Assembly: GCF_001927245.1 (NCBI RefSeq)
Contig: NZ_MJUX01000004.1
Span: 310,001-374,000, forward strand
Length of the DNA stretch: 64,000 nucleotides
Direction of reading: 5' to 3'
Source: Acuticoccus yangtzensis
GTDB lineage: Bacteria; Pseudomonadota; Alphaproteobacteria; Rhizobiales; Amorphaceae
The notes under the pieces are model-generated. The model ran no database searches. It was given only the letters and a program-made list of their open reading frames with translations, and was not told the DNA's origin. Positions within the stretch are counted from its first letter, which is position 1, and each line of letters opens with the position of its first letter. This document shows positions 1 through 64,000 of the stretch, in pieces. Both the position numbers and the translations under genes were made by a program.

Positions 1-1940
1 ACGGCGGCCCGCACCTGGGCGCCGCGGTGCCAGACCGGGCGGTGGCCGCGCGGCTCGGGCGTCGCGGCATCAGGTTCGGGGAGCGCCACGGGGGCGACGC
101 GGCCGATGACGCCGAGGCGCACCGTGGCGGTCTCGATGGGCGTTTCGTCCTCGCGGAAGCCGTAGAGGCGGTCATGCTCGGCGTGGAAGCGCTCGGTGAT
201 GCCGGCCTCGTCGATCCCGTCCCGCTCGGCGGGGGGCACGATGATCTCGATCTCGTAGGCCTGGCAGCCGTAGCGAAGGTTGAACGACACCGACACGTCC
301 GCCTCGCCGACGAGGTTTCCTTCGGTGGCGAGCCAGGCGCGCGCCTCCGCCTCCAGCTCGTCGATGATGGCGGCGATGGCGGGCCAGCCGGACCGGCCGG
401 GCGCGACGGCACCGATGGTGTGGCGGGCGGTGCGCACATAGTCGCGCCGCACGTCGGCCAGGATGGCGCCGAGCGCACAGAAGGTGCCGGGCGCTGTGGG
501 GACGAGGACGGTGCCCATCTGCGCCTCTTCGGCGAGGAGGCTGGCGTGGGTTGGCCCGGCCCCGCCATAGGCGACGAGGGCGAAGTCGCGCGGGTCGACG
601 CCGGCGGTGGCGAGGAGCTTGGTGATCTCGGTCGCCATCTTGGCGCTGGCGACGTCGACGGCGGCGGTGGCGGCCTGCACGGCGCGGTCCGGCCCGCCGG
701 GTGCCCCGGTATAGCCCAGCGTGTCGGCGATCCCCTCCAGCGCGGCCCTGGCGGCGGCGACGTCGAGCACCATGCGGCCACCGAGGAAGGTGGCGGGGTC
801 GATGATGCCGAGTGTGATGTAGCAGTCCGTCATGGCGGGTTCGGTGCCGCCGCGGCCGTAGGAGACGGGGCCGGGATCGGCGCCCGCCGACAGCGGGCCG
901 ACCTTGAGGAGCCCCGCCTTGTCGACCCAGACGATGGAGCCGCCCCCCGCCCCGATGGCGCCCACATTGACCACCGGCATCATCAGCGGAAAATCACCGA
1001 CGAAGGTGGTGGTGGTGAACTCAGGCACGCCCGCCTGGCAGACGGCGATGTCGGCGGAGGTCCCGCCCATGTCGAAGGTGACGAGCTTGGCGCGGCCGCC
1101 CGCCCCGCCCACCTTTGTGGAGGCGACGACGCCCGACGCCGGGCCGGACAGAACGGTGTCGATCGGCCGTTCGCGCGCGGTCTTGAGGCTCAGCGTGCCG
1201 CCGTTGTTGGCAGTGATGTAGATCGGCGCGGTGACGCCCTTCCCCGCCACGCGGCTCTCCAGCCGGTCGAAATAGCGCGTCATCAGCGGGTGGATGTAGG
1301 CGTTCAGTCCGGCGACGAGGCCGCGCTCATATTCGCGCACCTCCGGCCAGATGGTGCCGGACGAGGTGACGAGAACGTCCGGCAGGCGCGGTGCCAGCGC
1401 CTCGGCCAGCGCCAGCTCCAGCGAGGCATCGCGGTAGGCGTTGAGGAGCACCACGGCGACGGCGTCCACCTTGGCGGCGGCGAGCTGCTCGGCGAGCGCG
1501 TCCACCTCCGCGGGGTCCAGCGGGGTGATGAGGCTGCCGTCGGACCGCATGCGCGCCGACACCTCGAACACCAGGTCGCGCGGGACAAGCGGCGCCTCGC
1601 GCGGGACGGTGAAGTCGTAGGAGCTCGGCAGGCGCAGGCGGGCGATCTCGAGGAGGTCGCGGTTGCCCTTGGAGACGACGAGGGCCATGCGCGCCCCGCG
1701 CCGCTGGATGATCGCATTGAGGCCGATGGTGGTGCCGTGGACGATCAGTTCCACCTCGTCCGGGCGGACCCCATGAGAGGCGAACAGCGCGGCGAGGCCC
1801 CGCTCCACGGCCAGGGACGGATCACCCGGAACGCTCGGCTCCTTGTGGAAGGCGAGGCTTGCGCGGGTGCGGTGGGCGAGGACGAAGTCCGTGAACGTAC
1901 CGCCGACGTCGATGCCGATGCGGTAGGAGGCGTCGCTCAT
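1..1940 (-). CDS. Hydantoinase/oxoprolinase family protein, subunit A-like (HyuA), 3' end outside window
   Basis: Family members use ATP to open cyclic amides such as hydantoins or 5-oxoproline, usually with a B subunit encoded next door. Visible hallmarks are the N-terminal phosphate-binding motif IGIDVGGTFTDF (about residues 8-19), HGTTIGLNA near 63, the actin-like FDMGGTSADI near 287 and AYGGAGPTHA near 456. The ATG at 1940 is preceded by AAAGG at good spacing. About 646 residues are present; the family is usually somewhat under 700, so only a short C-terminus is missing. It is the last visible gene of the minus-strand ABC/catabolic operon, 87 bases after the binding-protein gene. A HyuB partner would be expected just beyond the left edge. 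The true substrate cannot be read from sequence. Confidence 0.9.
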   Translation of the reverse strand, partial: MSDASYRIGIDVGGTFTDFVLAHRTRASLAFHKEPSVPGDPSLAVERGLAALFASHGVRPDEVELIVHGTTIGLNAIIQRRGARMALVVSKGNRDLLEIARLRLPSSYDFTVPREAPLVPRDLVFEVSARMRSDGSLITPLDPAEVDALAEQLAAAKVDAVAVVLLNAYRDASLELALAEALAPRLPDVLVTSSGTIWPEVREYERGLVAGLNAYIHPLMTRYFDRLESRVAGKGVTAPIYITANNGGTLSLKTARERPIDTVLSGPASGVVASTKVGGAGGRAKLVTFDMGGTSADIAVCQAGVPEFTTTTFVGDFPLMMPVVNVGAIGAGGGSIVWVDKAGLLKVGPLSAGADPGPVSYGRGGTEPAMTDCYITLGIIDPATFLGGRMVLDVAAARAALEGIADTLGYTGAPGGPDRAVQAATAAVDVASAKMATEITKLLATAGVDPRDFALVAYGGAGPTHASLLAEEAQMGTVLVPTAPGTFCALGAILADVRRDYVRTARHTIGAVAPGRSGWPAIAAIIDELEAEARAWLATEGNLVGEADVSVSFNLRYGCQAYEIEIIVPPAERDGIDEAGITERFHAEHDRLYGFREDETPIETATVRLGVIGRVAPVALPEPDAATPEPRGHRPVWHRGAQVRAA

Positions 1941-2027
1941 GACGGCCTTTCAAGCGATGTGGGAGAGGTGTCCGCGCAGAGGGCCGCGCGGACGGGGGAC
2001 CCGAGGGCCGTTCGTCCGACGTGGCCG

Positions 2028-3683
2028 TCAGTCCATCGTCACCCAGCGGATCTCGAGCCAGTTGTCCGGCCGGACGGGGGCGGTGACGGTATCCTTCATG
2101 GCGTAGACCAGCACCTGATTGTAGAGCGGCACGTAGAGCACCTCGTCGGTGATCTCGCTGAAGATCTCCTCCATAAGGGCGGTGCGCTTGGCCGCGTCCA
2201 GCTCGTCACGCGCGGAGCGGATCTTCGCGTCCAGCTCCGGGTTGGCGTACTGGTTGTAGTTGTAGATGCCCTCGCCCGCGTCGTCGTTGCGGCTCATCAG
2301 CATCGTTTCCAACGCATACATGCCGTCCGCGAACGGGCTGTTGAAGCCCATCATGAACGCGGAGGTATCGCGCTCCCACAGCTTGGGGAAATACTGGGCG
2401 CGCGGCATGGCGTTCAGCGTCACGTCGAGGCCGATGCGCGACAGCATCGTCACCAGCGTGCGGCACACCTGCTCGTCGTTGATGTAGCGGTTGTTCGGGC
2501 AGTCGAGGGTGAAGGCGAACCCGTCCGGATAGCCGGCTTCGGCGAGGAGTTCCTTCGCCTTCTCGGGGTCGTAGGCGGGCGCCTCGTCGTTGGCGGCGAG
2601 GTAGCCGTTGTTCTTCGGCGCCAGGATCTGGTTCGTCTTGGAGGCGAGGCCGCGCATCACCGTCTTCACGATCGCATCGCGGTCGACGGCGTAGGAGATC
2701 GCCTCGCGGACCTCCTTCTTCTTGAAGGGGTTGCCCTCCGCCTCGACATATTGCGGATCGTCATTGGCGAGGTCGAAGCCGAAGAAGATGGTGCGGAACT
2801 CGTCCACCTGCTCGATCTTGATGCCGGGCGAAGCCTCCAGCCGCGCGACGGCCTGGCTCGGCACGTCGATCACGAGGTCGAGTTCGCCCGACAGGAGCGC
2901 GGCGATGCGCGTGGGGTCCGAGGCGATCGGGTTGAACTCGATCGTCTCGATATCGTCGGCCATCTCGCCCCAATAATCGTCACGCAGGGTGAAGACGGAT
3001 TTGGAGTCCGGCGCGCGGCTTTCCAGCACATAAGGGCCGGTGCCGTTGGCGTGGAGCGCCGTATAGCTTTCCTCGCCGGACTTCAGGTCCTGCGGGGTGA
3101 GCGCGCCGTTCGCCTCGGTCCACTCCTTGTCCATGATGGGGATGTTGGCGAGACGGTCCGGCAGCAGCGGATCGGGCTTCGGGGTGACGACGTCGACGGT
3201 GAGGTCGTCCACCACGTTCACCGTCAGCCCGGCGGTGTAGCCGGAGAATTGCGAGCTCGGCGCCTGGCTCCGCTCGATGGTGAACTTCACGTCGTCGGCA
3301 GTGAAGGGCGCACCGTCGGCGAAGGTGACGCCCTCGCGCAGGGTGAAGCGCCACGTGGTGTCGTCGGTCTGCTCCCAGGCGGTCGCCAGCATCGGCGCCT
3401 TGGCCATGTTCTCGTCGCGCGTCACCAGCGGCTCGTAGATCCACGAGAGCACGGTGATGGTGGTCTGGATGTTCTGGGCCTGCGGATCCATCGTCCCGGC
3501 GTCGGCCTGGGCGCCGATGCGCAGGGTATCCGCGCTCGCCGCCCCGGCGAGCAGGGTGAGCGCGGCTGCGCCCATCAGCAGGCTCGCACGCCGGGCAGCG
3601 CGACGGGTCACTCCGGTGCGAAGGGTCTTTCCGGTGCGAAGGGTCTTTCCGGTGCGAAGGGTCATGGGGGGTCGTCCGCTCAT
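2028..3683 (-). CDS. Peptide/opine-type ABC transporter periplasmic substrate-binding protein (SBP family 5)
   Basis: This is the periplasmic ligand-binding component of a DppA/OppA/NikA-type importer. It is about 551 residues from the ATG at 3683, which has AAGGAC about 6 bases upstream; a slightly longer frame opens at 3734 and would overlap the preceding permease gene. The N-terminus is a long Arg-rich stretch carrying a repeated TLRTGK unit, followed by the hydrophobic core ASLLMGAAALTLLAGAASA and a likely cleavage before DTLRIG. The mature part shows the usual family features, including GTMDPQ, WIYEPLV, a central AISYAVDRDAI and the QVLVYAMKD C-terminal region. It is cotranscribed with the two permeases upstream. 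Ligand unknown; the hydrolases and aminotransferase in the operon suggest an amide- or amine-bearing compound. Confidence 0.93.
   Translation of the reverse strand: MSGRPPMTLRTGKTLRTGKTLRTGVTRRAARRASLLMGAAALTLLAGAASADTLRIGAQADAGTMDPQAQNIQTTITVLSWIYEPLVTRDENMAKAPMLATAWEQTDDTTWRFTLREGVTFADGAPFTADDVKFTIERSQAPSSQFSGYTAGLTVNVVDDLTVDVVTPKPDPLLPDRLANIPIMDKEWTEANGALTPQDLKSGEESYTALHANGTGPYVLESRAPDSKSVFTLRDDYWGEMADDIETIEFNPIASDPTRIAALLSGELDLVIDVPSQAVARLEASPGIKIEQVDEFRTIFFGFDLANDDPQYVEAEGNPFKKKEVREAISYAVDRDAIVKTVMRGLASKTNQILAPKNNGYLAANDEAPAYDPEKAKELLAEAGYPDGFAFTLDCPNNRYINDEQVCRTLVTMLSRIGLDVTLNAMPRAQYFPKLWERDTSAFMMGFNSPFADGMYALETMLMSRNDDAGEGIYNYNQYANPELDAKIRSARDELDAAKRTALMEEIFSEITDEVLYVPLYNQVLVYAMKDTVTAPVRPDNWLEIRWVTMD
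3613..3663. repeat. 18-bp tandem repeat, 2.8 copies, inside signal-peptide region
   Basis: The unit CCGGTGCGAAGGGTCTTT occurs at 3613-3630 and 3631-3648, with a partial third copy at 3649-3663. In the binding-protein frame it encodes repeated TLRTGK before the hydrophobic signal core. A multiple-of-three unit can expand or contract without breaking the frame. Confidence 0.9.
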
Positions 3684-3730
3684 GGGCGTCCTTTCGGTCC
3701 GTTCGAGGGGCAGAAACGGTGCGACGGACA

Positions 3731-4693
3731 TCATCGCAGCCGGGGATTGAGGGCATCGCGCAGCCAGTCACCGAAGAGGTTGACCGCGAGAACGAGGATG
3801 AGAAGCGCGAGGCCGGGGAAGATGGCGAGCCACCATTCGCCCGACAGGAGATAGCCGTTGCCGACGCGGATCAGTGTGCCGAGCGACGGCTGCGTCGGCG
3901 GCAGGCCGAGGCCGACGAAGGAGAGCGTCGCCTCCAGGATGATCGCCACCGCGAGCTGGATGGTGGCGAGCACGAAGACCGGCGTCATCACGTTGGGCAG
4001 GATGTGGCGGAACAGGATGAAGCCGGACGATTGGCCGATGATGCGCGCGGCGGCCACGTAGTCGGCCCGCGCCTCCACCATCGTGGCGGCGCGGATGGTG
4101 CGAGCATATTGCACCCATCCGGCGAGCGCGATGGCGAGGATCATCACCGGAACGGCGAAGGTGGCGTGGGCGCCCTGGCCGAGCGCTGCGCGGATCACCC
4201 CGTCGAACAGCACGGCGACGAGCATCGCTGGGAAAGTGAGCTGAACGTCCGCCACGCGCATGATGATGGCGTCCCACACACCGCCGCGGAAGCCCGCCAG
4301 GAGGCCGAGCGCCACGCCGATGAGGAGCGACAACGCCACCGCCGCGATGGAGACGAAGAGCGAGATCCTGAGCCCGTAGATGATCGCGGAGAGGATATCG
4401 CGCCCCTGGTCGTCGCCGCCGAGGGGGAGCGACCAGGAGCCGCCCTCCAGCCAGGCGGGCGGGCGGAACGCGTCGGAGAAGTCGAGCGAGGAGAGATCGC
4501 GCACATCGTGCGGGGCGACGAGGCCGGGGAAGGCCGCCGCCACCATGAAGAGGACGACGACGAGGAGCGACAGCAGCGCCACGGGACTGCGCAGAAGGTC
4601 GCGCACCACGTCGCTCCGCGCCGCGCCGGCGAGCGCTGCCACGGGGCCGGTGCGCGGACGCCGGACCGGGGCGGCGGCCGAGGCGCCCTTCAC
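3731..4693 (-). CDS. ABC transporter permease, DppC/OppC type
   Basis: Inner-membrane permease of the binding-protein-dependent importer, about 320 residues. The start is taken as GTG at 4693, which overlaps the stop of the upstream permease as GTGA; the frame stays open farther upstream but that part runs inside the other permease gene. The protein has an N-terminal membrane segment (LLSLLVVVLFMVAAAFPGLVA), a periplasmic loop with GGDDQGRDILSAIIYGLR, five more membrane segments and the cytoplasmic EAA loop EARADYVAAARIIGQ near residue 206, which docks on the ATPase. This matches the OppBC_N plus BPD_transp_1 layout. Forty-seven bases separate its stop from the binding-protein start. Confidence 0.95.
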   Translation of the reverse strand: MKGASAAAPVRRPRTGPVAALAGAARSDVVRDLLRSPVALLSLLVVVLFMVAAAFPGLVAPHDVRDLSSLDFSDAFRPPAWLEGGSWSLPLGGDDQGRDILSAIIYGLRISLFVSIAAVALSLLIGVALGLLAGFRGGVWDAIIMRVADVQLTFPAMLVAVLFDGVIRAALGQGAHATFAVPVMILAIALAGWVQYARTIRAATMVEARADYVAAARIIGQSSGFILFRHILPNVMTPVFVLATIQLAVAIILEATLSFVGLGLPPTQPSLGTLIRVGNGYLLSGEWWLAIFPGLALLILVLAVNLFGDWLRDALNPRLR

Positions 4694-5679
4694 GCGCGCC
4701 CCCCGGCGGCCACGTCGGCGCGAAGGCGCGGGTCGATCGCGTAATAGGCGAGGTCGACGGCGAGGTTGATGAGGACGAAGAAGACCGAGATGAGGATGAG
4801 GTAGGCCGCCAGCAACGGCACGTCCGCCGCCGCCACCGACTGCAGGAAGAGAAGCCCCAGCCCCGGCCATTGAAACACCTGCTCGGTGATCACCGCGAAG
4901 GCGATGACCGAGCCGAGCTGCAACCCCGCCACGGTGATGACCGGCACCAGCGTGTTGCGCAGCGCGTGGTTGACGTAGACCGAGCGGGAGGAGAGGCCGC
5001 GCGCCTGGGCGAAGCGGATATAATCCATGCGCATCACCTCCAGCATCTCCGCGCGCACCAGGCGCATGATCATCGCGATCTGAAACACCGAGAGGGTGAT
5101 GGCGGGCATGATCAGCGCCTTGAGGCCGCTCGCCGTGAGGAGGCCGGTCGTCCAAACGCCGCCGAGATCGGTGACGGTGCCGCGGCCGAAGGAGGAGAGC
5201 CAGCCGAGCTTCACCGAGAAGATCCAGATGAGAATGAGGCCCATGAAGAAGGACGGCATGGAGATGCCGACCAGCGACACCGCCAGCGCCAGATGGCTGC
5301 CGAAGCGTCCGCGATGGAGCGCGGCATAGATGCCGGCCGGGATGCCGACCGCGAGCGCCAGGATCATGCCCGTCGCGGCGAGCTCGATGGTGGCGGGGGC
5401 GCGTTCGGCCAGGACCCGCGCGACAGGGGTGCCGAGCCGGTAGGAGAGGCCGAAATCACCCTGCACGGTGCGCCACACATAGTCGGCGAACTGGATGACG
5501 AGGGAGCGGTCGAGGCCGAGTTCGGCGCGCAGGACGTCGCGCTGGATGCCGGTGGAGTTGGCACCGAGGATCGCGAGCAGCGGATCGCCGAGGAAGCGGA
5601 ACATCAGGAAGGCGAGCACCATCACCGTGAAGACGACGACGAGCGCCTGACCGACGCGCTGGAGGAGGAAGACGATCAT
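4690..5679 (-). CDS. ABC transporter permease, DppB/OppB type
   Basis: Partner permease of the DppC-like subunit, 329 residues, the usual family length. Evidence includes the N-terminal FLLQRVGQALVVVFTVMVLAF segment, the ELGLDRSLVIQFADYV signature typical of DppB proteins, several hydrophobic spans, and the EAA loop around residues 210-245 (EMLEVMRMDYIRFAQARGLS). It starts with ATG overlapping the stop of the aminotransferase gene as ATGA and ends in a GTGA overlap with the next permease, so these three genes are very probably translationally coupled. Confidence 0.96.
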   Translation of the reverse strand: MIVFLLQRVGQALVVVFTVMVLAFLMFRFLGDPLLAILGANSTGIQRDVLRAELGLDRSLVIQFADYVWRTVQGDFGLSYRLGTPVARVLAERAPATIELAATGMILALAVGIPAGIYAALHRGRFGSHLALAVSLVGISMPSFFMGLILIWIFSVKLGWLSSFGRGTVTDLGGVWTTGLLTASGLKALIMPAITLSVFQIAMIMRLVRAEMLEVMRMDYIRFAQARGLSSRSVYVNHALRNTLVPVITVAGLQLGSVIAFAVITEQVFQWPGLGLLFLQSVAAADVPLLAAYLILISVFFVLINLAVDLAYYAIDPRLRADVAAGGRA

Positions 5680-7196
5680 CCCGCCCCCTGCCCGGCCGCC
5701 TTCGCGGCAGCGGCTTCGGCGGCTTCGGCGGCGGCTGCGACCGCTTCGGCCACCGCCGGGCCGAGCCCCTCATAGTCCTCGAACGTGTTATAGACCTGGG
5801 CCGAGATGCGCAGCCACACGGTTCCGGCGATGGCTGTGAAGGCGGCCTCGGTGCGGTGGTTCTCCGACAGGTGGGCCGACAGCGCGGCGAAAGTCTCGCG
5901 CGTCGCCGGAAGCGGGCGCGGCAGGCCGATCGTCACCATGGACTGGAACGCGGACGGGGTGGCGCCGAGGCCGGTGCCCATGGCGCGCGCGGTGTCGGTG
6001 GCGGCGGCGAGCGCCAGGGCGCGATTCGCGGCACGCAGGTCCTCCCCGCCCAGCGCCTCGTGCAGTCGAATGGCCGACGGGAGGGTGAGCGCGGCCGACA
6101 TGTCGCGCGTGCCCTGCTTGTCGAACTCGGCCGCGAAGCCTTGGCCGAAAGCGTGCGAGATCGCCAGCGGGTGGACCGGCGCGGCGGAGGGCGAGACGGC
6201 GAGCACGGCGCAGCTTTTCGGCCCCATCAGCCACTTGTGGCCGTTGCCGACATAATAGTCGGCGTCGATCGCGTCGATGTCGAGCGCGAGAAGGCCCGGC
6301 GCATGGGCGCCGTCGATGAGAAGCGGCACGCCCTGCGCGCGGCACAAAGCGGCAATGTCCGCCACGGGGAAGGTGACGGCCGAGCCCGACGCCACGTGGT
6401 CGACGATGACGAGACGGGTGGCCGGGCCGATCGCCGCGGCGATGGCGGCGGGCGCCTCGGCCGGGTCCAGCGGCAGGCCGAGCGGCACGGTGACGATCTC
6501 CGCCCCCGTCGCCTGCGCCATGAAGGCGAGGAGCTGGCGCACCGCGTTATATTGGTGATCGGTGACGACGATCTGGTCGCCGGGCCCGAGCGCGAGGCTC
6601 CGCAGCACGGTGGCGACGCCCTCGGTGGCGTTGGCGACGAAGCCGAGCCGCTCCGGTTCGGTGCCGAGGAAGGGGGCGACCGCCTCCGCAGCGTGGCGCA
6701 ACGCTTTGGGCAAGATGGTCATGAAGAAGCGGGTGGGGTTCGCCTCCATCCGCCCCCGCCATTCGGCCTGCTCGGCGGAAAGGCTGAGCGGTGTCGCCCC
6801 GAAGGCGCCGTGGTTGAGATGGCGCGTACCCTCTTCCAGCGCGAACAGGTGGCGCGCGTCGAGGCGGCCCGCCGCTCCGCCACCGTTCGACCCGGACGGC
6901 GGCGCACCGGGCGGGGTGGCGCTGGCTGCCTCCATCCCTGGCGCTTCCTCGCCGGACGGATCGTCGCCGGGAGCATCCTCGCCCAACGCCGCCAGCCCAC
7001 GAGCTGGATCCTGCGCGAGTAGGCGCCGACCGCCCGGCCCCCGAACGCCCTCACCCCGAGCGCCCTCCGCCCGAGCCCCCGAAGCGGGAGTAGCCGCGGC
7101 GGCCACCGTCTCGCGGGGACCGTTCGCCGCAACGGCGCAGGACGGTTCGCCGCGGGACGGCTCGTGCGACAGGCTGGAAGGCGCCGGAGCGATCAT
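5676..7196 (-). CDS. Class-V aminotransferase-fold PLP enzyme (isopenicillin N epimerase / desulfurase-like) with a disordered N-terminal extension
   Basis: A fold-type I PLP enzyme, about 506 residues from ATG 7196 (GTG 7202 is an alternative). The PLP-binding lysine is in GNGHKWLMGPK near residue 320. Other family features are LNHGAFGATP, NATEGVATVLRSL, VVTDHQYNAV, the PLP-ring Asp in LLIDGAHAPG, and the C-terminal VWLRISAQVYNTFEDY. This pattern resembles isopenicillin-N-epimerase-like and ergothioneine-lyase-like members more than true cysteine desulfurases. The first 110 or so residues are low complexity (Ala, Gly, Glu, Pro, Arg) and are not part of the fold; the catalytic domain begins near RHLFALEEGTRHLNHG. 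The extension may be real or may mean the start lies further inside. It overlaps dppB by 4 bases and follows a candidate internal promoter. Confidence 0.85.
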   Translation of the reverse strand: MIAPAPSSLSHEPSRGEPSCAVAANGPRETVAAAATPASGARAEGARGEGVRGPGGRRLLAQDPARGLAALGEDAPGDDPSGEEAPGMEAASATPPGAPPSGSNGGGAAGRLDARHLFALEEGTRHLNHGAFGATPLSLSAEQAEWRGRMEANPTRFFMTILPKALRHAAEAVAPFLGTEPERLGFVANATEGVATVLRSLALGPGDQIVVTDHQYNAVRQLLAFMAQATGAEIVTVPLGLPLDPAEAPAAIAAAIGPATRLVIVDHVASGSAVTFPVADIAALCRAQGVPLLIDGAHAPGLLALDIDAIDADYYVGNGHKWLMGPKSCAVLAVSPSAAPVHPLAISHAFGQGFAAEFDKQGTRDMSAALTLPSAIRLHEALGGEDLRAANRALALAAATDTARAMGTGLGATPSAFQSMVTIGLPRPLPATRETFAALSAHLSENHRTEAAFTAIAGTVWLRISAQVYNTFEDYEGLGPAVAEAVAAAAEAAEAAAAKAAGQGAG

Positions 7197-7223
7197 GGTC
7201 ACCCGCTTCGTCTATGCGTTAGA

Positions 7224-7254
7224 CTGTATAACAATTAGCCATGCATATGATCAA
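7224..7254 (-). promoter_or_regulatory. Candidate internal promoter with embedded GntR/FadR-type operator
   Basis: On the minus strand, TTGATC at 7249-7254 and TTATAC at 7226-7231 are separated by exactly 17 bases, a good sigma-70-like -35/-10 pair pointing at the aminotransferase gene. The -10 lies inside CTGTATAACAA (7224-7234, plus strand), which fits the GntR/FCD pattern NNGT-N3-ACNN and differs by one base from the site at 12292. This suggests separate regulated transcription of aminotransferase-dppB-dppC-SBP-hyuA. Inference from sequence pattern only. Confidence 0.5.
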
Positions 7255-8545
7255 GGCATATATCGTGCCCGCCCCCGCCCGAGCGGATTTGCCGGCCGCC
7301 TTTGAACACCGTCAGACGACCCGGATCGCCCAGAATGGAGATGTCGGCGAAGGGATCGCCGTCGACGAGGACGAGATCGGCGAGCCGCCCGACGACGAGC
7401 CGTCCGGCCTCGATGCCGAGAAGGTCGGCGTTCGTCGCGGTGGCGGCCGTCACCGCCTCGGCGGGTGTCAGCCCACCTTTGACGAGGTAGGCCAACTCGC
7501 GCCAGAACATCGAGCCGTGCGCCACTTGGAAGCCGGCATCGGTGCCGCAGGCGATCCGAATTCCGGCCTCCTTCGCCCGCTCCAGCGTCTCCCATTTGGC
7601 GTCGCGCGACGCCTCGAGCCAGCGCCAGTGACGCGGCGGCACCCCCTGCGCAGCCGGGTCCAGCTCGAAGTTGCGCTCGTTGACGAGGAGCGTCGGCACC
7701 AGCACCGTTCCGCGCTCGGCCATCAGCGCGATCACCGCATCGTCCGTGAAATGGGCGTGCTCCACGCAGTCGACGCCGCGGCGGATGGTTTCGGCCAGCG
7801 GCACCTCCCCGGTGGTGTGCGAGGCGACGTGGAGCCCCCAGCGGTGCGCCTCGTCGCAGGCCGCCTCGATCTCGTCCGCCGCCATCTCCAGCCGGCACCA
7901 GGCGCCAGGCCCGCCATAGGCCGGCCCGCAGGTGTTCAGCTTGATGAAGTCCGCCCCGCGCTTGACCTCTTGGCGCACGCCGTGCCGGAACCCGTCCGGC
8001 CCGTCGCAAGGCTGGGTCAGCCCCTCGAAGTGCGTCTGGTCGCCCCAGCCGGGCTGGTCCATGTGGCCGCCCGTCACCGTCAGCCCGCGCCCGCACGCCT
8101 TGATGCGCGGGCCATCCACCTGCCCCGCCTCGATCGCATCACGCAGGTCGATGACGACGCCGCCCGGCGCGTGCATGTCGCGCACGGCGGTGATGCCGTG
8201 GTCCAGCGTGGCCCGCGCATAGCCGGCGGCCCGCAGCGCGATGGCGGGGTAGGACAATTCCGCATGCTCGTTGCGGAAGGCGGCCTTGGTGGCCGCACCA
8301 CTATAGGCAAGGTGAACATGCGCATCGATGAGGCCGGGGATCAGCGTGCGGCCCGGCGCGTCGATCAGCCGGGCGCCGTCCGGGTGGCCGATCTCGTCCG
8401 CCGCACCCACGGCGGCGATGCGGTCACCGGCCAGCAGCACGGCGCCGTAAAAAGGCTTGTCGCCGGTGGCGGTAAATATGTTGGCCCGGATCACGGTGAG
8501 ACGCGTGCGTGCCGGGGAGGCAAAAGGGTGAGGCACATGGGCCAT
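7235..8545 (-). CDS. Metal-dependent amidohydrolase (imidazolonepropionase/prolidase-like)
   Basis: A TIM-barrel amidohydrolase of about 436 residues that hydrolyses an amide, lactam or imine bond in the cytoplasm; no signal peptide is present. Metal-site motifs are in order: DAHVHLAYSG near 73-82 (HxH), the likely bridging Lys in FIKLNTCG near 200, His in HVASHTTGE near 239, His in VEHAHF near 260, and Asp in ACGTDAGFQ near 333. The C-terminal ADLVLVDGDPFADI returns to the small beta-sandwich. ATG 8545 was chosen over 8569 because GAGGA precedes it at 9 bases. It lies between the GMC oxidoreductase and the aminotransferase in the same operon. Substrate unknown. Confidence 0.9.
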   Translation of the reverse strand: MAHVPHPFASPARTRLTVIRANIFTATGDKPFYGAVLLAGDRIAAVGAADEIGHPDGARLIDAPGRTLIPGLIDAHVHLAYSGAATKAAFRNEHAELSYPAIALRAAGYARATLDHGITAVRDMHAPGGVVIDLRDAIEAGQVDGPRIKACGRGLTVTGGHMDQPGWGDQTHFEGLTQPCDGPDGFRHGVRQEVKRGADFIKLNTCGPAYGGPGAWCRLEMAADEIEAACDEAHRWGLHVASHTTGEVPLAETIRRGVDCVEHAHFTDDAVIALMAERGTVLVPTLLVNERNFELDPAAQGVPPRHWRWLEASRDAKWETLERAKEAGIRIACGTDAGFQVAHGSMFWRELAYLVKGGLTPAEAVTAATATNADLLGIEAGRLVVGRLADLVLVDGDPFADISILGDPGRLTVFKGGRQIRSGGGGHDICLDHMHG

Positions 8546-8614
8546 CGGAGGGTCCTCGAAGGGTGTCATGAAATGCGCCGCGGTGGTGGGCTGGGCCGGC
8601 GGAATGGCATCGGC

Positions 8615-10258
8615 TCAGCGCTCCGCAAGGATGTGGTCCGCGGTCCGCAAGGCGAGGGCCTGCGCCGTGGCGGTGGGGTTCATCGCGCTCGCCGTCACGA
8701 ATACGCTCGGATCGGTGATGAAGAGGTTCGCGACATCATGGCACCGCCCGAACGGATCGGTCACGGAGGTTTCGGGATCCGTCCCCATGCGCGCAGTGCC
8801 CATGATGTGAAATCCGGCCTGGCGCTTCAAAGGCTCCACCGCCACCGCCTGCGCACCGGCGACGCGCAACAGCTCGTCGGCCCGCGCGATTCCGAAGTCG
8901 AGAGCGCCACGCGTCTCGGCGGATAGGCGGTAGGACATGCGCGCGGCAGGCAGGCCGTCCCTGTCGGCGAGCCGGCCCGACAGGGTGACCTCGTTCCCCT
9001 CCTCCGGCCGATCCTCGACGCAGATGTTAAGACGGGCGCGCACCGTCCCCGGCCCGGCCCTCCCCGGCGCTTCGGTGCGGGCCGCCTCGGGAACAAGTTG
9101 CATCTTGAACCCGGCGGAGAGGCGGCGCGCCGGATCGGGCCGCAGAAATTCCAGGCAGACGAGCCCCGCCTTCTGGCCGCGGGCGATGGCGGCATCTGCG
9201 GGAAGGGGTATCGCACCCTCCACCTGGGCGTGCGGGTGCAGCATGAGGTTGCGGCCGACCTGGCCGGACCGGTTGGCCGCCTCCGACAGCAAGAGCAGGC
9301 GCGGCGTGCCGAGCCCGCCCGCGGCGAGGATGACGCGCCGCGCGGCGAGCCGCACGGTTCCCCCGTCCGTGGCGCAGAGGACGCCGGAGACGCGCCCGTC
9401 CCAAAGCTCCAGCCGCTGCGCCCTCAGCCCGGTGAGGACGCGTGCCCCGGCGGCGACGGCGGGCGCCATGTAGCAGCGGTCCGCCCCGGCGGCGATGCGT
9501 GCGGGGCACCCGGCATCGCACGGCCCATCGTGGGTGCAGAGGTCTCCTGCCCCGCGCGCCAGCTCGACCGGCCAATGGTGCCATCCGAGCCGGTCGAAGG
9601 CGGCGGACATCGCCGTGCCGAGAGGGCCCAGCGGCGGCAGCTGCCGCAGCGCCTGCGCCGCGTCGCGGGCGGGACCCGCGGGGTCGCCGCGGTGGGCGGC
9701 GAGGCCCATCATCTCCTCGTTCACAGCATAGTGGGCGGCGATGTCGTCATGGGTGATCGGCCAGGCCGCTCCGCCGGTATGGCCCAGGAAGTCGCCCTCG
9801 CGAAAGCGCGGGATATGGGCCGCCCACCACAAGGTGGTTCCGCCCACCGCGTTGCCGGTGGAGGCTTTGATCGGGCTGTCGGCGTCGTCCACCGGAAGAT
9901 CCCACGTCCCTGCACGCACGTTGGGGTTCTCGTGCAGCGGCCCGGCGCGGCGCGCGGCGTAGTCCGCGCTGGCAAAACCGAAGTCCTGCGCGCCGAGCCA
10001 CGGCCCCGCCTCCACCGCGACCACGTCGACCCCCGCCGATGCGAGGCGCCATGTGGCCGCCGCGCCGCAGGCCCCGGCACCGACGACGACGACTTCCGCC
10101 TCGATCGGGCGATCCGAGGCCGTGCGCCTTGACGCCGCGCCCTCCGTGGCCGCGCCGTCCATCGCGGTGCGGTGGGCCGACGCGCCTTCCGTCGCCGTCC
10201 GGTCCGTCGCCGTGCGGTCGGCCGTCGCCGAGAGGTCGCACGCGCCGCGCGCTGTCAT
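8615..10258 (-). CDS. GMC-family FAD-dependent oxidoreductase
   Basis: A flavin-dependent alcohol, sugar or amine oxidase/dehydrogenase of the glucose-methanol-choline superfamily, 547 residues. The Rossmann FAD motif VVVVGAGACGAAATW starts near residue 56, GNAVGGTTLWWAAH near 135 is the second family signature, and the C-terminus has the catalytic His (GFHIMGTARMGTD) and Asn (ASAMNPTATAQALA). The middle CTHDGPCDAGCP cluster is a feature of several gluconate/sorbitol-dehydrogenase-like members. The first 52 residues are a Thr/Ala/Asp/Arg-rich tract with repeats such as DRTATDRTATEG that is outside the fold. The start is supported by GAGGAGG 7 bases upstream and a 4-base overlap with the upstream ATPase gene. 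Confidence 0.92.
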   Translation of the reverse strand: MTARGACDLSATADRTATDRTATEGASAHRTAMDGAATEGAASRRTASDRPIEAEVVVVGAGACGAAATWRLASAGVDVVAVEAGPWLGAQDFGFASADYAARRAGPLHENPNVRAGTWDLPVDDADSPIKASTGNAVGGTTLWWAAHIPRFREGDFLGHTGGAAWPITHDDIAAHYAVNEEMMGLAAHRGDPAGPARDAAQALRQLPPLGPLGTAMSAAFDRLGWHHWPVELARGAGDLCTHDGPCDAGCPARIAAGADRCYMAPAVAAGARVLTGLRAQRLELWDGRVSGVLCATDGGTVRLAARRVILAAGGLGTPRLLLLSEAANRSGQVGRNLMLHPHAQVEGAIPLPADAAIARGQKAGLVCLEFLRPDPARRLSAGFKMQLVPEAARTEAPGRAGPGTVRARLNICVEDRPEEGNEVTLSGRLADRDGLPAARMSYRLSAETRGALDFGIARADELLRVAGAQAVAVEPLKRQAGFHIMGTARMGTDPETSVTDPFGRCHDVANLFITDPSVFVTASAMNPTATAQALALRTADHILAER

Positions 10259-11109
10259 CGGCCCGCCTCCTCGACCGCGCGGTGCGTGTCCGCTTCCTCC
10301 ACGGCCTCCACCGTCGGCACGGCGGCGATCAGGCTTTGCGTATAGGCGTGGGTCGGCGCATCGAGGATCTGCGCGGCGGGTCCGTCCTCCACCAGCCGCC
10401 CGCGCGACAACACGCCGATATCGTCGGCCATGTAGCGCACCACGGCGAGGTTGTGGCTGATGAAGAAATAGGTGAGGCCGAGCTCGTCCTGCAGGTCGCG
10501 CATCAGATTGAGGATCTGCGCCTGCACCGAAACGTCGAGGGCCGAGGTGGGCTCGTCGCAGATGATGAAGTCGGCGCGGGTGGCGATGGCGCGCGCGATG
10601 GCGATCCGCTGGCGCTGCCCGCCGGAGAACTCGTGCGGAAAGCGGGTGCCGTCCGCCGGGTGAAGGCCGACGCGCTCCAGAAGCTGGCCGACCGTCTCCA
10701 GCGTCTCCGCGCGGCCTTTGCGCTGGCCGGGGCCGCGCAGAGGCTCGCCGATGATGTCGTCCACCTTCCAGCGCGGGTTGAGGCTCGAATAGGGGTCCTG
10801 GAAGACCATCTGCATCCGCCGCCGCGCGCCGTTCTCCTGCGCCCCCGCCCCGGTCACAGGCGCCCCGCCGAGGCTGATCTGCCCCTTCGTCGGCGCCAGC
10901 AGGCCGGCCACCATGCGCGCGATGGTCGATTTTCCCGACCCCGACTCGCCCACCAGCGCATAGGTCGTGCCGCGGCGGATGGTGAAGGACACCGCATCCA
11001 CCGCCGTCAACGCGGGCGGGCGCTGACCGGCGAGGCGCATCGGCAGCGTCCGGCGCGGGGCGAACACCTTGGTCAGCCCCGAAACGGCGAGGAACGGCGC
11101 CCCCGTCAT
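10255..11109 (-). CDS. ABC transporter ATP-binding protein, OppF/DppF type
   Basis: Cytoplasmic ATPase of the peptide-type importer, 284 residues. Walker A is GESGSGKS at 54-61, the Q-loop is in MVFQDPYSSLNPRW, the ABC signature is SGGQRQRI around 163-170, Walker B is FIICDEPTS around 183, and the H-loop is in FFISHNLAVV. SSLNPRW and HEFSGGQRQR are typical of the OppF side of the pair. It overlaps the upstream OppD-type gene and the downstream GMC gene by 4 bases each. With OppD-, OppB-, OppC- and OppA-type proteins it completes a five-part importer split by three enzyme genes. Confidence 0.96.
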   Translation of the reverse strand: MTGAPFLAVSGLTKVFAPRRTLPMRLAGQRPPALTAVDAVSFTIRRGTTYALVGESGSGKSTIARMVAGLLAPTKGQISLGGAPVTGAGAQENGARRRMQMVFQDPYSSLNPRWKVDDIIGEPLRGPGQRKGRAETLETVGQLLERVGLHPADGTRFPHEFSGGQRQRIAIARAIATRADFIICDEPTSALDVSVQAQILNLMRDLQDELGLTYFFISHNLAVVRYMADDIGVLSRGRLVEDGPAAQILDAPTHAYTQSLIAAVPTVEAVEEADTHRAVEEAGR

Positions 11110-12122
11110 GAAGCGCCCCCGTAGAGGTGGCAGGCGACGCGCACCGCGCCGTCGGCGACGCTGGCGGGACGCGTGACGCTGCAGGGCGCGACGGCGGCGG
11201 CGCAGCGCGGGTGGAAGGCGCAGCCCGCCGGGATCGCCGACAATCGCGGCATGGCTCCCGGAATGGAGACCAGCCGCTCAGGCCGGTGGGAAAGGGGCGG
11301 GATCGCCGCCATCAGCCCTTTGGCGTAGGGATGGCGCGGGCGGCGCACCACCTCGTCCACCGGCCCAGTTTCGACGACGCGGCCGGCATACATCACCGCC
11401 ACCCGGTCGGCCATGCGGGCGATCACGCCCATGTCGTGGGTGATCAGCATCAGCGCCGTGCGGCGCTCGCGGCAGAGACCGCTGAGGAGGTCGAGGATCT
11501 GCGCCTGGACCGACACGTCGAGGGCCGTCGTCGGCTCGTCGGCGATGATCAGCTCCGGCTCGCCCGCCAGCGCCAAGGCGATCACCACCCGCTGACGCAT
11601 CCCGCCGGAAAATTCATGCGGGAAGGAGGCGAGCCGTCCGGCGGCGTCCGGAATGCCGGTCTCCTCGAGGAGGGCGACGGCACGGCGCCGCGCACCGGCC
11701 GCGTCGAGGTTGAGATGGGTGCGGATGGTCTCGATCAATTGATCGCCGATGGTCAATAACGGGTCGAGGCTGACCGAGGGGTCCTGAAACACCATGCCGA
11801 TGCGCCGGCCGCGGATCGGGCGCATCTGCCGCGCGTTCAGATTGTCGATCCGGCTGCCCGAGAGGCGGATCTCTCCGCCCGTGACCCGGCCCCCTCCGGC
11901 GAGCAGGCCGATGACCGCGGCCCCGGTCACGGACTTCCCCGCCCCCGATTCGCCGACGACGCCGAGCACCTCGCCCCGCGCGATCTCGAACGACACGCGG
12001 TCGAGCGCGGTGAGCGCGCCGCGGCGGGTTGTGAAGGTGACGCTCAGGTCGCGAACGCCTAGCACCGGCGGGGCCGCGGGACTGTCGAAAGGGGCCGCGG
12101 CACTGTCAGAAGGGCTGATCAA
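11106..12122 (-). CDS. ABC transporter ATP-binding protein, OppD/DppD type; first gene of the operon
   Basis: Second ATPase of the importer, about 338 residues if started at TTG 12122, which has GAGGT about 10 bases upstream. The reading frame stays open another 1.1 kb upstream but there it lies antisense to the dehydrogenase gene and has no family similarity. Walker A GESGAGKS is near 57-64, MVFQDPSVSLDPLLTIG holds the Q-loop, HEFSGGMRQRV is the signature and LIIADEPTTALDVS is Walker B. The C-terminal PAGCAFHPRCAAAVAPC is the oligopeptide-transporter C-terminal domain with its Cys cluster. TTG initiation is inferred; no ATG lies in a suitable place. Confidence 0.93.
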   Translation of the reverse strand: MISPSDSAAAPFDSPAAPPVLGVRDLSVTFTTRRGALTALDRVSFEIARGEVLGVVGESGAGKSVTGAAVIGLLAGGGRVTGGEIRLSGSRIDNLNARQMRPIRGRRIGMVFQDPSVSLDPLLTIGDQLIETIRTHLNLDAAGARRRAVALLEETGIPDAAGRLASFPHEFSGGMRQRVVIALALAGEPELIIADEPTTALDVSVQAQILDLLSGLCRERRTALMLITHDMGVIARMADRVAVMYAGRVVETGPVDEVVRRPRHPYAKGLMAAIPPLSHRPERLVSIPGAMPRLSAIPAGCAFHPRCAAAVAPCSVTRPASVADGAVRVACHLYGGAS

Positions 12123-12291
12123 CGGCAGGTAGACCTCACACGTGGATGGCCGGTGCGGCGAGGACCGACCCCGGCCGAAACCGCCCAGGATCGAGGCAAA
12201 GGGTATGCCATTTCCCGTCGGAAAGGGTGGGCACAACCCCGCTCTTTCCGGGCCGTCGCGCGTGGGGGCTGGGGTCGCTCCGGCCCAAAAT

Positions 12292-12302
12292 TTGTATAAC
12301 AA
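12292..12302. promoter_or_regulatory. Candidate GntR/FCD operator in the divergent oppD-SDR intergenic region
   Basis: TTGTATAACAA fits the FadR-subfamily GntR consensus TNGT-N3-ACNA exactly and sits in the only AT-rich part of the 282-base gap between oppD (minus) and the dehydrogenase (plus). On the minus strand it contains TTATAC, a possible -10. A GntR/FCD regulator is encoded about 0.8 kb away, and a near-identical site lies at 7224. The rest of the gap shows no gene. Confidence 0.5.
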
Positions 12303-12404
12303 GCTAACATAACGGGTTGAATTGACAATCCGCGGACCGCGCGCCTCGTCCAGCCGGACGGTTGAACGAAGCGGCAGTGAGACAAGCAACGAAGGACGAA
12401 AAAT

Positions 12405-13166
12405 TTGCTGAGATTGGCGGATAAAATTGCGGTCATCACCGGCGGAGGGTCGGGGATCGGCCTCAGCGCGGCGCGGATCTTCGCCGCGGAGGGCGCACGG
12501 CTCGCTCTGGTGGATCGCGACGCGGCCGCGCTCGCGGCGGCCAAGGCCGAGATCGGCGCAGCGGTGCACCTCACCTTGTGCGGCGACGTGGGCGACGAGG
12601 CGGTGGTGAAATCCCACGCCGCCGAGATCGCCACGACGATGGGGCCGCCGGACGTGCTCCTGTGCGCTGCCGGCTGGTCCACCGGGCACCGCGCGGCCGA
12701 TTGCGATCTGGCGTCCTGGAACGCGGTGATCGCCACCAATCTCACCGGCACCTTCTTGTGGGCGCGAGAGGTGGTGAACGCCCTCACCGCGGTGCAGCGG
12801 CCGGGCTCGCTGATCTTCGTCGCCTCGCAACTGGCCTTTGCCGGATCGCGCGGCAATGCTGCCTATATCGCCGCCAAAGGCGCCGTCGTCAGCCTCGCAA
12901 AATGCATGGCCAACGATCATGCGATGGACGGCATCCGCGTCAACGCGCTGGTGCCGGGGGCGATCGACACGCCGATGCTGCGCCGCAGTTTCGCGCGGGC
13001 GCCGGCCCCGGAGGCGGCGCGTGCACGCTCGATTTCGCGCCACACGATGGGGCGGCTCGGCCAGCCGGACGAGGTCGCGCGTGCCGCGCTCTTCCTTGCC
13101 AGCGACGAGGCGTCCTTCACGACCGGCTCGTGCCTGATGGCCGACGGCGGGTGGCTCGCCGGGTAG
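12405..13166 (+). CDS. Short-chain dehydrogenase/reductase (SDR), classical type
   Basis: NAD(P)-dependent oxidoreductase of 253 residues, standard for the classical SDR family. The cofactor motif TGGGSGIG is at 12-19, an acidic residue after beta-2 (VDRD, about 37) favours NAD(H), NLTGTF is present, and the catalytic residues are Ser141 (VASQLAF) and Tyr154/Lys158 (YIAAK). The C-terminal DGGWLAG matches the usual ADGG end. The start is TTG at 12405 with AAGGA 8 bases upstream. It is divergent from the oppD operon and shares its candidate operator; its last 50 bases overlap the regulator gene on the other strand. Substrate not predictable. Confidence 0.93.
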   Translation: MLRLADKIAVITGGGSGIGLSAARIFAAEGARLALVDRDAAALAAAKAEIGAAVHLTLCGDVGDEAVVKSHAAEIATTMGPPDVLLCAAGWSTGHRAADCDLASWNAVIATNLTGTFLWAREVVNALTAVQRPGSLIFVASQLAFAGSRGNAAYIAAKGAVVSLAKCMANDHAMDGIRVNALVPGAIDTPMLRRSFARAPAPEAARARSISRHTMGRLGQPDEVARAALFLASDEASFTTGSCLMADGGWLAG

Positions 13167-13965
13167 GTGCCGCGCCCGCGCCCTTGCCGCTGTCGGCCGA
13201 CGCGGCGAGCGTCGTCCCGGCGGTGCCGCCCGGTCCGCCCAAAGGCTCCGCGTCGAGATCGAGCGCATGGCCGCCGGCGGCCCCATAGCCCCGGCGCTCC
13301 GGAAGAATGTGGTCCCGCAAGATGTCGCGGATCTGGTCGGCGCTGAGGTCGCCCGCGACGGCGTCCTTCAACCGGTCCCGAAACGCCTCGTGGCGGCGCA
13401 CCACGACCCACAGATCCACGTCCCGAAACCGGGCGAGGTTGAGGATGATGAGGACGTGCCGCGCGATGGCGGTCCACAACGTCATGTAGATGGGGTTCTG
13501 CGCCGCCTCGCAGATGAGGGTGTGGAAGGCGACGTCCGCCTCCAGCATCTCCGTCGTATCGCCGTTGCGGGCGGCGCGGGCCATCGCCTCGATCCCCGCA
13601 TCCAGCAACGTGAGGTCGGAGCGCCCCTCCCGCCAGGCGGCGATCGCCTCGCGCGTGAACAGCGTTTCGACCGCGAAGCGCGCCTCGTGCACGCTCGCCA
13701 CGGTCTGCTGCGAGAAGGTGACGACCTTGTAGCCGCGATGGCCGCCCCCATCGATGATGCCTTGGGTGGCGAGGATCTTGAGCGCCTCGCGGACCGGCAC
13801 CCGGCTCACTCCGAGCTCAGCGGCGAGCGCGGTCTCGACGATACGCTCCCCGTCCGCCAGTTCGCGCGCGGCGATGGCCTGGGCGATATGGTTGGCGATG
13901 GCCTCGGGAAGGGCCTCGGCGCGCTTGAAGGTCGAGGCTGGCGCCATTCCGGTCTTTCTCATCAT
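13117..13965 (-). CDS. GntR-family transcriptional regulator with FCD ligand-binding domain
   Basis: DNA-binding regulator of about 282 residues. The winged helix-turn-helix covers roughly residues 20-85 (ELGVSRVPVREALKILATQGIID), followed by the alpha-helical FCD domain with FHTLICEAAQNPIYM and the His-rich metal/ligand region. The start is ATG 13965 or 13962; neither has a strong ribosome site, and 13947 is possible. After the FCD domain there is a Gly/Ala/Arg-rich tail of about 60 residues that overlaps the dehydrogenase 3' end on the opposite strand. From its position it is the best candidate regulator for the minus-strand catabolic operon and the SDR through the two TGTATAACAA sites. Confidence 0.9.
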   Translation of the reverse strand: MMRKTGMAPASTFKRAEALPEAIANHIAQAIAARELADGERIVETALAAELGVSRVPVREALKILATQGIIDGGGHRGYKVVTFSQQTVASVHEARFAVETLFTREAIAAWREGRSDLTLLDAGIEAMARAARNGDTTEMLEADVAFHTLICEAAQNPIYMTLWTAIARHVLIILNLARFRDVDLWVVVRRHEAFRDRLKDAVAGDLSADQIRDILRDHILPERRGYGAAGGHALDLDAEPLGGPGGTAGTTLAASADSGKGAGAAPTRRATRRRPSGTSRS

Positions 13966-14168
13966 CAGAAGGTGGCGGACCTGGTCAGGCCCGTCGAGGC
14001 TCCGGCGGGCGACGCCGGCCTCGTTTTGTGGCGTGCCGCCACGGCGATTACAAGCCGCACCCGCCACTGCCCCCTGCCGGCGCGCATGGGTTGTGCCGCT
14101 TGCGCCGCAGCCGGACCGGCGCCACGTTGTGAGGCAAAATAAACGTGAGCACATCCGGGAGGACGACG

Positions 14169-15026
14169 ATGAGCGGACAGGACACGGCCGCCGCCACGGG
14201 CGGACTGAGCGACGAGGCGCTGGAGCACTATCGGCGCGAAGGCTACGTCTTCCCCATCCGCGTGATGAGCCGGGAGGACGCCGCGGCCTACCGCGCCAAG
14301 TTGGAGGCTTTCGAGGCGGCCCAAGGCGGGCCGATCGCCGGCAACTTGCGCCACAAATCCCACCTCCTCTTCACCTGGGCGAACGAGATCGCCCACAACC
14401 CGACGATCCTCGATGCCGTGGAGCGCATCCTCGGCCCGGACATTCTTCTGTGGGGCTCGTCCTTCTTCATCAAGGAGCCGCGGACGACGGCTTACGTGTC
14501 CTGGCATCAGGACGCCACCTACTGGGGGCTGGACGGGTCGGACATCGTCACCGCGTGGGTGGCGCTCGCCGATGCGCCCGTCGCCTCGGGGGCGATGACC
14601 TTCTGGCCGAAGAGCCACCTGAAACTGCAACTGCCGCACACCGACACCTTCGCGGCCGACAACCTGTTGTCGCGCGGGCAGGAGATCGCCGTCGACGTAC
14701 CGCAGGACGAGGGCGTCGACGTGCCGCTTCAGGCCGGTGAGATGAGCCTCCACCACGTGCTTCTGGTGCACGGGTCGAAGGCCAACACCACGGCCGACCG
14801 GCGGATCGGCTTCGCCCTGCGCTTCATTCCGACCCGCCTCGCCCAGACCAAGACGAAGGATTGGGCGATGCTGATGCGTGGACGCGACATCTACGGCCAC
14901 TTTGCGCACGAACCGCAGCCGGTGGCCGACCTTCATCCGGACGCGGTCGCCGCCCATGCGGTCGCCATGGGGGCGCAGGTCGCGGCCGTCTACCAGGGCA
15001 CGGACCGCAAAGAGTACCGCCCATGA
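14169..15026 (+). CDS. Phytanoyl-CoA dioxygenase (PhyH) family Fe(II)/2-oxoglutarate oxygenase
   Basis: Non-haem iron oxygenase of about 285 residues. The HxD half of the iron facial triad is in SWHQDATYWG (about His113/Asp115), the distal His is in LLVHGSKAN (about 201), and the 2-oxoglutarate-binding Arg is expected in RRIGFALRF. PVASGAMTFWPKSH matches the family's conserved GAM.FWPGSH-like strand. ATG 14169 is chosen because GGGAGGA precedes it by 6 bases; an upstream GTG at 14145 lacks this. Its stop overlaps the next start (ATGA), so it is coupled to the adenylating enzyme, suggesting hydroxylation of a carrier-bound or CoA-linked substrate. Confidence 0.9.
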   Translation: MSGQDTAAATGGLSDEALEHYRREGYVFPIRVMSREDAAAYRAKLEAFEAAQGGPIAGNLRHKSHLLFTWANEIAHNPTILDAVERILGPDILLWGSSFFIKEPRTTAYVSWHQDATYWGLDGSDIVTAWVALADAPVASGAMTFWPKSHLKLQLPHTDTFAADNLLSRGQEIAVDVPQDEGVDVPLQAGEMSLHHVLLVHGSKANTTADRRIGFALRFIPTRLAQTKTKDWAMLMRGRDIYGHFAHEPQPVADLHPDAVAAHAVAMGAQVAAVYQGTDRKEYRP

Positions 15027-16744
15027 CGCTGCCGCCGGGCGGGCGTCTCCTCGACGACGGGAGCATCCACGTCCCCGCCCAGGGCGACGCGGCCGAGCGT
15101 GCGGCGATCGACGCGCACGCGGCGCGCAGCGTCTTGTGTGCGCTGCGCGAGACGCTCGGCCGGGTCGGGCCGGACGCGGTGGCGCTGGAGGACGGTGACA
15201 AGCGCCGCCTCACCTATGGCGAGCTGGTGCGCGCGGCGTCGGCGCTGTCCAGGGTGCTGAAACGCAGCCTGCCGAAGGACGCGCACACGGTGGCGATCAT
15301 GCTGCCGTCCAGCGCGGCGGGGGCGGTCGCCTATTACAGCGTTTTGGCCGCGGGGCTTCGGCCGGCCATGCTGAACTTCACCGCCGGCGCTGGCATCCTG
15401 CGCGGGGCGATCGCCACCTGCGGCGCCTCCGCCGTGCTGACGGCCGACCGCTTTCTGGAGCTTGCAGGATTGCGGCCGCTGGCGGACGAGATCGCCTCTG
15501 CCGCGCCCTTGTTGATGCTGGAGGAGATGCGCGGCCGCGTCGGCCTGGCGGACAAGATCTTCGCCGCCGCGGCCCACCCCTTGCGCCTGCTGCCGCGGCC
15601 GGACCCGGACGACACCGCCGCGGTGATCTTCACCTCCGGCTCGGAAGGGCAGCCGAAGGGCGTCGTCCTCTCCCACCGCAACCTCCTCGCCAACTGCAGC
15701 CAGGTGCACCACCACCTGCCGCTCGGGGTGGTGAAGGTGTTCTTCAATCCGCTGCCCATCTTCCACTCGCTGGGGCTGGGGCCGGGGCTCATCCTGCCGC
15801 TGTCCTTCGGCATGAAGCTGGTGCTGCACCCCTCTCCCTTGCGCATCAAAGAAATCACCCAGCGGATCGCCGAGACGAACGCCAACGTGCTCCTGACCAC
15901 CGACACCTTCCTGCGCCAATATGCGCGCGCGGGGGCGAAGGGCAGTCTCTCCTCGCTGCAATTCGCGGTCTGCGGTGCCGAGCGCGTGCGGGCCGAGACG
16001 CGCAACTTGGTGCGCAGCCGCTTCGGGTTCGAGGTGGTGGAGGGCTACGGCGTCACCGAGACGAGCCCGGTGATCGCGGTGAACCACCCGGACGAGATCC
16101 GCGACGGCACGGTGGGGCGCATGGTGCCGGGGCTGGAGGCACGGCTGGAGCCGGTCGCGGGGCTGACCGACGGCTGGCGGCTCCACGTGCGCGGCCCCAA
16201 CGTGATGCAGGGCTATCTCACCGCCGCCGGAACGCTGACCCCGCCGCCGGACGGCTGGCACGACACCGGTGACGTGGTGGCCTTCGAGAGCGGGTTCCTG
16301 GCGATCCGCGGCCGTCTAAAGAGGTTCGCCAAGCTGGGCGGGGAGATGACCTCGCTGGTGACGGTGGAGAACGTCGCCGGCGCCGTCTGGCCGGAGTTTC
16401 AGCACGCCGCGGCGGCGATCCCCGGCGGGACCAAAGGCGAGATCATCGTCCTCCTCACCCAAAACCCGAAACCGCAGCGGGAGGACCTTCAGGCCGAGCT
16501 GGCACGCCAGGGCCTTCCGGAGCGCTACCTTCCGGCGCGCATTTATACGGTGGACGAGATCCCGCTGCTGGGAACCGGCAAGCTCGACACCGTGGCGACC
16601 ACCCGCCTTGCCGAGCGGCTTCACGCCGAGCAGGCCGCCCCCCAGTCTCCGCCGGGCGCATGTCCCACCGCCGCGGCACCCGCCCCCGGCGGTGCCTCCG
16701 CTTCCGGCGGCTCTTCCGGGCAGGGTTCCCCGAGCGTCCACTGA
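15023..16744 (+). CDS. AMP-dependent ligase resembling the acyl-ACP synthetase domain of Aas
   Basis: ANL-superfamily adenylate-forming enzyme, about 573 residues, activating a carboxylic acid as acyl-AMP before transfer to a thiol carrier. Motifs are the P-loop FTSGSEGQPKG near 203-213, YGVTETSP near 341, HDTGDV near 412 and the catalytic Lys in LGTGKLDT near 516. The stretch VLSHRNLLANCSQ followed by PIFHSLGLGPGLILPLSFG is closer to the ligase half of Aas (2-acyl-glycerophosphoethanolamine acyltransferase/acyl-ACP synthetase) than to ordinary acyl-CoA synthetases, but the acyltransferase half is absent. The last 35 residues are Pro/Ser/Ala-rich. It overlaps the PhyH gene by 4 bases. Confidence 0.88.
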   Translation: MTLPPGGRLLDDGSIHVPAQGDAAERAAIDAHAARSVLCALRETLGRVGPDAVALEDGDKRRLTYGELVRAASALSRVLKRSLPKDAHTVAIMLPSSAAGAVAYYSVLAAGLRPAMLNFTAGAGILRGAIATCGASAVLTADRFLELAGLRPLADEIASAAPLLMLEEMRGRVGLADKIFAAAAHPLRLLPRPDPDDTAAVIFTSGSEGQPKGVVLSHRNLLANCSQVHHHLPLGVVKVFFNPLPIFHSLGLGPGLILPLSFGMKLVLHPSPLRIKEITQRIAETNANVLLTTDTFLRQYARAGAKGSLSSLQFAVCGAERVRAETRNLVRSRFGFEVVEGYGVTETSPVIAVNHPDEIRDGTVGRMVPGLEARLEPVAGLTDGWRLHVRGPNVMQGYLTAAGTLTPPPDGWHDTGDVVAFESGFLAIRGRLKRFAKLGGEMTSLVTVENVAGAVWPEFQHAAAAIPGGTKGEIIVLLTQNPKPQREDLQAELARQGLPERYLPARIYTVDEIPLLGTGKLDTVATTRLAERLHAEQAAPQSPPGACPTAAAPAPGGASASGGSSGQGSPSVH

Positions 16745-16916
16745 GCGTCCCGCTACGGCCCCGGCGGGCCCGAAGTGCCGTCCCGCCCGGCGGGCCTAAT
16801 GCGTCGGGCGGCAAAATCTTATGGGCGGCGGGACGGGGCGCGCTCCGCCGGGAGCTGCGACCGTCCGGCCCCTGCATCGGCCGTCGTGCATCGCCCGGCA
16901 GGCGTGTGATTCTCCC

Positions 16917-16928
16917 CACAACGTTGTG
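16917..16928. promoter_or_regulatory. Perfect 12-bp palindrome upstream of the RND efflux operon
   Basis: CACAACGTTGTG lies about 100 bases before the efflux adaptor start, in the 281-base gap 16745-17025 that otherwise shows only GC-rich inverted and direct repeats (CGGCGGGCC twice). Its size and place suit a dimeric repressor operator, but no TetR- or MarR-type gene is adjacent. Confidence 0.35.
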
Positions 16929-17025
16929 ACTTAGCGGCACCGTGATGGACGCCGGGTTGTCACGCTCGCCTCTGATGGGCACTGTGGCCACGCTGCCCTC
17001 AGCTTATCCCTTCGACCGGCGAAAG

Positions 17026-18720
17026 ATGACAAACACCGTGTTCGATAGAGCCCTGCCTCCGACACTCCGACCGATCCTTATCTCCCCCTGCGCCCCGGCG
17101 AAAAGGTGGGTCGCGGCGTGTCTCGCCGCCGTTCTCGCGGCGGGTCCCACGCTTCCCGCCCGCGCGCAGGACAACGCCCCGCCCCCCGCCGTGGTCGTCG
17201 CCCCGGTGACCGAGCAGAACGTCACCCGCTCCGACCGTTTCGTCGGCCGCGTGCGGGCGATCCAGTCGGTCGACCTCGTCGCCCGTGTCGAAGGCTTTCT
17301 GGAGAAGGTGAACTTCCAGGAAGGCGCGATGGTCAATCAGGGCGACACGCTGCTGGAGATCGAGAAGGCGCCCTATCAGGCCGCGCTCGCCGCCGCGCAA
17401 GCGCAACTCGCCTCCGCCAATTCGCAGGTGACGGCGGCCCAGGCCCAGCTCAAGAACGCCGACACCGTGCTCGCCCGCCAGGACGACCTCGTCAAACGCG
17501 ACGTCGTCAGCCAGGCGACGCGCGACGATGCGCAGGCGAGCCGCGACGTTGCGGCCGCGCAGGTCCAGTCCGCCCAGGCCGCCGTGCAGCAGGCCCAGGC
17601 CCAGGTGCAGACCGCCGAGCTCAACCTCTCCTACACGGACGTGAAGGCCCCCATCACCGGGCGCACGGGTCTCGTCGCGATCACCGAGGGCAACCTCGTC
17701 AACACCGCCAGCGGCACCATCGCGACCGTGGTGCAGGTGGATCCGATCCGCATCGCCTTCTCGATCCCCGAAACGCTGCTGACGCGTCTTGCCGACCGGC
17801 AGCCGGACGGGAACGGCAGACAGGCCGATCTCTTCACACCCCATCTCGTCCTGTCCGACGGCACCACCTACGGCGAGGACGGCAAGATCAGCTTCGCCAG
17901 CAACCAGATCGACGCTTCCACCGGCTCGCTCGTCATCTATGCGGACTTTCCGAACCCGCGCGGCGTCCTCATTCCGGGCGGCTTCGTCGACGTGGTGGTG
18001 GCCGAGGCGGAAGGCAAAGTGCTTCCCGTCGTTCCGGTGTCGGCCGTGCTGCAGGACCGGCAAGGCCGCTACGTCTTCGTCGTCAACGCCGACAACAAGG
18101 CCGAAGTCCGGCGCATCGACACCGAACAGCAGACGGCAAACGTCTTCCCCGTCACCAACGGCCTGACGACGACCGACACGGTAATCGTGCAGGGCCTGCA
18201 GAAGGTGCGCCCCGGCATCGAGGTGACGCCGACGCCGGCCGCGCCTCCCGCGTCGTCATCGGACAGCGCGGCCGCCTCGTCCGGCAGCACGACGGCCGCC
18301 GCCCCGGCCCCGTCGGGCGGCTCCGCTCCCGCGACCGGCAGCAGCGCTCCGGCATCGTCCGGCAGCGCCGCCCCTGCAGCGTCTGGCACCGCCCCGGCCT
18401 CGACGGGCTCGGACACGACAAGCGCGACACCGGCTTCCCCCGCGCCCGCATCCTCATCCGGCACGACGGCGACGGACACGGCACCGGCCGCGGATCCCGC
18501 ACCCGCGGCATCCGATGCACCCACTACCGACGCCACCGCGAACGACTCCGCCACCGCGACCGACTCCGCGGCCGGGACGGACGCCGCCGCGTCCAGCCCC
18601 GTCCCTGCCGGTGACCGCATGTCGGACGGCACAGCGGCCCTGCCGCTCGAAAATCCGGCTCACGCCCCGGCCGCATCCGGTGACGCCTCCTCCTCCAACG
18701 GGACGGCGACGAACCAATGA
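17026..18720 (+). CDS. RND efflux periplasmic adaptor (membrane fusion protein, AcrA/MexA-like) with a long Ala/Ser/Thr/Pro tail
   Basis: Adaptor linking an inner-membrane RND pump to an outer-membrane channel, about 564 residues from ATG 17026 (upstream GTG 16942 and ATG 16945 are possible). A signal sequence ends near PTLPARAQD. The lipoyl halves flank a long Ala/Gln coiled-coil hairpin ([20 protein letters not shown] onward); [15 protein letters not shown], the beta-barrel [11 protein letters not shown] and [18 protein letters not shown] are typical. Canonical adaptors end near residue 400. Here about 160 extra residues follow, almost only Ala, Ser, Thr, Pro, Gly and Asp. The stop overlaps the pump start by 4 bases (ATGA). 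Confidence 0.93.
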
Positions 18721-21700
18721 TCTCGAAGACTTTCGTCGAGCGCCCGCGACTTTCCATCGTCATCTCGCTCGTCCTGACCATCGCCGGCATGTTGGCGCTC
18801 TACGCCATGCCGGTCGCCCAATACCCGGAGATCACCCCGCCCCTCGTCCAGGTCACGGCCTCCTATCCGGGCGCCGACGCCGAGACGATCGCCAACACCG
18901 TGGGCGGCCCGATCGAAGAGCAGGTGAACGGCGTGAAGGGCATGATCTACATGTCCTCCACCTCCTCATCCTCCGGCACCTACAACCTCAGCGTCACCTT
19001 CGATATCGGCGTCGACCCCGACATCGCCCAGGTGAACACGCAGAACCGCGTGTCACAGGCGCTCGCCCGCCTGCCGCAGACGGTGCAGTCGCTCGGCGTC
19101 ACCACACAGGCGCAGTCGACCAACATGCTGGGCCTCATCAACGTCTATTCGCCGGACGGCAGCTACGACCCGGTCTACATTTCCAACTACGCCACCATCA
19201 ACGTGCGCGACCCGCTGTCGCGCGTGGACGGCGTGGGCGACGCGACCCTTCTGGGCGCGCTCGACTATTCGATGCGCGTCTGGCTGCAACCCTTGAAGCT
19301 GGCCGCGCTGAACCTGTCCGCGTCGGACATCGCCTCGGCGATCCAGGCGGAGAACATCCAGGCTTCGCTCGGCACCATCGGCGGCCCGCCGATCGCCGAC
19401 AGCCAGCAGATCCAGTACACCATCACAGGTCAGGGCCAGCTCGAAGACCCGGACGCCTTCGGCAACATCATCGTCGCCACCGGCCAGGACGGCGCCATCG
19501 TCCGCCTGAAGGACGTCGCCCGCATCGAGCTCGGCGCGCAGACCTATTCGTCGACCTCGCGCCTCAACGGCCAGCCGGCCGCCTCCATCGCCGTCTATCA
19601 GGCCCCAGGCGCCAACGCGCTCGCCTCCATGACCGCGGTGCGCGCGGAGCTGGAGCAACTTTCCGCCCGCTTCCCCGAGGGCATCAAATACGAGGTCGTC
19701 TACGACTCCACCCTGTTCGTCTCGGCCTCGATCGATGAAATCATCATGACGCTGGGCATCACGGCGGCCATCGTGATCATCGTGACGTTCATCTTCCTCG
19801 GCAACCTGCGCGCGACGATCATTCCGGCGGCCACCATTCCGGTGTCACTGATCGGCGTGTTCATCGTGCTTCTGGCCTTCGGCTTCTCGGCCAACACCAT
19901 CAGCCTCTTCGCGGTGGTGCTCGCCATCGGCATCGTGGTGGACGACGCGATCGTGGTGGTCGAAAACGTCAGCCGCATCATGGAGGAAGAGGGGCTCGAC
20001 CGGCGCGCCGCCACCCTGGAGGCGATGCGCCAGGTGCAGGGGCCGATCATCTCCACCACCCTCGTCCTCTTCGCCCTCTTCGGTCCGGTCGCCTTCTTCC
20101 CCGGCATCACCGGCGAGCTCTTCCGCCAGTTCGCCGTCACCATCTGCGCCGCGGTCGCCATCTCGTCGATCAACGCGCTGACGCTGTCGCCGGCGCTCTG
20201 CGCGCTGGTGCTCAGCCCGAACACCAAGAAGATGCTGCCCCTGGCGCTCTTCGATAAGCTGCTGGACGGGGTGCGCGGCGGCTATGTCGGCCTCGTCGGC
20301 GTCATCGCGCGGCGCTCGCTGATCGCCGGTATCGCCATCGCGGCGGCCGGCGGCGCGTCCTACATCATGCTGGAGAAGGTGCCCGGCGCGTTCATCCCGA
20401 ACGAGGACGCGGGCGCCCTCTTCGTCGACGTGTCCCTGCCCTCCGGCGCCGCCCTGCCGCGGGCCGACCAGGTGATGGCCCAGGTGACCGAGATCGCCCG
20501 CGCCCAGCCGGGCGTGGCGAACGTCATCACCGTGTCGGGCTACAGCCTGCTGACGGGCGCGCCCAACTCCGGCTCCGGTCTCGCCGTGGTGGTGATGGAC
20601 CCGTGGGACCAGCGCACCACGCCGGACCTGCAACTGGGCGCCATCTACCGCAGCCTCTCCGTCGCCTTCTCGCAGATTCCCGAGGCGAACGTGTTCGCCT
20701 TCCCGCCGCCGCCGATTCCCGGCCTCGGCACCGCTGCGGGCTTCGACTACCGCCTTCAGGGCCTCACCGGCCAAACGCCGCAGGAGATGACCGAGACGCT
20801 GCGCTCGCTCCTCGTCGCCGCCAACCAGGACCCGCGCATCGGCCGCGCCTATTCGAGCTATTCGGCCGACGTCCCGCAGGTCTATCTCGAGGTCGACCGC
20901 GAGAAGACCGAGAGCCTGAACGTGCCGGTGTCGAGCCTCTACAACACGTTGCAGGCCCAACTCGGCTCGCAATATGTGAACGACTTCACCTATCTCGGCC
21001 GCGTCTTCCAGGTGAACATTCAGGCCGACGCGCCCTTCCGCAAGAGCGTGGACGACCTGTCGCAGATCTACGTGCGCTCGACCGACGGCAACATGGTGCC
21101 CGTCTCCACCCTCGCCACGCCGCGCTTCGAGCTCGGCCCGAACCTGTCCTACCGCTACAACCAGTTCATCTCGGCTGGCGTGAACGGCTCGGCCGCCCCA
21201 GGCTACTCGGATGGTCAGGCGATGGAGGCGATGACGGAGATCTCCGCACAGGTGCTCCCGGCCGGCTACTCCTACTCGTGGTCCGGCATGTCCTATCAGT
21301 CACAGGGGCAGGGCAACGCGCTCGGCATCCTGCTTGGGCTGTCGGTGCTCTTCGGCTACCTCTTCCTGGTCGGGCTCTATGAGAGCTGGATGAACCCCTT
21401 CGCGGTGCTGGGCTCGGTCACCATCGCGGCGGCGGGCGCCATCGGGACGATCTACTTCCTCGGCGTGGCGCTGAACGTCTACGTGCAGATCGGCCTTGTT
21501 CTGCTGGTGGGTCTCGCGGCGAAGAACGCCATTCTCATCGTGGAATTCGCCAAGGAGGCGCGGGAGGCCGGACACACCCGCTACGAGGCCGCCCGCACCG
21601 CGGCCGAGATGCGGTTCCGCGCCGTTCTGATGACCGCCTTCGCGTTCATCCTCGGCGTCATCCCGCTGGTGACGGCGTCGGGCGCGGGTGCGGTGTCCCG

Positions 21701-21872
21701 CTTCGTCCTCGGTGTGACGGTGCTGGGCGGCATGGTCGCGGCCACCGTCATCGGCATCCTCTTCATCCCCGGCCTCTACGTCATGTTCCAGTGGCTGGGC
21801 GACGTGGTGAGCGGCAAGAAGACGGTGGAGCGCGGCGCACCGCCTCCAGGCGAGGCCGCCCCGGCGGAATAG
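18717..21872 (+). CDS. RND multidrug efflux pump, HAE1 family (AcrB/MexB-like)
   Basis: Inner-membrane proton-driven exporter, 1051 residues, the usual length. It starts [28 protein letters not shown], typical of HAE1 pumps. The proton-relay acidic pair is in [13 protein letters not shown] near residues 408-409 and the relay Lys is in [17 protein letters not shown] near 936, corresponding to AcrB D407/D408 and K940. Two large periplasmic loops and the docking domain are intact, with [12 protein letters not shown] and GSGLAVVVM features. Substrates are likely amphipathic drugs, dyes or lipids. No outer-membrane gene is in this operon; the tolC gene at 29808-31199 could serve. A strong terminator follows. 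Confidence 0.96.
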
Positions 21873-21911
21873 TCCCCGCGGCACTCCCGCGCCCTTCTGG
21901 CACGGCACGAC

Positions 21912-21952
21912 GAGAGGGCGGCACCGGAACACCGGCGCCGCCCTCTCTTTTT
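21912..21952 (+). terminator. Rho-independent terminator of the RND operon
   Basis: GAGAGGGCGGC (21912-21922) pairs perfectly with GCCGCCCTCTC (21937-21947) over 11 bases, with an inner CCGG/CCGG pairing, and is followed by TTTTT at 21948-21952. It lies 40 bases after the pump stop and between convergent genes. Confidence 0.92.
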
Positions 21953-21967
21953 CGCGTTGCCGCCACC

Positions 21968-24900
21968 TCAGAGGATGAAGTCCGACACGCCGAGGGACGA
22001 CACGCCGTTCAGTTGAAGCTGCATCTCGATCGCCGCGTCGTCGTCGATATTGATGCTGACGATCGTCATCGCGCCGTAGACCAGGAACGACACTTCCGCA
22101 GTGCCTGGCGTGCGCGTCTGCCCCACGAAGGTCAGATCCTCGCTGCGCATCGTCGCCGTGTCGCCGTCGACGCCGGACAGGTCGATCAGGTCTTCACCGC
22201 GCACGAAGCCGGTCACCATGTCGCGCCGCTGAAAGCCGTAGCCCGTGTCGCCTGTGCCGATCACCGCGACGTCCGCCCCCTCGTCCATGACGAATGTGTC
22301 CGCCCCGGTGCCGCCGACCAGCGTGTCGTCGCCCGCACCGCCGATCAGCGTGTCGCGCCCACCCGCGCCGAACAGGCGGTCGGCGCCGCCCTCCCCGCGC
22401 AGATAGTTGGCGTCGGCGTTGCCGATGATGGTGTTGCGCCCGTCGTTGCCGTAGCCGACGCGCGCCCCGCCGCCGAACTCCAGCCGCTCGATGTTGTCGC
22501 CGAGCCGCGTGGTGCCGGCATAGGTCAGCACCGCGTCGTAGCCTTCGCCCGCCTGCTCCACCGTCACATCGTTGCGCACGCCGACGATGTAGAGGTCGTT
22601 GCCGCTGCCGCCGATCATCGTGTCGTTGCCGGCGCCGCCGTTCAGCGTGTCCGCCCCCGCCTCACCGCGCATATAATCGTTGCCGGCGTCGCCGCTGAGG
22701 AGGTTGTCGACGGCGTTGCCGATCAGCGTGTTGACAGACCCGTTGCCGGTGCCGCTTCGGGCAGTGCCCTGGAGCTCCAGCCGCTCGACATTTTCCGGCA
22801 GGGCATAGTCGATGAAGCTGCGCACCGTGTCCCAGCCCTCGCCCGCCTCCTCGCGCACGATGTCGCCCGCGTTGCCGACGGTGTAGCGGTCGTCGCCCGC
22901 CCCGCCGATCATCGTGTCGGCCCCGCCGCCACCATCCAGCGTGTCGCGGCCGGCCTGACCGACCATGTAGTCGTCGCCCGCCTTGCCCATGAGGCGGCTG
23001 TCGACGCCGTTGCCGATCAGCGTGTTGTCGTCCGCCGAGCCGATGCCGGACCACGCCGCGCCGCGCAGGACCAGCCGCTCCACGTGGGCGGGCAGCGTCA
23101 GGTTGACGTGCGCTTCAACCGTGTCGAGCCCGCCGCCCGCCTCCTCGACGATGAGATCACCCAACCCGTCGACGATGAAGCGGTCGTCCCCCTGTCCGCC
23201 GACGAGGGTGTCGGACCCCGCCCCGCCATCCAACCTGTCGTTGCCGCGCCCGCCGGACATGAGGTTGCCGAGCCCATTGCCGGTGAGCTGATCGTCGCCG
23301 TCGCCGGTGAAGGCATCCTCGATGGTCGCGCCGGCATCGACCCTGATGGCGACCCCGTCAATCCGGCCGGCGGCGCCTGCGGTGAGGTCGATGACGCTGG
23401 CCGCACGAACGGCGGCGGCGTTGATCGCGTCCCGCCCGCCGTCCGTGTCGGTGACCACGCGGCGGGCCGGCGCCGCCCCCGCGTAGTCGCTGAACTCGTC
23501 GGTGTAGATATAGACGTCGTCCGTCCCGCGACGGCCGGACAGCGTGATCGTCGCATTCGACACGAGGCCGGCGTCACCCAGATAGTCGTCGGTGAACCGC
23601 AGCGTCCACGTGCCGGCGCTGGCCTCGCCCCGGAAGGCGTTGCTCATCAGGGTCATGTCCTGCGTGCCGTAGTCGGTGGCGTCGGCGCTGCCGAAATTGT
23701 CGCGCATCAGCTCGCTGATGGTGCCGTCCGGCGACTCCAGCTCGATCTCGAGGTCGCTCAGCCACGTGTGGGTGAGGCCGAGCGAGAGGGCGACCCGCTC
23801 GATGTCGATCTCACCCGTCACCTGAAACGTCATCTCCACCGTGTCTTGGTCGACGATGGTCATGCTCGCCTGATCCGCCGCGACGTCCGCGATGGTGATG
23901 CGGTTGGCCTCGGTGCTGGTGCGCGTCCAGCTTTCGGCGAGGCGTACCGCCGCCAGCGCATCCACCAGACCGAAGCCGTAGTCCTCGGAAAAGTGCATGG
24001 CGCCGCCGTTCCAATCGGTGGCTCCGTTCCAGTCCCAGGCGTAGCGCTCGTTCCCGGTCAGGCCGCCGCCGTCGAAGGTGTCGCCGCCGGTGTGGCGCGC
24101 GGTCGCCGCGAGGATCGCCTGCACGTCGCGGTAGCCGAGGTCGGGGTTGGCCTCCAGCATCAGCGCCACGATACCCGACACCATGGGCGCGGCCGCGGAC
24201 GTGCCGTTGAAGCCCGTGGTGACGAGGTCCGACGCGCCGCCGCGGTTGTAGCCGAGGTGCCCGGTGCGGTCGGTGGTGACGACGTCCCCCGGTACGGGAC
24301 CGCCGAAGGAGGCGACCAGGAGCCCCGCCCCCTCGGTGGAATAGGTCGTTACGTCCCCGTCGCGCTCCACGGCGGCCACGGCGATCGTGCCCCAGTGCGA
24401 GGTGGTCCAGGATCCGGCCGTGTTGTCCAAGCTGCCGCGGCCGTTGCCGGCCGATTTGACGATGATGCTGCCGAGCCCGCCGCGCCCGAAGGCGACCGCA
24501 TCGTCCAGCGTGTCGTGGAGCCCGGCCTGGGCCAGATTCTGCGCCGAATCGTAGAACGCGGTGACGTAGCCCCAACTGTTGTTGATCACGTCGTAGTTGG
24601 CGAAGTTGGCGAAGGCGGCGGACAGTCCGACCGTCGGCCCCACGTGCGTGCCGTCGCCCGACAGGTCCGAGGGCGGAATGCCCGGCATCGAGAAGATCGC
24701 TGCGTCGTAGGCGATGCCGACGGTCCCGCTGCCGTTGTTCGCCGCGGCGATGATGCCGGCGACGGCGGTGCCGTGCGCCCCGTCGCGATCAGGGTGGTAG
24801 CCGTCGACCCCGCGCGCCTCCAGCGCGAAGGCGTAATTGGGCAGAAGATCGGGGTGGAGATAATCGATCCCGTCGTCCAACACCGCGACGCGCACTCCGG

Positions 24901-25138
24901 CGCCGGTATAGTCGTTCCAGACCGAATCCTTGCCGTCCACGAGGCGCAGGTCGCGCTGGCCGTAGGTGCTGTTGGCGAGATGATATTGGGCGGTGAACCA
25001 CGCGTCCGCCGGCAGCGTATCGAGGGCGAAGCGCGAGGCCTCCGCCTCTGCCGCGAGGCCGTCAATCGCGACGGCACCAGCGCCCTCGCGCACCGAAGAC
25101 GGGGTTGGGCTCTGGCCGCCAAGAGTTGTCACGGGCAT
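21968..25138 (-). CDS. Secreted subtilisin-like (S8) serine protease with P domain and RTX calcium-binding repeats
   Basis: Predicted calcium-dependent extracellular protease, about 1056 residues. The catalytic triad is visible: Asp88 (VAVLDDGID), His122 (DGAHGTAVAG) and Ser314 (GFNGTSAAAPM), with the oxyanion Asn near 232 (KSAGNG). A proprotein-convertase-type P domain follows around 400-510 (TWLSDLEIELESPDGT, GTWTLRFTDDY). From about 570 to 960 there are GGxGxDxLx repeats in blocks, and the end FVGQ...GVSSLGVSDFIL resembles the peptidase-M10 C-terminal/type I secretion region. There is no classical signal peptide, as expected for type I export. ATG 25138 has GAGAGGT about 10 bases upstream; longer in-frame starts run into a non-coding-looking region. 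No HlyB/HlyD exporter is nearby. Confidence 0.93.
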   Translation of the reverse strand: MPVTTLGGQSPTPSSVREGAGAVAIDGLAAEAEASRFALDTLPADAWFTAQYHLANSTYGQRDLRLVDGKDSVWNDYTGAGVRVAVLDDGIDYLHPDLLPNYAFALEARGVDGYHPDRDGAHGTAVAGIIAAANNGSGTVGIAYDAAIFSMPGIPPSDLSGDGTHVGPTVGLSAAFANFANYDVINNSWGYVTAFYDSAQNLAQAGLHDTLDDAVAFGRGGLGSIIVKSAGNGRGSLDNTAGSWTTSHWGTIAVAAVERDGDVTTYSTEGAGLLVASFGGPVPGDVVTTDRTGHLGYNRGGASDLVTTGFNGTSAAAPMVSGIVALMLEANPDLGYRDVQAILAATARHTGGDTFDGGGLTGNERYAWDWNGATDWNGGAMHFSEDYGFGLVDALAAVRLAESWTRTSTEANRITIADVAADQASMTIVDQDTVEMTFQVTGEIDIERVALSLGLTHTWLSDLEIELESPDGTISELMRDNFGSADATDYGTQDMTLMSNAFRGEASAGTWTLRFTDDYLGDAGLVSNATITLSGRRGTDDVYIYTDEFSDYAGAAPARRVVTDTDGGRDAINAAAVRAASVIDLTAGAAGRIDGVAIRVDAGATIEDAFTGDGDDQLTGNGLGNLMSGGRGNDRLDGGAGSDTLVGGQGDDRFIVDGLGDLIVEEAGGGLDTVEAHVNLTLPAHVERLVLRGAAWSGIGSADDNTLIGNGVDSRLMGKAGDDYMVGQAGRDTLDGGGGADTMIGGAGDDRYTVGNAGDIVREEAGEGWDTVRSFIDYALPENVERLELQGTARSGTGNGSVNTLIGNAVDNLLSGDAGNDYMRGEAGADTLNGGAGNDTMIGGSGNDLYIVGVRNDVTVEQAGEGYDAVLTYAGTTRLGDNIERLEFGGGARVGYGNDGRNTIIGNADANYLRGEGGADRLFGAGGRDTLIGGAGDDTLVGGTGADTFVMDEGADVAVIGTGDTGYGFQRRDMVTGFVRGEDLIDLSGVDGDTATMRSEDLTFVGQTRTPGTAEVSFLVYGAMTIVSINIDDDAAIEMQLQLNGVSSLGVSDFIL
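22285..23310 (-). repeat. RTX nonapeptide repeat blocks in the S8 protease
   Basis: Repeated GGxGxDxLx units, for example GGRGNDRLDGGAGSDTL, form several short calcium-binding beta-rolls. They are separated by about 70-residue linkers with the recurring pattern DTV...LP.NVERLEL.G.A..GTGN, the same linker type seen in the large RTX protein at 25929. Confidence 0.9.
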
Positions 25139-25900
25139 CGGCGCACGACCTCTCGATGGGGCGCGCGCCAGTGCTGGCAGCGGCGACCCATGGGTTCCGG
25201 GACCAGCCGCCGAAGCGGCACGATGTGGCAGTGGGTCGGGGACGGCCGGACGGCGCCGGCCATGCGGCCGTGCGGAACGCCTGCCTCGCGCAGTCACGCG
25301 CTGCGCTCGGGTGCGGGCGGCCCGTCATCGGCCTCCCGAACCCTGCCTCGCGGTCTTGCCCCGCGGGACGATCCTCGCCCGCCGGACGGCATCAGCCTTC
25401 ATGGCCGGCCCGGCGGCGCGCCGATGCAGCGGTCCGCCGGGCGCCGCACGCCCCTCCGGCAACCCAGGCCGTCGACCTGGGTCCACCGGTGTCGATCGGA
25501 CGCCGCGGGGGATGTCCCGCGCGACGTCGCTTCCTCTGGCGGCAGTGGCCCGATACCGCGCGCGACCGGCCGCAGCCGAACGCACGGCCGACGGGGGTGC
25601 GCGGCGTTCTGGTCGCTGCGGACCAATCGTCCGCGGCGGATCAGAGCGCCGTCGCGACCTCAACTGCCTGAGGGGACGCTAGGGACCGTCGATGGAACGA
25701 GGCTGGAATCTCGATGGGCGGTGCGCTGTTATCGCCGCCGCCACGGAGATGGAGCAAGCATCACGCAAGCTTGCGCCGACGGCCGGGATCCGTCGCCCGA
25801 GAGCGGGCGCGGGAGCGGGTGGACTGGTGCGGGTGGGCGAACGAGGTTTCGGACCCTCGCGGAAGCAACGCGCGGTACCACGGCGGGGCACGCCCGCTCA
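25139..25900. other. Large intergenic region without recognisable gene
   Basis: About 760 bases separate the protease start from the RTX protein end. Several open frames exist on both strands but all give Arg/Pro/Ala-rich translations with no family features, typical of random frames at this GC content. A small CCCAGG/CCTGGG inverted repeat is present near 25465. A promoter for the protease must lie in the part nearest 25138 but no convincing -35/-10 pair was seen. Confidence 0.6.
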
Positions 25901-25928
25901 TGTCCGCCGTTTCAGGCGCGGGCGGACA
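25901..25928 (-). terminator. Hairpin directly after the RTX protein stop
   Basis: TGTCCGCC (25901-25908) pairs with GGCGGACA (25921-25928), 8 perfect pairs with a 12-base loop, abutting the TAG stop. There is no T-run, so intrinsic termination is uncertain; it may protect the mRNA 3' end. Confidence 0.4.
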
Positions 25929-28900
25929 CTATAGAATGAAGTCGGTGCCCGTGAGATAGGTCAGATTGTTGAATTTGATCTGCATCTCGATTTCGAGGTC
26001 GGCATCGGTATTGATGTACAATATCGTGGTGGTGCCGAAGTTATAGTAATTCATCTGGCCCGGCTCCGTGATCGGCCGCGTGCCGATGAAGGTGAAGGCC
26101 TGGTTGCCGGAGATCGTCCGGTCCGCGTCGAGCGCGGACAGATCCACTTTGTCACCCTGCCCGCGGTTGAAATCGGTGATGGTGTCGCGCTCCTCCGGTG
26201 TCGATTTGGAATCGCCGTAGGACAGGTAAGTGGCGCGGTCCGCCCCGGCACCCAAGGTCAGCATGTCCTGTCCGGAATTGCCGATCAGCGTGTCGTTCCC
26301 CTCGTCGCCCATCAGCGTGTCGTTGCCGGCCGCGCCGGTGAGGGAATCGGCCCCGCCGCGGCCGAACAGGCGATTGTCCTCGGTGTTTCCGAGGATCACG
26401 TTGGCGAGCGCGTTGCCGGTCCCCACCGGCCGGCCGGAACCGAGCGTCAGATTCTCGACATTGTCCGGCAGCGTGTAGCTCGGATTGTAGGAGAGGACGG
26501 TGTCGATCCCCTTGTTCGCCGCCTCGATCACCGTGTCGCCTGAGGCCGCCACCACATAGTCGTCGTTGCCCGCCCCGCCGGACATGGTGTCGCTGCCTGC
26601 GCCGCCGTTCAACGTATCGTTTCCGCCGCCGCCCTCCATCACGTCGTCGCCGCCGAGGCCGGACAGGTTGTTGTTCGCGTCGTTGCCGATGATCCGATTG
26701 ACGAGGTCGTTGCCGGTGCCGGACCGCGATCCTGTCCCCAGGATGGTCAGGTCTTCGACGTCCGCGCCGAGCGTATAGTCGAGGAAGGCGATGACGAGGT
26801 CCCTTCCCTCCCCCGCTGCCTCCTGCACGACGTCGCCCGCGGCGGCCACCGTGTAGGTGTCGTTTCCCGTTCCGCCGATCATCGTATCGTCGCCGTCATT
26901 GCCGTTGATGACGTCGTTGCCGGCGCGGCCGACGAGGTAATCGTTGCCGTCCCGCCCGAGCAGCGTATTGTCCAGAGCGTTGCCGAACAGCGTGTTGTCG
27001 CCGGCATTGCCGCTGCCATAGGTGGCGTTGCCGAAAAGCTCCAAACGCTCCAAGTTGTCGCTCAGCGTATAGTTGAAGTAGGCCTGGATCGTGTCCCGCC
27101 CGTCGTTCGCCTGTTCGACGATGACGTCGCTCGAAGCGAGCACGACATAGACGTCGTCACCCGCTCCGCCTTCCATGCTGTCGACCCCGTCGCCGCCGTC
27201 CAGCGTGTCCGCGCCGCCGCCGCCGATCAGCGTGTCACGTCCGGCGAAGCCGCGCAGGAGGTTCGGCCCGTCGCTGCCGACGAGAAGATTGTCGCCGGAA
27301 TTGCCGTTCCCCGTCACCGCGCTGCCGGCGAGGCGCAGCTCCTCGAATTCGGTGCCGATGGTGAAGCCGTCGAGGAAGGAGACGATGACGTCGTACCCTT
27401 CGTCCGCCTTCTCGTCGGCGATGTCGCCGGCGCTGTCGATCACGTAGGTATCGTCGCCGATGCCGCCGACCATGGAATCGTTGCCGGTGCCGCCGTCCAT
27501 GGTGTCCCGCCCGGCCGCGCCGATCAGCGTGTCGTTGCCCGCCCCGCCTTCCAGGCTGTCGGCCGCACCCTTGCCGTCCAGCGTGTTGTTCTGCGCATTG
27601 CCGATGAGCACGTTGGGGCCGTTCGTCCCCATCCCCACCAGCACCGAGCCGAGGAGCGTGAGGTTCTCCAGATCGTCGGTCAGCGTGAAGTCGATGAAGG
27701 TGGCGACGGTGTCGCTCCCCTGGTCCGGCTCCTCCACGATGACATCGCCGGCCCTGTCGATCACGTAGGTGTCGTTGCCGTTGCCGCCGATCATGGTGTC
27801 GGTGCCGGTGCCGCCGTTCAGCGTGTCGTTGCCGCCCGCGCCGACGAGGGAATCGTCCCCCGCTCCGGCATCGAGGCTGTCGTGACCGTTGCCGCCGGCC
27901 AAGGTCGTGGCAAAATCGCCGATGGAGACGAGGATATTGTCGGCATTGTCGCCGATGAGCTGCGCCCCGTTGTACACGGTGACGTTTTCGACGCCGACCA
28001 GCCAGTCCCGCCCCTCGCCCTGATATTCGATGCGCCCGGTGCCCAGATGCACCGTCCAATTGGTGTCGATCGGAACGTCGGACGTGCGCCATTCCAAAGT
28101 GTCCGACCCGCTGCCCCCGTCCCAGGTGGCCGAAGCCGCGCCGGTGCCGGAATTCTTGACGAACAGATCGTCCCCCGCCCCGCCGCCATAGAGGTCGGAC
28201 GCGCGAAAGCCGCTGCCGACGATGGTGTCGTTGCCGTCGCCGCCGTCGATCGTGTCGCGGTCGGCACCGCCGGTGATGGAGTCGTTGCCGGCGCCGCCGT
28301 AGAGCAGGCTCGGCCCGCCGCCCCCCAGGATGGTGTCGTTGCCGCCGCCGCCGTCGATCGTGTCCGAGCCGCCGCCGCCTTCGATGCGGTTGGCGTAGCT
28401 GCCGACGGCGGTGATGACATTGTCGGCGGACGAGCCGATCACCGGCGCGTCCTGACGGATGATGACGTTCTCGACGCTGATCAGCCGGTCCTGGCGCACG
28501 CCGTTCCGGTCGATCCGGCCGAGCTCCAGATTGATCGACCAGCCGGCGGCGGCGGTTGCCGTCATGGCAAGGTCCAGCGTGTCGCTGCCGAAGCCGCCGT
28601 CCCAGGTCACGCCGTCCGGCCCTGCATTGGCGGACTTCACGAAGGTGTCGTTGCCCTCCTCGCCGTAATGGCGCTCACCGGCGTCGGCCCCGGCACGGAT
28701 CGTGTCGTCGCCGTCGCCGCCATAGAGCGTGTCGCGCCCGCCCTCGCCGTTCAGATCGTCGTTGCCGAGGCCGCCGAAGAGGAGGTCGTCCGCGTCACCG
28801 CCGCGGAGGGTGTCCTCGCCGTCCTCGCCATCCAGCGTATCGGTCCCGCCGCCGCCGGCCACGCTGTCATCGCCGCTGCCGCCATAGACGGCGTCGGCCG

Positions 28901-29564
28901 AGCCCTGGCCGTCCAGCGTGTCGTCTCCCGCGCCGCCGAGCAGGGTGTCGTTGCCGGAGCCGCCGCGCAGAAGGTCGGCGTCGGCCTCGCCATCCAGCAA
29001 GTCGTTGCCGTCGCCGCCGTCCAGCGTGTCGTTGTCGTAGCTGCCGCGGATCTCGTCATGACCGCCGCTGCCGAAGATCAGATCGTCGTCGAACCCGCCG
29101 TTGATGGTGTCGTTGCCGTTCTCGCCGTAGATCGTATCGTCGCCGTCGCTGCCGATCCCGTAGTCGTCGCCGGAGCCGAGGTTGATGACGTCGCTGTCAT
29201 AGGTTCCCTGCACCGAGTCGGCGCCGCCCTGAGAGCGGATCGTATCGCTGCCATAGCCGGCGAAGATGGTGTCGTTGCCGTTGCCGGTGGTGATGGAATC
29301 GGCAAAGCGCGTGCCGATGATGTTGACCGGCGCGTTGCCGGAGTAGCTGAAGCCCTCGAAATTCAGGACGGCATAGCGGACCCGGTCCACCTCCATCGTC
29401 TCCTCGTCGAGGTCGACGTCGATGATGTCCAGCGTGTCGCTGCGCAGGATGAGAACGTCGACCCCGGCGCCGCCGTCGAACGTGCCGCCGCCGCTGGGGC
29501 TGTCGGCGACGATCTGGTTGTCCGCCGCGTTGCCGACGGCGCCGGAGGTGCCGCGCTCAGCCAT
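25929..29564 (-). CDS. Giant RTX (hemolysin-type) calcium-binding repeat protein
   Basis: Acidic, Gly/Asp/Asn-rich protein of about 1211 residues, probably exported by a type I system and folded by extracellular calcium. The N-terminal third is nearly continuous GGxGxDxLx repeats (GGSGNDTLLGGAGDDTLDG). The rest alternates repeat blocks with linkers of the type DTVATFIDFTLTDDLENLTLLG, YVIDRAGDVIVEEP and GTGN..N.LIGN. No catalytic domain was recognised, so it may be a structural, adhesive or S-layer-like protein. The end NLTYLTGTDFIL parallels the S8 protease end GVSSLGVSDFIL, suggesting a shared secretion signal. ATG 29564 is chosen; GTG 29636 is possible. Signal peptide absent. Confidence 0.9.
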   Translation of the reverse strand: MAERGTSGAVGNAADNQIVADSPSGGGTFDGGAGVDVLILRSDTLDIIDVDLDEETMEVDRVRYAVLNFEGFSYSGNAPVNIIGTRFADSITTGNGNDTIFAGYGSDTIRSQGGADSVQGTYDSDVINLGSGDDYGIGSDGDDTIYGENGNDTINGGFDDDLIFGSGGHDEIRGSYDNDTLDGGDGNDLLDGEADADLLRGGSGNDTLLGGAGDDTLDGQGSADAVYGGSGDDSVAGGGGTDTLDGEDGEDTLRGGDADDLLFGGLGNDDLNGEGGRDTLYGGDGDDTIRAGADAGERHYGEEGNDTFVKSANAGPDGVTWDGGFGSDTLDLAMTATAAAGWSINLELGRIDRNGVRQDRLISVENVIIRQDAPVIGSSADNVITAVGSYANRIEGGGGSDTIDGGGGNDTILGGGGPSLLYGGAGNDSITGGADRDTIDGGDGNDTIVGSGFRASDLYGGGAGDDLFVKNSGTGAASATWDGGSGSDTLEWRTSDVPIDTNWTVHLGTGRIEYQGEGRDWLVGVENVTVYNGAQLIGDNADNILVSIGDFATTLAGGNGHDSLDAGAGDDSLVGAGGNDTLNGGTGTDTMIGGNGNDTYVIDRAGDVIVEEPDQGSDTVATFIDFTLTDDLENLTLLGSVLVGMGTNGPNVLIGNAQNNTLDGKGAADSLEGGAGNDTLIGAAGRDTMDGGTGNDSMVGGIGDDTYVIDSAGDIADEKADEGYDVIVSFLDGFTIGTEFEELRLAGSAVTGNGNSGDNLLVGSDGPNLLRGFAGRDTLIGGGGADTLDGGDGVDSMEGGAGDDVYVVLASSDVIVEQANDGRDTIQAYFNYTLSDNLERLELFGNATYGSGNAGDNTLFGNALDNTLLGRDGNDYLVGRAGNDVINGNDGDDTMIGGTGNDTYTVAAAGDVVQEAAGEGRDLVIAFLDYTLGADVEDLTILGTGSRSGTGNDLVNRIIGNDANNNLSGLGGDDVMEGGGGNDTLNGGAGSDTMSGGAGNDDYVVAASGDTVIEAANKGIDTVLSYNPSYTLPDNVENLTLGSGRPVGTGNALANVILGNTEDNRLFGRGGADSLTGAAGNDTLMGDEGNDTLIGNSGQDMLTLGAGADRATYLSYGDSKSTPEERDTITDFNRGQGDKVDLSALDADRTISGNQAFTFIGTRPITEPGQMNYYNFGTTTILYINTDADLEIEMQIKFNNLTYLTGTDFIL
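26240..29290 (-). repeat. RTX repeat array of the giant RTX protein
   Basis: Many tandem nonapeptide units (GGxGxDxLx and variants such as GGDGNDLLDG) occur across this span, first contiguous and then in blocks spaced by 60-80-residue linkers. At DNA level this makes imperfect repeats such as GTGTCGTTGCC that could misassemble. Confidence 0.9.
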
Positions 29565-29752
29565 GGGCGCGGCTCTGCGCTGACCGGCAGAACGTGGGAG
29601 ATCGCAAGACAGGCCGGCGGGCGGCGGGCAGGACACAGGGCACGGACAAAGGCCTCGACTAAGCGAGCCGGATCAAACCACATCACCTTAAAATTGAAAA
29701 TACTCCGACGCGCAACCGGAGAAGATGCCGCGCCGGGCGACGTTGCCGAACG

Positions 29753-29777
29753 AAAAAAGCGGCCCGAAGGCCGCTTT
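29753..29777 (-). terminator. Rho-independent terminator of tolC
   Basis: Read on the minus strand, AAAGCGGCC, a TTCG tetraloop and GGCCGCTTT form a perfect 9-pair stem followed by T residues (the plus-strand A-run 29753-29758). It lies about 30 bases after the tolC stop. The UUCG loop is a very stable classic. Confidence 0.95.
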
Positions 29778-29807
29778 GGGGTTCGCAGGGGTTCGCTGCC
29801 TCGGGCC

Positions 29808-31199
29808 TCAGCGGCCGTCGGGCGTCTTCGTGCCGTACCATTTGCCGCGCACCGCGTCGGCGTGCTCCTTCGGATCGTAGAGCTGGTCGATGTTCAGGCC
29901 GAGGTTGCGCACGTTCAAACGGCCGATATCGGCGAGCACCTGGAAGGCGGCGGCATCCTTCGTGCGCTGGGCGGTCACGAGGGTGATCTGGTTGCTGATC
30001 AGGGTGCGCTGGGCGTCGAGAACGTCGAGCGTGGTGCGCTGGCCGACGCGCTGCTCCTCGATGACGCCCTGCAGCGCGAGCTGGGCGGAGAACACGCCCG
30101 TCTGCGCGTTGAAGATGGACCGCAGCGCGGCCTGGAAGGTCGCCCAGTCGGAGGCGATGGACTGACGCACGATGTTGCGCGTCAGGTCGACCTGCAGACG
30201 GGAGGCGCCGAGGCTCTCCTTGGCCTGGCGCACCTGGGCCGACGCCTGACCGCGCTGATAGATGGGGATAGTGAGGTTCAGACCCACACTGGCCGAGTCA
30301 CGCCGCCGCGGATTGGAGCTATTCTCGCTGGTGAAGGCGTTGAGGGTCGAGTTGGCCGAGGCGGTCGCGCTCAAGGTGGGAAGGAACTGCCCTTCCAACG
30401 AGGCGACGTTGAAGATGTTCGTGTCGACGTCGTGCAGCGCGGAGATGATGTCCGGGTGCGTCTGCAGGCCGATCTGCACCGAGCTCGCCAGAGTCTGGGG
30501 CAGCAGGCGCTCGACGTTGTAGTTGTCGCGCAGGTCGCGGGCGACGAGGTTGGTCTGGCGCTGGTAGGCGGCGCGGGCGGCCTCGAGGTTGGCTTCCGCC
30601 TGGGCGAGGAGGGTCTGCGATTCTGCGCGGGCGGCTTCGGCCTGCGACACGTCCGTCCGCGTGCCCTCGCCGACCTCGAAGCGGTCCTGGGCGGCGCGGA
30701 CCTGCTCGCCGAGGAATTCCACGTCGTTGCGACGCAGCGAGACGATCTCGCGATAGCGCAACACGTCGATGAAGGCGTTCGCGGTGGCGAGCAGGATGGA
30801 CTGCTCGATCGATTCGAGCTGCGAGCGCTGGGCACGCACCGCGGCCTCGGCCTGGCGGATGTTGTTGCGGACCTGGAACCCCTGGAACAACGGCTGCGTG
30901 AGCTGCACGCCGAAGGCCACCTGGTTGTTGACGCTGCCGGTGTTGGATCCGAGGTCGTTCAGGTAGGCGCGGGAGGTGGTGTAGGCCTGCTCCACAGTGG
31001 CCTGAACCAGAGGACGGTTGCCCGATCGGGCGATGGCGATGTTCTCGTCGATCGCGCGGAGCTGGGCGCGGGCGACGTTCAGTTGAGGATTGGTCGAGTA
31101 GGCGGCGGCCAGGGATTCGGTCATCGTCTGCGCGGACGCTGCCCCGCTGACGACCGTCACCGCTGCGGCCAAGGCTAAAACTCGAATACGACCTGGCAT
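29808..31199 (-). CDS. tolC: TolC family outer-membrane channel protein
   Basis: Trimeric outer-membrane/periplasmic tunnel used by type I secretion and tripartite efflux, about 463 residues. A signal peptide precedes SGAASAQTMTESLAAAY, the typical start of the mature protein. The two OEP repeats are visible: the first from NPQLNVARAQLRAIDENI to the GEGTRTDVSQAEA turn, the second from HPDIISALHDVDTNIFNVA to the VGQRTTLDVLDAQRTL turn, whose VG.RT..DVL.A pattern is diagnostic. ATG 31199 sits after a GAGGGCGAGAGC tract; ATG 31226 is an alternative. The two RTX proteins just downstream and the RND pump are plausible clients. It follows pcm, a pairing common in Hyphomicrobiales. Confidence 0.95.
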   Translation of the reverse strand: MPGRIRVLALAAAVTVVSGAASAQTMTESLAAAYSTNPQLNVARAQLRAIDENIAIARSGNRPLVQATVEQAYTTSRAYLNDLGSNTGSVNNQVAFGVQLTQPLFQGFQVRNNIRQAEAAVRAQRSQLESIEQSILLATANAFIDVLRYREIVSLRRNDVEFLGEQVRAAQDRFEVGEGTRTDVSQAEAARAESQTLLAQAEANLEAARAAYQRQTNLVARDLRDNYNVERLLPQTLASSVQIGLQTHPDIISALHDVDTNIFNVASLEGQFLPTLSATASANSTLNAFTSENSSNPRRRDSASVGLNLTIPIYQRGQASAQVRQAKESLGASRLQVDLTRNIVRQSIASDWATFQAALRSIFNAQTGVFSAQLALQGVIEEQRVGQRTTLDVLDAQRTLISNQITLVTAQRTKDAAAFQVLADIGRLNVRNLGLNIDQLYDPKEHADAVRGKWYGTKTPDGR

Positions 31200-31415
31200 G
31201 CTCTCGCCCTCAAAGAACCCGAGCATGTTTTAGGAGAAGGAGAATCACTTCAGCCAGACCCCAGTTCCGTCCGCGGGGGTCTACTGGCCTTCGTCGTTCA
31301 ACGGTGCGTCTTTCCTGCAACGAGATGTGAACGATACATGAAGTGAAGGTTAATTGTGGACAACCCTAGTGCGAGACGGGGAGTTGTATTCTCCCCTCTG
31401 CGCTGCGGCGTCGAA

Positions 31416-32084
31416 TCAAAATACGAAGGACGGTTGAGCGGCAAATCCCGGCAGCACGGTGGCGGCGGCGTTGAAGGCGAAGCGCATGGACACGCCGTGC
31501 TCGCCCTTGGTGAAGATCTGTGAACGGCCGGAAAGGCCCTCGCCGAAGATCGTCACCAGGCGACCGCCGACCTTGAGCTGCTCGATCAGCGCCGCGGGCT
31601 CGGTCAAGATCGCACCGTCGACGAAGATGACGTCGTAGGGGGCTTCCTTCGGCCAGCCGGCTTCCAGCGGACCGGTGACGACGACGACGTTGGAGACGTC
31701 CTCCTCGAGGTCGGCCGAGGCGGTGGCGGCGAGGTCCTCGTCACATTCCAGCGCGATCACCGAACCGGCGAGCTGGCCGAGAACGGCGGCGGTGTAGCCG
31801 AGACCTGCGCCCACCAGGAGCACGACATCGTCCTCCGTCGGCTGGGCGAGCTGGAGCATGCGGCCGAGGACGGCCGGCCGCGTCATCGTCCTCACGGGGC
31901 GGCCAATGGCGTCCCGCTGGATCGGCAGCGCCTCGTCGGAATAAGCGATCGCCTTCAGATCGGCCGGAACGAAATGTTCGCGCGGCACGGTGAGCATCGC
32001 GTCCTGGATCCGGTGGTCCGTGACATCGAACGTACGTAGCTGGTTGTTCACCATCCGAGTGCGCAGGATCGCCTCGTCGCCCAT
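31416..32084 (-). CDS. pcm: Protein-L-isoaspartate O-methyltransferase family protein
   Basis: SAM-dependent methyltransferase of 222 residues that repairs isoaspartyl residues in damaged proteins. The SAM motif I region is VVLLVGAGLGYTAAVLGQLAG (about 85-105), with the acidic motif ALECDEDLAA after it and YDVIFVDGAI as a later motif. N-terminal MVNNQLRTFDVTDHRIQDAM and VPREHFVP match the family. GAGLGY replaces the common GTGSGY, typical of the short alphaproteobacterial Pcm-like group found next to tolC. ATG 32084 has GGAGAAC 6 bases upstream. The 216 bases to tolC hold tolC's likely promoter and a 7-pair AGACCCC/GGGGTCT hairpin. Confidence 0.9.
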   Translation of the reverse strand: MGDEAILRTRMVNNQLRTFDVTDHRIQDAMLTVPREHFVPADLKAIAYSDEALPIQRDAIGRPVRTMTRPAVLGRMLQLAQPTEDDVVLLVGAGLGYTAAVLGQLAGSVIALECDEDLAATASADLEEDVSNVVVVTGPLEAGWPKEAPYDVIFVDGAILTEPAALIEQLKVGGRLVTIFGEGLSGRSQIFTKGEHGVSMRFAFNAAATVLPGFAAQPSFVF

Positions 32085-32387
32085 CGTCGTTCTCCATCAC
32101 GGGGCCCGCGGCGCGCCGCGGTTCGCCCAAGTGCAATCGCCCAAGTGCCTTCGCTCGTCCGGCAACGCTCACCCGGAAGCGGTGGGCCGGCCCGGTTTCC
32201 CAGGCGCCCGCGGCTTCCCGTGAGCAAGCGCGCGAAGGGTCGCCCCGCCCGCACGTGCCGCGGAATGGATAGCACCAGCCGCCCGGCCGCGAAACCCGCC
32301 AAGCGGCTCATTCTCCACCGTTCGTGCCCGCTCCGCCGCTCACAACCAGCCACGCCGCAGCACCGAGGCGGCGCATGACGGCCCCGT
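32085..32387. other. Intergenic region between pcm and hemN
   Basis: No gene is supported in this roughly 300-base stretch. It contains a perfect 16-bp palindrome CCGCGGCGCGCCGCGG (32106-32121) and two copies of CGCCCAAGTGC (32124-32134 and 32138-32148). The pcm promoter is expected here. Confidence 0.55.
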
Positions 32388-33740
32388 TCAGACCGCGACG
32401 GAGTGGCGCCGGGCCCCCGCGGCCGCATAGGCGTCGAACGCCGCGGCGACGACGCGCACGAAGGGCCGCCCCGCTTCGGTCACCGTCACCATGGGGCCGG
32501 AGCGCGTCACCAGCCCGTCCGCCTCCAGCGGGGCGAGGGCTGCCAGCGCCTCGTCCGCCCACGACGCCGGGGCACCGAATTCGCGCGACAGGGCCGCCAC
32601 ATCGACCGTGCCGAAACACATCAGTGCCTCGATCGCGCGGCCGCGGATGATGTCCTCACCGGCGAAGGCGACACCCTTGGCGGTGGGCAGGCAGCCGGCC
32701 GTCACCGCCTCCGCCCAAGCGCCCGTCTCGGCGATGTTCTGCACGTATCCGGCGGGGGTCCGGCTGATCGACGTCGCGCCGATGCCGATGAGCGCGCCCG
32801 CCCCGTCGTTGGTATAACCCTGGAAGTTGCGCCGCAGGGTTCCCGAGCGCACCGCCGCGGCGAGGCTGTCATCCGGCGCGGCGAAGTGGTCCATGCCGAC
32901 TGCCACCATGCCGCCGGCAACCAGCGCCTCTGCCGCCTTGGCCGCCTGCTCGAACCGCTCCGCCGCGCCGGGCAGCGCATCCGCCGCAATCATCCGCTGC
33001 CGCTTGGCGACCCAGGGCACGTGCGCATAACCGAACAGGGCGATGCGGCTCGGCGCCAGCATCAGGCATTGCTCCACCGTCTTCAGGAGCATCTCGGCCG
33101 TCTGGTGAGGCAAACCATAGATGAGGTCGAAATTGACCCGCTCGATCCCCGCCGCGGCCAGAGCGTCCACGGCTTCGGCCACCATCTCGAACGGCTGAAT
33201 GCGGTTGATGCTCGCCTGCACCTTGTGGTCGAACTCCTGCACGCCGAAGCTCGCCCGGTTGAAGCCGAGCGCGCCCAGCCAATGCGCCTTCGGCCGATCG
33301 AAGCTGCGCGGATCGCACTCGACGGCGATTTCAGCGTCCGCCAGCACGTCGAACCGGCGGTGGATCAGAGCCATCACCTTGGCGAGATCATCCCCCGCCA
33401 GCACCGTGGGCGTCCCCCCGCCCCAGTGGATGTGCGACACCTTCATCCGCCCCGCAAGCGCGTCGGCGACGAGGGCGACCTCGGCCAACAGCACGTCGAC
33501 ATAGTCCCTCACCGGCCCGTCGCGGCGCCCGACCAGCTTCATGTTGCAGCCACAGTACCAGCAGATCTGACGGCAGAAGGGGACGTGGAGATAAAGCGAC
33601 ACCGGCGCGGCGGGATCGAGCGCGGCAAGCCAATCGCGATGGGTGTCCGCATCGACCCCGGTGTGAAAGTGCGGCGCCGTCGGGTAGCTCGTATAGCGCG
33701 GAACGCTCAGCGTCAGATACTTGGCGAGCTCTTGTGTCAC
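32388..33740 (-). CDS. hemN: Oxygen-independent coproporphyrinogen III oxidase (HemN), radical SAM
   Basis: Anaerobic haem-biosynthesis enzyme decarboxylating coproporphyrinogen III to protoporphyrinogen IX, 450 residues, full length. The radical-SAM iron-sulfur cysteines are in FCRQICWYCGC (Cys56, Cys60, Cys63, plus Cys65). SVPRYTSYPTAPHF at the N-terminus, HWGGGTPT, NRASFGVQEFD, YGLPHQT and FGYAHVPW are HemN hallmarks that distinguish it from HemW. The start is GTG 33740 with GGAGG just upstream. An FNR-like box about 90 bases before the start suggests induction when oxygen is low. Confidence 0.96.
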   Translation of the reverse strand: MTQELAKYLTLSVPRYTSYPTAPHFHTGVDADTHRDWLAALDPAAPVSLYLHVPFCRQICWYCGCNMKLVGRRDGPVRDYVDVLLAEVALVADALAGRMKVSHIHWGGGTPTVLAGDDLAKVMALIHRRFDVLADAEIAVECDPRSFDRPKAHWLGALGFNRASFGVQEFDHKVQASINRIQPFEMVAEAVDALAAAGIERVNFDLIYGLPHQTAEMLLKTVEQCLMLAPSRIALFGYAHVPWVAKRQRMIAADALPGAAERFEQAAKAAEALVAGGMVAVGMDHFAAPDDSLAAAVRSGTLRRNFQGYTNDGAGALIGIGATSISRTPAGYVQNIAETGAWAEAVTAGCLPTAKGVAFAGEDIIRGRAIEALMCFGTVDVAALSREFGAPASWADEALAALAPLEADGLVTRSGPMVTVTEAGRPFVRVVAAAFDAYAAAGARRHSVAV

Positions 33741-33823
33741 ACGCGCCTCCAGATGGGGCCTGACGGAGGGCGACGGGTCGTCAGGACGGGAACCGCTTAC
33801 AACCGAACGGAGAAGACGCTGCC

Positions 33824-33837
33824 TTGATGCAAGTCAA
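33824..33837. promoter_or_regulatory. FNR/FixK-type box upstream of hemN
   Basis: TTGATGCAAGTCAA matches the FNR consensus TTGAT-N4-ATCAA at 9 of 10 positions. It is centred about 90 bases upstream of hemN (minus) and about 120 bases before the divergent binding-protein gene (plus). HemN is a common FNR/FnrL target in alphaproteobacteria, so control of hemN is the likelier role. Confidence 0.7.
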
Positions 33838-33953
33838 CGAACCGGGCGATGCTGCATCCTGTCGCCGCCACGACAGGGCACCCCTGGCCCAGAACGTGCT
33901 TCAGGGCAGAAGACGCGCCGCCAAGGCGCAGCAACGACAACCGAGGAGCACCC

Positions 33954-35081
33954 GTGAGCACATCATCGTTTTCCCTGACGCGGCGCGGCCTGCTGGCCGG
34001 CTCGGCCAGCCTTGTCCTGTCCGCACCGATGATCAATCGCGGCTGGGCCCAGGATCCGACCCCCATCAACATGCTCGCCTGGTACGGCCATGCCGAGCCC
34101 GACATGGTGGCCGAGTTCGAGGCCGAAAACAACGTCAAGTTCATCCCGAAGTACTATGCGGGCGGCGACAACATGCTGGCCCTCATCGCGCAGTCTCCGG
34201 TCGGCACCTACGACATCATCCTGTCCGACGCCGAGTTCGTGCAGCAGCTCAACGCCGCCGGATACATCGAGGAGATGGACGCCTCGCTGTTCCCGTTCGA
34301 TGATTTCTGGCCGCAATACCAGAAGTTCCCCGGCCACTGGACCGATGATCAGCTCTGGTCCGTCATGGTCCGCTTCGGCCTCCTCGGCGTCTCCTACAAC
34401 ACCGACGCGCTGACCCGCGACGAAGCGATGAGCTACAACGCCTTCTGGAACGAGAAGGTGAAGGGCAAGGTCGGCCACTTCGATTGGCACCTTCCCTCGC
34501 TCGGCCAGATCTCGCTGCTGAACGGCAACAACAACCCCTCCCCGTTCGACATCGACGAGGCCGCCTGGGAGGCGGTGATGGAGAAGACCCTGTCGCTGAA
34601 GCCGCAGGTCGGCGGCTATTTCGACTATGGCGGAACCTTCGCCTCGCTGAAGAACGGCGAAATGCTGGCCATGTGCGGCATCGGCGACTGGATCACCGGC
34701 GTCTTGCAGAAGGACGGCGCCCCCGTCGCCTCGGTCATTCCCGAGGAAGGCGGCATCCAGTGGACGGAGAGCTATTCCATCGGCAAAGGCACGACGAAGC
34801 ACGAGATCATCAACAAGTTCATCCAGTACATGCTGTCGCCACGCGGGCAGGTGCGGTCGATCCAGATGGCGGCTTATCCTGGCCTGTCGCCCACCAAGTC
34901 GGGGTGGACGGCGATCCAGGAGGCGAACCCCGCCGAGGCGGAGCGCTCCGGCCTGATCGAAGGCCACGACCAGAGCCCGATCAAGCTCCTGGAGGAAGGC
35001 CGGCTCTTCTTCCGCGACATCCCACAGCAGCAGTCGCTGGAGGACTGGAACGACTTCTGGTCCGAGTACAAGACCGCCTGA
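33954..35081 (+). CDS. Polyamine-type ABC transporter periplasmic binding protein, probable Tat substrate
   Basis: Periplasmic receptor of the spermidine/putrescine (PotD/PotF) class, about 375 residues. GTG 33954 has GAGGAG 5 bases upstream. The N-terminus SLTRRGLLAGSASLVLSAPM carries a twin-arginine motif and ends in RGWAQD. INMLAWYGHAEPDMVAEFEAENNV, YDIILSDAEFVQQL and EEGGIQWTESYSIGKG resemble PotD-type proteins. It starts an operon with two permeases, an ATPase and catabolic genes, which suggests a cationic nitrogen-rich ligand rather than a housekeeping polyamine. The ligand itself is unproven. Confidence 0.9.
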   Translation: MSTSSFSLTRRGLLAGSASLVLSAPMINRGWAQDPTPINMLAWYGHAEPDMVAEFEAENNVKFIPKYYAGGDNMLALIAQSPVGTYDIILSDAEFVQQLNAAGYIEEMDASLFPFDDFWPQYQKFPGHWTDDQLWSVMVRFGLLGVSYNTDALTRDEAMSYNAFWNEKVKGKVGHFDWHLPSLGQISLLNGNNNPSPFDIDEAAWEAVMEKTLSLKPQVGGYFDYGGTFASLKNGEMLAMCGIGDWITGVLQKDGAPVASVIPEEGGIQWTESYSIGKGTTKHEIINKFIQYMLSPRGQVRSIQMAAYPGLSPTKSGWTAIQEANPAEAERSGLIEGHDQSPIKLLEEGRLFFRDIPQQQSLEDWNDFWSEYKTA

Positions 35082-35153
35082 CCTCGCCCGTCCATTGCCC
35101 ACACCGAGGGGCCGTGCGCGGCCCCTCACCCGTTCCGCCGGTGAAAGTCCCGC

Positions 35154-35999
35154 ATGCCGTCCCGCACCGACGTCTATAAATACGTCTGGCGCCTGCCGCT
35201 GATCCTTTGGCAGGGCCTCTTCTTCGTCGTCCCGCTGCTTCTGATGGTGGCGATGTCCTTCTGGCTCGTGCGCAACTACCGCATGACGCCGGACTTCATC
35301 TTCGACAACTGGGAGCGGATGCTGACACGCGGCTACGTCTGGAACGCCTACGAGGTGACGTTCCTGCGCGCCACGGTGGCGGCGGCGCTGGCGAGCCTCA
35401 TCGCCTTCCCGGCCTCCTTCGCGCTCGCCTTCCGCGTGTCGGAGACGACGCGGCGCTGGGCGATCTTCTTCCTCATCGTGCCGTTCTTCACCTCCTACCT
35501 CGTGCGGGTCTACGCGTGGCAGGTGCTGCTGGCGGAAAGCGGGCCGATCAACGCCGTCCTCGGCTTCGCCGGGCTCGGCCCCTTCACGATGCTCAATTCC
35601 GGCTTCGGCGCCATGGTCGGCTACATGACGCTGGTGCTGCCGCTCGTCGTCATCCTGCAGACCTTCAGCCTGGCGGCGATCGACAAGAACCTCATCGAGG
35701 CGGCCGCGAACCTCGGCGCCGGGGCGGCGCAGCGGCTCTTCAATGTCATCATCCCCGCCGCCAAGGTGGGTCTCATCCTGGGCGCGGTCTTCGCCTTCAT
35801 CCTCTCCTTCGGCGACTTCGTGAGCCCCTTCTATCTCGGCGGCTCCAAACCGCCCACGCTCTCCATCCTCATCATCGACACCACGAAATCCGGCCAGCAG
35901 TGGCCGCGCGCGGCTGTGGTCGCGGTGATGATGATCGTCACCCTGTTCGTGGTCGCCTTCGCCGCCGTCGGCGCGGCCTATGGGCGGAGGAACGGCTGA
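35154..35999 (+). CDS. ABC transporter permease, PotB/PotH type
   Basis: Inner-membrane permease of 281 residues with about six membrane spans. The first is LILWQGLFFVVPLLLMVAMSF. The cytoplasmic EAA loop is IEAAANLGAGAAQRLFNVIIP and the FGDFVSPFYLGGSKPPTLS stretch is characteristic of the PotB side of polyamine-type transporters. It starts at ATG 35154, 72 bases after the binding-protein gene, and its TGA overlaps the next ATG. Confidence 0.94.
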   Translation: MPSRTDVYKYVWRLPLILWQGLFFVVPLLLMVAMSFWLVRNYRMTPDFIFDNWERMLTRGYVWNAYEVTFLRATVAAALASLIAFPASFALAFRVSETTRRWAIFFLIVPFFTSYLVRVYAWQVLLAESGPINAVLGFAGLGPFTMLNSGFGAMVGYMTLVLPLVVILQTFSLAAIDKNLIEAAANLGAGAAQRLFNVIIPAAKVGLILGAVFAFILSFGDFVSPFYLGGSKPPTLSILIIDTTKSGQQWPRAAVVAVMMIVTLFVVAFAAVGAAYGRRNG

Positions 36000-36775
36000 T
36001 GCGCTCCGGCGTCCTCCTCAGGCTCTACATCGCCGCCGTCTTCGTTTTCGTGTTCGCGCCGATCGTCACCAGCATGGTGTTCTCGGTGAATTCGGACCGC
36101 TTCCCCACCGTGCCGCTCGGCCACTTCACGTGGGACTGGTACCGCACCGCTTTCGCACGGCCGGAGGTGTGGACGGCGATCCAGAACTCGCTGATCGTCG
36201 CGGCGTGTGCGGCAACGCTGTCGACCCTCATCGGCTTTGCCACCGCCTATACGGACTACCGCTACGGCTTCCGCTTCAAGACCGCCTATCTGGCGCTGGC
36301 GCTGCTGCCGCCGACCATCCCGGTCGTCATCATGGGGCTCGCCATGCTGGCGTGGCTGGGACGGCTCGGCCTGTCGGGAACGCTGACGGGCATCGTCATC
36401 GCCCACACGGTGATGGCGGCGCCCTTCGCCATGGCCATCTGCCGCCTGCGCCTCAACCAGATGGACGCCGCGCTGGAACCCGCCGCCTGGAACCTCGGCG
36501 CCACCCAGTGGAGGGCGATGCGCGCGGTGGTCATCCCCTTCTGCGCCCCCGCCCTCGTCTCCGCCTTCTGCCTCACGGCGGCGGTGTCGTTCGACGAGTT
36601 CATCGTCGCCTGGTTCGTCTCCGGCCTCAACAAGACGGTGCCGGTGATGATCCTGGAAATCCTGCAAGGCAACGTCGACCCGCAGATCAACGCCATCGGC
36701 ACCCTCGTCTTCCTCACCTCGATGACCCTCGTGATCGCCGCTCAGCTTCTCATCATCCGCCGGAGTTCCACATGA
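35999..36775 (+). CDS. ABC transporter permease, PotC/PotI type
   Basis: Second permease, 258 residues from ATG 35999 (the frame is open farther upstream but only inside potB). LYIAAVFVFVFAPIVTSMVFS is the first membrane span, DWYRTAFARPEVWTAIQNSL the usual PotC periplasmic motif, and EPAAWNLGATQWRAMRAVVIP the EAA loop. VSFDEFIVAWFVSG and LPVMI-type features (TVPVMILEIL) fit PotC. It overlaps both neighbours by a few bases, so expression is tightly coupled. Confidence 0.94.
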   Translation: MRSGVLLRLYIAAVFVFVFAPIVTSMVFSVNSDRFPTVPLGHFTWDWYRTAFARPEVWTAIQNSLIVAACAATLSTLIGFATAYTDYRYGFRFKTAYLALALLPPTIPVVIMGLAMLAWLGRLGLSGTLTGIVIAHTVMAAPFAMAICRLRLNQMDAALEPAAWNLGATQWRAMRAVVIPFCAPALVSAFCLTAAVSFDEFIVAWFVSGLNKTVPVMILEILQGNVDPQINAIGTLVFLTSMTLVIAAQLLIIRRSST

Positions 36776-37827
36776 CCGCCCCGCTCGTGCGCCTCGAGGG
36801 CGTCAAGAAGTCCTACGGGGACAGCGTCGCGGTGAAGGGGATCGACCTTGCCATCGGCCGGGGCGAGTTCATCGCCATCATGGGCCCGTCCGGCTGCGGC
36901 AAGACCACCACCTTGCGCATGCTGGCGGGGCTGGAGACGCCGACCGAAGGCACCGTCACCATCGACGGCAAGGTGATGAACGACGTGCCGGTCCACGCGC
37001 GCGACACGCCACTGGTGTGGCAGTCGCTCGCCCTCTTCCCGTTCCTCAACGTCGCCCAGAACGTGGAATTCGGCCTGAAGATGCGCGGCGTTCCCGCGAA
37101 GGAGCGGCGCCAGAAGGTGGCGACGTGGCTGGACCGGCTCGGCCTCAGCGACTTCGCCCGGCGGCGGGTGGACCAGCTTTCCGGCGGCCAGCGCCAGCGC
37201 GTGGCGCTCGCCCGCAGCCTCGTCACCGAGCCGCCGATCCTCCTCCTCGACGAGCCTCTGTCGGCGTTGGACGCGCACCTCGTCATCCGCATGCAGGGGG
37301 TGCTGACGAAGCTGCAGCGCGAGCTCGGCATCACCTTCGTCTACGTCACCCACTCGCAGTCCGAAGCGTTCGCGATGGCGGACCGCGTCGTCATCATGGG
37401 CCATGGCGAGATCGCGCAGATCGGCCGCCCGCGCGAGATCTTCCGCGCCCCGCGCAATCGCTTCGTGGCCGAGTTCGTGGGCCGCAACAACATCCTGTCC
37501 GGCACCGTCTCCGGCGGGGCGATCGACCTCGGCCCCATCACCGTGCCGCTGCCTGGCGCCGCCGACGGCCCGGCCGAGATCGTCGTCGCCGCGGACCGGA
37601 TGAAAATCTCGCGCGAGGCGCCGGCCGCACCGGCGCTCGCCGCCGACTTCGTGTCGGAGGAGTTCGCGGGCACCGGCATCATCTGCTATTTCGAGGGCCC
37701 CGGCGGCGAGGAACTCAAGGCGCAGGTGAGCGAGGACGAGCTGGAGGCGCTCGACCCCGCACCCGGCGCGCGGTTTTATCTCACCTGGGCGCCCGAGTCG
37801 GCGCACGTGATGACAGGTCAGTCATGA
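36772..37827 (+). CDS. ABC transporter ATP-binding protein, PotA type
   Basis: ATPase powering the importer, 351 residues. Walker A GPSGCGKT is at 38-45, the Q-loop in LVWQSLALFPFLNV, the signature LSGGQRQRV near 136, Walker B ILLLDEPLS near 157 and the H-loop in VYVTHSQSEAFAMADR. A C-terminal regulatory TOBE region follows from about 240 (FVGRNNILSGTVSGGAI), as in PotA. Starts at ATG 36772, overlapping potC, and ends in an ATGA overlap with the deaminase gene, which ties transport to catabolism. Confidence 0.96.
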   Translation: MTAPLVRLEGVKKSYGDSVAVKGIDLAIGRGEFIAIMGPSGCGKTTTLRMLAGLETPTEGTVTIDGKVMNDVPVHARDTPLVWQSLALFPFLNVAQNVEFGLKMRGVPAKERRQKVATWLDRLGLSDFARRRVDQLSGGQRQRVALARSLVTEPPILLLDEPLSALDAHLVIRMQGVLTKLQRELGITFVYVTHSQSEAFAMADRVVIMGHGEIAQIGRPREIFRAPRNRFVAEFVGRNNILSGTVSGGAIDLGPITVPLPGAADGPAEIVVAADRMKISREAPAAPALAADFVSEEFAGTGIICYFEGPGGEELKAQVSEDELEALDPAPGARFYLTWAPESAHVMTGQS

Positions 37828-39065
37828 ACATCGACATCATCGTGAAGGGCGGCACCCTGCCGGACGGGCGGGTGGCCGACATCGCCATCGCGGACGGGCG
37901 CATCGCCGCTGTGGACGACGCCATCACCGCCGAGGCGGGCGAGGTGATCGACGCGTCGGGCAAGCTCGTCGCCCAGCCCTTCGTGGACGCGCACTTCCAC
38001 ATGGACGCGACGCTCTCCTACGGCCGCCCGCGGGTGAACGCATCGGGCACGCTCCTCGAAGGCATCGCGCTGTGGGGCGAACTGAAGGCGATCCAGTCGC
38101 GCGAGGACATCGTGGAGCGGGCGCTCGCCTACTGCCGCCAGGCCGTCGCGAAAGGCGTCCTCGCGATCCGCAGCCACGTGGACGTGACGGACCCGTCCTT
38201 CGCCACGGTCGAGGCGCTCTTGGAGGTGCGCGAGGCGGTGAAGGACACGCTGGACCTGCAGCTCGTCGCCTTTCCGCAGGACGGCTGGTTCCGCGCCGAG
38301 GGGGGCGGCGCCAACGTGGTGCGGGCGCTGGATGCCGGGGTAGACGTCGTCGGCGGCATCCCGCATTTCGAGCGGACGATGGCGGACGGGTTCGCGGCGG
38401 TGCGGGCGGCGTGCGAGCTGGCGGCGGAGCGGGGCCTTCGCGTCGACCTCCACTGCGACGAGAGCGACGACCCGATGAGCCGTCACATCGAGACGCTGGC
38501 GGCCGAGACGATCCGCTGCGGCCTTCAGGGCCGTGTGGCAGGCTCGCACCTCACGTCCATGCACTCGATGGACAACTATTACGTCGCCAAGCTCATCCCG
38601 CTGATTGCCGAGGCCGAGGTGGCGGCGATCCCCAACCCGCTGATCAACATCACGCTGCAGGGGCGGATGGACACCTACCCGAAGCGGCGCGGGCTGACGC
38701 GGGTGCCGGAGCTGGCGGCGTCCGGTGTGACGGTGGCGTTCGGTCAGGATTGCGTTATGGACCCGTGGTACCCGCTCGGCTCGGGCGACATGCTGGACGT
38801 TGCGCACATGGGGCTACACGTGGCGCTGATGACCTCGCCGGACGCGATGCGCCGCGCCTTCGCGATGGTGACGGACACGCCGGCCGCCATCCTCGGCCTC
38901 GACTTCGGCCTGACGACCGGCGACCGCGGAAGCCTCGTGGTGCTGGACGCGGCCGACCCGATCGAGGCGCTGCGCCTGCGCCCGGCCCGTCTCGCGGTCA
39001 TCTCCAACGGCCGCGTCGTCTCACGCACCGCCCCGGCTGTCTCCACCGTGACGGCGAGCTTCTGA
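37824..39065 (+). CDS. Cytosine deaminase-family amidohydrolase (CodA-like)
   Basis: Cytoplasmic metal-dependent deaminase of 413 residues. Against E. coli CodA, recalled key residues align at a constant offset of -4: metal ligands His57/His59 (DAHFHMDATL), His210 and catalytic Glu213 (LHCDESDDP), His242 (GSHLTSMHSMD), Asp309 (FGQDC), substrate Gln152 (AFPQDG) and Trp315 (MDPWY). GIPHFERT and GRMDTYPKRRGLTRV are also CodA signatures. The position after the metal Asp, Asp314 in E. coli, is Cys here. The reaction should be hydrolytic removal of ammonia from a cyclic amidine (cytosine, creatinine, isoguanine or similar). Starts in an ATGA overlap with the transporter ATPase. Confidence 0.9.
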   Translation: MNIDIIVKGGTLPDGRVADIAIADGRIAAVDDAITAEAGEVIDASGKLVAQPFVDAHFHMDATLSYGRPRVNASGTLLEGIALWGELKAIQSREDIVERALAYCRQAVAKGVLAIRSHVDVTDPSFATVEALLEVREAVKDTLDLQLVAFPQDGWFRAEGGGANVVRALDAGVDVVGGIPHFERTMADGFAAVRAACELAAERGLRVDLHCDESDDPMSRHIETLAAETIRCGLQGRVAGSHLTSMHSMDNYYVAKLIPLIAEAEVAAIPNPLINITLQGRMDTYPKRRGLTRVPELAASGVTVAFGQDCVMDPWYPLGSGDMLDVAHMGLHVALMTSPDAMRRAFAMVTDTPAAILGLDFGLTTGDRGSLVVLDAADPIEALRLRPARLAVISNGRVVSRTAPAVSTVTASF

Positions 39066-39127
39066 TGCTCTCGTTCTTCTCGGCGCCCTGTGAGGCGCTC
39101 ACGGTCGGGTGCCGCGCTAGCCTGACC

Positions 39128-39360
39128 AAGGGAACTGCGCTGTTGCGCAGTTCCCTTCATTTGCTGCTGAAGTCCGCAAGAGCGGACTTCAGGGCCGCCG
39201 TCGCGCCAATCCCTTGGCGGAGACGGTGGTACGCGCGCAAGGAGCCGCAGGCCGGCTTTAGCCGCTTGTCCTTGCGCGTGTGCCGCCGTCTCTGCCATGC
39301 GGTGCAGGGCGACGGTGGGTCCGGTGGTCAGGCGGGCCCGCTGACCATTGGTGGGACCCG
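39128..39360. repeat. Array of six successive hairpins in the deaminase-hydrolase gap
   Basis: The 337-base gap 39066-39402 has no gene but is packed with inverted repeats. Stem 1: 39128-39140 with 39145-39157, 13 perfect pairs, loop TGTT. Stem 2: 39167-39177 with 39182-39192, 11 perfect pairs, loop AAGA. Stem 3: 39194-39230, outer GCCGCCGTC/GACGGTGGT and inner CGCCAA/TTGGCG. Stem 4: 39231-39243 with 39269-39281, 13 pairs including one wobble. Stem 5: 39283-39290 with 39311-39318, CCGCCGTC/GACGGTGG, echoing stem 3. Stem 6: GGGTCC/GGACCC (39317-39359) enclosing TGGTCAG/CTGACCA. None has a T-run. It could be a structured RNA, a mobile palindromic element or mRNA-processing signals. Confidence 0.75.
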
Positions 39361-39402
39361 AGCCCGCCGGAGGCTGCGGCGGCGCCCCCAAGGGAGGCCC
39401 TG

Positions 39403-40269
39403 ATGCTGCTGCACCCCCTCCCCTGGCCCACCGGCAAGCGCCTCGCAGCGTCCATCACCTTCGACGTCGATGCGGACAGTCTCATCCGCAACGCGCGACC
39501 GGACGACGGGCACCTGAGGCTCCACCCCGTCACCATGGGCCGCTACGGCCCCACGGTGGCGGTGCCGCGCATTCTGGACACGTGGCAAAGGTTCGGCATC
39601 CGCCAGACCTTCTTCATGCCGGCGTGGGTGATGGAGACCTATCCCGCCACGGTGGAGGCGATTTTGAAGGGGGGCCACGAGATCGGCCACCACTCGTGGC
39701 GCCACGAGGACCCGCTCGGCCATTCGGACGACCGCGAGGCGGAGCTTTTCGGCCGCGCGATGGACACGCACGTCAGGATGACCGGCACCAAGCCGCGCGG
39801 CTACAGGGCGCCGGTCTACAACGCCACACCCGCCATCATCGGCCGGCTGATCGACGAAGGGTTCCTGTACGATTCCTCCCTGATGGCCGACGAGATCCCG
39901 TACCTGATGCGCCATCCCAAGGGCGAGATCATCGAGTTGCCGCCACACTGGGGGGCGGACGACTGGCCGCCCTTCGCCCATTTCGAGGAAATCGGCTACC
40001 TGATGCCGGTGCGCGCCCCGTCGGACGGCATCCGCGCCTTCCAGGAGGAGTATGCCGCGATGCACGCCGCGGGCGGCTTCTTCATGCCGGTGCTGCACCC
40101 CTTCCTGACCGGCCGTCTGGCGCGCTGGGCGGCGATGGAGGCGTGGCTTGCCCCGCTGGTCGAGGCGGGCGACACATGGTTCGCGCCGCTGGAGGAGATC
40201 GCCGCCCACGCCGCGCGCCACCGGGACCTGCTCCGGGTGGACACCATCGCCGAAGGAGACCCCGCGTGA
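39403..40269 (+). CDS. Polysaccharide deacetylase-fold (NodB) hydrolase, HpPgdA/cyclic-imide-hydrolase-like
   Basis: 288-residue NodB-fold metal hydrolase without a signal peptide. Metal-site motifs are SITFDVDAD near 17-25 and HEIGHHSWRHEDP near 90, with TGTKPRGYRAPVYN and FLYDSSLM after them. The late stretch EIIELPPHWGADDWPPF resembles the Helicobacter PgdA-like subgroup, where several cytoplasmic members act on cyclic imides or allantoin rather than sugars. Lack of export signal and its operon position support a small-molecule ring-opening role here. ATG 39403 has GGGAGG 6 bases upstream. The stop overlaps the next start. Confidence 0.85.
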   Translation: MLLHPLPWPTGKRLAASITFDVDADSLIRNARPDDGHLRLHPVTMGRYGPTVAVPRILDTWQRFGIRQTFFMPAWVMETYPATVEAILKGGHEIGHHSWRHEDPLGHSDDREAELFGRAMDTHVRMTGTKPRGYRAPVYNATPAIIGRLIDEGFLYDSSLMADEIPYLMRHPKGEIIELPPHWGADDWPPFAHFEEIGYLMPVRAPSDGIRAFQEEYAAMHAAGGFFMPVLHPFLTGRLARWAAMEAWLAPLVEAGDTWFAPLEEIAAHAARHRDLLRVDTIAEGDPA

Positions 40270-41279
40270 CCCCTGTCGACCCCGCCTACCTCCCCGTCTC
40301 CGCGTTCGACGTGCCGCGCTTCGCCGGTCTCGCCACGGTGATGCGCCTGCCGGTGCGCACGGCGGCGGCGCCGGACGGGGCGGAGATCGGCTTCCTCGGC
40401 ATCCCGTTCGACGGCGGCACCACCAACCGGCCGGGCGCGCGGCACGGCCCGCGGGCGGTGCGCGACGCGTCGACGATGATCCGCATGGTCAACCAGGCGA
40501 CGGCGGCGGCGCCGTTCCACACAGCCCGCGCGGCCGACTTCGGCGACGCGCAGGTGAACCTTGCCGACCTCACCCACACCCTCACACTGATCGAGGCGCA
40601 GACCGCGGCGCTGCGCGCAGGCGGCGTCGTCCCGCTCCTCATCGGCGGCGACCATCTCATCACCCTCCCGGCGCTCCGTGCGGCTCGGGCGGCGGCGGAC
40701 GGCCCGCTTGGCCTCGTCCACTTCGACGCGCACACGGACCTCTTCGACAGCTACTTCGGCGGCATGCGCTATACCCACGGCACCCCCTTCCGGCGCGCGG
40801 TGGAGGAAGGGCTGCTCGACCCGAAGAGGATGATCCAGATCGGCATCCGCGGCACCACCTATGACGGCGAGGACCGCGCCTTTGCAGCCGCCAACGGCAT
40901 CCGCATCGTCACCATCGAGGAGTTTCGCGAGCGCGGGCCTAAGGACGTGATGGCCGAGGCGCGGAACGTGGTGGGGAGCGCCCCCACCTACCTCTCCTTC
41001 GACATCGACGCGCTGGACCCCACCATCGCCCCCGGCACGGGCACGCCCGAGATCGGCGGCCTCACCGCCTACGAGGCGCAAGTGATGCTGCGCGCGCTGG
41101 ACGGGGTGGACATCGTCGCGGGCGACCTCGTCGAGGTGGCTCCGGGCCTCGACCCCGCGGGCGGCACCGCGTGGCACGGCGCGTCGATATTGTTCGAGAT
41201 GCTGTGCGTGGTCGCCGCCGCCACCGCCCGCCGCAAAGGCCGCGAGCCGGTGCTGTGCGCCAACCTGAAGGGCGCGTGA
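40266..41279 (+). CDS. Agmatinase/ureohydrolase family protein, first copy
   Basis: Binuclear-metal hydrolase of the arginase/agmatinase fold, 337 residues, expected to release urea from a guanidino compound. Metal ligands are His130 (IGGDH), Asp154/His156/Asp158 (FDAHTD), and Asp246/Asp248 (SFDIDALDP), all intact. GIPFDGGTTNRPGARHGPRAVR and PGTGTPEIGGLT match SpeB-like enzymes. GTG 40266 has GAAGGAGA 7 bases upstream and overlaps the preceding TGA. A second, clearly different member follows one base later. Guanidinobutyrase or a guanidino-acid hydrolase is as likely as agmatinase. Confidence 0.9.
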   Translation: MTPVDPAYLPVSAFDVPRFAGLATVMRLPVRTAAAPDGAEIGFLGIPFDGGTTNRPGARHGPRAVRDASTMIRMVNQATAAAPFHTARAADFGDAQVNLADLTHTLTLIEAQTAALRAGGVVPLLIGGDHLITLPALRAARAAADGPLGLVHFDAHTDLFDSYFGGMRYTHGTPFRRAVEEGLLDPKRMIQIGIRGTTYDGEDRAFAAANGIRIVTIEEFRERGPKDVMAEARNVVGSAPTYLSFDIDALDPTIAPGTGTPEIGGLTAYEAQVMLRALDGVDIVAGDLVEVAPGLDPAGGTAWHGASILFEMLCVVAAATARRKGREPVLCANLKGA

Positions 41280-41280
41280 G

Positions 41281-42225
41281 ATGGCTCACGGCTACGAGAC
41301 GGGGCGGCTGAACCTTCCTTTCGTCGGCATCTGCACCTTCGCCAAGGCGCCTTACGTCACCACGCTCGCCCCCGGCGAGGCGGACGTCGCCATCCTCGGC
41401 GCGCCGTTCGACTTCGGCACACAGTGGCGCGCGGGCGCCCGGTTCGGCCCGCGCTCGGTGCGCGAGGCGTCCACCCTCTTCTCTTTCGGCCATGCCGGCG
41501 CCTACGACCACGAGGACGACACGACCTATCTGGCGGACACCCGCATCGTCGACCTCGGCGACGCGGACATCGTCCACACCGACACCGAGACGAGCCACGC
41601 CAACATCGAGGCCGGGGTGCGGGCGATCCTGGCGGCGGGGGCGCTTCCGGTGGTGATCGGCGGCGACCATTCGATCAACATCCCCTGCGTGCGTGCCTTT
41701 TCGGATCACGGGCCGATCCACATCGTCCAGTTCGATGCGCATCTGGACTTCGTGGACGAGCGGCACGGCGTGCGCCACGGCCACGGCAACCCGATGCGCC
41801 GCGCCGCCGAACAGGACCACGTCACCGGCCTCTCCCAATTCGGCATCCGCAACGTGTCGTCCACCGCCAAGGAGGGCTACGAGGCGGCCCGCGCGATGGG
41901 GTCGGACATCCTCTCCGTGCGCCAGATCCGCGCGCTGGGCGCCGAGGCCGTGCTCGCCCGCGTCCCCGCCGGTGCGCGCTACTATGTGACGATCGACATC
42001 GACGGCTTCGACCCGTCGATCGCGCCCGGCACGGGCACCCCGTCGCACGGCGGCTTCCACTATTACGAGGTGCTGGAGCTTCTGGCGGGGCTCGCGAAGC
42101 GCGGCACCATCGTCGGCGTCGACCTCGTCGAGGTGGCGCCGGACTACGACCATTCGGGGTCGACGGCGATCCTGGCGGCACAGATCCTCCTCAACCTCAT
42201 CGGCCGGATCATGGCGGCCCGCTGA
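41281..42225 (+). CDS. Agmatinase/ureohydrolase family protein, second copy
   Basis: 314-residue homologue of the preceding enzyme. The metal site is intact: His130 (IGGDH), Asp152/His154/Asp156 (FDAHLD), and TIDIDGFDPSIAPGTGTP. It differs in the substrate-side loops: QWRAGARFGPRSVREAS and RHGVRHGHGNPMRRAAE replace the TNRPGARHGPRAVR and MRYTHGTPFRRAVE of the first copy. This divergence argues for a heteromer or sequential steps on different guanidino substrates, not a recent duplication. It begins one base after the upstream stop. Confidence 0.9.
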   Translation: MAHGYETGRLNLPFVGICTFAKAPYVTTLAPGEADVAILGAPFDFGTQWRAGARFGPRSVREASTLFSFGHAGAYDHEDDTTYLADTRIVDLGDADIVHTDTETSHANIEAGVRAILAAGALPVVIGGDHSINIPCVRAFSDHGPIHIVQFDAHLDFVDERHGVRHGHGNPMRRAAEQDHVTGLSQFGIRNVSSTAKEGYEAARAMGSDILSVRQIRALGAEAVLARVPAGARYYVTIDIDGFDPSIAPGTGTPSHGGFHYYEVLELLAGLAKRGTIVGVDLVEVAPDYDHSGSTAILAAQILLNLIGRIMAAR

Positions 42226-42247
42226 GGCGGCGGCGCGCCGACCCGCG

Positions 42248-43147
42248 ATGGAACAGCTCTACGCCCTCTTCGCCGAGGTCGCGCGGCAGGGATCGATCCG
42301 CAAGGCGGCGGACCGGCTCGGCCTGTCGGCGGCCTCCGTCAGCCGCCACATCGCGCGGCTGGAACACTCGCTGGACGCGCCGCTGCTGGACCGGCGCACC
42401 GACGGCGTGCGGCTCACCCCTGCGGGTGAGCTCCTGCTGCGCTTCATCGCCGACCGCACGCGCGAGTTGGAGCGCCTGCGCGCGGCCATCAACGAGTTGA
42501 AGGCGGTGGAGCGGGGTCACGTCTCGCTGTTCACGGTAGAGGGGATGCTGGGCGGCTTCATCCCGGGGGCGATCGCCACATTCGCGCGGCTCTATCCCGG
42601 CATCACCCACGAGCTGGTGGTGGCGGGGACGGACAACGTCGTCGCCGCCGTCGCCGAGGACCGCTGCGATATCGGCATCGCCTTCCAGCCGCAGCCGCGC
42701 GGCGGGGTGACCACGGTGGCGCAGATGCGCCAGCCGGTGCTGGCCGTCGTCGGTGCCGGGCATCCCCTGGCGGGGCGGCACGGGATCACCATGGCCGACC
42801 TTGCCAGCGAGCCGCTGTGCCTGCCGGACAAGACCTTCGGCATCCGCCAGGCGGTCGACCGGGCGGCCAAGCGGGCGGGTATCACCGCGCTCCACATGGA
42901 GACCAACTCCATCGACATGATGCGCCACTTCGCGCTGACCGGGATGGGCGTCACCTTCATGCCGGCCTTCGCGTTCGAGCGGGAGGCGGCGGCGGGCAGC
43001 CTCGTCGGCATCGCCATCGCCGATTCGAACCTGGAAAGTGCCACGGCGAAGGTGTGCATCCACGCCGAGCGCAGCCTGACGTGGGCCGCGCGGCGCATGC
43101 TCGACATCATCCTCAACGCCAGGCCGGACGGGTTCCGCCCCGTCTGA
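42248..43147 (+). CDS. LysR-family transcriptional regulator
   Basis: 299-residue LTTR. The N-terminal helix-turn-helix spans residues 1-60 (QGSIRKAADRLGLSAASVSRHIARLEHSL, RLTPAGELLLRF), followed by a linker helix and a periplasmic-binding-protein-like effector domain (GHVSLFTVEGMLGGFIPGAIATF, DIGIAFQPQPRGG, MRHFALTGMGVTFMPAFAFE). It lies 22 bases after the second ureohydrolase in the same direction and just before a TTGCA-N5-TGCAA dyad upstream of the liv operon. It could regulate the guanidino cluster, the liv operon, or both. Confidence 0.9.
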   Translation: MEQLYALFAEVARQGSIRKAADRLGLSAASVSRHIARLEHSLDAPLLDRRTDGVRLTPAGELLLRFIADRTRELERLRAAINELKAVERGHVSLFTVEGMLGGFIPGAIATFARLYPGITHELVVAGTDNVVAAVAEDRCDIGIAFQPQPRGGVTTVAQMRQPVLAVVGAGHPLAGRHGITMADLASEPLCLPDKTFGIRQAVDRAAKRAGITALHMETNSIDMMRHFALTGMGVTFMPAFAFEREAAAGSLVGIAIADSNLESATAKVCIHAERSLTWAARRMLDIILNARPDGFRPV

Positions 43148-43182
43148 GAGCCGCGCGGACACAGACGGCCGGAACGCGGAAG

Positions 43183-43203
43183 GTGTTGCACAAGATGCAA
43201 CAC
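43183..43203. promoter_or_regulatory. Dyad GTGTTGCA-N5-TGCAACAC, candidate LysR-type operator
   Basis: A perfect 8-base inverted repeat with a CAAGA spacer contains the LTTR T-N11-A box (TGCACAAGATGCA) with full dyad symmetry. It is about 85 bases upstream of livK and 36 bases after the lysR stop, a typical LysR activator site. A second inverted repeat, CCGTCTG/CAGACGG, spans the lysR stop codon (43140-43168). Confidence 0.5.
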
Positions 43204-43285
43204 GGCGGGCCACATTTGACGCTTCCGCCGGTCACCGATGACGGTTAGCTTCATTCTTAATCATGCACACGAATGGAGCGGCTGG

Positions 43286-44533
43286 ATGCGTCGATCCCCT
43301 TCTCGTCTCTCGGTCCCCCGCCTCTCGGCCTCGCGGCTGATGCTCCCGGCCGCCATCGCCGCCGGACTTGCGGCAGCCGCCCTGACAGCGCCTGCCGCCT
43401 TCGCGCAGGAGACGATCAAGGTCGGCGCGCCGCTTCCCCTCACCGGCGCCCTCTCCCCCGAAGGGCTGAAGCAGCAGCGCGGCTATGACCTGTGGGCCAA
43501 GGCCGTCAACGCCGACGGCGGGCTGAAGGTGGGCGACACCGCCTACGAGGTCGAGATCGTCTACGTCGACTACGAATCGCAGACGCCGCGTGCGGTGCAG
43601 TCGGCCGAGCGCCTGATCACCGAGGACGAGGTGAACTTCCTCTTCTCGCCCTTCGGCTCGGGCGCGGCGAAGGCCGCCTCTAGCGTGTCGGAGCGCTACC
43701 AGATCCCGACCATCGCGGCGACGGCCTCCTCCCCCTCGGTCTATGACCAGGGCTACCAGTATCTCTTCGGCACCTTCACGCCGAACGACACGCTGACGAC
43801 GCCGCTCACCGACCTCGTGCTCGAAGCCGACGACACGATCAAGACGATCGCCGTCTATGCGCGCAACGACCTCTTCCCGCTCGCCATCGCCCACGAGGCG
43901 GAGGCGGCCGCGAAGGCGAAGGGGCTCGATGTCCTGTCCTTCGACGAATATGCCATCGGCACGATGGACCACGCCTCGGCGCTGACCTTGATGCGCACGC
44001 GTCAACCGGACTGGGTCTTCGTCACCGGCTACATCAACGACCTGATCCTGATCCGCCGGCAGCTCGCCGACCTCGGCGTCGCCCCCAAGGTGCTGTCGAT
44101 GATCGCCGGCCCCGCCTACAAGGAATTCATCGAGGCGGCCGGGCCGCTCGCCGACAACGTGTCGAGCGCGGCCTGGTGGCACCCGGCCGTGGCCTATGAC
44201 GGGGACGACATCTTCGGCACCACCGCCGACTATGTGGCCGCGTTCGAGGCCGAATATGGCGCGACGCCGGACTATGCCGAAGCCTCGGCCAGCGCTGCGG
44301 GCGCGATCCTCGGCATGGCGATCGAGGCGGCCGGGTCGATCGACCCGCAGGAGGTGCGCGAGGCGCTGGCGCAGATGGACGCGGTGACCTTCTACGGCCC
44401 GGTCAAGTTCGGTGAGACCGGGCAGATCACGTCGCTGGAACCGCCGGTCTTCCAGATCCAGGACGGCACCACGAAGGTGGTCTTCCCCGAGGCGGTGAAG
44501 CAGACCGACCTCGTCATCGGCGGCATCAAATAA
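43286..44533 (+). CDS. livK: Branched-chain amino acid-type ABC transporter substrate-binding protein (LivK-like)
   Basis: Periplasmic receptor of the HAAT family, about 415 residues from ATG 43286 (GGAG 8 bases upstream; ATG 43238 is in frame but less likely). A signal peptide runs to TAPAAFAQETIKVG. GAPLPLTGALSPEGLKQQRGYDLWAKAVNADGG is the typical ligand-domain start, and the Leu/Ile/Val-BP fold continues with VIDYES-type and LYNDLF-type strands. Family members bind many ligands (amino acids, amides, aromatics, urea), so leucine transport should not be assumed. The enzymes downstream suggest a catabolic substrate. Confidence 0.92.
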   Translation: MRRSPSRLSVPRLSASRLMLPAAIAAGLAAAALTAPAAFAQETIKVGAPLPLTGALSPEGLKQQRGYDLWAKAVNADGGLKVGDTAYEVEIVYVDYESQTPRAVQSAERLITEDEVNFLFSPFGSGAAKAASSVSERYQIPTIAATASSPSVYDQGYQYLFGTFTPNDTLTTPLTDLVLEADDTIKTIAVYARNDLFPLAIAHEAEAAAKAKGLDVLSFDEYAIGTMDHASALTLMRTRQPDWVFVTGYINDLILIRRQLADLGVAPKVLSMIAGPAYKEFIEAAGPLADNVSSAAWWHPAVAYDGDDIFGTTADYVAAFEAEYGATPDYAEASASAAGAILGMAIEAAGSIDPQEVREALAQMDAVTFYGPVKFGETGQITSLEPPVFQIQDGTTKVVFPEAVKQTDLVIGGIK

Positions 44534-44546
44534 ATCTCCCCCGCCT

Positions 44547-44606
44547 CCCGGCCAGGCTCCGGCCTGCCGGGGGTCCCTCCACCGGCCCGGATCCGTCCGG
44601 GCCGGT
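44547..44606 (+). other. Two intercistronic hairpins between livK and livH
   Basis: CCCGGC(C)AGG pairs with CCTGCCGGG (44547-44571, one bulge), then ACCGGCCCGGA (44581-44591) pairs perfectly with TCCGGGCCGGT (44596-44606), loop TCCG. The T-run is absent (CCCCTTT follows). Such structures after binding-protein genes usually stabilise the upstream mRNA or partly terminate, giving more receptor than permease. Confidence 0.7.
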
Positions 44607-44737
44607 CCCCTTTGTCGGCAGGCTTCCTCGCCCCGCCATCCGGCGCCCGCAGCGCGCCGGTCCGTCCCCGGCGCCGCCAGCGTCCGGTCAACGCCCCCGC
44701 CGCAGCCCGCACCCGGCGCGGCCTTCAGGGACGCTTC

Positions 44738-45604
44738 ATGCTCTACGCTCAGATCCTCGTGAACGGGCTCATCCTCGGCGGGCTCTATGCCTGCATCGCC
44801 GTCGGCTTCTCGCTGGTGTGGGGGGTGCTCAACGTCATCAACATCCTGCACGGCTCGTTCGTCGTGCTCGGCTCCTACGTGGCCTACTTCGCCTACGTTC
44901 ACCTCGGCATCCACCCCTTCCTGTCGATCGTCCTGTCCGGCGCGCTCCTGTTCGCGCTCGGCTATGTGATCCAGGCGGGCCTCATCAACCGCGTCATCGC
45001 CGCGCCGGTGCTGACGACGCTGGTGCTCACCTTCGGGCTGGAGCTCCTCCTCAACAACGCCGTGCTCGTCGCCTTCTCGGCCGACTACCGCGCGGTGCAG
45101 CTCGCCAACCCCATGGGCAGCCAGATCATCGGCGGCATCGTCTTCCCGATGGAGCGGGTGATGGCGACGCTCCTCGCCCTCGCCCTCACTGGCCTCCTCT
45201 ATCTGATGCTGGCCAAATCGAAGATCGGCCGCTCCATCGTCGCCGTGCGCATGGACCCGGAGGCCGCCGCGCTGATGGGCGTGAAGGTGAAGCGCATCTA
45301 TGCGGTGACCTTCGGCGTCGGCGCGCTGATGGCGGGCGCGGCGGGGTCGCTGCTGTCGGTCGTCTTCCCCATCTCGCCGCTCAACTCCACCGAGTTTCTC
45401 GGCATCGCCTTCGTCGTCTGCGTGCTCGGCGGGCTCGGCTCCATCGCCGGGGCGATGGTCGGCGGCCTGGCGCTCGGCGTCATCGAGAGCTTCGGCGCGC
45501 TCCTCATCGGCCCGCAGCACGGGCTGACGATCGCCTTCTCGCTGCTCATCCTTCTTCTCATCGTCCGGCCCACCGGCATCATGGGGCGGCGCGGCTATGA
45601 ATAA
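44738..45604 (+). CDS. livH: Branched-chain amino acid-type ABC permease LivH
   Basis: Inner-membrane permease of 288 residues. MLYAQILVNGLILGGLYACIAVGFSLVWGVLNVINILHG is the standard LivH opening, and the C-terminal LLILLLIVRPTGIMGRRGYE the standard end. The coupling-helix region is around RMDPEAAALMGVKVKRIYAVTFGVGALMAG. ATG 44738 has AGGGA at 6-7 bases; an upstream in-frame start at 44612 would only add low-complexity sequence. Its last bases overlap the next frame. Confidence 0.95.
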   Translation: MLYAQILVNGLILGGLYACIAVGFSLVWGVLNVINILHGSFVVLGSYVAYFAYVHLGIHPFLSIVLSGALLFALGYVIQAGLINRVIAAPVLTTLVLTFGLELLLNNAVLVAFSADYRAVQLANPMGSQIIGGIVFPMERVMATLLALALTGLLYLMLAKSKIGRSIVAVRMDPEAAALMGVKVKRIYAVTFGVGALMAGAAGSLLSVVFPISPLNSTEFLGIAFVVCVLGGLGSIAGAMVGGLALGVIESFGALLIGPQHGLTIAFSLLILLLIVRPTGIMGRRGYE

Positions 45605-45614
45605 GGGGCAGACC

Positions 45615-46595
45615 ATGCACCGCGTCGCGGTTGCGCTCACCCTCATCGCCGTGGCGCTGATCGCAGCCCTTCCGGCGCTGTCGGACAACTACCTGCTGCG
45701 CCTCGGCACCATGGGTGCGATGTACGCGATCCTCGCCCTGTCCTGGAACATCATCGGCGGCTTCGCGGGCTATCCGTCCTTCTCTACGGCGGCCTTCTTC
45801 GGCCTCGGCGCCTATTCGGGCGCCATCCTGCAGGGGGCCGGGTTGCCGATGCCGCTCGCCTGGGTGGCGGCGGGGCTCATCGCCATGGCCTTCGCAACGC
45901 TTCTCGGCCTCGCGATCCTTCACCTCAAGGGCCACTACTTCGCCATCGCCTCGCTGGTGGTGGCCGAAGTGCTGCTCGAGATCACCACCTCGTGGACGAG
46001 CCTCACCGGCGGCGGCATGGGGCTGAACCTTCCCATCATCCGCATCTCCATCGACGCGCAGGCCCGGCTCTTCTTCTGGTCCATGCTCGCCATCGCCGTC
46101 ATGGCGCTCGGCATGAACTACTGGGTGTCGCGCCACAGGCTCGGCTTCGGCCTCATGTGCATCCGCCAGAACGAGGACGCGGCGTCGATGGTGGGCATCA
46201 ACACCACGCTCTACAAGGTGACGGCGTTCGCCCTCTCGGCGGTGCTCGTCGGCGCGGCGGGCGCGCTCTATGCCTCGTGGGTGTTCTACATCGAGCCGCC
46301 GGACGTGTTCGCCACGCTGACCTCGGTGAAGCCCATCGTCATGGCGATGCTGGGCGGCGCAGGCACGGTGCTCGGCCCGGCGATCGGCGCGGTCCTCTTC
46401 CTCGCGATGGAAGAACTCGTGTGGCGCAACCTCCTCCAGATCCACGCCGCCGCGCTCGGCCTCCTCATCGTGGCGCTGATCTTCTTCCTGCCGGGCGGGC
46501 TTCTCGGCCTCGTCACCGGCAAGCGCAAGCGGCGTGTCGTCGCCAAGAAGGGCGAGACGACCTCGAACAGCGCAGTGAAGGGAGGCGCGGCATGA
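45615..46595 (+). CDS. livM: Branched-chain amino acid-type ABC permease LivM
   Basis: Second permease, about 326 residues. Membrane segments include MGAMYAILALSWNIIGGFAGYPSFSTAAFFGLGAY, the LivM hallmark, and LGFGLMCIRQNEDAASMVGINTTLYKVTAF is the cytoplasmic coupling region. ATG 45615 (AAGGGG at 6 bases) is preferred over ATG 45597, which lies inside livH. The C-terminal basic tail (GKRKRRVVAKK) is cytoplasmic. It overlaps livG as ATGA. Confidence 0.94.
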   Translation: MHRVAVALTLIAVALIAALPALSDNYLLRLGTMGAMYAILALSWNIIGGFAGYPSFSTAAFFGLGAYSGAILQGAGLPMPLAWVAAGLIAMAFATLLGLAILHLKGHYFAIASLVVAEVLLEITTSWTSLTGGGMGLNLPIIRISIDAQARLFFWSMLAIAVMALGMNYWVSRHRLGFGLMCIRQNEDAASMVGINTTLYKVTAFALSAVLVGAAGALYASWVFYIEPPDVFATLTSVKPIVMAMLGGAGTVLGPAIGAVLFLAMEELVWRNLLQIHAAALGLLIVALIFFLPGGLLGLVTGKRKRRVVAKKGETTSNSAVKGGAA

Positions 46596-47365
46596 GCCCG
46601 ATCCTGGAACTCACCAACGTCACCCAGCGCTTCGGCGGGCTGACGGCGGTGGACGACGTGACGCTGTCGGTCATGCCGGGCGAGGTCGTCGGCCTCATCG
46701 GCCCCAACGGTGCGGGTAAGACGACGCTCGTCAACGTCATCACCGGCGTCTATCGCGGCACGGGGACGATCGTCTTCGACGGTCAGCGGATCGAGGCGCT
46801 GAAGCCTTACCAGATCAGCCGGCTCGGCGTCGCGCGCACCTACCAGGTGGTGCAGCCCTTCCCGGAGATGACGGCGCTCGAAAACGTCATGGCACCGGCG
46901 ACCTTCGCCCATGCCGGCGTTTCGCTCACCACCGCGCGAGAGAAGGCGGCGGAGGCGCTCGACTTCGTCGGCCTCGGCGCCGAGAAGGACAAGCGCGCCT
47001 CCTCCCTGACGCTCGCCGGACGCAAGCGGCTGGAGCTCGCCAAATCGCTCGCCATGGAGCCGAAGGTGCTGCTCTTGGACGAGGTCAACGCGGGGCTCAA
47101 CCCGGCGGAGATCGACGTTGCGGTCGACCTCATCCGGCGCATCGCCGCGCGCGGGGTCACCATCATCATCATCGAGCATCTGATGAAGGTCGTGATGAAC
47201 CTCTGCACACGCATCGTCGTCCTCCACCACGGGGCGAAGATCGCCGAGGGGGCGCCGGACACGGTGACGTCCGACCCTGCGGTGATCGAGGCCTATCTGG
47301 GCAACCGCTACGCCAAGCGGGCGGCCGAGCGGGCCGCCGCCGCCGCGGGAGGCGCCCATGGCTGA
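46592..47365 (+). CDS. livG: Branched-chain amino acid-type ABC ATPase LivG
   Basis: 257-residue ATPase starting at ATG 46592 in an ATGA overlap with livM. Walker A is GPNGAGKT near 36-43, RTYQVVQPFPEMTALENVM holds the Q-loop, Walker B is VLLLDEVNAGLNP, and the H-loop is in IIIIEHLMKVV, the LivG form. The signature is LTLAGRKRLELAKSLA: the usual LSyGqqR is replaced by LAGRKR, seen in a LivG subgroup. The C-terminus ends in an Ala/Arg-rich helix. It overlaps livF by 8 bases. Confidence 0.94.
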   Translation: MSPILELTNVTQRFGGLTAVDDVTLSVMPGEVVGLIGPNGAGKTTLVNVITGVYRGTGTIVFDGQRIEALKPYQISRLGVARTYQVVQPFPEMTALENVMAPATFAHAGVSLTTAREKAAEALDFVGLGAEKDKRASSLTLAGRKRLELAKSLAMEPKVLLLDEVNAGLNPAEIDVAVDLIRRIAARGVTIIIIEHLMKVVMNLCTRIVVLHHGAKIAEGAPDTVTSDPAVIEAYLGNRYAKRAAERAAAAAGGAHG

Positions 47366-48077
47366 GCCCCTTCTCACCGTCTCGGGCCTGCAATCGGGCT
47401 ACGGCGACATCCAGATCCTCTGGGGCGTCGACCTCGACGTGATGGCGGGCGAGATCGTCTGCCTGGTCGGCTCCAACGGCGCGGGCAAGACGACGCTTCT
47501 GAAGACCCTCTCAGGCCTCGTCACCGCCACCGCCGGGTCGGTGCGCCTCGGCGGGACCGAGCTTGCGGGTGCTGAGCCGGACCGGGTGCTGGCGGCCGGC
47601 ATCGCCCACGTGCCTGAAGGGCGGCGCCTCTTCCGCACCATGAGCGTGACCGACAACCTCCTCATGGGCGCCTACCTGCGCGACACCAAGGACCCCGAGG
47701 TGAAGGCCGACCTCGACCGCGTGATGACCATGTTCCCCCGCCTCGCCGAGCGGGCGCGGCAGGACGCGGGCACCTTGTCGGGCGGCGAGCAGCAGATGTG
47801 CGCCATCGGCCGCGGCATCATGAGCCGGCCCAAGGTGCTGATGATCGACGAGTTGTCGCTCGGCCTCGCCCCGCGCGCGGTGGAGCTTCTGTCGGAGACC
47901 CTGGTGGAGGTGAACCGGGCCGGGACCACGATCCTCCTCATCGAGCAGGACGTGATGACGGCGCTCGAGATCTCCCACCGCGGCTTCGTTCTCGACCGCG
48001 GTCGCGTCGTCATGAGCGGCACGCCGGACGTTCTCGCCGAAGCGCCCGAGGTGCGCGAGGCCTATATCGGCGCCTGA
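47358..48077 (+). CDS. livF: Branched-chain amino acid-type ABC ATPase LivF
   Basis: 239-residue ATPase. Walker A GSNGAGKT is near 38-45, HVPEGRRLFRTMSVTDNLLMGAY is the LivF Q-loop region, the signature is LSGGEQQMCAIGRG, Walker B is VLMIDELSLGLAP, and IEQDVMTALE carries the LivF-type switch in which Gln replaces the usual His. GGGAGG lies 6 bases before ATG 47358. It is the last transporter gene; two repeat hairpins follow. Confidence 0.95.
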   Translation: MAEPLLTVSGLQSGYGDIQILWGVDLDVMAGEIVCLVGSNGAGKTTLLKTLSGLVTATAGSVRLGGTELAGAEPDRVLAAGIAHVPEGRRLFRTMSVTDNLLMGAYLRDTKDPEVKADLDRVMTMFPRLAERARQDAGTLSGGEQQMCAIGRGIMSRPKVLMIDELSLGLAPRAVELLSETLVEVNRAGTTILLIEQDVMTALEISHRGFVLDRGRVVMSGTPDVLAEAPEVREAYIGA

Positions 48078-48079
48078 CG

Positions 48080-48145
48080 CCGTGCTTTCAGTGGCCGCCC
48101 CGCGCGGGCGGCCGTGCTTTCAGTGGCCGCCGCGACTGGCGGCCA
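48080..48145. repeat. Directly repeated 20-mer forming two tandem hairpins after livF
   Basis: The 20-base unit beginning CCGTGCTTTCAGTGG occurs at 48080-48099 and 48112-48131. Each copy starts a hairpin: GGCCGCCC/GGGCGGCC at 48093-48113 and TGGCCGCC/GGCGGCCA at 48124-48145. There is no T-run. It may separate liv expression from the next gene. Confidence 0.75.
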
Positions 48146-48172
48146 TCCGATCCCCCTCTCAGGAGACGAACG

Positions 48173-48925
48173 ATGACCGACACCGTGGCGATGGACGCGG
48201 GCGGCTATGACTACATGCCGGGCGTGTTCCAATATTCATGCGGCGTCGCCGCCCAGCCGGGCTTCGAGATCAAGCGCGTGCGCTTCGCCAACCCGGTGCC
48301 GCTGGCCGAAGGGTTCGCCCGCGCCAAGGCGCACATCGAGGCCGAGGGGCGCCCGCTGACCGCCTTCTGCCAGTGCGAGCTGCGCTCCCCCGGCCAGTTC
48401 TCCGAGGACGGCTTCCGCGCCTTCAACGAGCTCTACTGCGGCACCTTGGAGGAATGGGGCATCTACAAGAACGGCATCAACCCCGTCGCCCGCTCCAACG
48501 TGTGTCCCGAGATCGACGCGCCCGCGACCCCGTCCTTCCACGCCTTCGCCTACACCGTGCCGTCTGACGTCGCGGGCACCTTCGCCATCGCCGGCAGCGG
48601 CGAGGTGCCGGAGGGCAAGAACAACTATTTCGACCACGTCGTGGCGCGCGGCGACCAGAGCCCGGCCGGCATGACCGCCAAAGCCCGCCATGTGCTGGGC
48701 GAGATGGAGCGCCGCATGGCCGCCTTCGGCAAAGGCTGGGCGGACGTGACCGCGGCGCAGGTCTACACGGTGTTTCCGATCCACGCCTTCCTGGCCGACG
48801 AGCTGGTCGCCCGCGGTGCGGCGCGGCACGGTGCCACCTGGCATTTTGCCCGCCCGCCCATCGTCCAGCTCGATTACGAGATGGACACGCGCGGGGTCTA
48901 TTCGGAAAGCGTCATCCCGGCCTGA
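48173..48925 (+). CDS. Conserved protein of unknown function, possible 2-aminomuconate-deaminase-like (CnbZ-type)
   Basis: 250 residues from ATG 48173 with AGGAGA 6 bases upstream. It has no signal peptide, membrane span or common nucleotide motif. Distinctive stretches are FQYSCGVAAQPGFEIKRVRF, LTAFCQCELRSPGQFSEDGF, GINPVARSNVCPEIDAPATP and GSGEVPEGKNNYFDHVV. The pattern recalls, from memory only and with low certainty, the 2-amino-5-chloromuconate deaminase CnbZ family from nitroaromatic degradation. Its place after a liv operon and beside a fumarylacetoacetate-hydrolase-family gene and a ThDP enzyme fits ring-cleavage-product metabolism. The gene is certainly real; its function is not established. 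Confidence 0.85.
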   Translation: MTDTVAMDAGGYDYMPGVFQYSCGVAAQPGFEIKRVRFANPVPLAEGFARAKAHIEAEGRPLTAFCQCELRSPGQFSEDGFRAFNELYCGTLEEWGIYKNGINPVARSNVCPEIDAPATPSFHAFAYTVPSDVAGTFAIAGSGEVPEGKNNYFDHVVARGDQSPAGMTAKARHVLGEMERRMAAFGKGWADVTAAQVYTVFPIHAFLADELVARGAARHGATWHFARPPIVQLDYEMDTRGVYSESVIPA

Positions 48926-48941
48926 TCCGGGGTTCGGTTGT

Positions 48942-48967
48942 GGGCTGCGGAGAGATCCCCGCAGCCC
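48942..48967. terminator. Hairpin between convergent genes
   Basis: GGGCTGCGG (48942-48950) pairs with CCGCAGCCC (48959-48967), 9 perfect pairs, loop of 8, in the 49-base gap between convergent stops. No T-run on either strand, so it is a probable bidirectional mRNA end rather than a textbook terminator. Confidence 0.5.
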
Positions 48968-48974
48968 GTCCGGC

Positions 48975-49823
48975 TTACTGCTCCGCGACGATGCGGTTGA
49001 CCAGAAGGCCCGCGGGGCCGAGGTCGACCTCCACCACGTCGCCGTCCTTCATCCACACCGAAGGCTCGCGCCGCTCGCCGACGCCGCCCGGCGTGCCGGT
49101 GGCGATCACGTCGCCGGGTGACAGCGGCGTGAAGGTCGACGCATAGGCGATCACGTCGGGGATCGAGAAGATCAGGTCCGCCAGTGTCGCCTTCTGCATA
49201 ACCTCGCCGTTCAGGCGCGTCTCGATCGGCAGGGCCGTCACGTCGCCGATCTCGTCCGGCGTCACCAGAGCCGGACCGAACGCGCCGGTGCCGGGGAAAT
49301 TCTTGCCCGGCGTGAACTGGGCGGTATGGCGCTGCCAGTCGCGCACCGAGCCGTCCATGAAGGGCGCGTAACCGGCGACGTGGTCGAGCGCGTCTTCCGG
49401 CTTGATGTTGCGCCCGCCGCGGCCGATCACCAGCGCCAGCTCGCCCTCATAGTCCAGGTTGTCGGACACCTTCGGCTTGATCACCGGCGCGCCGTCGGCC
49501 ACCAGCGAATCGGCGAAGCGGGTGAAGAAGGTCGGATGGCCGACGGGCTTGCGGCCGGTCTCCTCGCGGTGCGCCACGTAGTTCACGCCCACGCACAGGA
49601 CCTTGCCGGGGTTCGGGATGACCGGCAGCAGCGTGACGTCCGACATCGCGAATTCGGCCTTGCGCCCGTGCACGGCGCGGGCGGCGTCGGCCAGGAGATC
49701 CTCGGCGATCGCTTCGGCCAGAGTGTCGATGCCCGGAATGAGCTTGGCGAGATCGATGATCCCGCCCTCCACCAAGGCACCGAAGGACGGCCGGCCGAGC
49801 CGGACATAGGACACGAATCGCAT
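48975..49823 (-). CDS. Fumarylacetoacetate hydrolase (FAH) family protein
   Basis: 282-residue FAH-fold enzyme from ATG 49823, which has GGAGGAT 6 bases upstream. Family members hydrolyse, decarboxylate or isomerise 2-oxo or acylpyruvate-type products of aromatic catabolism. The metal-binding acids are Glu126 and Glu128 in DYEGELALVIG and Asp157 in FMDGSVRDWQ; GVNYVAHREETG, GKNFPGTGAFGP and GDVIATGTPGGVG complete the signature. It lies 93 bases after the ThDP-enzyme gene on the same strand, probably cotranscribed. The specific reaction is unknown. Confidence 0.92.
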   Translation of the reverse strand: MRFVSYVRLGRPSFGALVEGGIIDLAKLIPGIDTLAEAIAEDLLADAARAVHGRKAEFAMSDVTLLPVIPNPGKVLCVGVNYVAHREETGRKPVGHPTFFTRFADSLVADGAPVIKPKVSDNLDYEGELALVIGRGGRNIKPEDALDHVAGYAPFMDGSVRDWQRHTAQFTPGKNFPGTGAFGPALVTPDEIGDVTALPIETRLNGEVMQKATLADLIFSIPDVIAYASTFTPLSPGDVIATGTPGGVGERREPSVWMKDGDVVEVDLGPAGLLVNRIVAEQ

Positions 49824-49916
49824 GGGGATCCTCCAAAGGCGCATTCCGGGAGACGGTTAGCCACCCGCTTGAAATGCGCAAGCGTCACGGGCGGCGATGG
49901 TTGGGCCCGGGCGCCG

Positions 49917-51635
49917 TCAGTCGGGCAGAACCGCGACGTCGAGCAGGGCCTGACGCCCGGTATCGGCTGCTTCGAGCGCCGCTTCAAGAGCGGCTGCGAG
50001 GTCGGCGGGGTCGGTGACGCGGCGGGCGAAGGCGCGGCTCGCTTCGGCGGTGCGCACGAAGTCCGGCGTCGGCTTCAGCGCGGTCAGCGGCATCTGGTTG
50101 GCGCGGGCGGCGGCGCCGTTCGGGTAGAGCCCGACGACGGAGGCACGCACCGCCCCCCACTCCTCGTTGTTGAGGATGATGACGACCACGCCGAGCCCCA
50201 GCGCCTCGGCCACCTGGTGGCAGGCGGTGGGGTTGGCGAACATGTAGGAGCCGTCCCCCATGGTGGCGACGACGGTGCGGGCGGGGTCGGCGAGCTTGGC
50301 GCCCATCGCGGCCGGAAAGCTCCAGCCGAGGCCGCCCGAATGCGGCTCCTGGAACCACGACAGCGGCGCGCGACGGGAGAGAAAGCCGAGCTTGGTGCCG
50401 AGTTCGGAGAACACGGACGTCGCCTGCCCCGCCACCTCCCGCGCCTCCAAGGCACGGCCGAGGGCGGCGCTGACGAAAGCCTTCGTCATCCCGCGCGAGG
50501 TGTCGGCGGCGGCGGCCTCCAGCTTGGCGCGCTCGGCCGCGGAGGCGGCGGCCAATCGCGCGCGGCGCGCCGCGACGCCGGACGGGCGCGGCAGGCGGTC
50601 CATCGCGGCGATCAGCGCCGGGATGGTGTCCGCGTTCTCGCCCCGAAGAGCGATGTCGCTGCGGAAACCGCGCACGGGGAATCGCGAGAAGACCGGATCC
50701 GGCCCCATGGTGACCACCGTTTCGGCCGCTGGCACCGGGTGGATGTCCGGCCACCAGGGGGCGAGCGCGTCGAGGATCACCACGACGTCCGCCTCGGCGA
50801 GCCACGGGCCGGGGTCGGCGCCGACGTGGCAGGGATGGTCGGTCGGGATCGCGAGATGCGTCGCCCACCAGGACGAGACGGCGATCCCCCACTCCTCTGC
50901 CCACGCCGCAAATGCCGCGAAGCTTTCCGCGTCCCCCGCCCCGCGCTGGGCGATCACCAGCGGCGCCCGCGCCCCGGCCAGCGCCTCGGCCGCGGCGGCG
51001 ACGGCGGCCGGGTCCGGCGCCACCCGCACCGGGGCGATGCTGGCGGGCGCGGCGAGATCCTCGGCGGCGACGGGCTCGCACAGCACCTCGCGCGGGAGGG
51101 AGAGATAGACCGGCCCCTTCGGCGTCGACATGGCGATGGCCGAGGCGCGGTCCAGCAAAGGGGCAATCTGCTCGGGATAGCGCAGCTCGTAGTCCCACTT
51201 CACCGCCTCGCGCACCAGGGCGGTCTGGTCGCGCATCTCCTGCCCCCAGGCGATCGGCACCGTTCGCGCGCCGAAGCGCCCCGCCTCCGTCACCGGCGTG
51301 CGGCCTGACATGAGGATCATCGGGATGTGCTCGCACGCGGCGTTGATCGCCCCGGTGGCGCCGTTGGAGAGGCCGACATTGGTGTGCAGCATCACCGCCT
51401 GCGGCCGCCCGGTGACTAGGAAATAGCCGTGCGCCATCCCCATCGCAGCGTGCTCGTGCGGGATGACGAGGGCGGCGGGAAGGTCCACCCCCGCGGCGGC
51501 GGCCTCGGCCAGCCCCTCGATGATCGGCGGAAAGTCCGTGCCGGAGTTGGCGAAGACCACGTCGACGCCGAGCGCCTTGAGACGGGTGAAGATGGCCCCG
51601 CCTGCGGTCATCCGCCCCGTTCCGTGATGCGTCAT
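49917..51635 (-). CDS. Thiamine-diphosphate-dependent enzyme (acetolactate synthase/benzoylformate decarboxylase-like)
   Basis: About 572 residues from ATG 51635 (GGGGAAACG upstream). The three-domain ThDP layout is seen: the N-terminal catalytic Glu61 in VIPHEHAAMGMAHG, a central Rossmann-like domain (LVIAQRGAGDAESFAAF, ADVVVILDALAPWW), and the C-terminal ThDP/Mg motif GDGSYMFANPTACHQ ending in IILNN near residue 486. FNSG-type FANSGTDFPPIIEGL and SGRTPVTEAG fit 2-oxo-acid decarboxylase-like members that lack a regulatory subunit. It probably decarboxylates or ligates a 2-oxo acid. A 299-base gap without visible genes separates it from the divergent repeat protein. Confidence 0.9.
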   Translation of the reverse strand: MTHHGTGRMTAGGAIFTRLKALGVDVVFANSGTDFPPIIEGLAEAAAAGVDLPAALVIPHEHAAMGMAHGYFLVTGRPQAVMLHTNVGLSNGATGAINAACEHIPMILMSGRTPVTEAGRFGARTVPIAWGQEMRDQTALVREAVKWDYELRYPEQIAPLLDRASAIAMSTPKGPVYLSLPREVLCEPVAAEDLAAPASIAPVRVAPDPAAVAAAAEALAGARAPLVIAQRGAGDAESFAAFAAWAEEWGIAVSSWWATHLAIPTDHPCHVGADPGPWLAEADVVVILDALAPWWPDIHPVPAAETVVTMGPDPVFSRFPVRGFRSDIALRGENADTIPALIAAMDRLPRPSGVAARRARLAAASAAERAKLEAAAADTSRGMTKAFVSAALGRALEAREVAGQATSVFSELGTKLGFLSRRAPLSWFQEPHSGGLGWSFPAAMGAKLADPARTVVATMGDGSYMFANPTACHQVAEALGLGVVVIILNNEEWGAVRASVVGLYPNGAAARANQMPLTALKPTPDFVRTAEASRAFARRVTDPADLAAALEAALEAADTGRQALLDVAVLPD

Positions 51636-51934
51636 CGCGTTTCCCCGGTCGTCCTTGGTCGTGTTGCGGCGCCTGATCCGCAGCGGTCGGCGCCTTGGGC
51701 GACAAGTGGCCACAAAGGGATGGCCGAACCAAGCCCGGTCGCGCGAAGAATCGCTTGCACATCACGTCTGCGCTACGCCAATAGCATCGAGACGGATGGC
51801 TGGCGTATGGATGAGGGCGCGGCCACGGCTGACCCGGCCCGCGCGCTGCTGCCGTCACCCGCACCGCCGTTACGGCCGCGCCGCGTCCGGTCCGGCCGGC
51901 CGCGCCGCCTCGTTCGACCCCAGGGAGCCCTCCC

Positions 51935-54634
51935 ATGAAGCCCGCTCGCATCTCGTTGTTCTCGCGGCGGCGATCCAAGCCCCAGACCCGCGCCGAGGCG
52001 GACATGGCGCTGGTGGAGGCCGCCTTCGACGCCGAATATTACCTCGCCAACAATCCCGACGTGGCGGCCGCGGGGATGGACCCGCTGCGCCACTTCATGG
52101 GCCACGGCTGGCAGGAAGGCCGCAACCCAGCGCCCTACTTCTCGGTGGCGGACTATCTGGAGTTCAACCCGGACGTCGCCTCGTCGGGCGGCAACCCGTT
52201 CATCCACTATCTGCGCCACGGGCGGGACGAGGGGCGCACCGCCCGCAAGGATGCCGACCCGACCGCGCACGTGCCGGAGCTGCGCGCCCTGGTGGCCGAG
52301 AGGTTCGACGCCCGCTTCTATGCCGAGACGAACAAGGACGTGGTGTCGGCGGGGCTGGACCCGCTGGAGCACTTCCTCGCCGCCGGCTGGCGCGAGGGCC
52401 GCGACCCGCGCCCCGACTTCTCCATCGCCCAGTACATGGGTGCGCACCCCGTGGTGGCGCTGACCGGGCTGAACCCGTTCGTCCACCACATCCTGTTCGG
52501 CGCCACGCAGGGGGACCTGTCGGCGCCCGCGCGCAGCGGCCCGTCGATCGACGAGCAGCGGGCCATCGCCGCCGCCGCCTTCCACCCCGGCACCTACGCC
52601 AAGAGGAACCCGGACCTCGCCGCCACGAGCGACCTGTTGGAGCACTTCCTCACCCGTGGCTGGCGCGAGGGGCGCGACCCTGCGCCGGACTTCTCTCTCG
52701 CCGTCTATCTCGCGCGGCATCCTGAGCTGATCGGCAAGGGGGTCAACCCGTTCGTCCACGCGCTGATCGCCCGCAGCGGGACGGCCAAGCGGATCGACCT
52801 CGCGAAGATGAGCGATGCGGACCGGCGGGCGATCATCGCCACCGCGTTCGACGAGGCCTTCTACCGCGCCGCCAACCGCGACGTGGCGGCCGATGCGGAC
52901 GCAATCAAACATTACCTGCGCCACGGCTGGTCGGAGGGGCGCAACCCGGCGCCCTGGTTCTCACCCACCGGCTACCTTCAGGAAAACCCGGACGTCGCCA
53001 AGGCGGGGCTGGAGCCCTTCTCCCACTACCTGGCCGTGGGCCGGGCGGAGGGACGGCGCGCGCCGCGGCGCCCTGCGCTCAGCGTGGAGTCCATCGCCGA
53101 AGCGCGCGAGGCCGTGGCCGAGGCGTTCGACATTCCCTTCTACCGCGGCATCAACCCCGACATCGACGACGCGACCGACCCCATCCTCCACTATCTCGAA
53201 CACGGCTGGACCGAGGGGCGGGACCCCGCGCCCTGGTTCTCCACCCGCGCCTATCTGGAGTTCAATCCGGACGTTGCGGAGTCCGGCGCCAACCCCTTCG
53301 TCCACTACATCACCAAGGGGCGGGACGAGCGCCGCACCGTCCGCCGGCCGTTCAACCGCTGGAACGCCACCGCCGCGAAGCCGGACGGCCTGCCCGCACC
53401 GCCCGCCTATCCGCCGGCGGCCACGCTCCTGTCCGCCGCGCTGGTGACGCGCCGCATCATCGAGATGGTGGGAGCGGAAGGCGCGCTCGTCGTCACGATC
53501 ACCGACGTCGACCCTGCGGACACCACTGGCGGCGCGGCCGTGGCGCTGGAGGGCGAGGCCTCCGCCGCCGCCGCATCCGGCCGGCCGACGCTCAACGTGC
53601 ATCCCGAGGCGCCGCGCCCGTCGCTGGCCGGACGGGCCGAGGACCCGGTGCTGCGGTTGAAGGGGGCGGACGGGCTGATCGGCGCGTGCAAGACGTCCGC
53701 CTTCGTCGAGGCGCTGATGGCGGTGCGCTATACGATGCTGATCGACGTGGTGGTTCACGGCCTCGCCGGGCATCAGCCGGAGCGGCTGGCGGCGGCGCTC
53801 GGCCTGTCCGGCGGGCGGCGCATCCTGTGGCTGCACGACTTCTTCCTCGCGTGCCCCTGCCGGCGGCTCATCAACCCGGACGGCCGCCCCACCAACCCCG
53901 CGACCGGCCAGCCGCCCCATAGCTGCCGGTTCGACGACCAGCGCGCCGAGCATCAACGTCGCATCGCGAGCTTCCTGTCGGACACCTCGTTCACAGTGCT
54001 GGCGCCGTCGCTGGCCGCCAAGCGCAGCGCCAAGCGCCTGCCGGTGGGCGATCCGCAGCAGATCCGCGTGGCGGCCCCCTTGACGCTGGGCGCGGCGGAA
54101 CCGGTGGAGCGGGCCGCACCTGAGGGGCCGATCCGCGTCGCCTACGCCGCGGACGGGCTCGACGATTGCGGCTGGCCGCTGTTCCAGGAGATCGCCCGAC
54201 GCCACGCCTTCGACGGACGCTTCCGCTTCATCACCTTCACCGCGCGGAGGGATCTGCCGCACTTCATCACCCAGGTGCCGGTGGGGGACGCGGCGGACCC
54301 TGCCGCGCTGGCCACGGCCTTCACGGCGGAGGCGGTGGACATCGTGGTGGCCGCACCCGGCTGGCCCGTGCCGCTGTCGGTCGCGGCCCATGCGGCGCTG
54401 GCGGCGGGCACGGCGGTGATCGCGCTGGAGGCGTCCGGCAATGGGGCGGACTTGGCCGCGCGCGCCGCCCACCACCTCGTGCTGCCGACCGACGAGGCCA
54501 TACTGGAAGCCTTCGCCGGCGGTGCGGTGGAGCGGATGGTGGCGGACTGGCGCGCCGCTCCGCTGGAGGCGCATCCGATGACGCTCGCCCCCTCCCCGGC
54601 TGCGCTGCCCCAAGCGTCCCGCTCGCCCTTCTGA
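51935..54634 (+). CDS. Tandem-repeat protein with probable glycosyltransferase-like C-terminal domain
   Basis: 899 residues with no signal peptide. Residues 27-467 contain five copies of a roughly 75-residue double motif, FDAEYYLANNPDV..AG.DPLRHF...GW.EGRNPAP.FS...YL..NPDV...G.NPF.HY...GR.EGR. The repeat type is known from alphaproteobacterial proteins linked to glycosyltransferases. The C-terminal region (about 500-870) has RRILWLHDFFLACPCRRLINPDG and a later cofactor-like domain (IRVAYAADGLDD, VDIVVAAPGWPVPLS), reminiscent of GT-B/GT4-type transferases, but a clear EX7E motif is not seen. Likely surface-polysaccharide related. ATG 51935 has GGGAG at 7 bases. It is monocistronic and divergent from the ThDP-enzyme gene. 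Confidence 0.75.
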   Translation: MKPARISLFSRRRSKPQTRAEADMALVEAAFDAEYYLANNPDVAAAGMDPLRHFMGHGWQEGRNPAPYFSVADYLEFNPDVASSGGNPFIHYLRHGRDEGRTARKDADPTAHVPELRALVAERFDARFYAETNKDVVSAGLDPLEHFLAAGWREGRDPRPDFSIAQYMGAHPVVALTGLNPFVHHILFGATQGDLSAPARSGPSIDEQRAIAAAAFHPGTYAKRNPDLAATSDLLEHFLTRGWREGRDPAPDFSLAVYLARHPELIGKGVNPFVHALIARSGTAKRIDLAKMSDADRRAIIATAFDEAFYRAANRDVAADADAIKHYLRHGWSEGRNPAPWFSPTGYLQENPDVAKAGLEPFSHYLAVGRAEGRRAPRRPALSVESIAEAREAVAEAFDIPFYRGINPDIDDATDPILHYLEHGWTEGRDPAPWFSTRAYLEFNPDVAESGANPFVHYITKGRDERRTVRRPFNRWNATAAKPDGLPAPPAYPPAATLLSAALVTRRIIEMVGAEGALVVTITDVDPADTTGGAAVALEGEASAAAASGRPTLNVHPEAPRPSLAGRAEDPVLRLKGADGLIGACKTSAFVEALMAVRYTMLIDVVVHGLAGHQPERLAAALGLSGGRRILWLHDFFLACPCRRLINPDGRPTNPATGQPPHSCRFDDQRAEHQRRIASFLSDTSFTVLAPSLAAKRSAKRLPVGDPQQIRVAAPLTLGAAEPVERAAPEGPIRVAYAADGLDDCGWPLFQEIARRHAFDGRFRFITFTARRDLPHFITQVPVGDAADPAALATAFTAEAVDIVVAAPGWPVPLSVAAHAALAAGTAVIALEASGNGADLAARAAHHLVLPTDEAILEAFAGGAVERMVADWRAAPLEAHPMTLAPSPAALPQASRSPF
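52013..53335 (+). repeat. Five tandem copies of a ~75-residue double repeat
   Basis: Protein residues 27-102, 118-193, 210-281, 298-374 and 393-467. Each copy is two half-repeats of about 35 residues, the first ending GW.EGR(N/D)PAP and the second GR.EGR. Copy 3 has lost the second-half EGR. Conserved positions: FD..FY, NPDV, H(Y/F)L, GW.EGR.P.P.FS, YL..NPDV, NPF.HY. Confidence 0.9.
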
Positions 54635-54718
54635 CCCGCCGCCTCAACGCGGCGACGCCTCGCGCGGGCCGCCAGGCGCCATCTCAGACGCCGCAGCACC
54701 GGGGGAGCGCCGATCGCC

Positions 54719-55135
54719 TCAGTGCGCCTCGGCCGACAGACGCAGCGCCTCGCCGCGGATGCGTTTCACCATGGCGTTGAGGCCGTTGGAGCGTTGCGGC
54801 GTCAGATGCTCGGCAAGCTGCAGGCGCGTCAGGAAGGCGTTGACGTCGAGGTCCTGAACCTCGGCCACCGGGCGCCCGCTGTAGAAGGCGATGAGGATGG
54901 CGACGAGGCCGCGCACGATCATCGCATCGCTGTCGCCCAAAAGCTCCATGCGGCCGTCCTTCACGCCGGTCATCAGCCAGACCTGCGAGACGCAGCCCTC
55001 CACCTTCGTGGCGTCGGTCTTCAAGGCGTCCGGAAAGTCCGGCAGCTCCCGCCCGAGTTCGATGACGTACCGGTAGCGTTCTTCCCAGTCGTCGATGAAC
55101 TCGAAGGCGTCGGCGATGTCCTCGGCGTTCGTCAT
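54719..55135 (-). CDS. sufE: Cysteine desulfuration protein SufE
   Basis: 138-residue sulfur-transfer partner of SufS; it accepts persulfide on a conserved Cys for iron-sulfur cluster assembly. The acceptor is Cys48 in KVEGCVSQVWL. N-terminal FEFIDDWEERYRYVIELGRELP and the GLVAILIAFYSGRP helix match the family over full length. GGAGGGCC precedes ATG 55135. It lies downstream of the DUF6456-like gene in the same direction, a block conserved around mucR in Hyphomicrobiales. The rest of the suf operon is not in the window. Confidence 0.96.
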   Translation of the reverse strand: MTNAEDIADAFEFIDDWEERYRYVIELGRELPDFPDALKTDATKVEGCVSQVWLMTGVKDGRMELLGDSDAMIVRGLVAILIAFYSGRPVAEVQDLDVNAFLTRLQLAEHLTPQRSNGLNAMVKRIRGEALRLSAEAH

Positions 55136-55193
55136 AGTGGCCCTCCGCTCCCCGCAAGATGGGGCGTCAGAGGGCTTATGTCAGGGCCGGGCG

Positions 55194-55964
55194 TCAGGCG
55201 GCAGGGCGATAGTCCGGCGATCCCCAGTGAACCAGCCCCGCGCGGGCCGCACCGGACACCGACGGCGCCATGCCGTAGTGCTGCGCGAGCCGGTCCAGCG
55301 CCAGGCGCAGGATGACCTTGCCGCAGCGGGCGGGCCAGCCTTGCGTCTTCTCCACCGTCTCCAACCCTTTTTCCTCGCAGCACACGGCGACGAGCACCGG
55401 CGCGAAGTCCGGCCCCACCGCGTCCAGCGCGCGGGTGACGCGGCCGCGCGCATCGTGCGCCGCCTCGCTGAGGGTCAGACCGTCGCGCGGTCGATCGCCG
55501 CGCACGGCGGACGCATCCCAGGACTGGGTCACGCGCTCGCGCCGGGCGCCGCGTTCGTGATCGCGCGCCAGGCGCTGCCCGGCCTCGAGCTGGGTGCGGC
55601 TCAACATCGGATTGCCGGCCTTGTCGCGCCGCGTGGCGAGCCAGCCGAGCGGGCTCTCCGCAGCGTTCACGGCGAGCCCCTCCGCGCCGCCGCGGCTCTC
55701 GACGATGATGTCGCGGTGCTGCGCGATGAAGGCGTCGTCCGGCATCGCCGCGAGGGACCGGCGCAGATACATGTCCCCGGTCGGCGTACGGCCGACACGC
55801 CCCTTAGTGACGGCGACGAGATCAGCGGACACCAGCCGAGCGATCTCGGCCGCCGGGATGGTGAGGGCCGCCGATTTCTCGGTCGCGGGAAGGTTAAGGC
55901 TGCCATCGTGCGACAGTGTTAAGGAACCCTTACCCACGCGGCGCAAAATGGTGGCATCTTTCAT
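55194..55964 (-). CDS. DUF6456-like domain protein
   Basis: 256 residues from ATG 55964, which has AAGGGG 7 bases upstream and overlaps the previous stop as ATGA. The N-terminal part (GSLNLPATEKSAALTIPAAEIARLVSADLVAV) looks like a small winged-helix or DNA-binding unit. The C-terminal part, VGPDFAPVLVAVCCEEKGLETVE followed by GWPARCGKVILRLALDRLAQHYG, is the DUF6456-type core as I recall it. Function unknown. Co-translation with a DnaA-domain-IV-like protein suggests a joint regulatory role. Confidence 0.8.
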   Translation of the reverse strand: MKDATILRRVGKGSLTLSHDGSLNLPATEKSAALTIPAAEIARLVSADLVAVTKGRVGRTPTGDMYLRRSLAAMPDDAFIAQHRDIIVESRGGAEGLAVNAAESPLGWLATRRDKAGNPMLSRTQLEAGQRLARDHERGARRERVTQSWDASAVRGDRPRDGLTLSEAAHDARGRVTRALDAVGPDFAPVLVAVCCEEKGLETVEKTQGWPARCGKVILRLALDRLAQHYGMAPSVSGAARAGLVHWGSPDYRPAA

Positions 55965-56365
55965 TCCAGAGCCCCTTCCACCGTCTGGCGGCAGTATTCC
56001 ATGGCGGTGAGCCAGCCCATGAGTTGCTCTTCCACGGCGGTCACCACCGCGTCGATCCGCGGACAGTCCCGACGATCTTCGACGACGCGGCAGGCATGAG
56101 CTGCGGTCGTCCGGTCGCGGGAAAAGACGGCTCCGGCCTCGGTCAAAGACCAGCCGAAGGTGACATGAGCGCAATACATCGAAATCTGTCGTGCAAATGC
56201 AATCGGCGCTGTCCGCCTGGTCTTTGCGGCCAATTCGTCGACCGGCAAGTTCAGGGCGGCGGCCACGGTCACTTCAATCATGCGGCGCACGATACGCCGA
56301 TCAATGGTCTTACGCGGGTATCCCAGCGGTCGCGCTTCAATGACCGCCAACTCGTTTGTATGCAT
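55961..56365 (-). CDS. Small protein with DnaA domain IV-like helix-turn-helix
   Basis: 134 residues from ATG 56365 (GTG 56392 is an alternative). The core ARQISMYCAHVTFGWSLTEAGAVFSRDRTTAAHACRVVED (residues 58-97) follows the DnaA C-terminal DNA-binding pattern, including a degenerate form of the GRDHTTV signature (SRDRTTAAH at 82-90). There is no AAA+ domain, so it cannot be an initiator itself. It may bind DnaA boxes or be a repurposed transcription factor. It is translationally coupled to the DUF6456-like gene. Homologues in this position are common in Hyphomicrobiales. Confidence 0.82.
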   Translation of the reverse strand: MHTNELAVIEARPLGYPRKTIDRRIVRRMIEVTVAAALNLPVDELAAKTRRTAPIAFARQISMYCAHVTFGWSLTEAGAVFSRDRTTAAHACRVVEDRRDCPRIDAVVTAVEEQLMGWLTAMEYCRQTVEGALE

Positions 56366-56441
56366 TAGCTTCGGCCTTTTTCGCCTTTCCACATGAAGGC
56401 GGGTTGCTGTTCTGCCGTTACCTCAATTTAAGGTTGGATAG

Positions 56442-56547
56442 GAAGACGGGGATAAGATCAAGTCCCCGCCAAATAACTGCGAAGCGTTGAGCTTAATTTT
56501 GGCCGGCTCTTCAGGCTTTGTGGGGGGCTTATCCTATCCCCGTCTTC
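56442..56547. repeat. 13-bp inverted repeat in a divergent intergenic region
   Basis: GAAGACGGGGATA (56442-56454) and TATCCCCGTCTTC (56535-56547) are perfect inverted copies 80 bases apart, between the divergent DnaA-domain-like gene (minus) and a small unknown gene (plus). They may be paired operator half-sites for looping or the arms of a larger structure. Confidence 0.6.
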
Positions 56548-56594
56548 GCGTGCCCCATTAGCTTGGTCCTCGGCCACCACAACGAGGAATTGCA

Positions 56595-57086
56595 ATGAAC
56601 GCGCAGACTCACGCCGCAGACGCGACACAATCGATCGCGGCGTTAACCCCTGATTGTTTTGAAAATGCCGCGGATACTGCGGATCTACACGAGAGTCTCT
56701 GGGCCGCGCCCCGGTCTGTGGCGTGGCTGCGGCGGGAGCTGCGGCGGGAGCGGGCGCGGGGTCGCTGCGGCCACTGGAGCTACGATCTGGCGCGCCACCT
56801 GATGCTGGTGAAGGACCTGAAATCCGCCGAGGAGGCGGCGCGATGCACGGCCGTGGCATACGCGGGGACAGACGCGGTTCAGCGCGCTGAAATCATTGCC
56901 GGGTGCGGGGACAAGTGCGCCGCCGAGCAGGGCGGGATCGGCGCCGGGCAGAGCGCGGCGATAGGCGCTTCGGGGACCGGGACGGACCGCGGCGGCGATG
57001 CGGCGGGGACATCCGACGTCCCGACACGAAAACGCCCGCGTGAACGGCGTCACACGGGGCGTTTGTCTCTCTCGGCTGCGCGGTGA
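56595..57086 (+). CDS. Hypothetical protein
   Basis: Open frame of 163 residues with GAGGAA upstream of ATG 56595. The middle, SVAWLRRELRRERARGRCGHWSYDLARHLMLVKDLKSAEEAARC, looks like a genuine basic helical domain; the N-terminus is Ala/Thr-rich and the C-terminal third (Gly/Ala/Arg) is low complexity. The last 20 codons lie over a strong hairpin (57030-57064), so the true 3' end may differ. No family is recognised. It is divergent from the DnaA-domain-like gene and convergent with mucR. Confidence 0.5.
   Translation: MNAQTHAADATQSIAALTPDCFENAADTADLHESLWAAPRSVAWLRRELRRERARGRCGHWSYDLARHLMLVKDLKSAEEAARCTAVAYAGTDAVQRAEIIAGCGDKCAAEQGGIGAGQSAAIGASGTGTDRGGDAAGTSDVPTRKRPRERRHTGRLSLSAAR
57030..57064 (+). 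terminator. Terminator-like hairpin at the 3' end of the small unknown gene
   Basis: AAACGCCC (57030-57037) pairs with GGGCGTTT (57057-57064), with further CGTG/CAC pairing inside, followed by GTCTCTCTC. It lies between convergent genes but inside the annotated open frame of the upstream gene. Confidence 0.5.
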
Positions 57087-57204
57087 AGCGGTGTCGCGGC
57101 TTCAGCCAGCGCGGCTGGGATTGGGATCGGGTGCGCTGCCGTGCGCGCGGCGCGGCGGTACGCTGATGGGTGCGCGGGGGCGGCCCGCGCAGGCGATCGG
57201 GCGA

Positions 57205-57648
57205 TCAGCTCGCCGCGGTCTTGCGGCCGCGGGGGGCCGGCTTCTTCCGCTGCTGGCCGAGGCCCATACGCTTGGCGAGCTCGGACCGCGCGGCGGCGTA
57301 GTTGGGGGCCACCATCGGATAGTCGGCCGGGAGATTCCAGCGGTCGCGATACTCTTCGGGAGACAGGTTATAGTGCGTGCGCAGGTGACGCTTCAGCGAC
57401 TTGAACTTCTTCCCGTCTTCCAAGCACACCAGGTAATCGGGCGTGATGGACTTCTTGATCGGCACCGCGGGCTTCAGCGGCTCGGGCTCGGGCTCGGGCT
57501 CGCCGCCATTGGTCTTCTGAAGGGCTGCGTAGACTTCGCCGATCAAGTTCGGCAGGTCGTGCGAGGCAACGGAATTATTGCTCACATATGCTGAGACAAT
57601 CTCTGCCGCCAGATCGATAAGATTCGAATCTTGGACCGGTTCGGACAT
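57205..57648 (-). CDS. mucR: MucR/Ros-family transcriptional regulator
   Basis: 147-residue global regulator; MucR/Ros proteins act as H-NS-like repressors at AT-rich promoters and control exopolysaccharide, motility and symbiosis or virulence genes. The zinc-finger region is YLVCLEDGKKFKSLKRHLRTHYNLSPEEYRDRWNLPADYPMVAP. Cys75, His88 and His92 are present but the second finger Cys is Asp78 (CLED instead of CLEC), as in the zinc-independent Ros homologues described in Mesorhizobium. An EPEPEPEP tract links the N-terminal oligomerisation domain to the DNA-binding domain. The 242-base upstream region is AT-richer (around 57720-57790), consistent with autoregulation. Confidence 0.96.
   Translation of the reverse strand: MSEPVQDSNLIDLAAEIVSAYVSNNSVASHDLPNLIGEVYAALQKTNGGEPEPEPEPLKPAVPIKKSITPDYLVCLEDGKKFKSLKRHLRTHYNLSPEEYRDRWNLPADYPMVAPNYAAARSELAKRMGLGQQRKKPAPRGRKTAAS
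57481..57502. repeat. Hexanucleotide repeat CTCGGG, 3.7 copies, in mucR
   Basis: Four near-perfect CTCGGG units encode Glu-Pro repeats in the MucR interdomain linker. Changes in copy number would lengthen or shorten the linker by two residues without frameshift. Confidence 0.9.
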
Positions 57649-57890
57649 TTGCCACTCGTTCTTATAAAAGAGCGTCTAGACCGTCGGACAGAGAGGGAGA
57701 CGGCGACTGCAGGGGACGCGGGATATTTATTCCACATCCCACCCTGCCGCAAGATCACCCCGCTTAGATTTCCAAAATTGATTGCGCTTATAGACCTTTT
57801 GAACTGACCCCGCACTTGCAACTCATGTCAGGGCCAGATCTGTAACTCTTGCAGTACCCTCACAGCGCACAGGAGTAACCCGCCACCGCT

Positions 57891-58244
57891 TCAGGTTGGG
57901 GTATATTCTTGGGAATCGCGGCGCGACAATGCATCATGCTTGGTCTGCGCACAGGGCTTGTACCCAACTGTATAAGCAGCTTTTGCCAACAAGTGTGCAG
58001 AAACAGGCGCCGTTAACAAAAAGAATACAAAACCTGCCAGCGCACGCCACGCGACATCCGCTTCGCCGAAGTAGAGCGCCAGTGCCGCAAAAAGTCCGCC
58101 GACACCCACGGTTCCCGCCTTACTCGCCGCATGCATCCGCATGTATAAATCATCGAGACGGATCAGACCGATCGCCGCGACCAGCACAAAAAAGGCTCCG
58201 AGCAGGCAAAGAATGCCCGCCACATACGGAATCAACGTCGTCAC
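57891..58244 (-). CDS. mnhG: Na+/H+ antiporter (Mrp/Mnh) subunit G
   Basis: 117-residue membrane subunit of the multi-subunit Na+(K+)/H+ antiporter. Three membrane spans are visible: VAGILCLLGAFFVLVAAIGLIR, GTVGVGGLFAALALYFG and AGFVFFLLTAPVSAHLLA. RLDDLYMRMHAASKAGT between spans 1 and 2 and TAPVSAHLLAKAAY are MnhG signatures. The start is GTG 58244 with AAGGAG 7 bases upstream, overlapping mnhF as GTGA. Last gene of the operon. Confidence 0.95.
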   Translation of the reverse strand: MTTLIPYVAGILCLLGAFFVLVAAIGLIRLDDLYMRMHAASKAGTVGVGGLFAALALYFGEADVAWRALAGFVFFLLTAPVSAHLLAKAAYTVGYKPCAQTKHDALSRRDSQEYTPT

Positions 58245-58564
58245 AGCGTGCTCCTTTCCGCGTCACCCTCGGCCCGCGCCATCGACACGTCGCCGCGCCG
58301 GTGAACGAATCGCGCCAACGCCACCGTCGACAGGAAGCCGACGAGGCCGAGCGCAATGGCGATGTCCACGTAGATCGAGAAGCCGGTGCGGATTCCGAAG
58401 ACGATGATGAACCCGACGCCGCCATTCACCAGAAGATCGAGCGCCAGGATCCGGTCCGGCAAGGTCGGTCCGATGACAACGCGGGCAATAATCAGAATCA
58501 CCGCCACAGCCAACATCCCGAAGGACAGGACAAAGCAGAGTTGCAGAAATGCCGGGCCGGTCAT
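58241..58564 (-). CDS. mnhF: Na+/H+ antiporter (Mrp/Mnh) subunit F
   Basis: 107-residue membrane subunit from ATG 58564, coupled to mnhE by an ATGA overlap. ARVVIGPTLPDRILALDLLVNGGVGFI is the defining MnhF motif (GP..PDR..ALD). The C-terminal GLVGFLSTVALARFVHRRGD is typical. Length and position are normal. Confidence 0.95.
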   Translation of the reverse strand: MTGPAFLQLCFVLSFGMLAVAVILIIARVVIGPTLPDRILALDLLVNGGVGFIIVFGIRTGFSIYVDIAIALGLVGFLSTVALARFVHRRGDVSMARAEGDAERSTL

Positions 58565-59037
58565 TGCGCAAACACCTTCATGATTTTCCGCTCGAAGCTC
58601 GCCTTCGTGTCGCGCACCACCGCCTCGGGGTCCGGCGCGTCGATGGCGTGGATGTAAAGGGTCGATCGGTCGTCCGAAACGTCGACCGACAGCGTCCCCG
58701 GAGTCAGCGTGATCATGTTGGCGAGCAAGGTGATCTCCACCGGCGTCCGAACATCCAGAGGATAGGCGATGATGGCCGGGTTCAGCTCGCGCGACGGTGA
58801 CAGAACGATGGTCGCCACGTTCACCGACGACTTGATCAACTCGTAGACGAAGGTGATGGCGAGTGCGACGGCACCGAAGGCGCGGCGGAAATGGCTGGTG
58901 GACCCGGCGTCCTCGCGGATCATGGCCAGCGCCAGACCGCCGAGGATGAAGCCGAACACGAGGTTCACCGTGGTGAACGACCCCGTCACCGCCCCCCAGG
59001 CCAGCGCCAGGATGATGTTGACCAGGATGGTGGCCAT
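58561..59037 (-). CDS. mnhE: Na+/H+ antiporter (Mrp/Mnh) subunit E
   Basis: 158-residue subunit with N-terminal membrane helices (LVNIILALAWGAVTGSFTTVNLVFGFILGGLAL) and a C-terminal cytoplasmic domain containing the MnhE signature ITLLANMITLTPGTLSVDVSDD and LYIHAIDAPDPEAV. ATG 59037 overlaps the mnhD stop by one base (TGATG). Confidence 0.96.
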   Translation of the reverse strand: MATILVNIILALAWGAVTGSFTTVNLVFGFILGGLALAMIREDAGSTSHFRRAFGAVALAITFVYELIKSSVNVATIVLSPSRELNPAIIAYPLDVRTPVEITLLANMITLTPGTLSVDVSDDRSTLYIHAIDAPDPEAVVRDTKASFERKIMKVFAQ

Positions 59038-60668
59038 CAGTGCGCCTCCAGAACGCGGGTGATGTAGAGCGACGGATCAAGCAGCCCCGCCACCCCCTCT
59101 TCCGCCGGGACGATCACGAGTTGCGGAACGAGGCCGAGGAGAAGGACGAGCGCGGCGAGGAGCACCACGGCCGCCTGCCCGCTGCGCGGCACGCTCACCG
59201 CCTCCGCCGCGGCCGCCACCGGCGCCGGGCCGCGCTCGGCCGCAGGCTTCAGGAAGGTGAGAGCCCAGGCCTTGCCCGCCGTGACCGTGGTGAGGAAGCC
59301 GGACAGGATGATCGCGACGACGCCGGCGATCCCGAGGACACCGGACGTCTCCAGCGACGCCTGGACCAGCATCAGCTTGGGCCAGAAGCCGGAGAAGGGC
59401 GGCAACCCTGCGGCGGCGAAGCCGAACACCAGGAAGAGCCCCGCCACGAGGCTGGAGCGGGCATAGATGTCGGCGCCGGCCGCCGTCGCCCCGCCGCCGA
59501 AGCGTTCGGCGAGACCGATCGCCAGGAACAGCCCCATCATGGCGAGGATGGAGTGGACGGCGTAGACCACCGCCCCCGTCAGCCCCGCGCTGCTGCCGAG
59601 GCCGAGCCCCACCAGCATGACGCCGATGCCTGAGACGACCAGGAAGGCCGCCATCCGCCGCAGGTTGGTCTGCGCCAGCGCGCCCATGCCGCCCATGATC
59701 GCCGTGAAGACGCCGAGCCAGCCGATCAGCGGATAGAACAATTCGCCCTCGGCGCCGAACAGCATGACGAGCACGCGCAGCAGCGCATAGACGCCGACCT
59801 TGGTGAGGAGACCCGCGAAGATCGCCCCGACCACCACGCGCGGCGTGTGATAGGAGGCCGGCAGCCAGAAGTGCATCGGGAAGGCGGCGGCCTTCATCGC
59901 GAAGGCCATCACGAAGAGCGCCCCGACGGTTGCCACCGGCGCACCGTCGGACGCTGCGATCACGGCGCGGATGTCGGCCATGTTGAGCGTCCCGGTGAAG
60001 CCGTAGAGCAGCCCCACCGCGATCAGGAAGATCGTCGTCGCGATGAGGTTGAGCACGCCGTATTTCACCGCGCCGTCGAGCTGCAGCTTCTCCCCGCCCA
60101 GGATCATCAGTCCGAAGGAGGACACCAGGAACACTTCGAACCAGACGTAGAGGTTGAAGATATCCCCGGTCGAAAAGCTGCCGCACACCCCGGCGATGAG
60201 CAGGCAGTAGAAGGTGTAGAAGCCGAACCGGGTGCGGCTCTCGTCGATATCGCGCCGGGCATAAATGAGGCCGGCCAGCCCCACCACCGCGGTCGCCACC
60301 ACGAAGAGCGCGCCGAGGCGGTCGACCGTCATGACGATGCCGAAGGGCGGCAGCCAGTTGCCCGCCGCCATGATCAAGGGCCCATTCACCGCGACTTCGG
60401 CGAACAGGAGGAAGCCGAACAGCGTGGCGAGGCCGACCGCCGCCATCGCGATGGGCGCCTGCCAAGTCACCTTGTGGCGCAGCATCATCGTCAACGCCGC
60501 GCCGAGAAGCGGGATGAGGATCGGCAGCACCGTCAGCCAGGGCGTGAAGGGGGTGCTGCCGGGCATCATCGCCTCGGCGCGCAAGTCGCCGGTGGGCGCC
60601 GCTGCGGCCGCGGACGTGAACAGGGCGGCGGCGGCGAGCGCCGTGGCCGGGAGAAGAAGTTTCCGCAT
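59037..60668 (-). CDS. mnhD: Na+/H+ antiporter (Mrp/Mnh) subunit D
   Basis: 543-residue proton-translocating subunit homologous to complex I NuoM/NuoN. Hallmarks are FYTFYCLLIAGVCGSFSTGDIFNLYVWFEVFLVSSFGLM and AFAMKAAAFPMHFWLPASYHTPRVVVGAIFAGLLTKVGVYALLR with the conserved Lys and Glu in membrane helices. The first 33 residues (MRKLLLPATALAAAALFTSAAAAAPTG) look like a cleavable signal peptide before the usual first helix; an internal start at about residue 33-34 is possible. The gene begins 4 bases after mnhC. Confidence 0.95.
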   Translation of the reverse strand: MRKLLLPATALAAAALFTSAAAAAPTGDLRAEAMMPGSTPFTPWLTVLPILIPLLGAALTMMLRHKVTWQAPIAMAAVGLATLFGFLLFAEVAVNGPLIMAAGNWLPPFGIVMTVDRLGALFVVATAVVGLAGLIYARRDIDESRTRFGFYTFYCLLIAGVCGSFSTGDIFNLYVWFEVFLVSSFGLMILGGEKLQLDGAVKYGVLNLIATTIFLIAVGLLYGFTGTLNMADIRAVIAASDGAPVATVGALFVMAFAMKAAAFPMHFWLPASYHTPRVVVGAIFAGLLTKVGVYALLRVLVMLFGAEGELFYPLIGWLGVFTAIMGGMGALAQTNLRRMAAFLVVSGIGVMLVGLGLGSSAGLTGAVVYAVHSILAMMGLFLAIGLAERFGGGATAAGADIYARSSLVAGLFLVFGFAAAGLPPFSGFWPKLMLVQASLETSGVLGIAGVVAIILSGFLTTVTAGKAWALTFLKPAAERGPAPVAAAAEAVSVPRSGQAAVVLLAALVLLLGLVPQLVIVPAEEGVAGLLDPSLYITRVLEAH

Positions 60669-60672
60669 GTCG

Positions 60673-61275
60673 TCAGTACCCAAGCGGCGGTCGGACCGGC
60701 TCGACCTCGGCAACGCGCATATCGTCCACGTTGTCGGTGTCCATCGACTGATAGGCACGGAAGGTGAGCACAAGAAGGAAGGCGAAGATCGAGAAGGAGA
60801 TGACGATCGCCGTGAGGATGAGGGCCTGGGGCAGCGGATTGGCCGTCGCACCCAGGATGTCCGACGCCGAAGAGGCCGCGCCGGCCAGGCTCGACATCTG
60901 ATCGCTGACCGCCCCGGTCGGCTCGATGCCGACGCTCGGCACCGCGGCATCGGCGCCGGGCGCCACCGCCATGTCGGCGCCGGCCAGAGTACCACCGTGC
61001 GCCGGGGCGGCGCCTTCGGGTCCGGGAACGAGGCCTTCGCCGGTGTGGCCGATCGGCGCCGACGCCGCCCCCTCGGGGTAGACGCTGTGATGCGTCCCTT
61101 CCGCCAGCACCGGCGGGGCCGGCCCGCCCAGACGCCCGGCGGTGAAGATCATGAGGTTCACCGCGTTGCCGAAGATCGACACGCCCAGAAGGATGCGCAC
61201 CAGATGCGATGACAGCATCAGATAGATGGAGGCGGCGAAGAAGAGGCCGACCACCAGGCTGAAGATCGCTTCCAT
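60673..61275 (-). CDS. mnhC: Na+/H+ antiporter (Mrp/Mnh) subunit C with a large loop insertion
   Basis: 200-residue NuoK-like membrane subunit. The N-terminal helices ([37 protein letters not shown]) and the C-terminal [30 protein letters not shown] are standard. Typical MnhC proteins are about 110-125 residues; here roughly 80 extra residues (about 61-143) rich in Gly, Ala, Pro and Ser lie in the loop between helices 2 and 3. The frame through the insertion is continuous, and the flanking genes overlap normally. It starts in a TGATG overlap with mnhB. Confidence 0.93.
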
Positions 61276-61688
61276 CAGTCGCCCTCCTCCAGGGTCAGTG
61301 CAATCGAGGCGAGGGAGCCGAGGACGACGAAATAAACGCCGACATCGAAGACGAGGACGGTGGAGAGCGGGATCTCGATCCCCTCCACCACCGGGATCCA
61401 CCAGAGGCCGGTGAGGACCGGGCGCCCCATGAACATCGCCGAAAGACCGGCGACGGCCGACATCAGGAGACCCGCCCCCGCGATCGCGTTCGGATGAACG
61501 ACGATCGCCCGCCGGACCGTGTCCACTCCGGAGCCGATGCCGTAGATGGCGAGCGCGGACGCGGCGATGAGACCGCCGATGAACCCGCCACCCGGCTCGT
61601 TGTGACCGCGCAGCAGCACGAAGACCGAGAACAGCATCATCAGCGCCGCCAGAAACGGCGCGATGGTGCGGAGGATCAGCGAATTCAT
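61275..61688 (-). CDS. mnhB: Na+/H+ antiporter (Mrp/Mnh) subunit B
   Basis: 137-residue membrane subunit. [40 protein letters not shown] is the defining MnhB motif (GHN.PGGGF.gGL). [24 protein letters not shown] is the usual C-terminus. ATG 61688 overlaps the mnhA stop as ATGA. Confidence 0.96.
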
Positions 61689-64000
61689 GAGGTCACCTCA
61701 CCGGAAGACGCCTTGCGCGTTGCGGTCATCGTGCTGTCGGACGGCTCGGAGCGGGCCAGCGGGCCGAGGCGCAGCAGCGCCAGGATCGCCAAGCCCGCGG
61801 CCATCACCACGGCGATCTCGCCGAGCGTATCGAGGGCACGGAAGTCCACCAGGATCACGTTCACGACGTTGCGGCCGTGAGCGATGTCGTAGGCGTAGGT
61901 CATGTAGAAGTCGGACAGGCGCAGGTCGAGCGGCTGCTGCACCACACCATAGAGGACGATGGCGAAACCGAGGCCGCACGCCAACGCGATGGTGGCGTCC
62001 TTGATCATGTGACCCTTCAGGCGGTGATCCTCGATTTCGAGATCGAGCTGGGTCATCACCAGCGCGAGGATGATCACCGACAGCGTTTCGACCATGAACT
62101 GGGTGAAGGACAGGTCCGGCGCGCCGTAGAGCATGAAGATGAGCGCCACCATCACGCCCTGCACGCCGAGGGAGACGATCGCCACCAGGCGCGACTTGGC
62201 GATGATGACGATCCACAGCCCGGCGATCGCCGAGGCGATGACCACGAAATATTGCGGCTCGGAGAGGTCCGAGGGAAGCGAGAGCGCCGGCAGACCGTCG
62301 ATGGCGATGGGGGCCAGCAGCGCGATGGCGAGGAGCACGAAGGTGGTCGTCACATAACGCTGCATCAGCCCCGGCTGGACGAGGTGGGTTACCCGCACGC
62401 AAAGGCCGATGAGCGCGCCGAGGAGCTGGTCGAACCCGCGGTCCGGCCCCCAGCCGATGGCGTCGAGCGCCGCGCCCACTCCGCCGCGCACCACCGTGTA
62501 GAGCGCGAAGAGGACGAGCCCGGCCCCGACCGTCACCAGAGTGAGCACCACGGGCGGATAAAGCCCTGTGGGCCACAAATGGAGGTGAAGCTCCACGGCC
62601 TCGCCGAGAACGGCGCCCGTCATCGGCCCGATCAGCGCATGAACCGTCGTCTCCAGCATGAGCGCGGAGCCGAGCGCCACGCCGCCGAGGACGATCGGCC
62701 CCAGCCACAGCGACGGATAGCCCTCGTGCGGCTTCTTCGGCATCTCGCCGGGCTTCTTGAAGAACGGGAGCAGCAGCGAAAGCGCGATGCAGAACATCAG
62801 CGCGTTGCCGGCGACCGCGACGATGGTGGCGACCGAAACCCCGCCGATCTGCCACACGCCGTCATACATCACCTCCTTGGCGACGAAGCCGATCATCGGC
62901 GGCAGGCCGGCCATGGAGAGGCAGCCCAGCAGCGCGGCGACGAAGGTGACCGGCATCTTGCCCGCAAGGCCCCCGAGCAGGCGGATGTCGCGGGTACCGG
63001 TCTCATGGTCGATGCAGCCCGCCACCATGAAGAGGCCGCCCTTGAAGAGCGCGTGGGCAAAGAGGTAGGCGACCGCGCCCGCCACCGCATACTGCGTGCC
63101 GAGGCCCGTCAGCATGACGAGAAGGCCGAGCGAGGCTACGGTGGTGTAGGCGAGGATCTGCTTCAGGTCCGTCTGGCGGATGCCGAGGATGACGCCCGTG
63201 AGGAAGGTGGCGCCGCCGAACAGCGGCAGCACCGTGTGCCACAGGGCCGTGTCGTCCAGCGTCGGGGCGAAGCGCATCAGAACGAACACGCCCGCCTTCA
63301 CCATCGTGGCCGAGTGCAGATAGGCCGACACCGGGGTCGGCGCCTCCATGGCGTTCGGCAACCACGAATGGAACGGCACCTGCGCCGACTTGGTGAAGGC
63401 GCCGAGGCAGACAAGAATGAAAATGGCGGTGTAGGCCGGAGCCTCGCGCAAGACGTCCGGCGAGGCGAGGAGACCCGCCACCGACGTCTCGCCCGACACC
63501 ATGCGCATGAGGATCAGCCCTGCGAGCAGCGCCAGGCCGCCGCCGCCGGTGATGACGAGCGCCTGCACCGCGGCGCGGCGGGCCGGCTCGCGGGTATGGT
63601 CGAAGCCGATGAGCAGGAAGGACGTGATCGAGGTCAGCTCGTAGAAGACGAACAGCGAGATGAGGTCGTCTGCGACGACAAGCCCCAGCATCGCCCCCAT
63701 GAACAACAGCAGGAACGACAGGAACCGGCCCTGGTGATGATGCCCCTTCAAATAGCCGCCCGCATAGACCACGATGAAGGTGCCGATGCCGGTGACGAGG
63801 AGGGCGAAGGTGAGGGACAGCCCGTCGATGAGCTGTGCGTAACGGATGCCCAGTGCGGGCGCCCAGTCGACGCCGGCCCGCAAGGTCGCCCCGTGCGACA
63901 CCTCGGGAATCATGGAAGCGTAGCCCAGGAAGAGGGCCGCCGGGACGATCGCGAGGATCCATCCGGCTTTGGCGCCCAGCTTGTGGACGAGCGTTGGCGC
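61685..64000 (-). CDS. mnhA: Na+/H+ antiporter (Mrp/Mnh) subunit A, 5' end outside window
   Basis: Largest antiporter subunit, homologous to NuoL. About 771 residues are present and the frame continues through the right edge (upstream residues read [27 protein letters not shown]), so ATG 63913 is internal. Family features are [71 protein letters not shown] and a C-terminal MrpA/MnhB-N region with [24 protein letters not shown]. First gene of the mnhABCDEFG operon, whose promoter lies outside the window. The complex exports Na+ (or K+) for proton entry and supports pH and salt tolerance. Confidence 0.96.

Follow-up and report, generated by a model that had tools for sequence, protein, structure and literature searches.

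The window analysed here (the whole 64,000-nucleotide stretch of Acuticoccus yangtzensis DNA) carries at positions 33954-43147 nine genes, all on the + strand, which open reading frames and profile searches place in the order PotD-PotB-PotC-PotA-CodA-NodB-agm1-agm2-LysR. We give an even chance to the reading that this cluster is an operon for the breakdown of a cyclic (acyl)guanidine of the creatinine type, whose ring the NodB-fold protein would open and from which the ureohydrolases would release urea. Comparison with related genomes, where gene clusters with the same importer exchange parts with creatinine-degrading enzymes, points to a substrate of this kind.

Organization of the gene cluster

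33954..35081, + strand, PotD-like extracellular solute-binding protein with a GTG start (PF13416, 82.7 bits)
35154..35999, + strand, PotB-like ABC permease (PF00528; PotB model 106.8 of 348 bits)
35999..36775, + strand, PotC-like ABC permease (PF00528; PotC model 153.7 of 326 bits)
36772..37827, + strand, PotA-like ABC ATPase with a TOBE_2 domain (PF00005, PF08402)
37824..39065, + strand, CodA, an amidohydrolase of the cytosine/creatinine-deaminase type (NF005748, 713 of 438 bits)
39066..39402, no strand, CodA-NodB gap with a hairpin repeat and a dispersed repeat (matches elsewhere in its own genome)
39403..40269, + strand, NodB-fold amidohydrolase, the proposed ring opener in the creatininase slot (PF01522)
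40266..41279, + strand, agm1, a ureohydrolase near 3-guanidinopropionase (PF00491, 301 bits; 3nip)
41281..42225, + strand, agm2, a second ureohydrolase, of a family common in Alphaproteobacteria (PF00491, 276.5 bits; 1wog)
42248..43147, + strand, LysR-type regulator (PF03466, PF00126)

The single direction of transcription, the gene families and the closing regulator agree with the original prediction, and the tight spacing that it described is found at five of the eight junctions, which overlap or are 1 base apart (PotB-PotC -1, PotC-PotA -4, PotA-CodA -4, NodB-agm1 -4 and agm1-agm2 +1). The others are PotD-PotB (+72), agm2-LysR (+22) and CodA-NodB (+337), the last of which splits the cluster and had gone unmentioned. 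LysR genes at other PotD loci for which the window LysR is the best reference are 25-31% identical to it. Rfam and tRNA scans over the window gave 0 matches.

About three quarters of the 337-bp gap consists of dispersed repeats of its own genome, namely a hairpin repeat (about 39133-39194) followed by a dispersed repeat of 190 bp (about 39194-39389). Parts of the gap match at least 35 other places in that genome (40 of 91 candidates were scored; among the matches scored, 25 cover more than 100 bases of the 190-bp element and eight cover the 60-bp hairpin). There are two strong hairpins, and a 75-base piece folds at -48 kcal/mol. A gene inside the gap was considered and rejected because the gap is mostly repeats. 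At locus L309 of the same genus the genes from PotD to agm1 are contiguous in the window's order; its importer, CodA and NodB share 76-88% identity with those of the window, and its agm1 shares 72%. Furthermore, agm2 was not found in the 19.9-kb stretch of L309 examined. CodA there ends 23 bp ahead of the NodB start and the gap repeats are absent, and because of this contiguous order the gap in the window looks like a later insertion rather than an ancient boundary.

The importer and its neighbours in related genomes

The importer had been predicted to be of the polyamine type, and it is indeed Pot-like, but it fails the polyamine models: PotD scores 60.5 of 582 bits against the NCBIfam PotD equivalog and the importer 293.8 of 355.6 bits against TIGR01187, and the PotB and PotC models are also below their cut-offs (scores above). 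PotD homologues occur in 28 of 295 genomes in the family of Roseovarius spongiae (E <= 1e-80), close homologues in eight of 385 sampled genomes of the class and homologues at E <= 1e-60 in three of eight genomes of the genus, the last two counts including the genome studied here; a one-genome accident is rejected on these numbers. Nor is the gene set unique to this genome, a possibility that the original prediction had raised, since relatives share it, as L309 does from PotD to agm1. In the third genus member (L310) an Fcy1-like gene, PotDBCA, TrzA, a creatininase gene that scores 306 bits (cut-off 235) and CodA stand in a row.

We sampled 35 PotD loci regardless of their neighbours, from the class sample and the R. 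spongiae family sample, with our own locus and loci reached through agm2 or NodB excluded and a reach of about 10 kb. L305 and L306 are extra pieces of L234 and L237, and some loci end at contig ends (e.g. L220, L221, L288 and L297). Because gene calls are faulty at several loci (L218, L219, L234 and L279), the counts are from tblastn with coverage thresholds and, for some, identity thresholds. By this measure creatininase is present at 15 loci, creatinase at 11, NodB at 11, sarcosine oxidase at four, agm1 at two and agm2 at three; a deaminase (CodA, Fcy1-like or TrzA-like) is present at 17, BtpA at 15 and a phosphoribosyltransferase at 15, and seven loci lack creatininase, creatinase and NodB as well as any deaminase or agm gene. 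Creatininase in these counts means tblastn similarity; the TIGR04448 model, run on eight such genes at PotD loci and one at an agm2 locus, was passed at L222, L235, L236, L238, L079, L301 and L310 and at the agm2 locus L136 (307 bits), and failed at L309, which lies outside the count. The genes that we take to be creatinases are so labelled from sequence features, their neighbours and the name 'M24 family metallopeptidase' that NCBI gives them; they matched no curated model for creatinase.

The importer-creatininase neighbourhood is more than chance. Against the 15 of 35 loci stand only eight creatininase genes above the curated cut-off in 100 genomes of the R. spongiae family (spread over seven genomes), four of these eight are no more than 5 kb away from PotD, and a creatininase is found in 4/10 genomes with PotD and 3/90 of the others (p 0.0016). 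The predicted import of a cyclic amidine or guanidino compound as the putative substrate gains from the creatininase, creatinase and sarcosine oxidase genes beside orthologous importers. PotD was matched in 22 plasmid records, of which five were examined: in those of Paracoccus aminovorans, Mesorhizobium terrae and Azoarcus KH32C, PotDBCA adjoins an M24 enzyme and a gene annotated as creatininase (the Azoarcus plasmid also has hydantoinase A/B near the importer), on the Leisingera plasmid the neighbours are NodB, an amidase and a urea-carboxylase-associated gene, and the Rhodovulum plasmid has CodA, BtpA and a phosphoribosyltransferase. A further hint of a cyclic-guanidine mechanism is that NodB at plasmid loci adjoins a urea-carboxylase-associated gene and has an amidase nearby. 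In L285, L296 and L309 the importer has DUF1989 genes close by; a carboxyguanidine deiminase is presumably among the proteins of this family, and this too would agree with a guanidino product.

The neighbourhoods also show exchange of parts. L301 and L303 have the order PotD-B-C-A-TrzA-creatininase-agm2-agm1, which mirrors that of the window with TrzA in the deaminase slot of CodA and creatininase in the ring-opener slot of NodB. L217 and L219, whose PotD proteins are 91.8% identical, both have an Fcy1-like deaminase but differ in that NodB is present at one locus and creatininase together with creatinase at the other. One island of Tropicimonas isoalkanivorans unites PotDBCA (PotD 90%), CodA (83%), creatinase, agm1 (57%), NodB (71%) and agm2 (83%). 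Strict mutual exclusion of NodB and creatininase is weakened as an idea, as two of the 35 loci carry both (13 have creatininase alone and nine NodB alone; Fisher p 0.049, which is weak). Creatininase and phosphoribosyltransferase are nearly exclusive (one locus with both, 14 and 14 with one alone, six with neither). At the eight nearest PotD loci (82-90%: L234, L278-L282, L309 and L315) BtpA and phosphoribosyltransferase genes are present, CodA is found in seven, no creatininase passes the model and creatinase is found in L234 only. Our own genome has no creatininase above the TIGR04448 cut-off (best 70.1 of 235 bits), and its creatinase-like gene, 65% to Tropicimonas, lies on another contig.

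The deaminase, the NodB-fold protein and the ureohydrolases

CodA passes the cytosine deaminase model NF005748 (PRK07572 type) with 713.1 of 438 bits. Eight of nine active-site positions of the Escherichia coli enzyme are identical (H61, H63, Q156, H214, E217, H246, D313 and W319, which we take to have active-site roles), and D314 is Cys. Nine proteins make up the clade that is the direct sister of the PotDBCA-linked CodA proteins in the tree, and all nine have an ABC permease directly upstream that is presumably of the nucleoside type. At 29 further CodA loci examined in the order, neither NodB nor an agm gene lies within 1.5 kb; the label 'bmp' was put on all 29 by number, with a nucleoside-type permease readable at 11 and failed gene calls or something else at the others.

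NodB passes PF01522 at the Pfam gathering score and has the NodB fold, and its metal site is intact. Acetylated sugar polymers are the substrates of CE4 polysaccharide deacetylases; the fold of NodB is closer to HpPgdA and PuuE than to the listed sugar deacetylases, in a second look at Foldseek's own matches that covers the families among the matches listed. These nearest folds include NodB-fold proteins that act on small substrates, such as the allantoinase PuuE; NodB scores 66.4 of 424.6 bits against the PuuE model TIGR03212, below the cut-off, and keeps the second metal-site histidine that is Trp in PuuE. NodB orthologues of about 60% identity adjoin an Fcy1-like deaminase and, in several cases, PRK07198/URC1-like (749 of 403 bits), URC4-like and uracil phosphoribosyltransferase (UPRT) genes, where the URC1-like and URC4-like labels are our assumption and the URC4-like gene matched no model. 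In the available part of PMC3084791, HpPgdA homologues are noted beside polyamine importers and HpPgdA is inactive on the compounds listed, allantoin included.

The best PDB match of agm1 is 3nip (364 bits, vs 195 bits for E. coli SpeB), and that of agm2 is 1wog (209 bits). GpuA, a 3-guanidinopropionase, is the closest PDB relative of agm1 and falls in the same clade (node support 0.60); agm1 differs in being linked to a ring hydrolase, and its substrate role is putative. We rejected 3-guanidinopropionate as a sure product, since agm1 groups with GpuA at no more than that support. The metal ligands are intact in both proteins, and the ligand motifs are invariant in four agm1 and four agm2 sequences. 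Metformin hydrolase is likewise encoded by two adjacent ureohydrolase genes, but as a heteromer that keeps the metal site only in its alpha subunit (PMC11399263, in the part available); a similar heteromer with one dead subunit was rejected because both metal sites are intact here. In GTDB genomes the stretches related to agm2 number at least 588. Among the 80 loci nearest the window protein, NodB is found at 22, creatininase at nine and both at three, and 51 have none of the companion genes; all 11 loci with agm1 carry NodB or creatininase, which exceeds chance, compared with 17/69 without agm1.

The proposed pathway and its alternatives

From these genes, their intact catalytic residues, their conservation and their exchange of parts we infer the following substrate, order of steps, products and regulation. 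PotDBCA would import a cation, a creatinine-type cyclic guanidine. NodB, in the slot held by creatininase in sister clusters, would open the ring to a guanidino acid, and agm1 and/or agm2 would split off urea to yield an amino acid, taking the part of creatinase in the textbook pathway. LysR would regulate. The original prediction had deamination come first, then ring opening and the splitting off of urea. This is chemically awkward: a deaminated cyclic guanidine is a cyclic urea, in which no guanidino group remains for a ureohydrolase. Because deamination would remove the guanidine, CodA fits better as a parallel branch that would deaminate creatinine or cytosine. The two later steps survive, ring opening followed by urea release being the best reading of the agm1-bearing agm2 loci. 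Somewhat less probable is the broader proposal that one branch of the HpPgdA-like metal-binding NodB-fold proteins forms an unrecognised class of cyclic (acyl)guanidine amidohydrolases, functional analogues of creatininase that feed agmatinase-family ureohydrolases, and that roseobacters and rhizobia have in the Pot-type ABC system their missing importer of creatinine/creatine.

A pyrimidine role is a serious rival because of several results that go against the cyclic-guanidine reading, namely the BtpA and phosphoribosyltransferase genes at the nearest PotD loci, the NodB orthologues near pyrimidine genes, the CodA loci that lack NodB and agm genes and the bare agm2 loci. The seven bare PotD loci and the state of creatininase and creatinase in our own genome also count against the cyclic-guanidine reading, as does human AGMAT, a ureohydrolase that hydrolyses neither creatine nor guanidinoacetate according to the available part of PMC9772407. 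In the pyrimidine route PotDBCA would import cytosine or a modified cytosine-like base, CodA would deaminate it, NodB would remove an acyl group or open a derived ring, and agm1 and agm2 would form an independent guanidino-acid unit sharing the operon. CodA's score as a cytosine deaminase, the permease of its sister clade and the Fcy1-like, URC1-like, URC4-like and UPRT neighbours of NodB suggest pyrimidines; still, closely related importers adjoin creatininase and creatinase, NodB lies by agm2 at 22/80 agm2 loci, and the ureohydrolases are left without a role. On the whole we hold this explanation to be rather unlikely.

Less probable again is a route in which CodA would convert creatinine to N-methylhydantoin, NodB would open this without ATP to N-carbamoylsarcosine in place of HyuA/HyuB, and agm1 and agm2 would act on other guanidino acids. 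A route from a CodA-type creatinine deaminase to a hydantoinase has been described (PMC8864220 and PMC6742649, in the parts available), the NodB fold includes PuuE, CodA adjoins NodB in the window, L309 and L281, and the Azoarcus importer has its hydantoinase genes. However, no match to the N-carbamoylsarcosine amidase (isochorismatase) family was found among the nine genes, L079 and L237 have NodB adjoining agm2 with CodA in a separate gene group, and the tracking of NodB or creatininase by agm1 is left unexplained. Ordinary polyamine or agmatine use, with a polyamine importer beside agmatinases and unrelated neighbours, is very improbable. In its favour are a Pot-like importer and two ureohydrolases that both pass the agmatinase model TIGR01230 (185.7 and 200.5 bits, cut-off 174.3); against it, agm1 is nearest 3-guanidinopropionase, genes for creatininase, creatinase and deaminases accompany the importer in different genomes, and the Pot models fall short of their cut-offs, on which ground an ordinary polyamine operon was rejected or weakened.

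If the cyclic-guanidine reading holds, the cluster is a variant of creatininase-creatinase logic, since it would work like that pathway (ring opening, then urea release) without either enzyme in the cluster. The importer beside the genes of the creatininase-creatinase-sarcosine oxidase pathway in relatives is orthologous, and the window differs in that NodB and two ureohydrolases take the place of creatininase and creatinase. Animals give off nitrogen waste as creatinine and creatine, which enter soil and sea, and the cluster would therefore bear on nitrogen recycling; new creatinine-active enzymes would also interest assay makers. NodB-fold proteins with an open role, such as HpPgdA (PMC3084791, as available in part), would gain a testable substrate class. 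The importers named for the creatinine pathway in the available part of PMC8864220 are CreT or CrnT, whereas that of the window is an ABC system of the Pot type; PotDBCA is a candidate where none is named, as in Roseobacter denitrificans, which in the same partial source uses creatine and lacks CreT. Within a literature search limited to open-licence PMC papers, available in part, we found no described cluster with the combined gene set. The creatinine deaminase route through CodA, HyuAB and N-carbamoylsarcosine amidase shares the CodA-type deaminase, and differs in that the nine genes include neither HyuAB nor the amidase. At 3-1940, 32 kb from the cluster, there is a caprolactamase/hydantoinase-A-like gene (453.7 of 1000 bits).

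NodB and PotDBCA neighborhoods in other genomes

Genes for the NodB-fold amidohydrolase (NodB) are paired with Fcy1-like genes at loci L036–L038, L040, L042 and L224 of other genomes, and nearby lie UPRT genes or genes that we take to be URC1-like or URC4-like. These NodB/Fcy1-like/URC-type neighborhoods suggest that uracil degradation is joined to a PotDBCA-type importer. Genes for a BtpA-family protein and a phosphoribosyltransferase were both found, besides L223, at 14 more of the 35 PotD loci sampled without regard to neighbors; at L223 the two are fused in a single 460-aa gene (13855–15237).

At L049 and L051–L054 the vicinity of NodB holds creatininase-like genes, nucleoside-type BMP ABC genes and presumably amidinotransferase-like genes, the last with no Pfam hit. 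NodB or the importer is adjoined by DUF1989 or "urea carboxylase-associated" genes at L312, L316, L285, L296 and L309 (a genome of the same genus), and on two plasmids an amidase accompanies such genes.

agm2 and the CodA-NodB gap

The family of the second ureohydrolase, agm2 (window 41281–42225), is 77–84% conserved over 80 fetched loci, yet its best PDB match reaches only 209 bits. Between CodA and NodB, window 39133–39389 consists of dispersed repeats with further copies across the genome, a 190-bp element (at least 25 other own-genome matches spanning over 100 bases) and a 60-bp hairpin element (at least eight), copies of which sometimes lie side by side.

Other genes of the window and genome

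Features outside the cluster:
21968–25093, 1041-aa protein that RTX-type models and a serine protease (mycosin) model match below their cut-offs
48173–48925, 250-aa protein, following an ABC operon of the branched-chain amino acid type

The 250-aa protein has no Pfam match. Near the 1041-aa protein gene lies a gene that we assume to be TolC-like (29808–31124). A creatinase-like gene with an adjacent LysR gene (L250, G000:C12:1238364–1239560) is on a different contig of the same genome.
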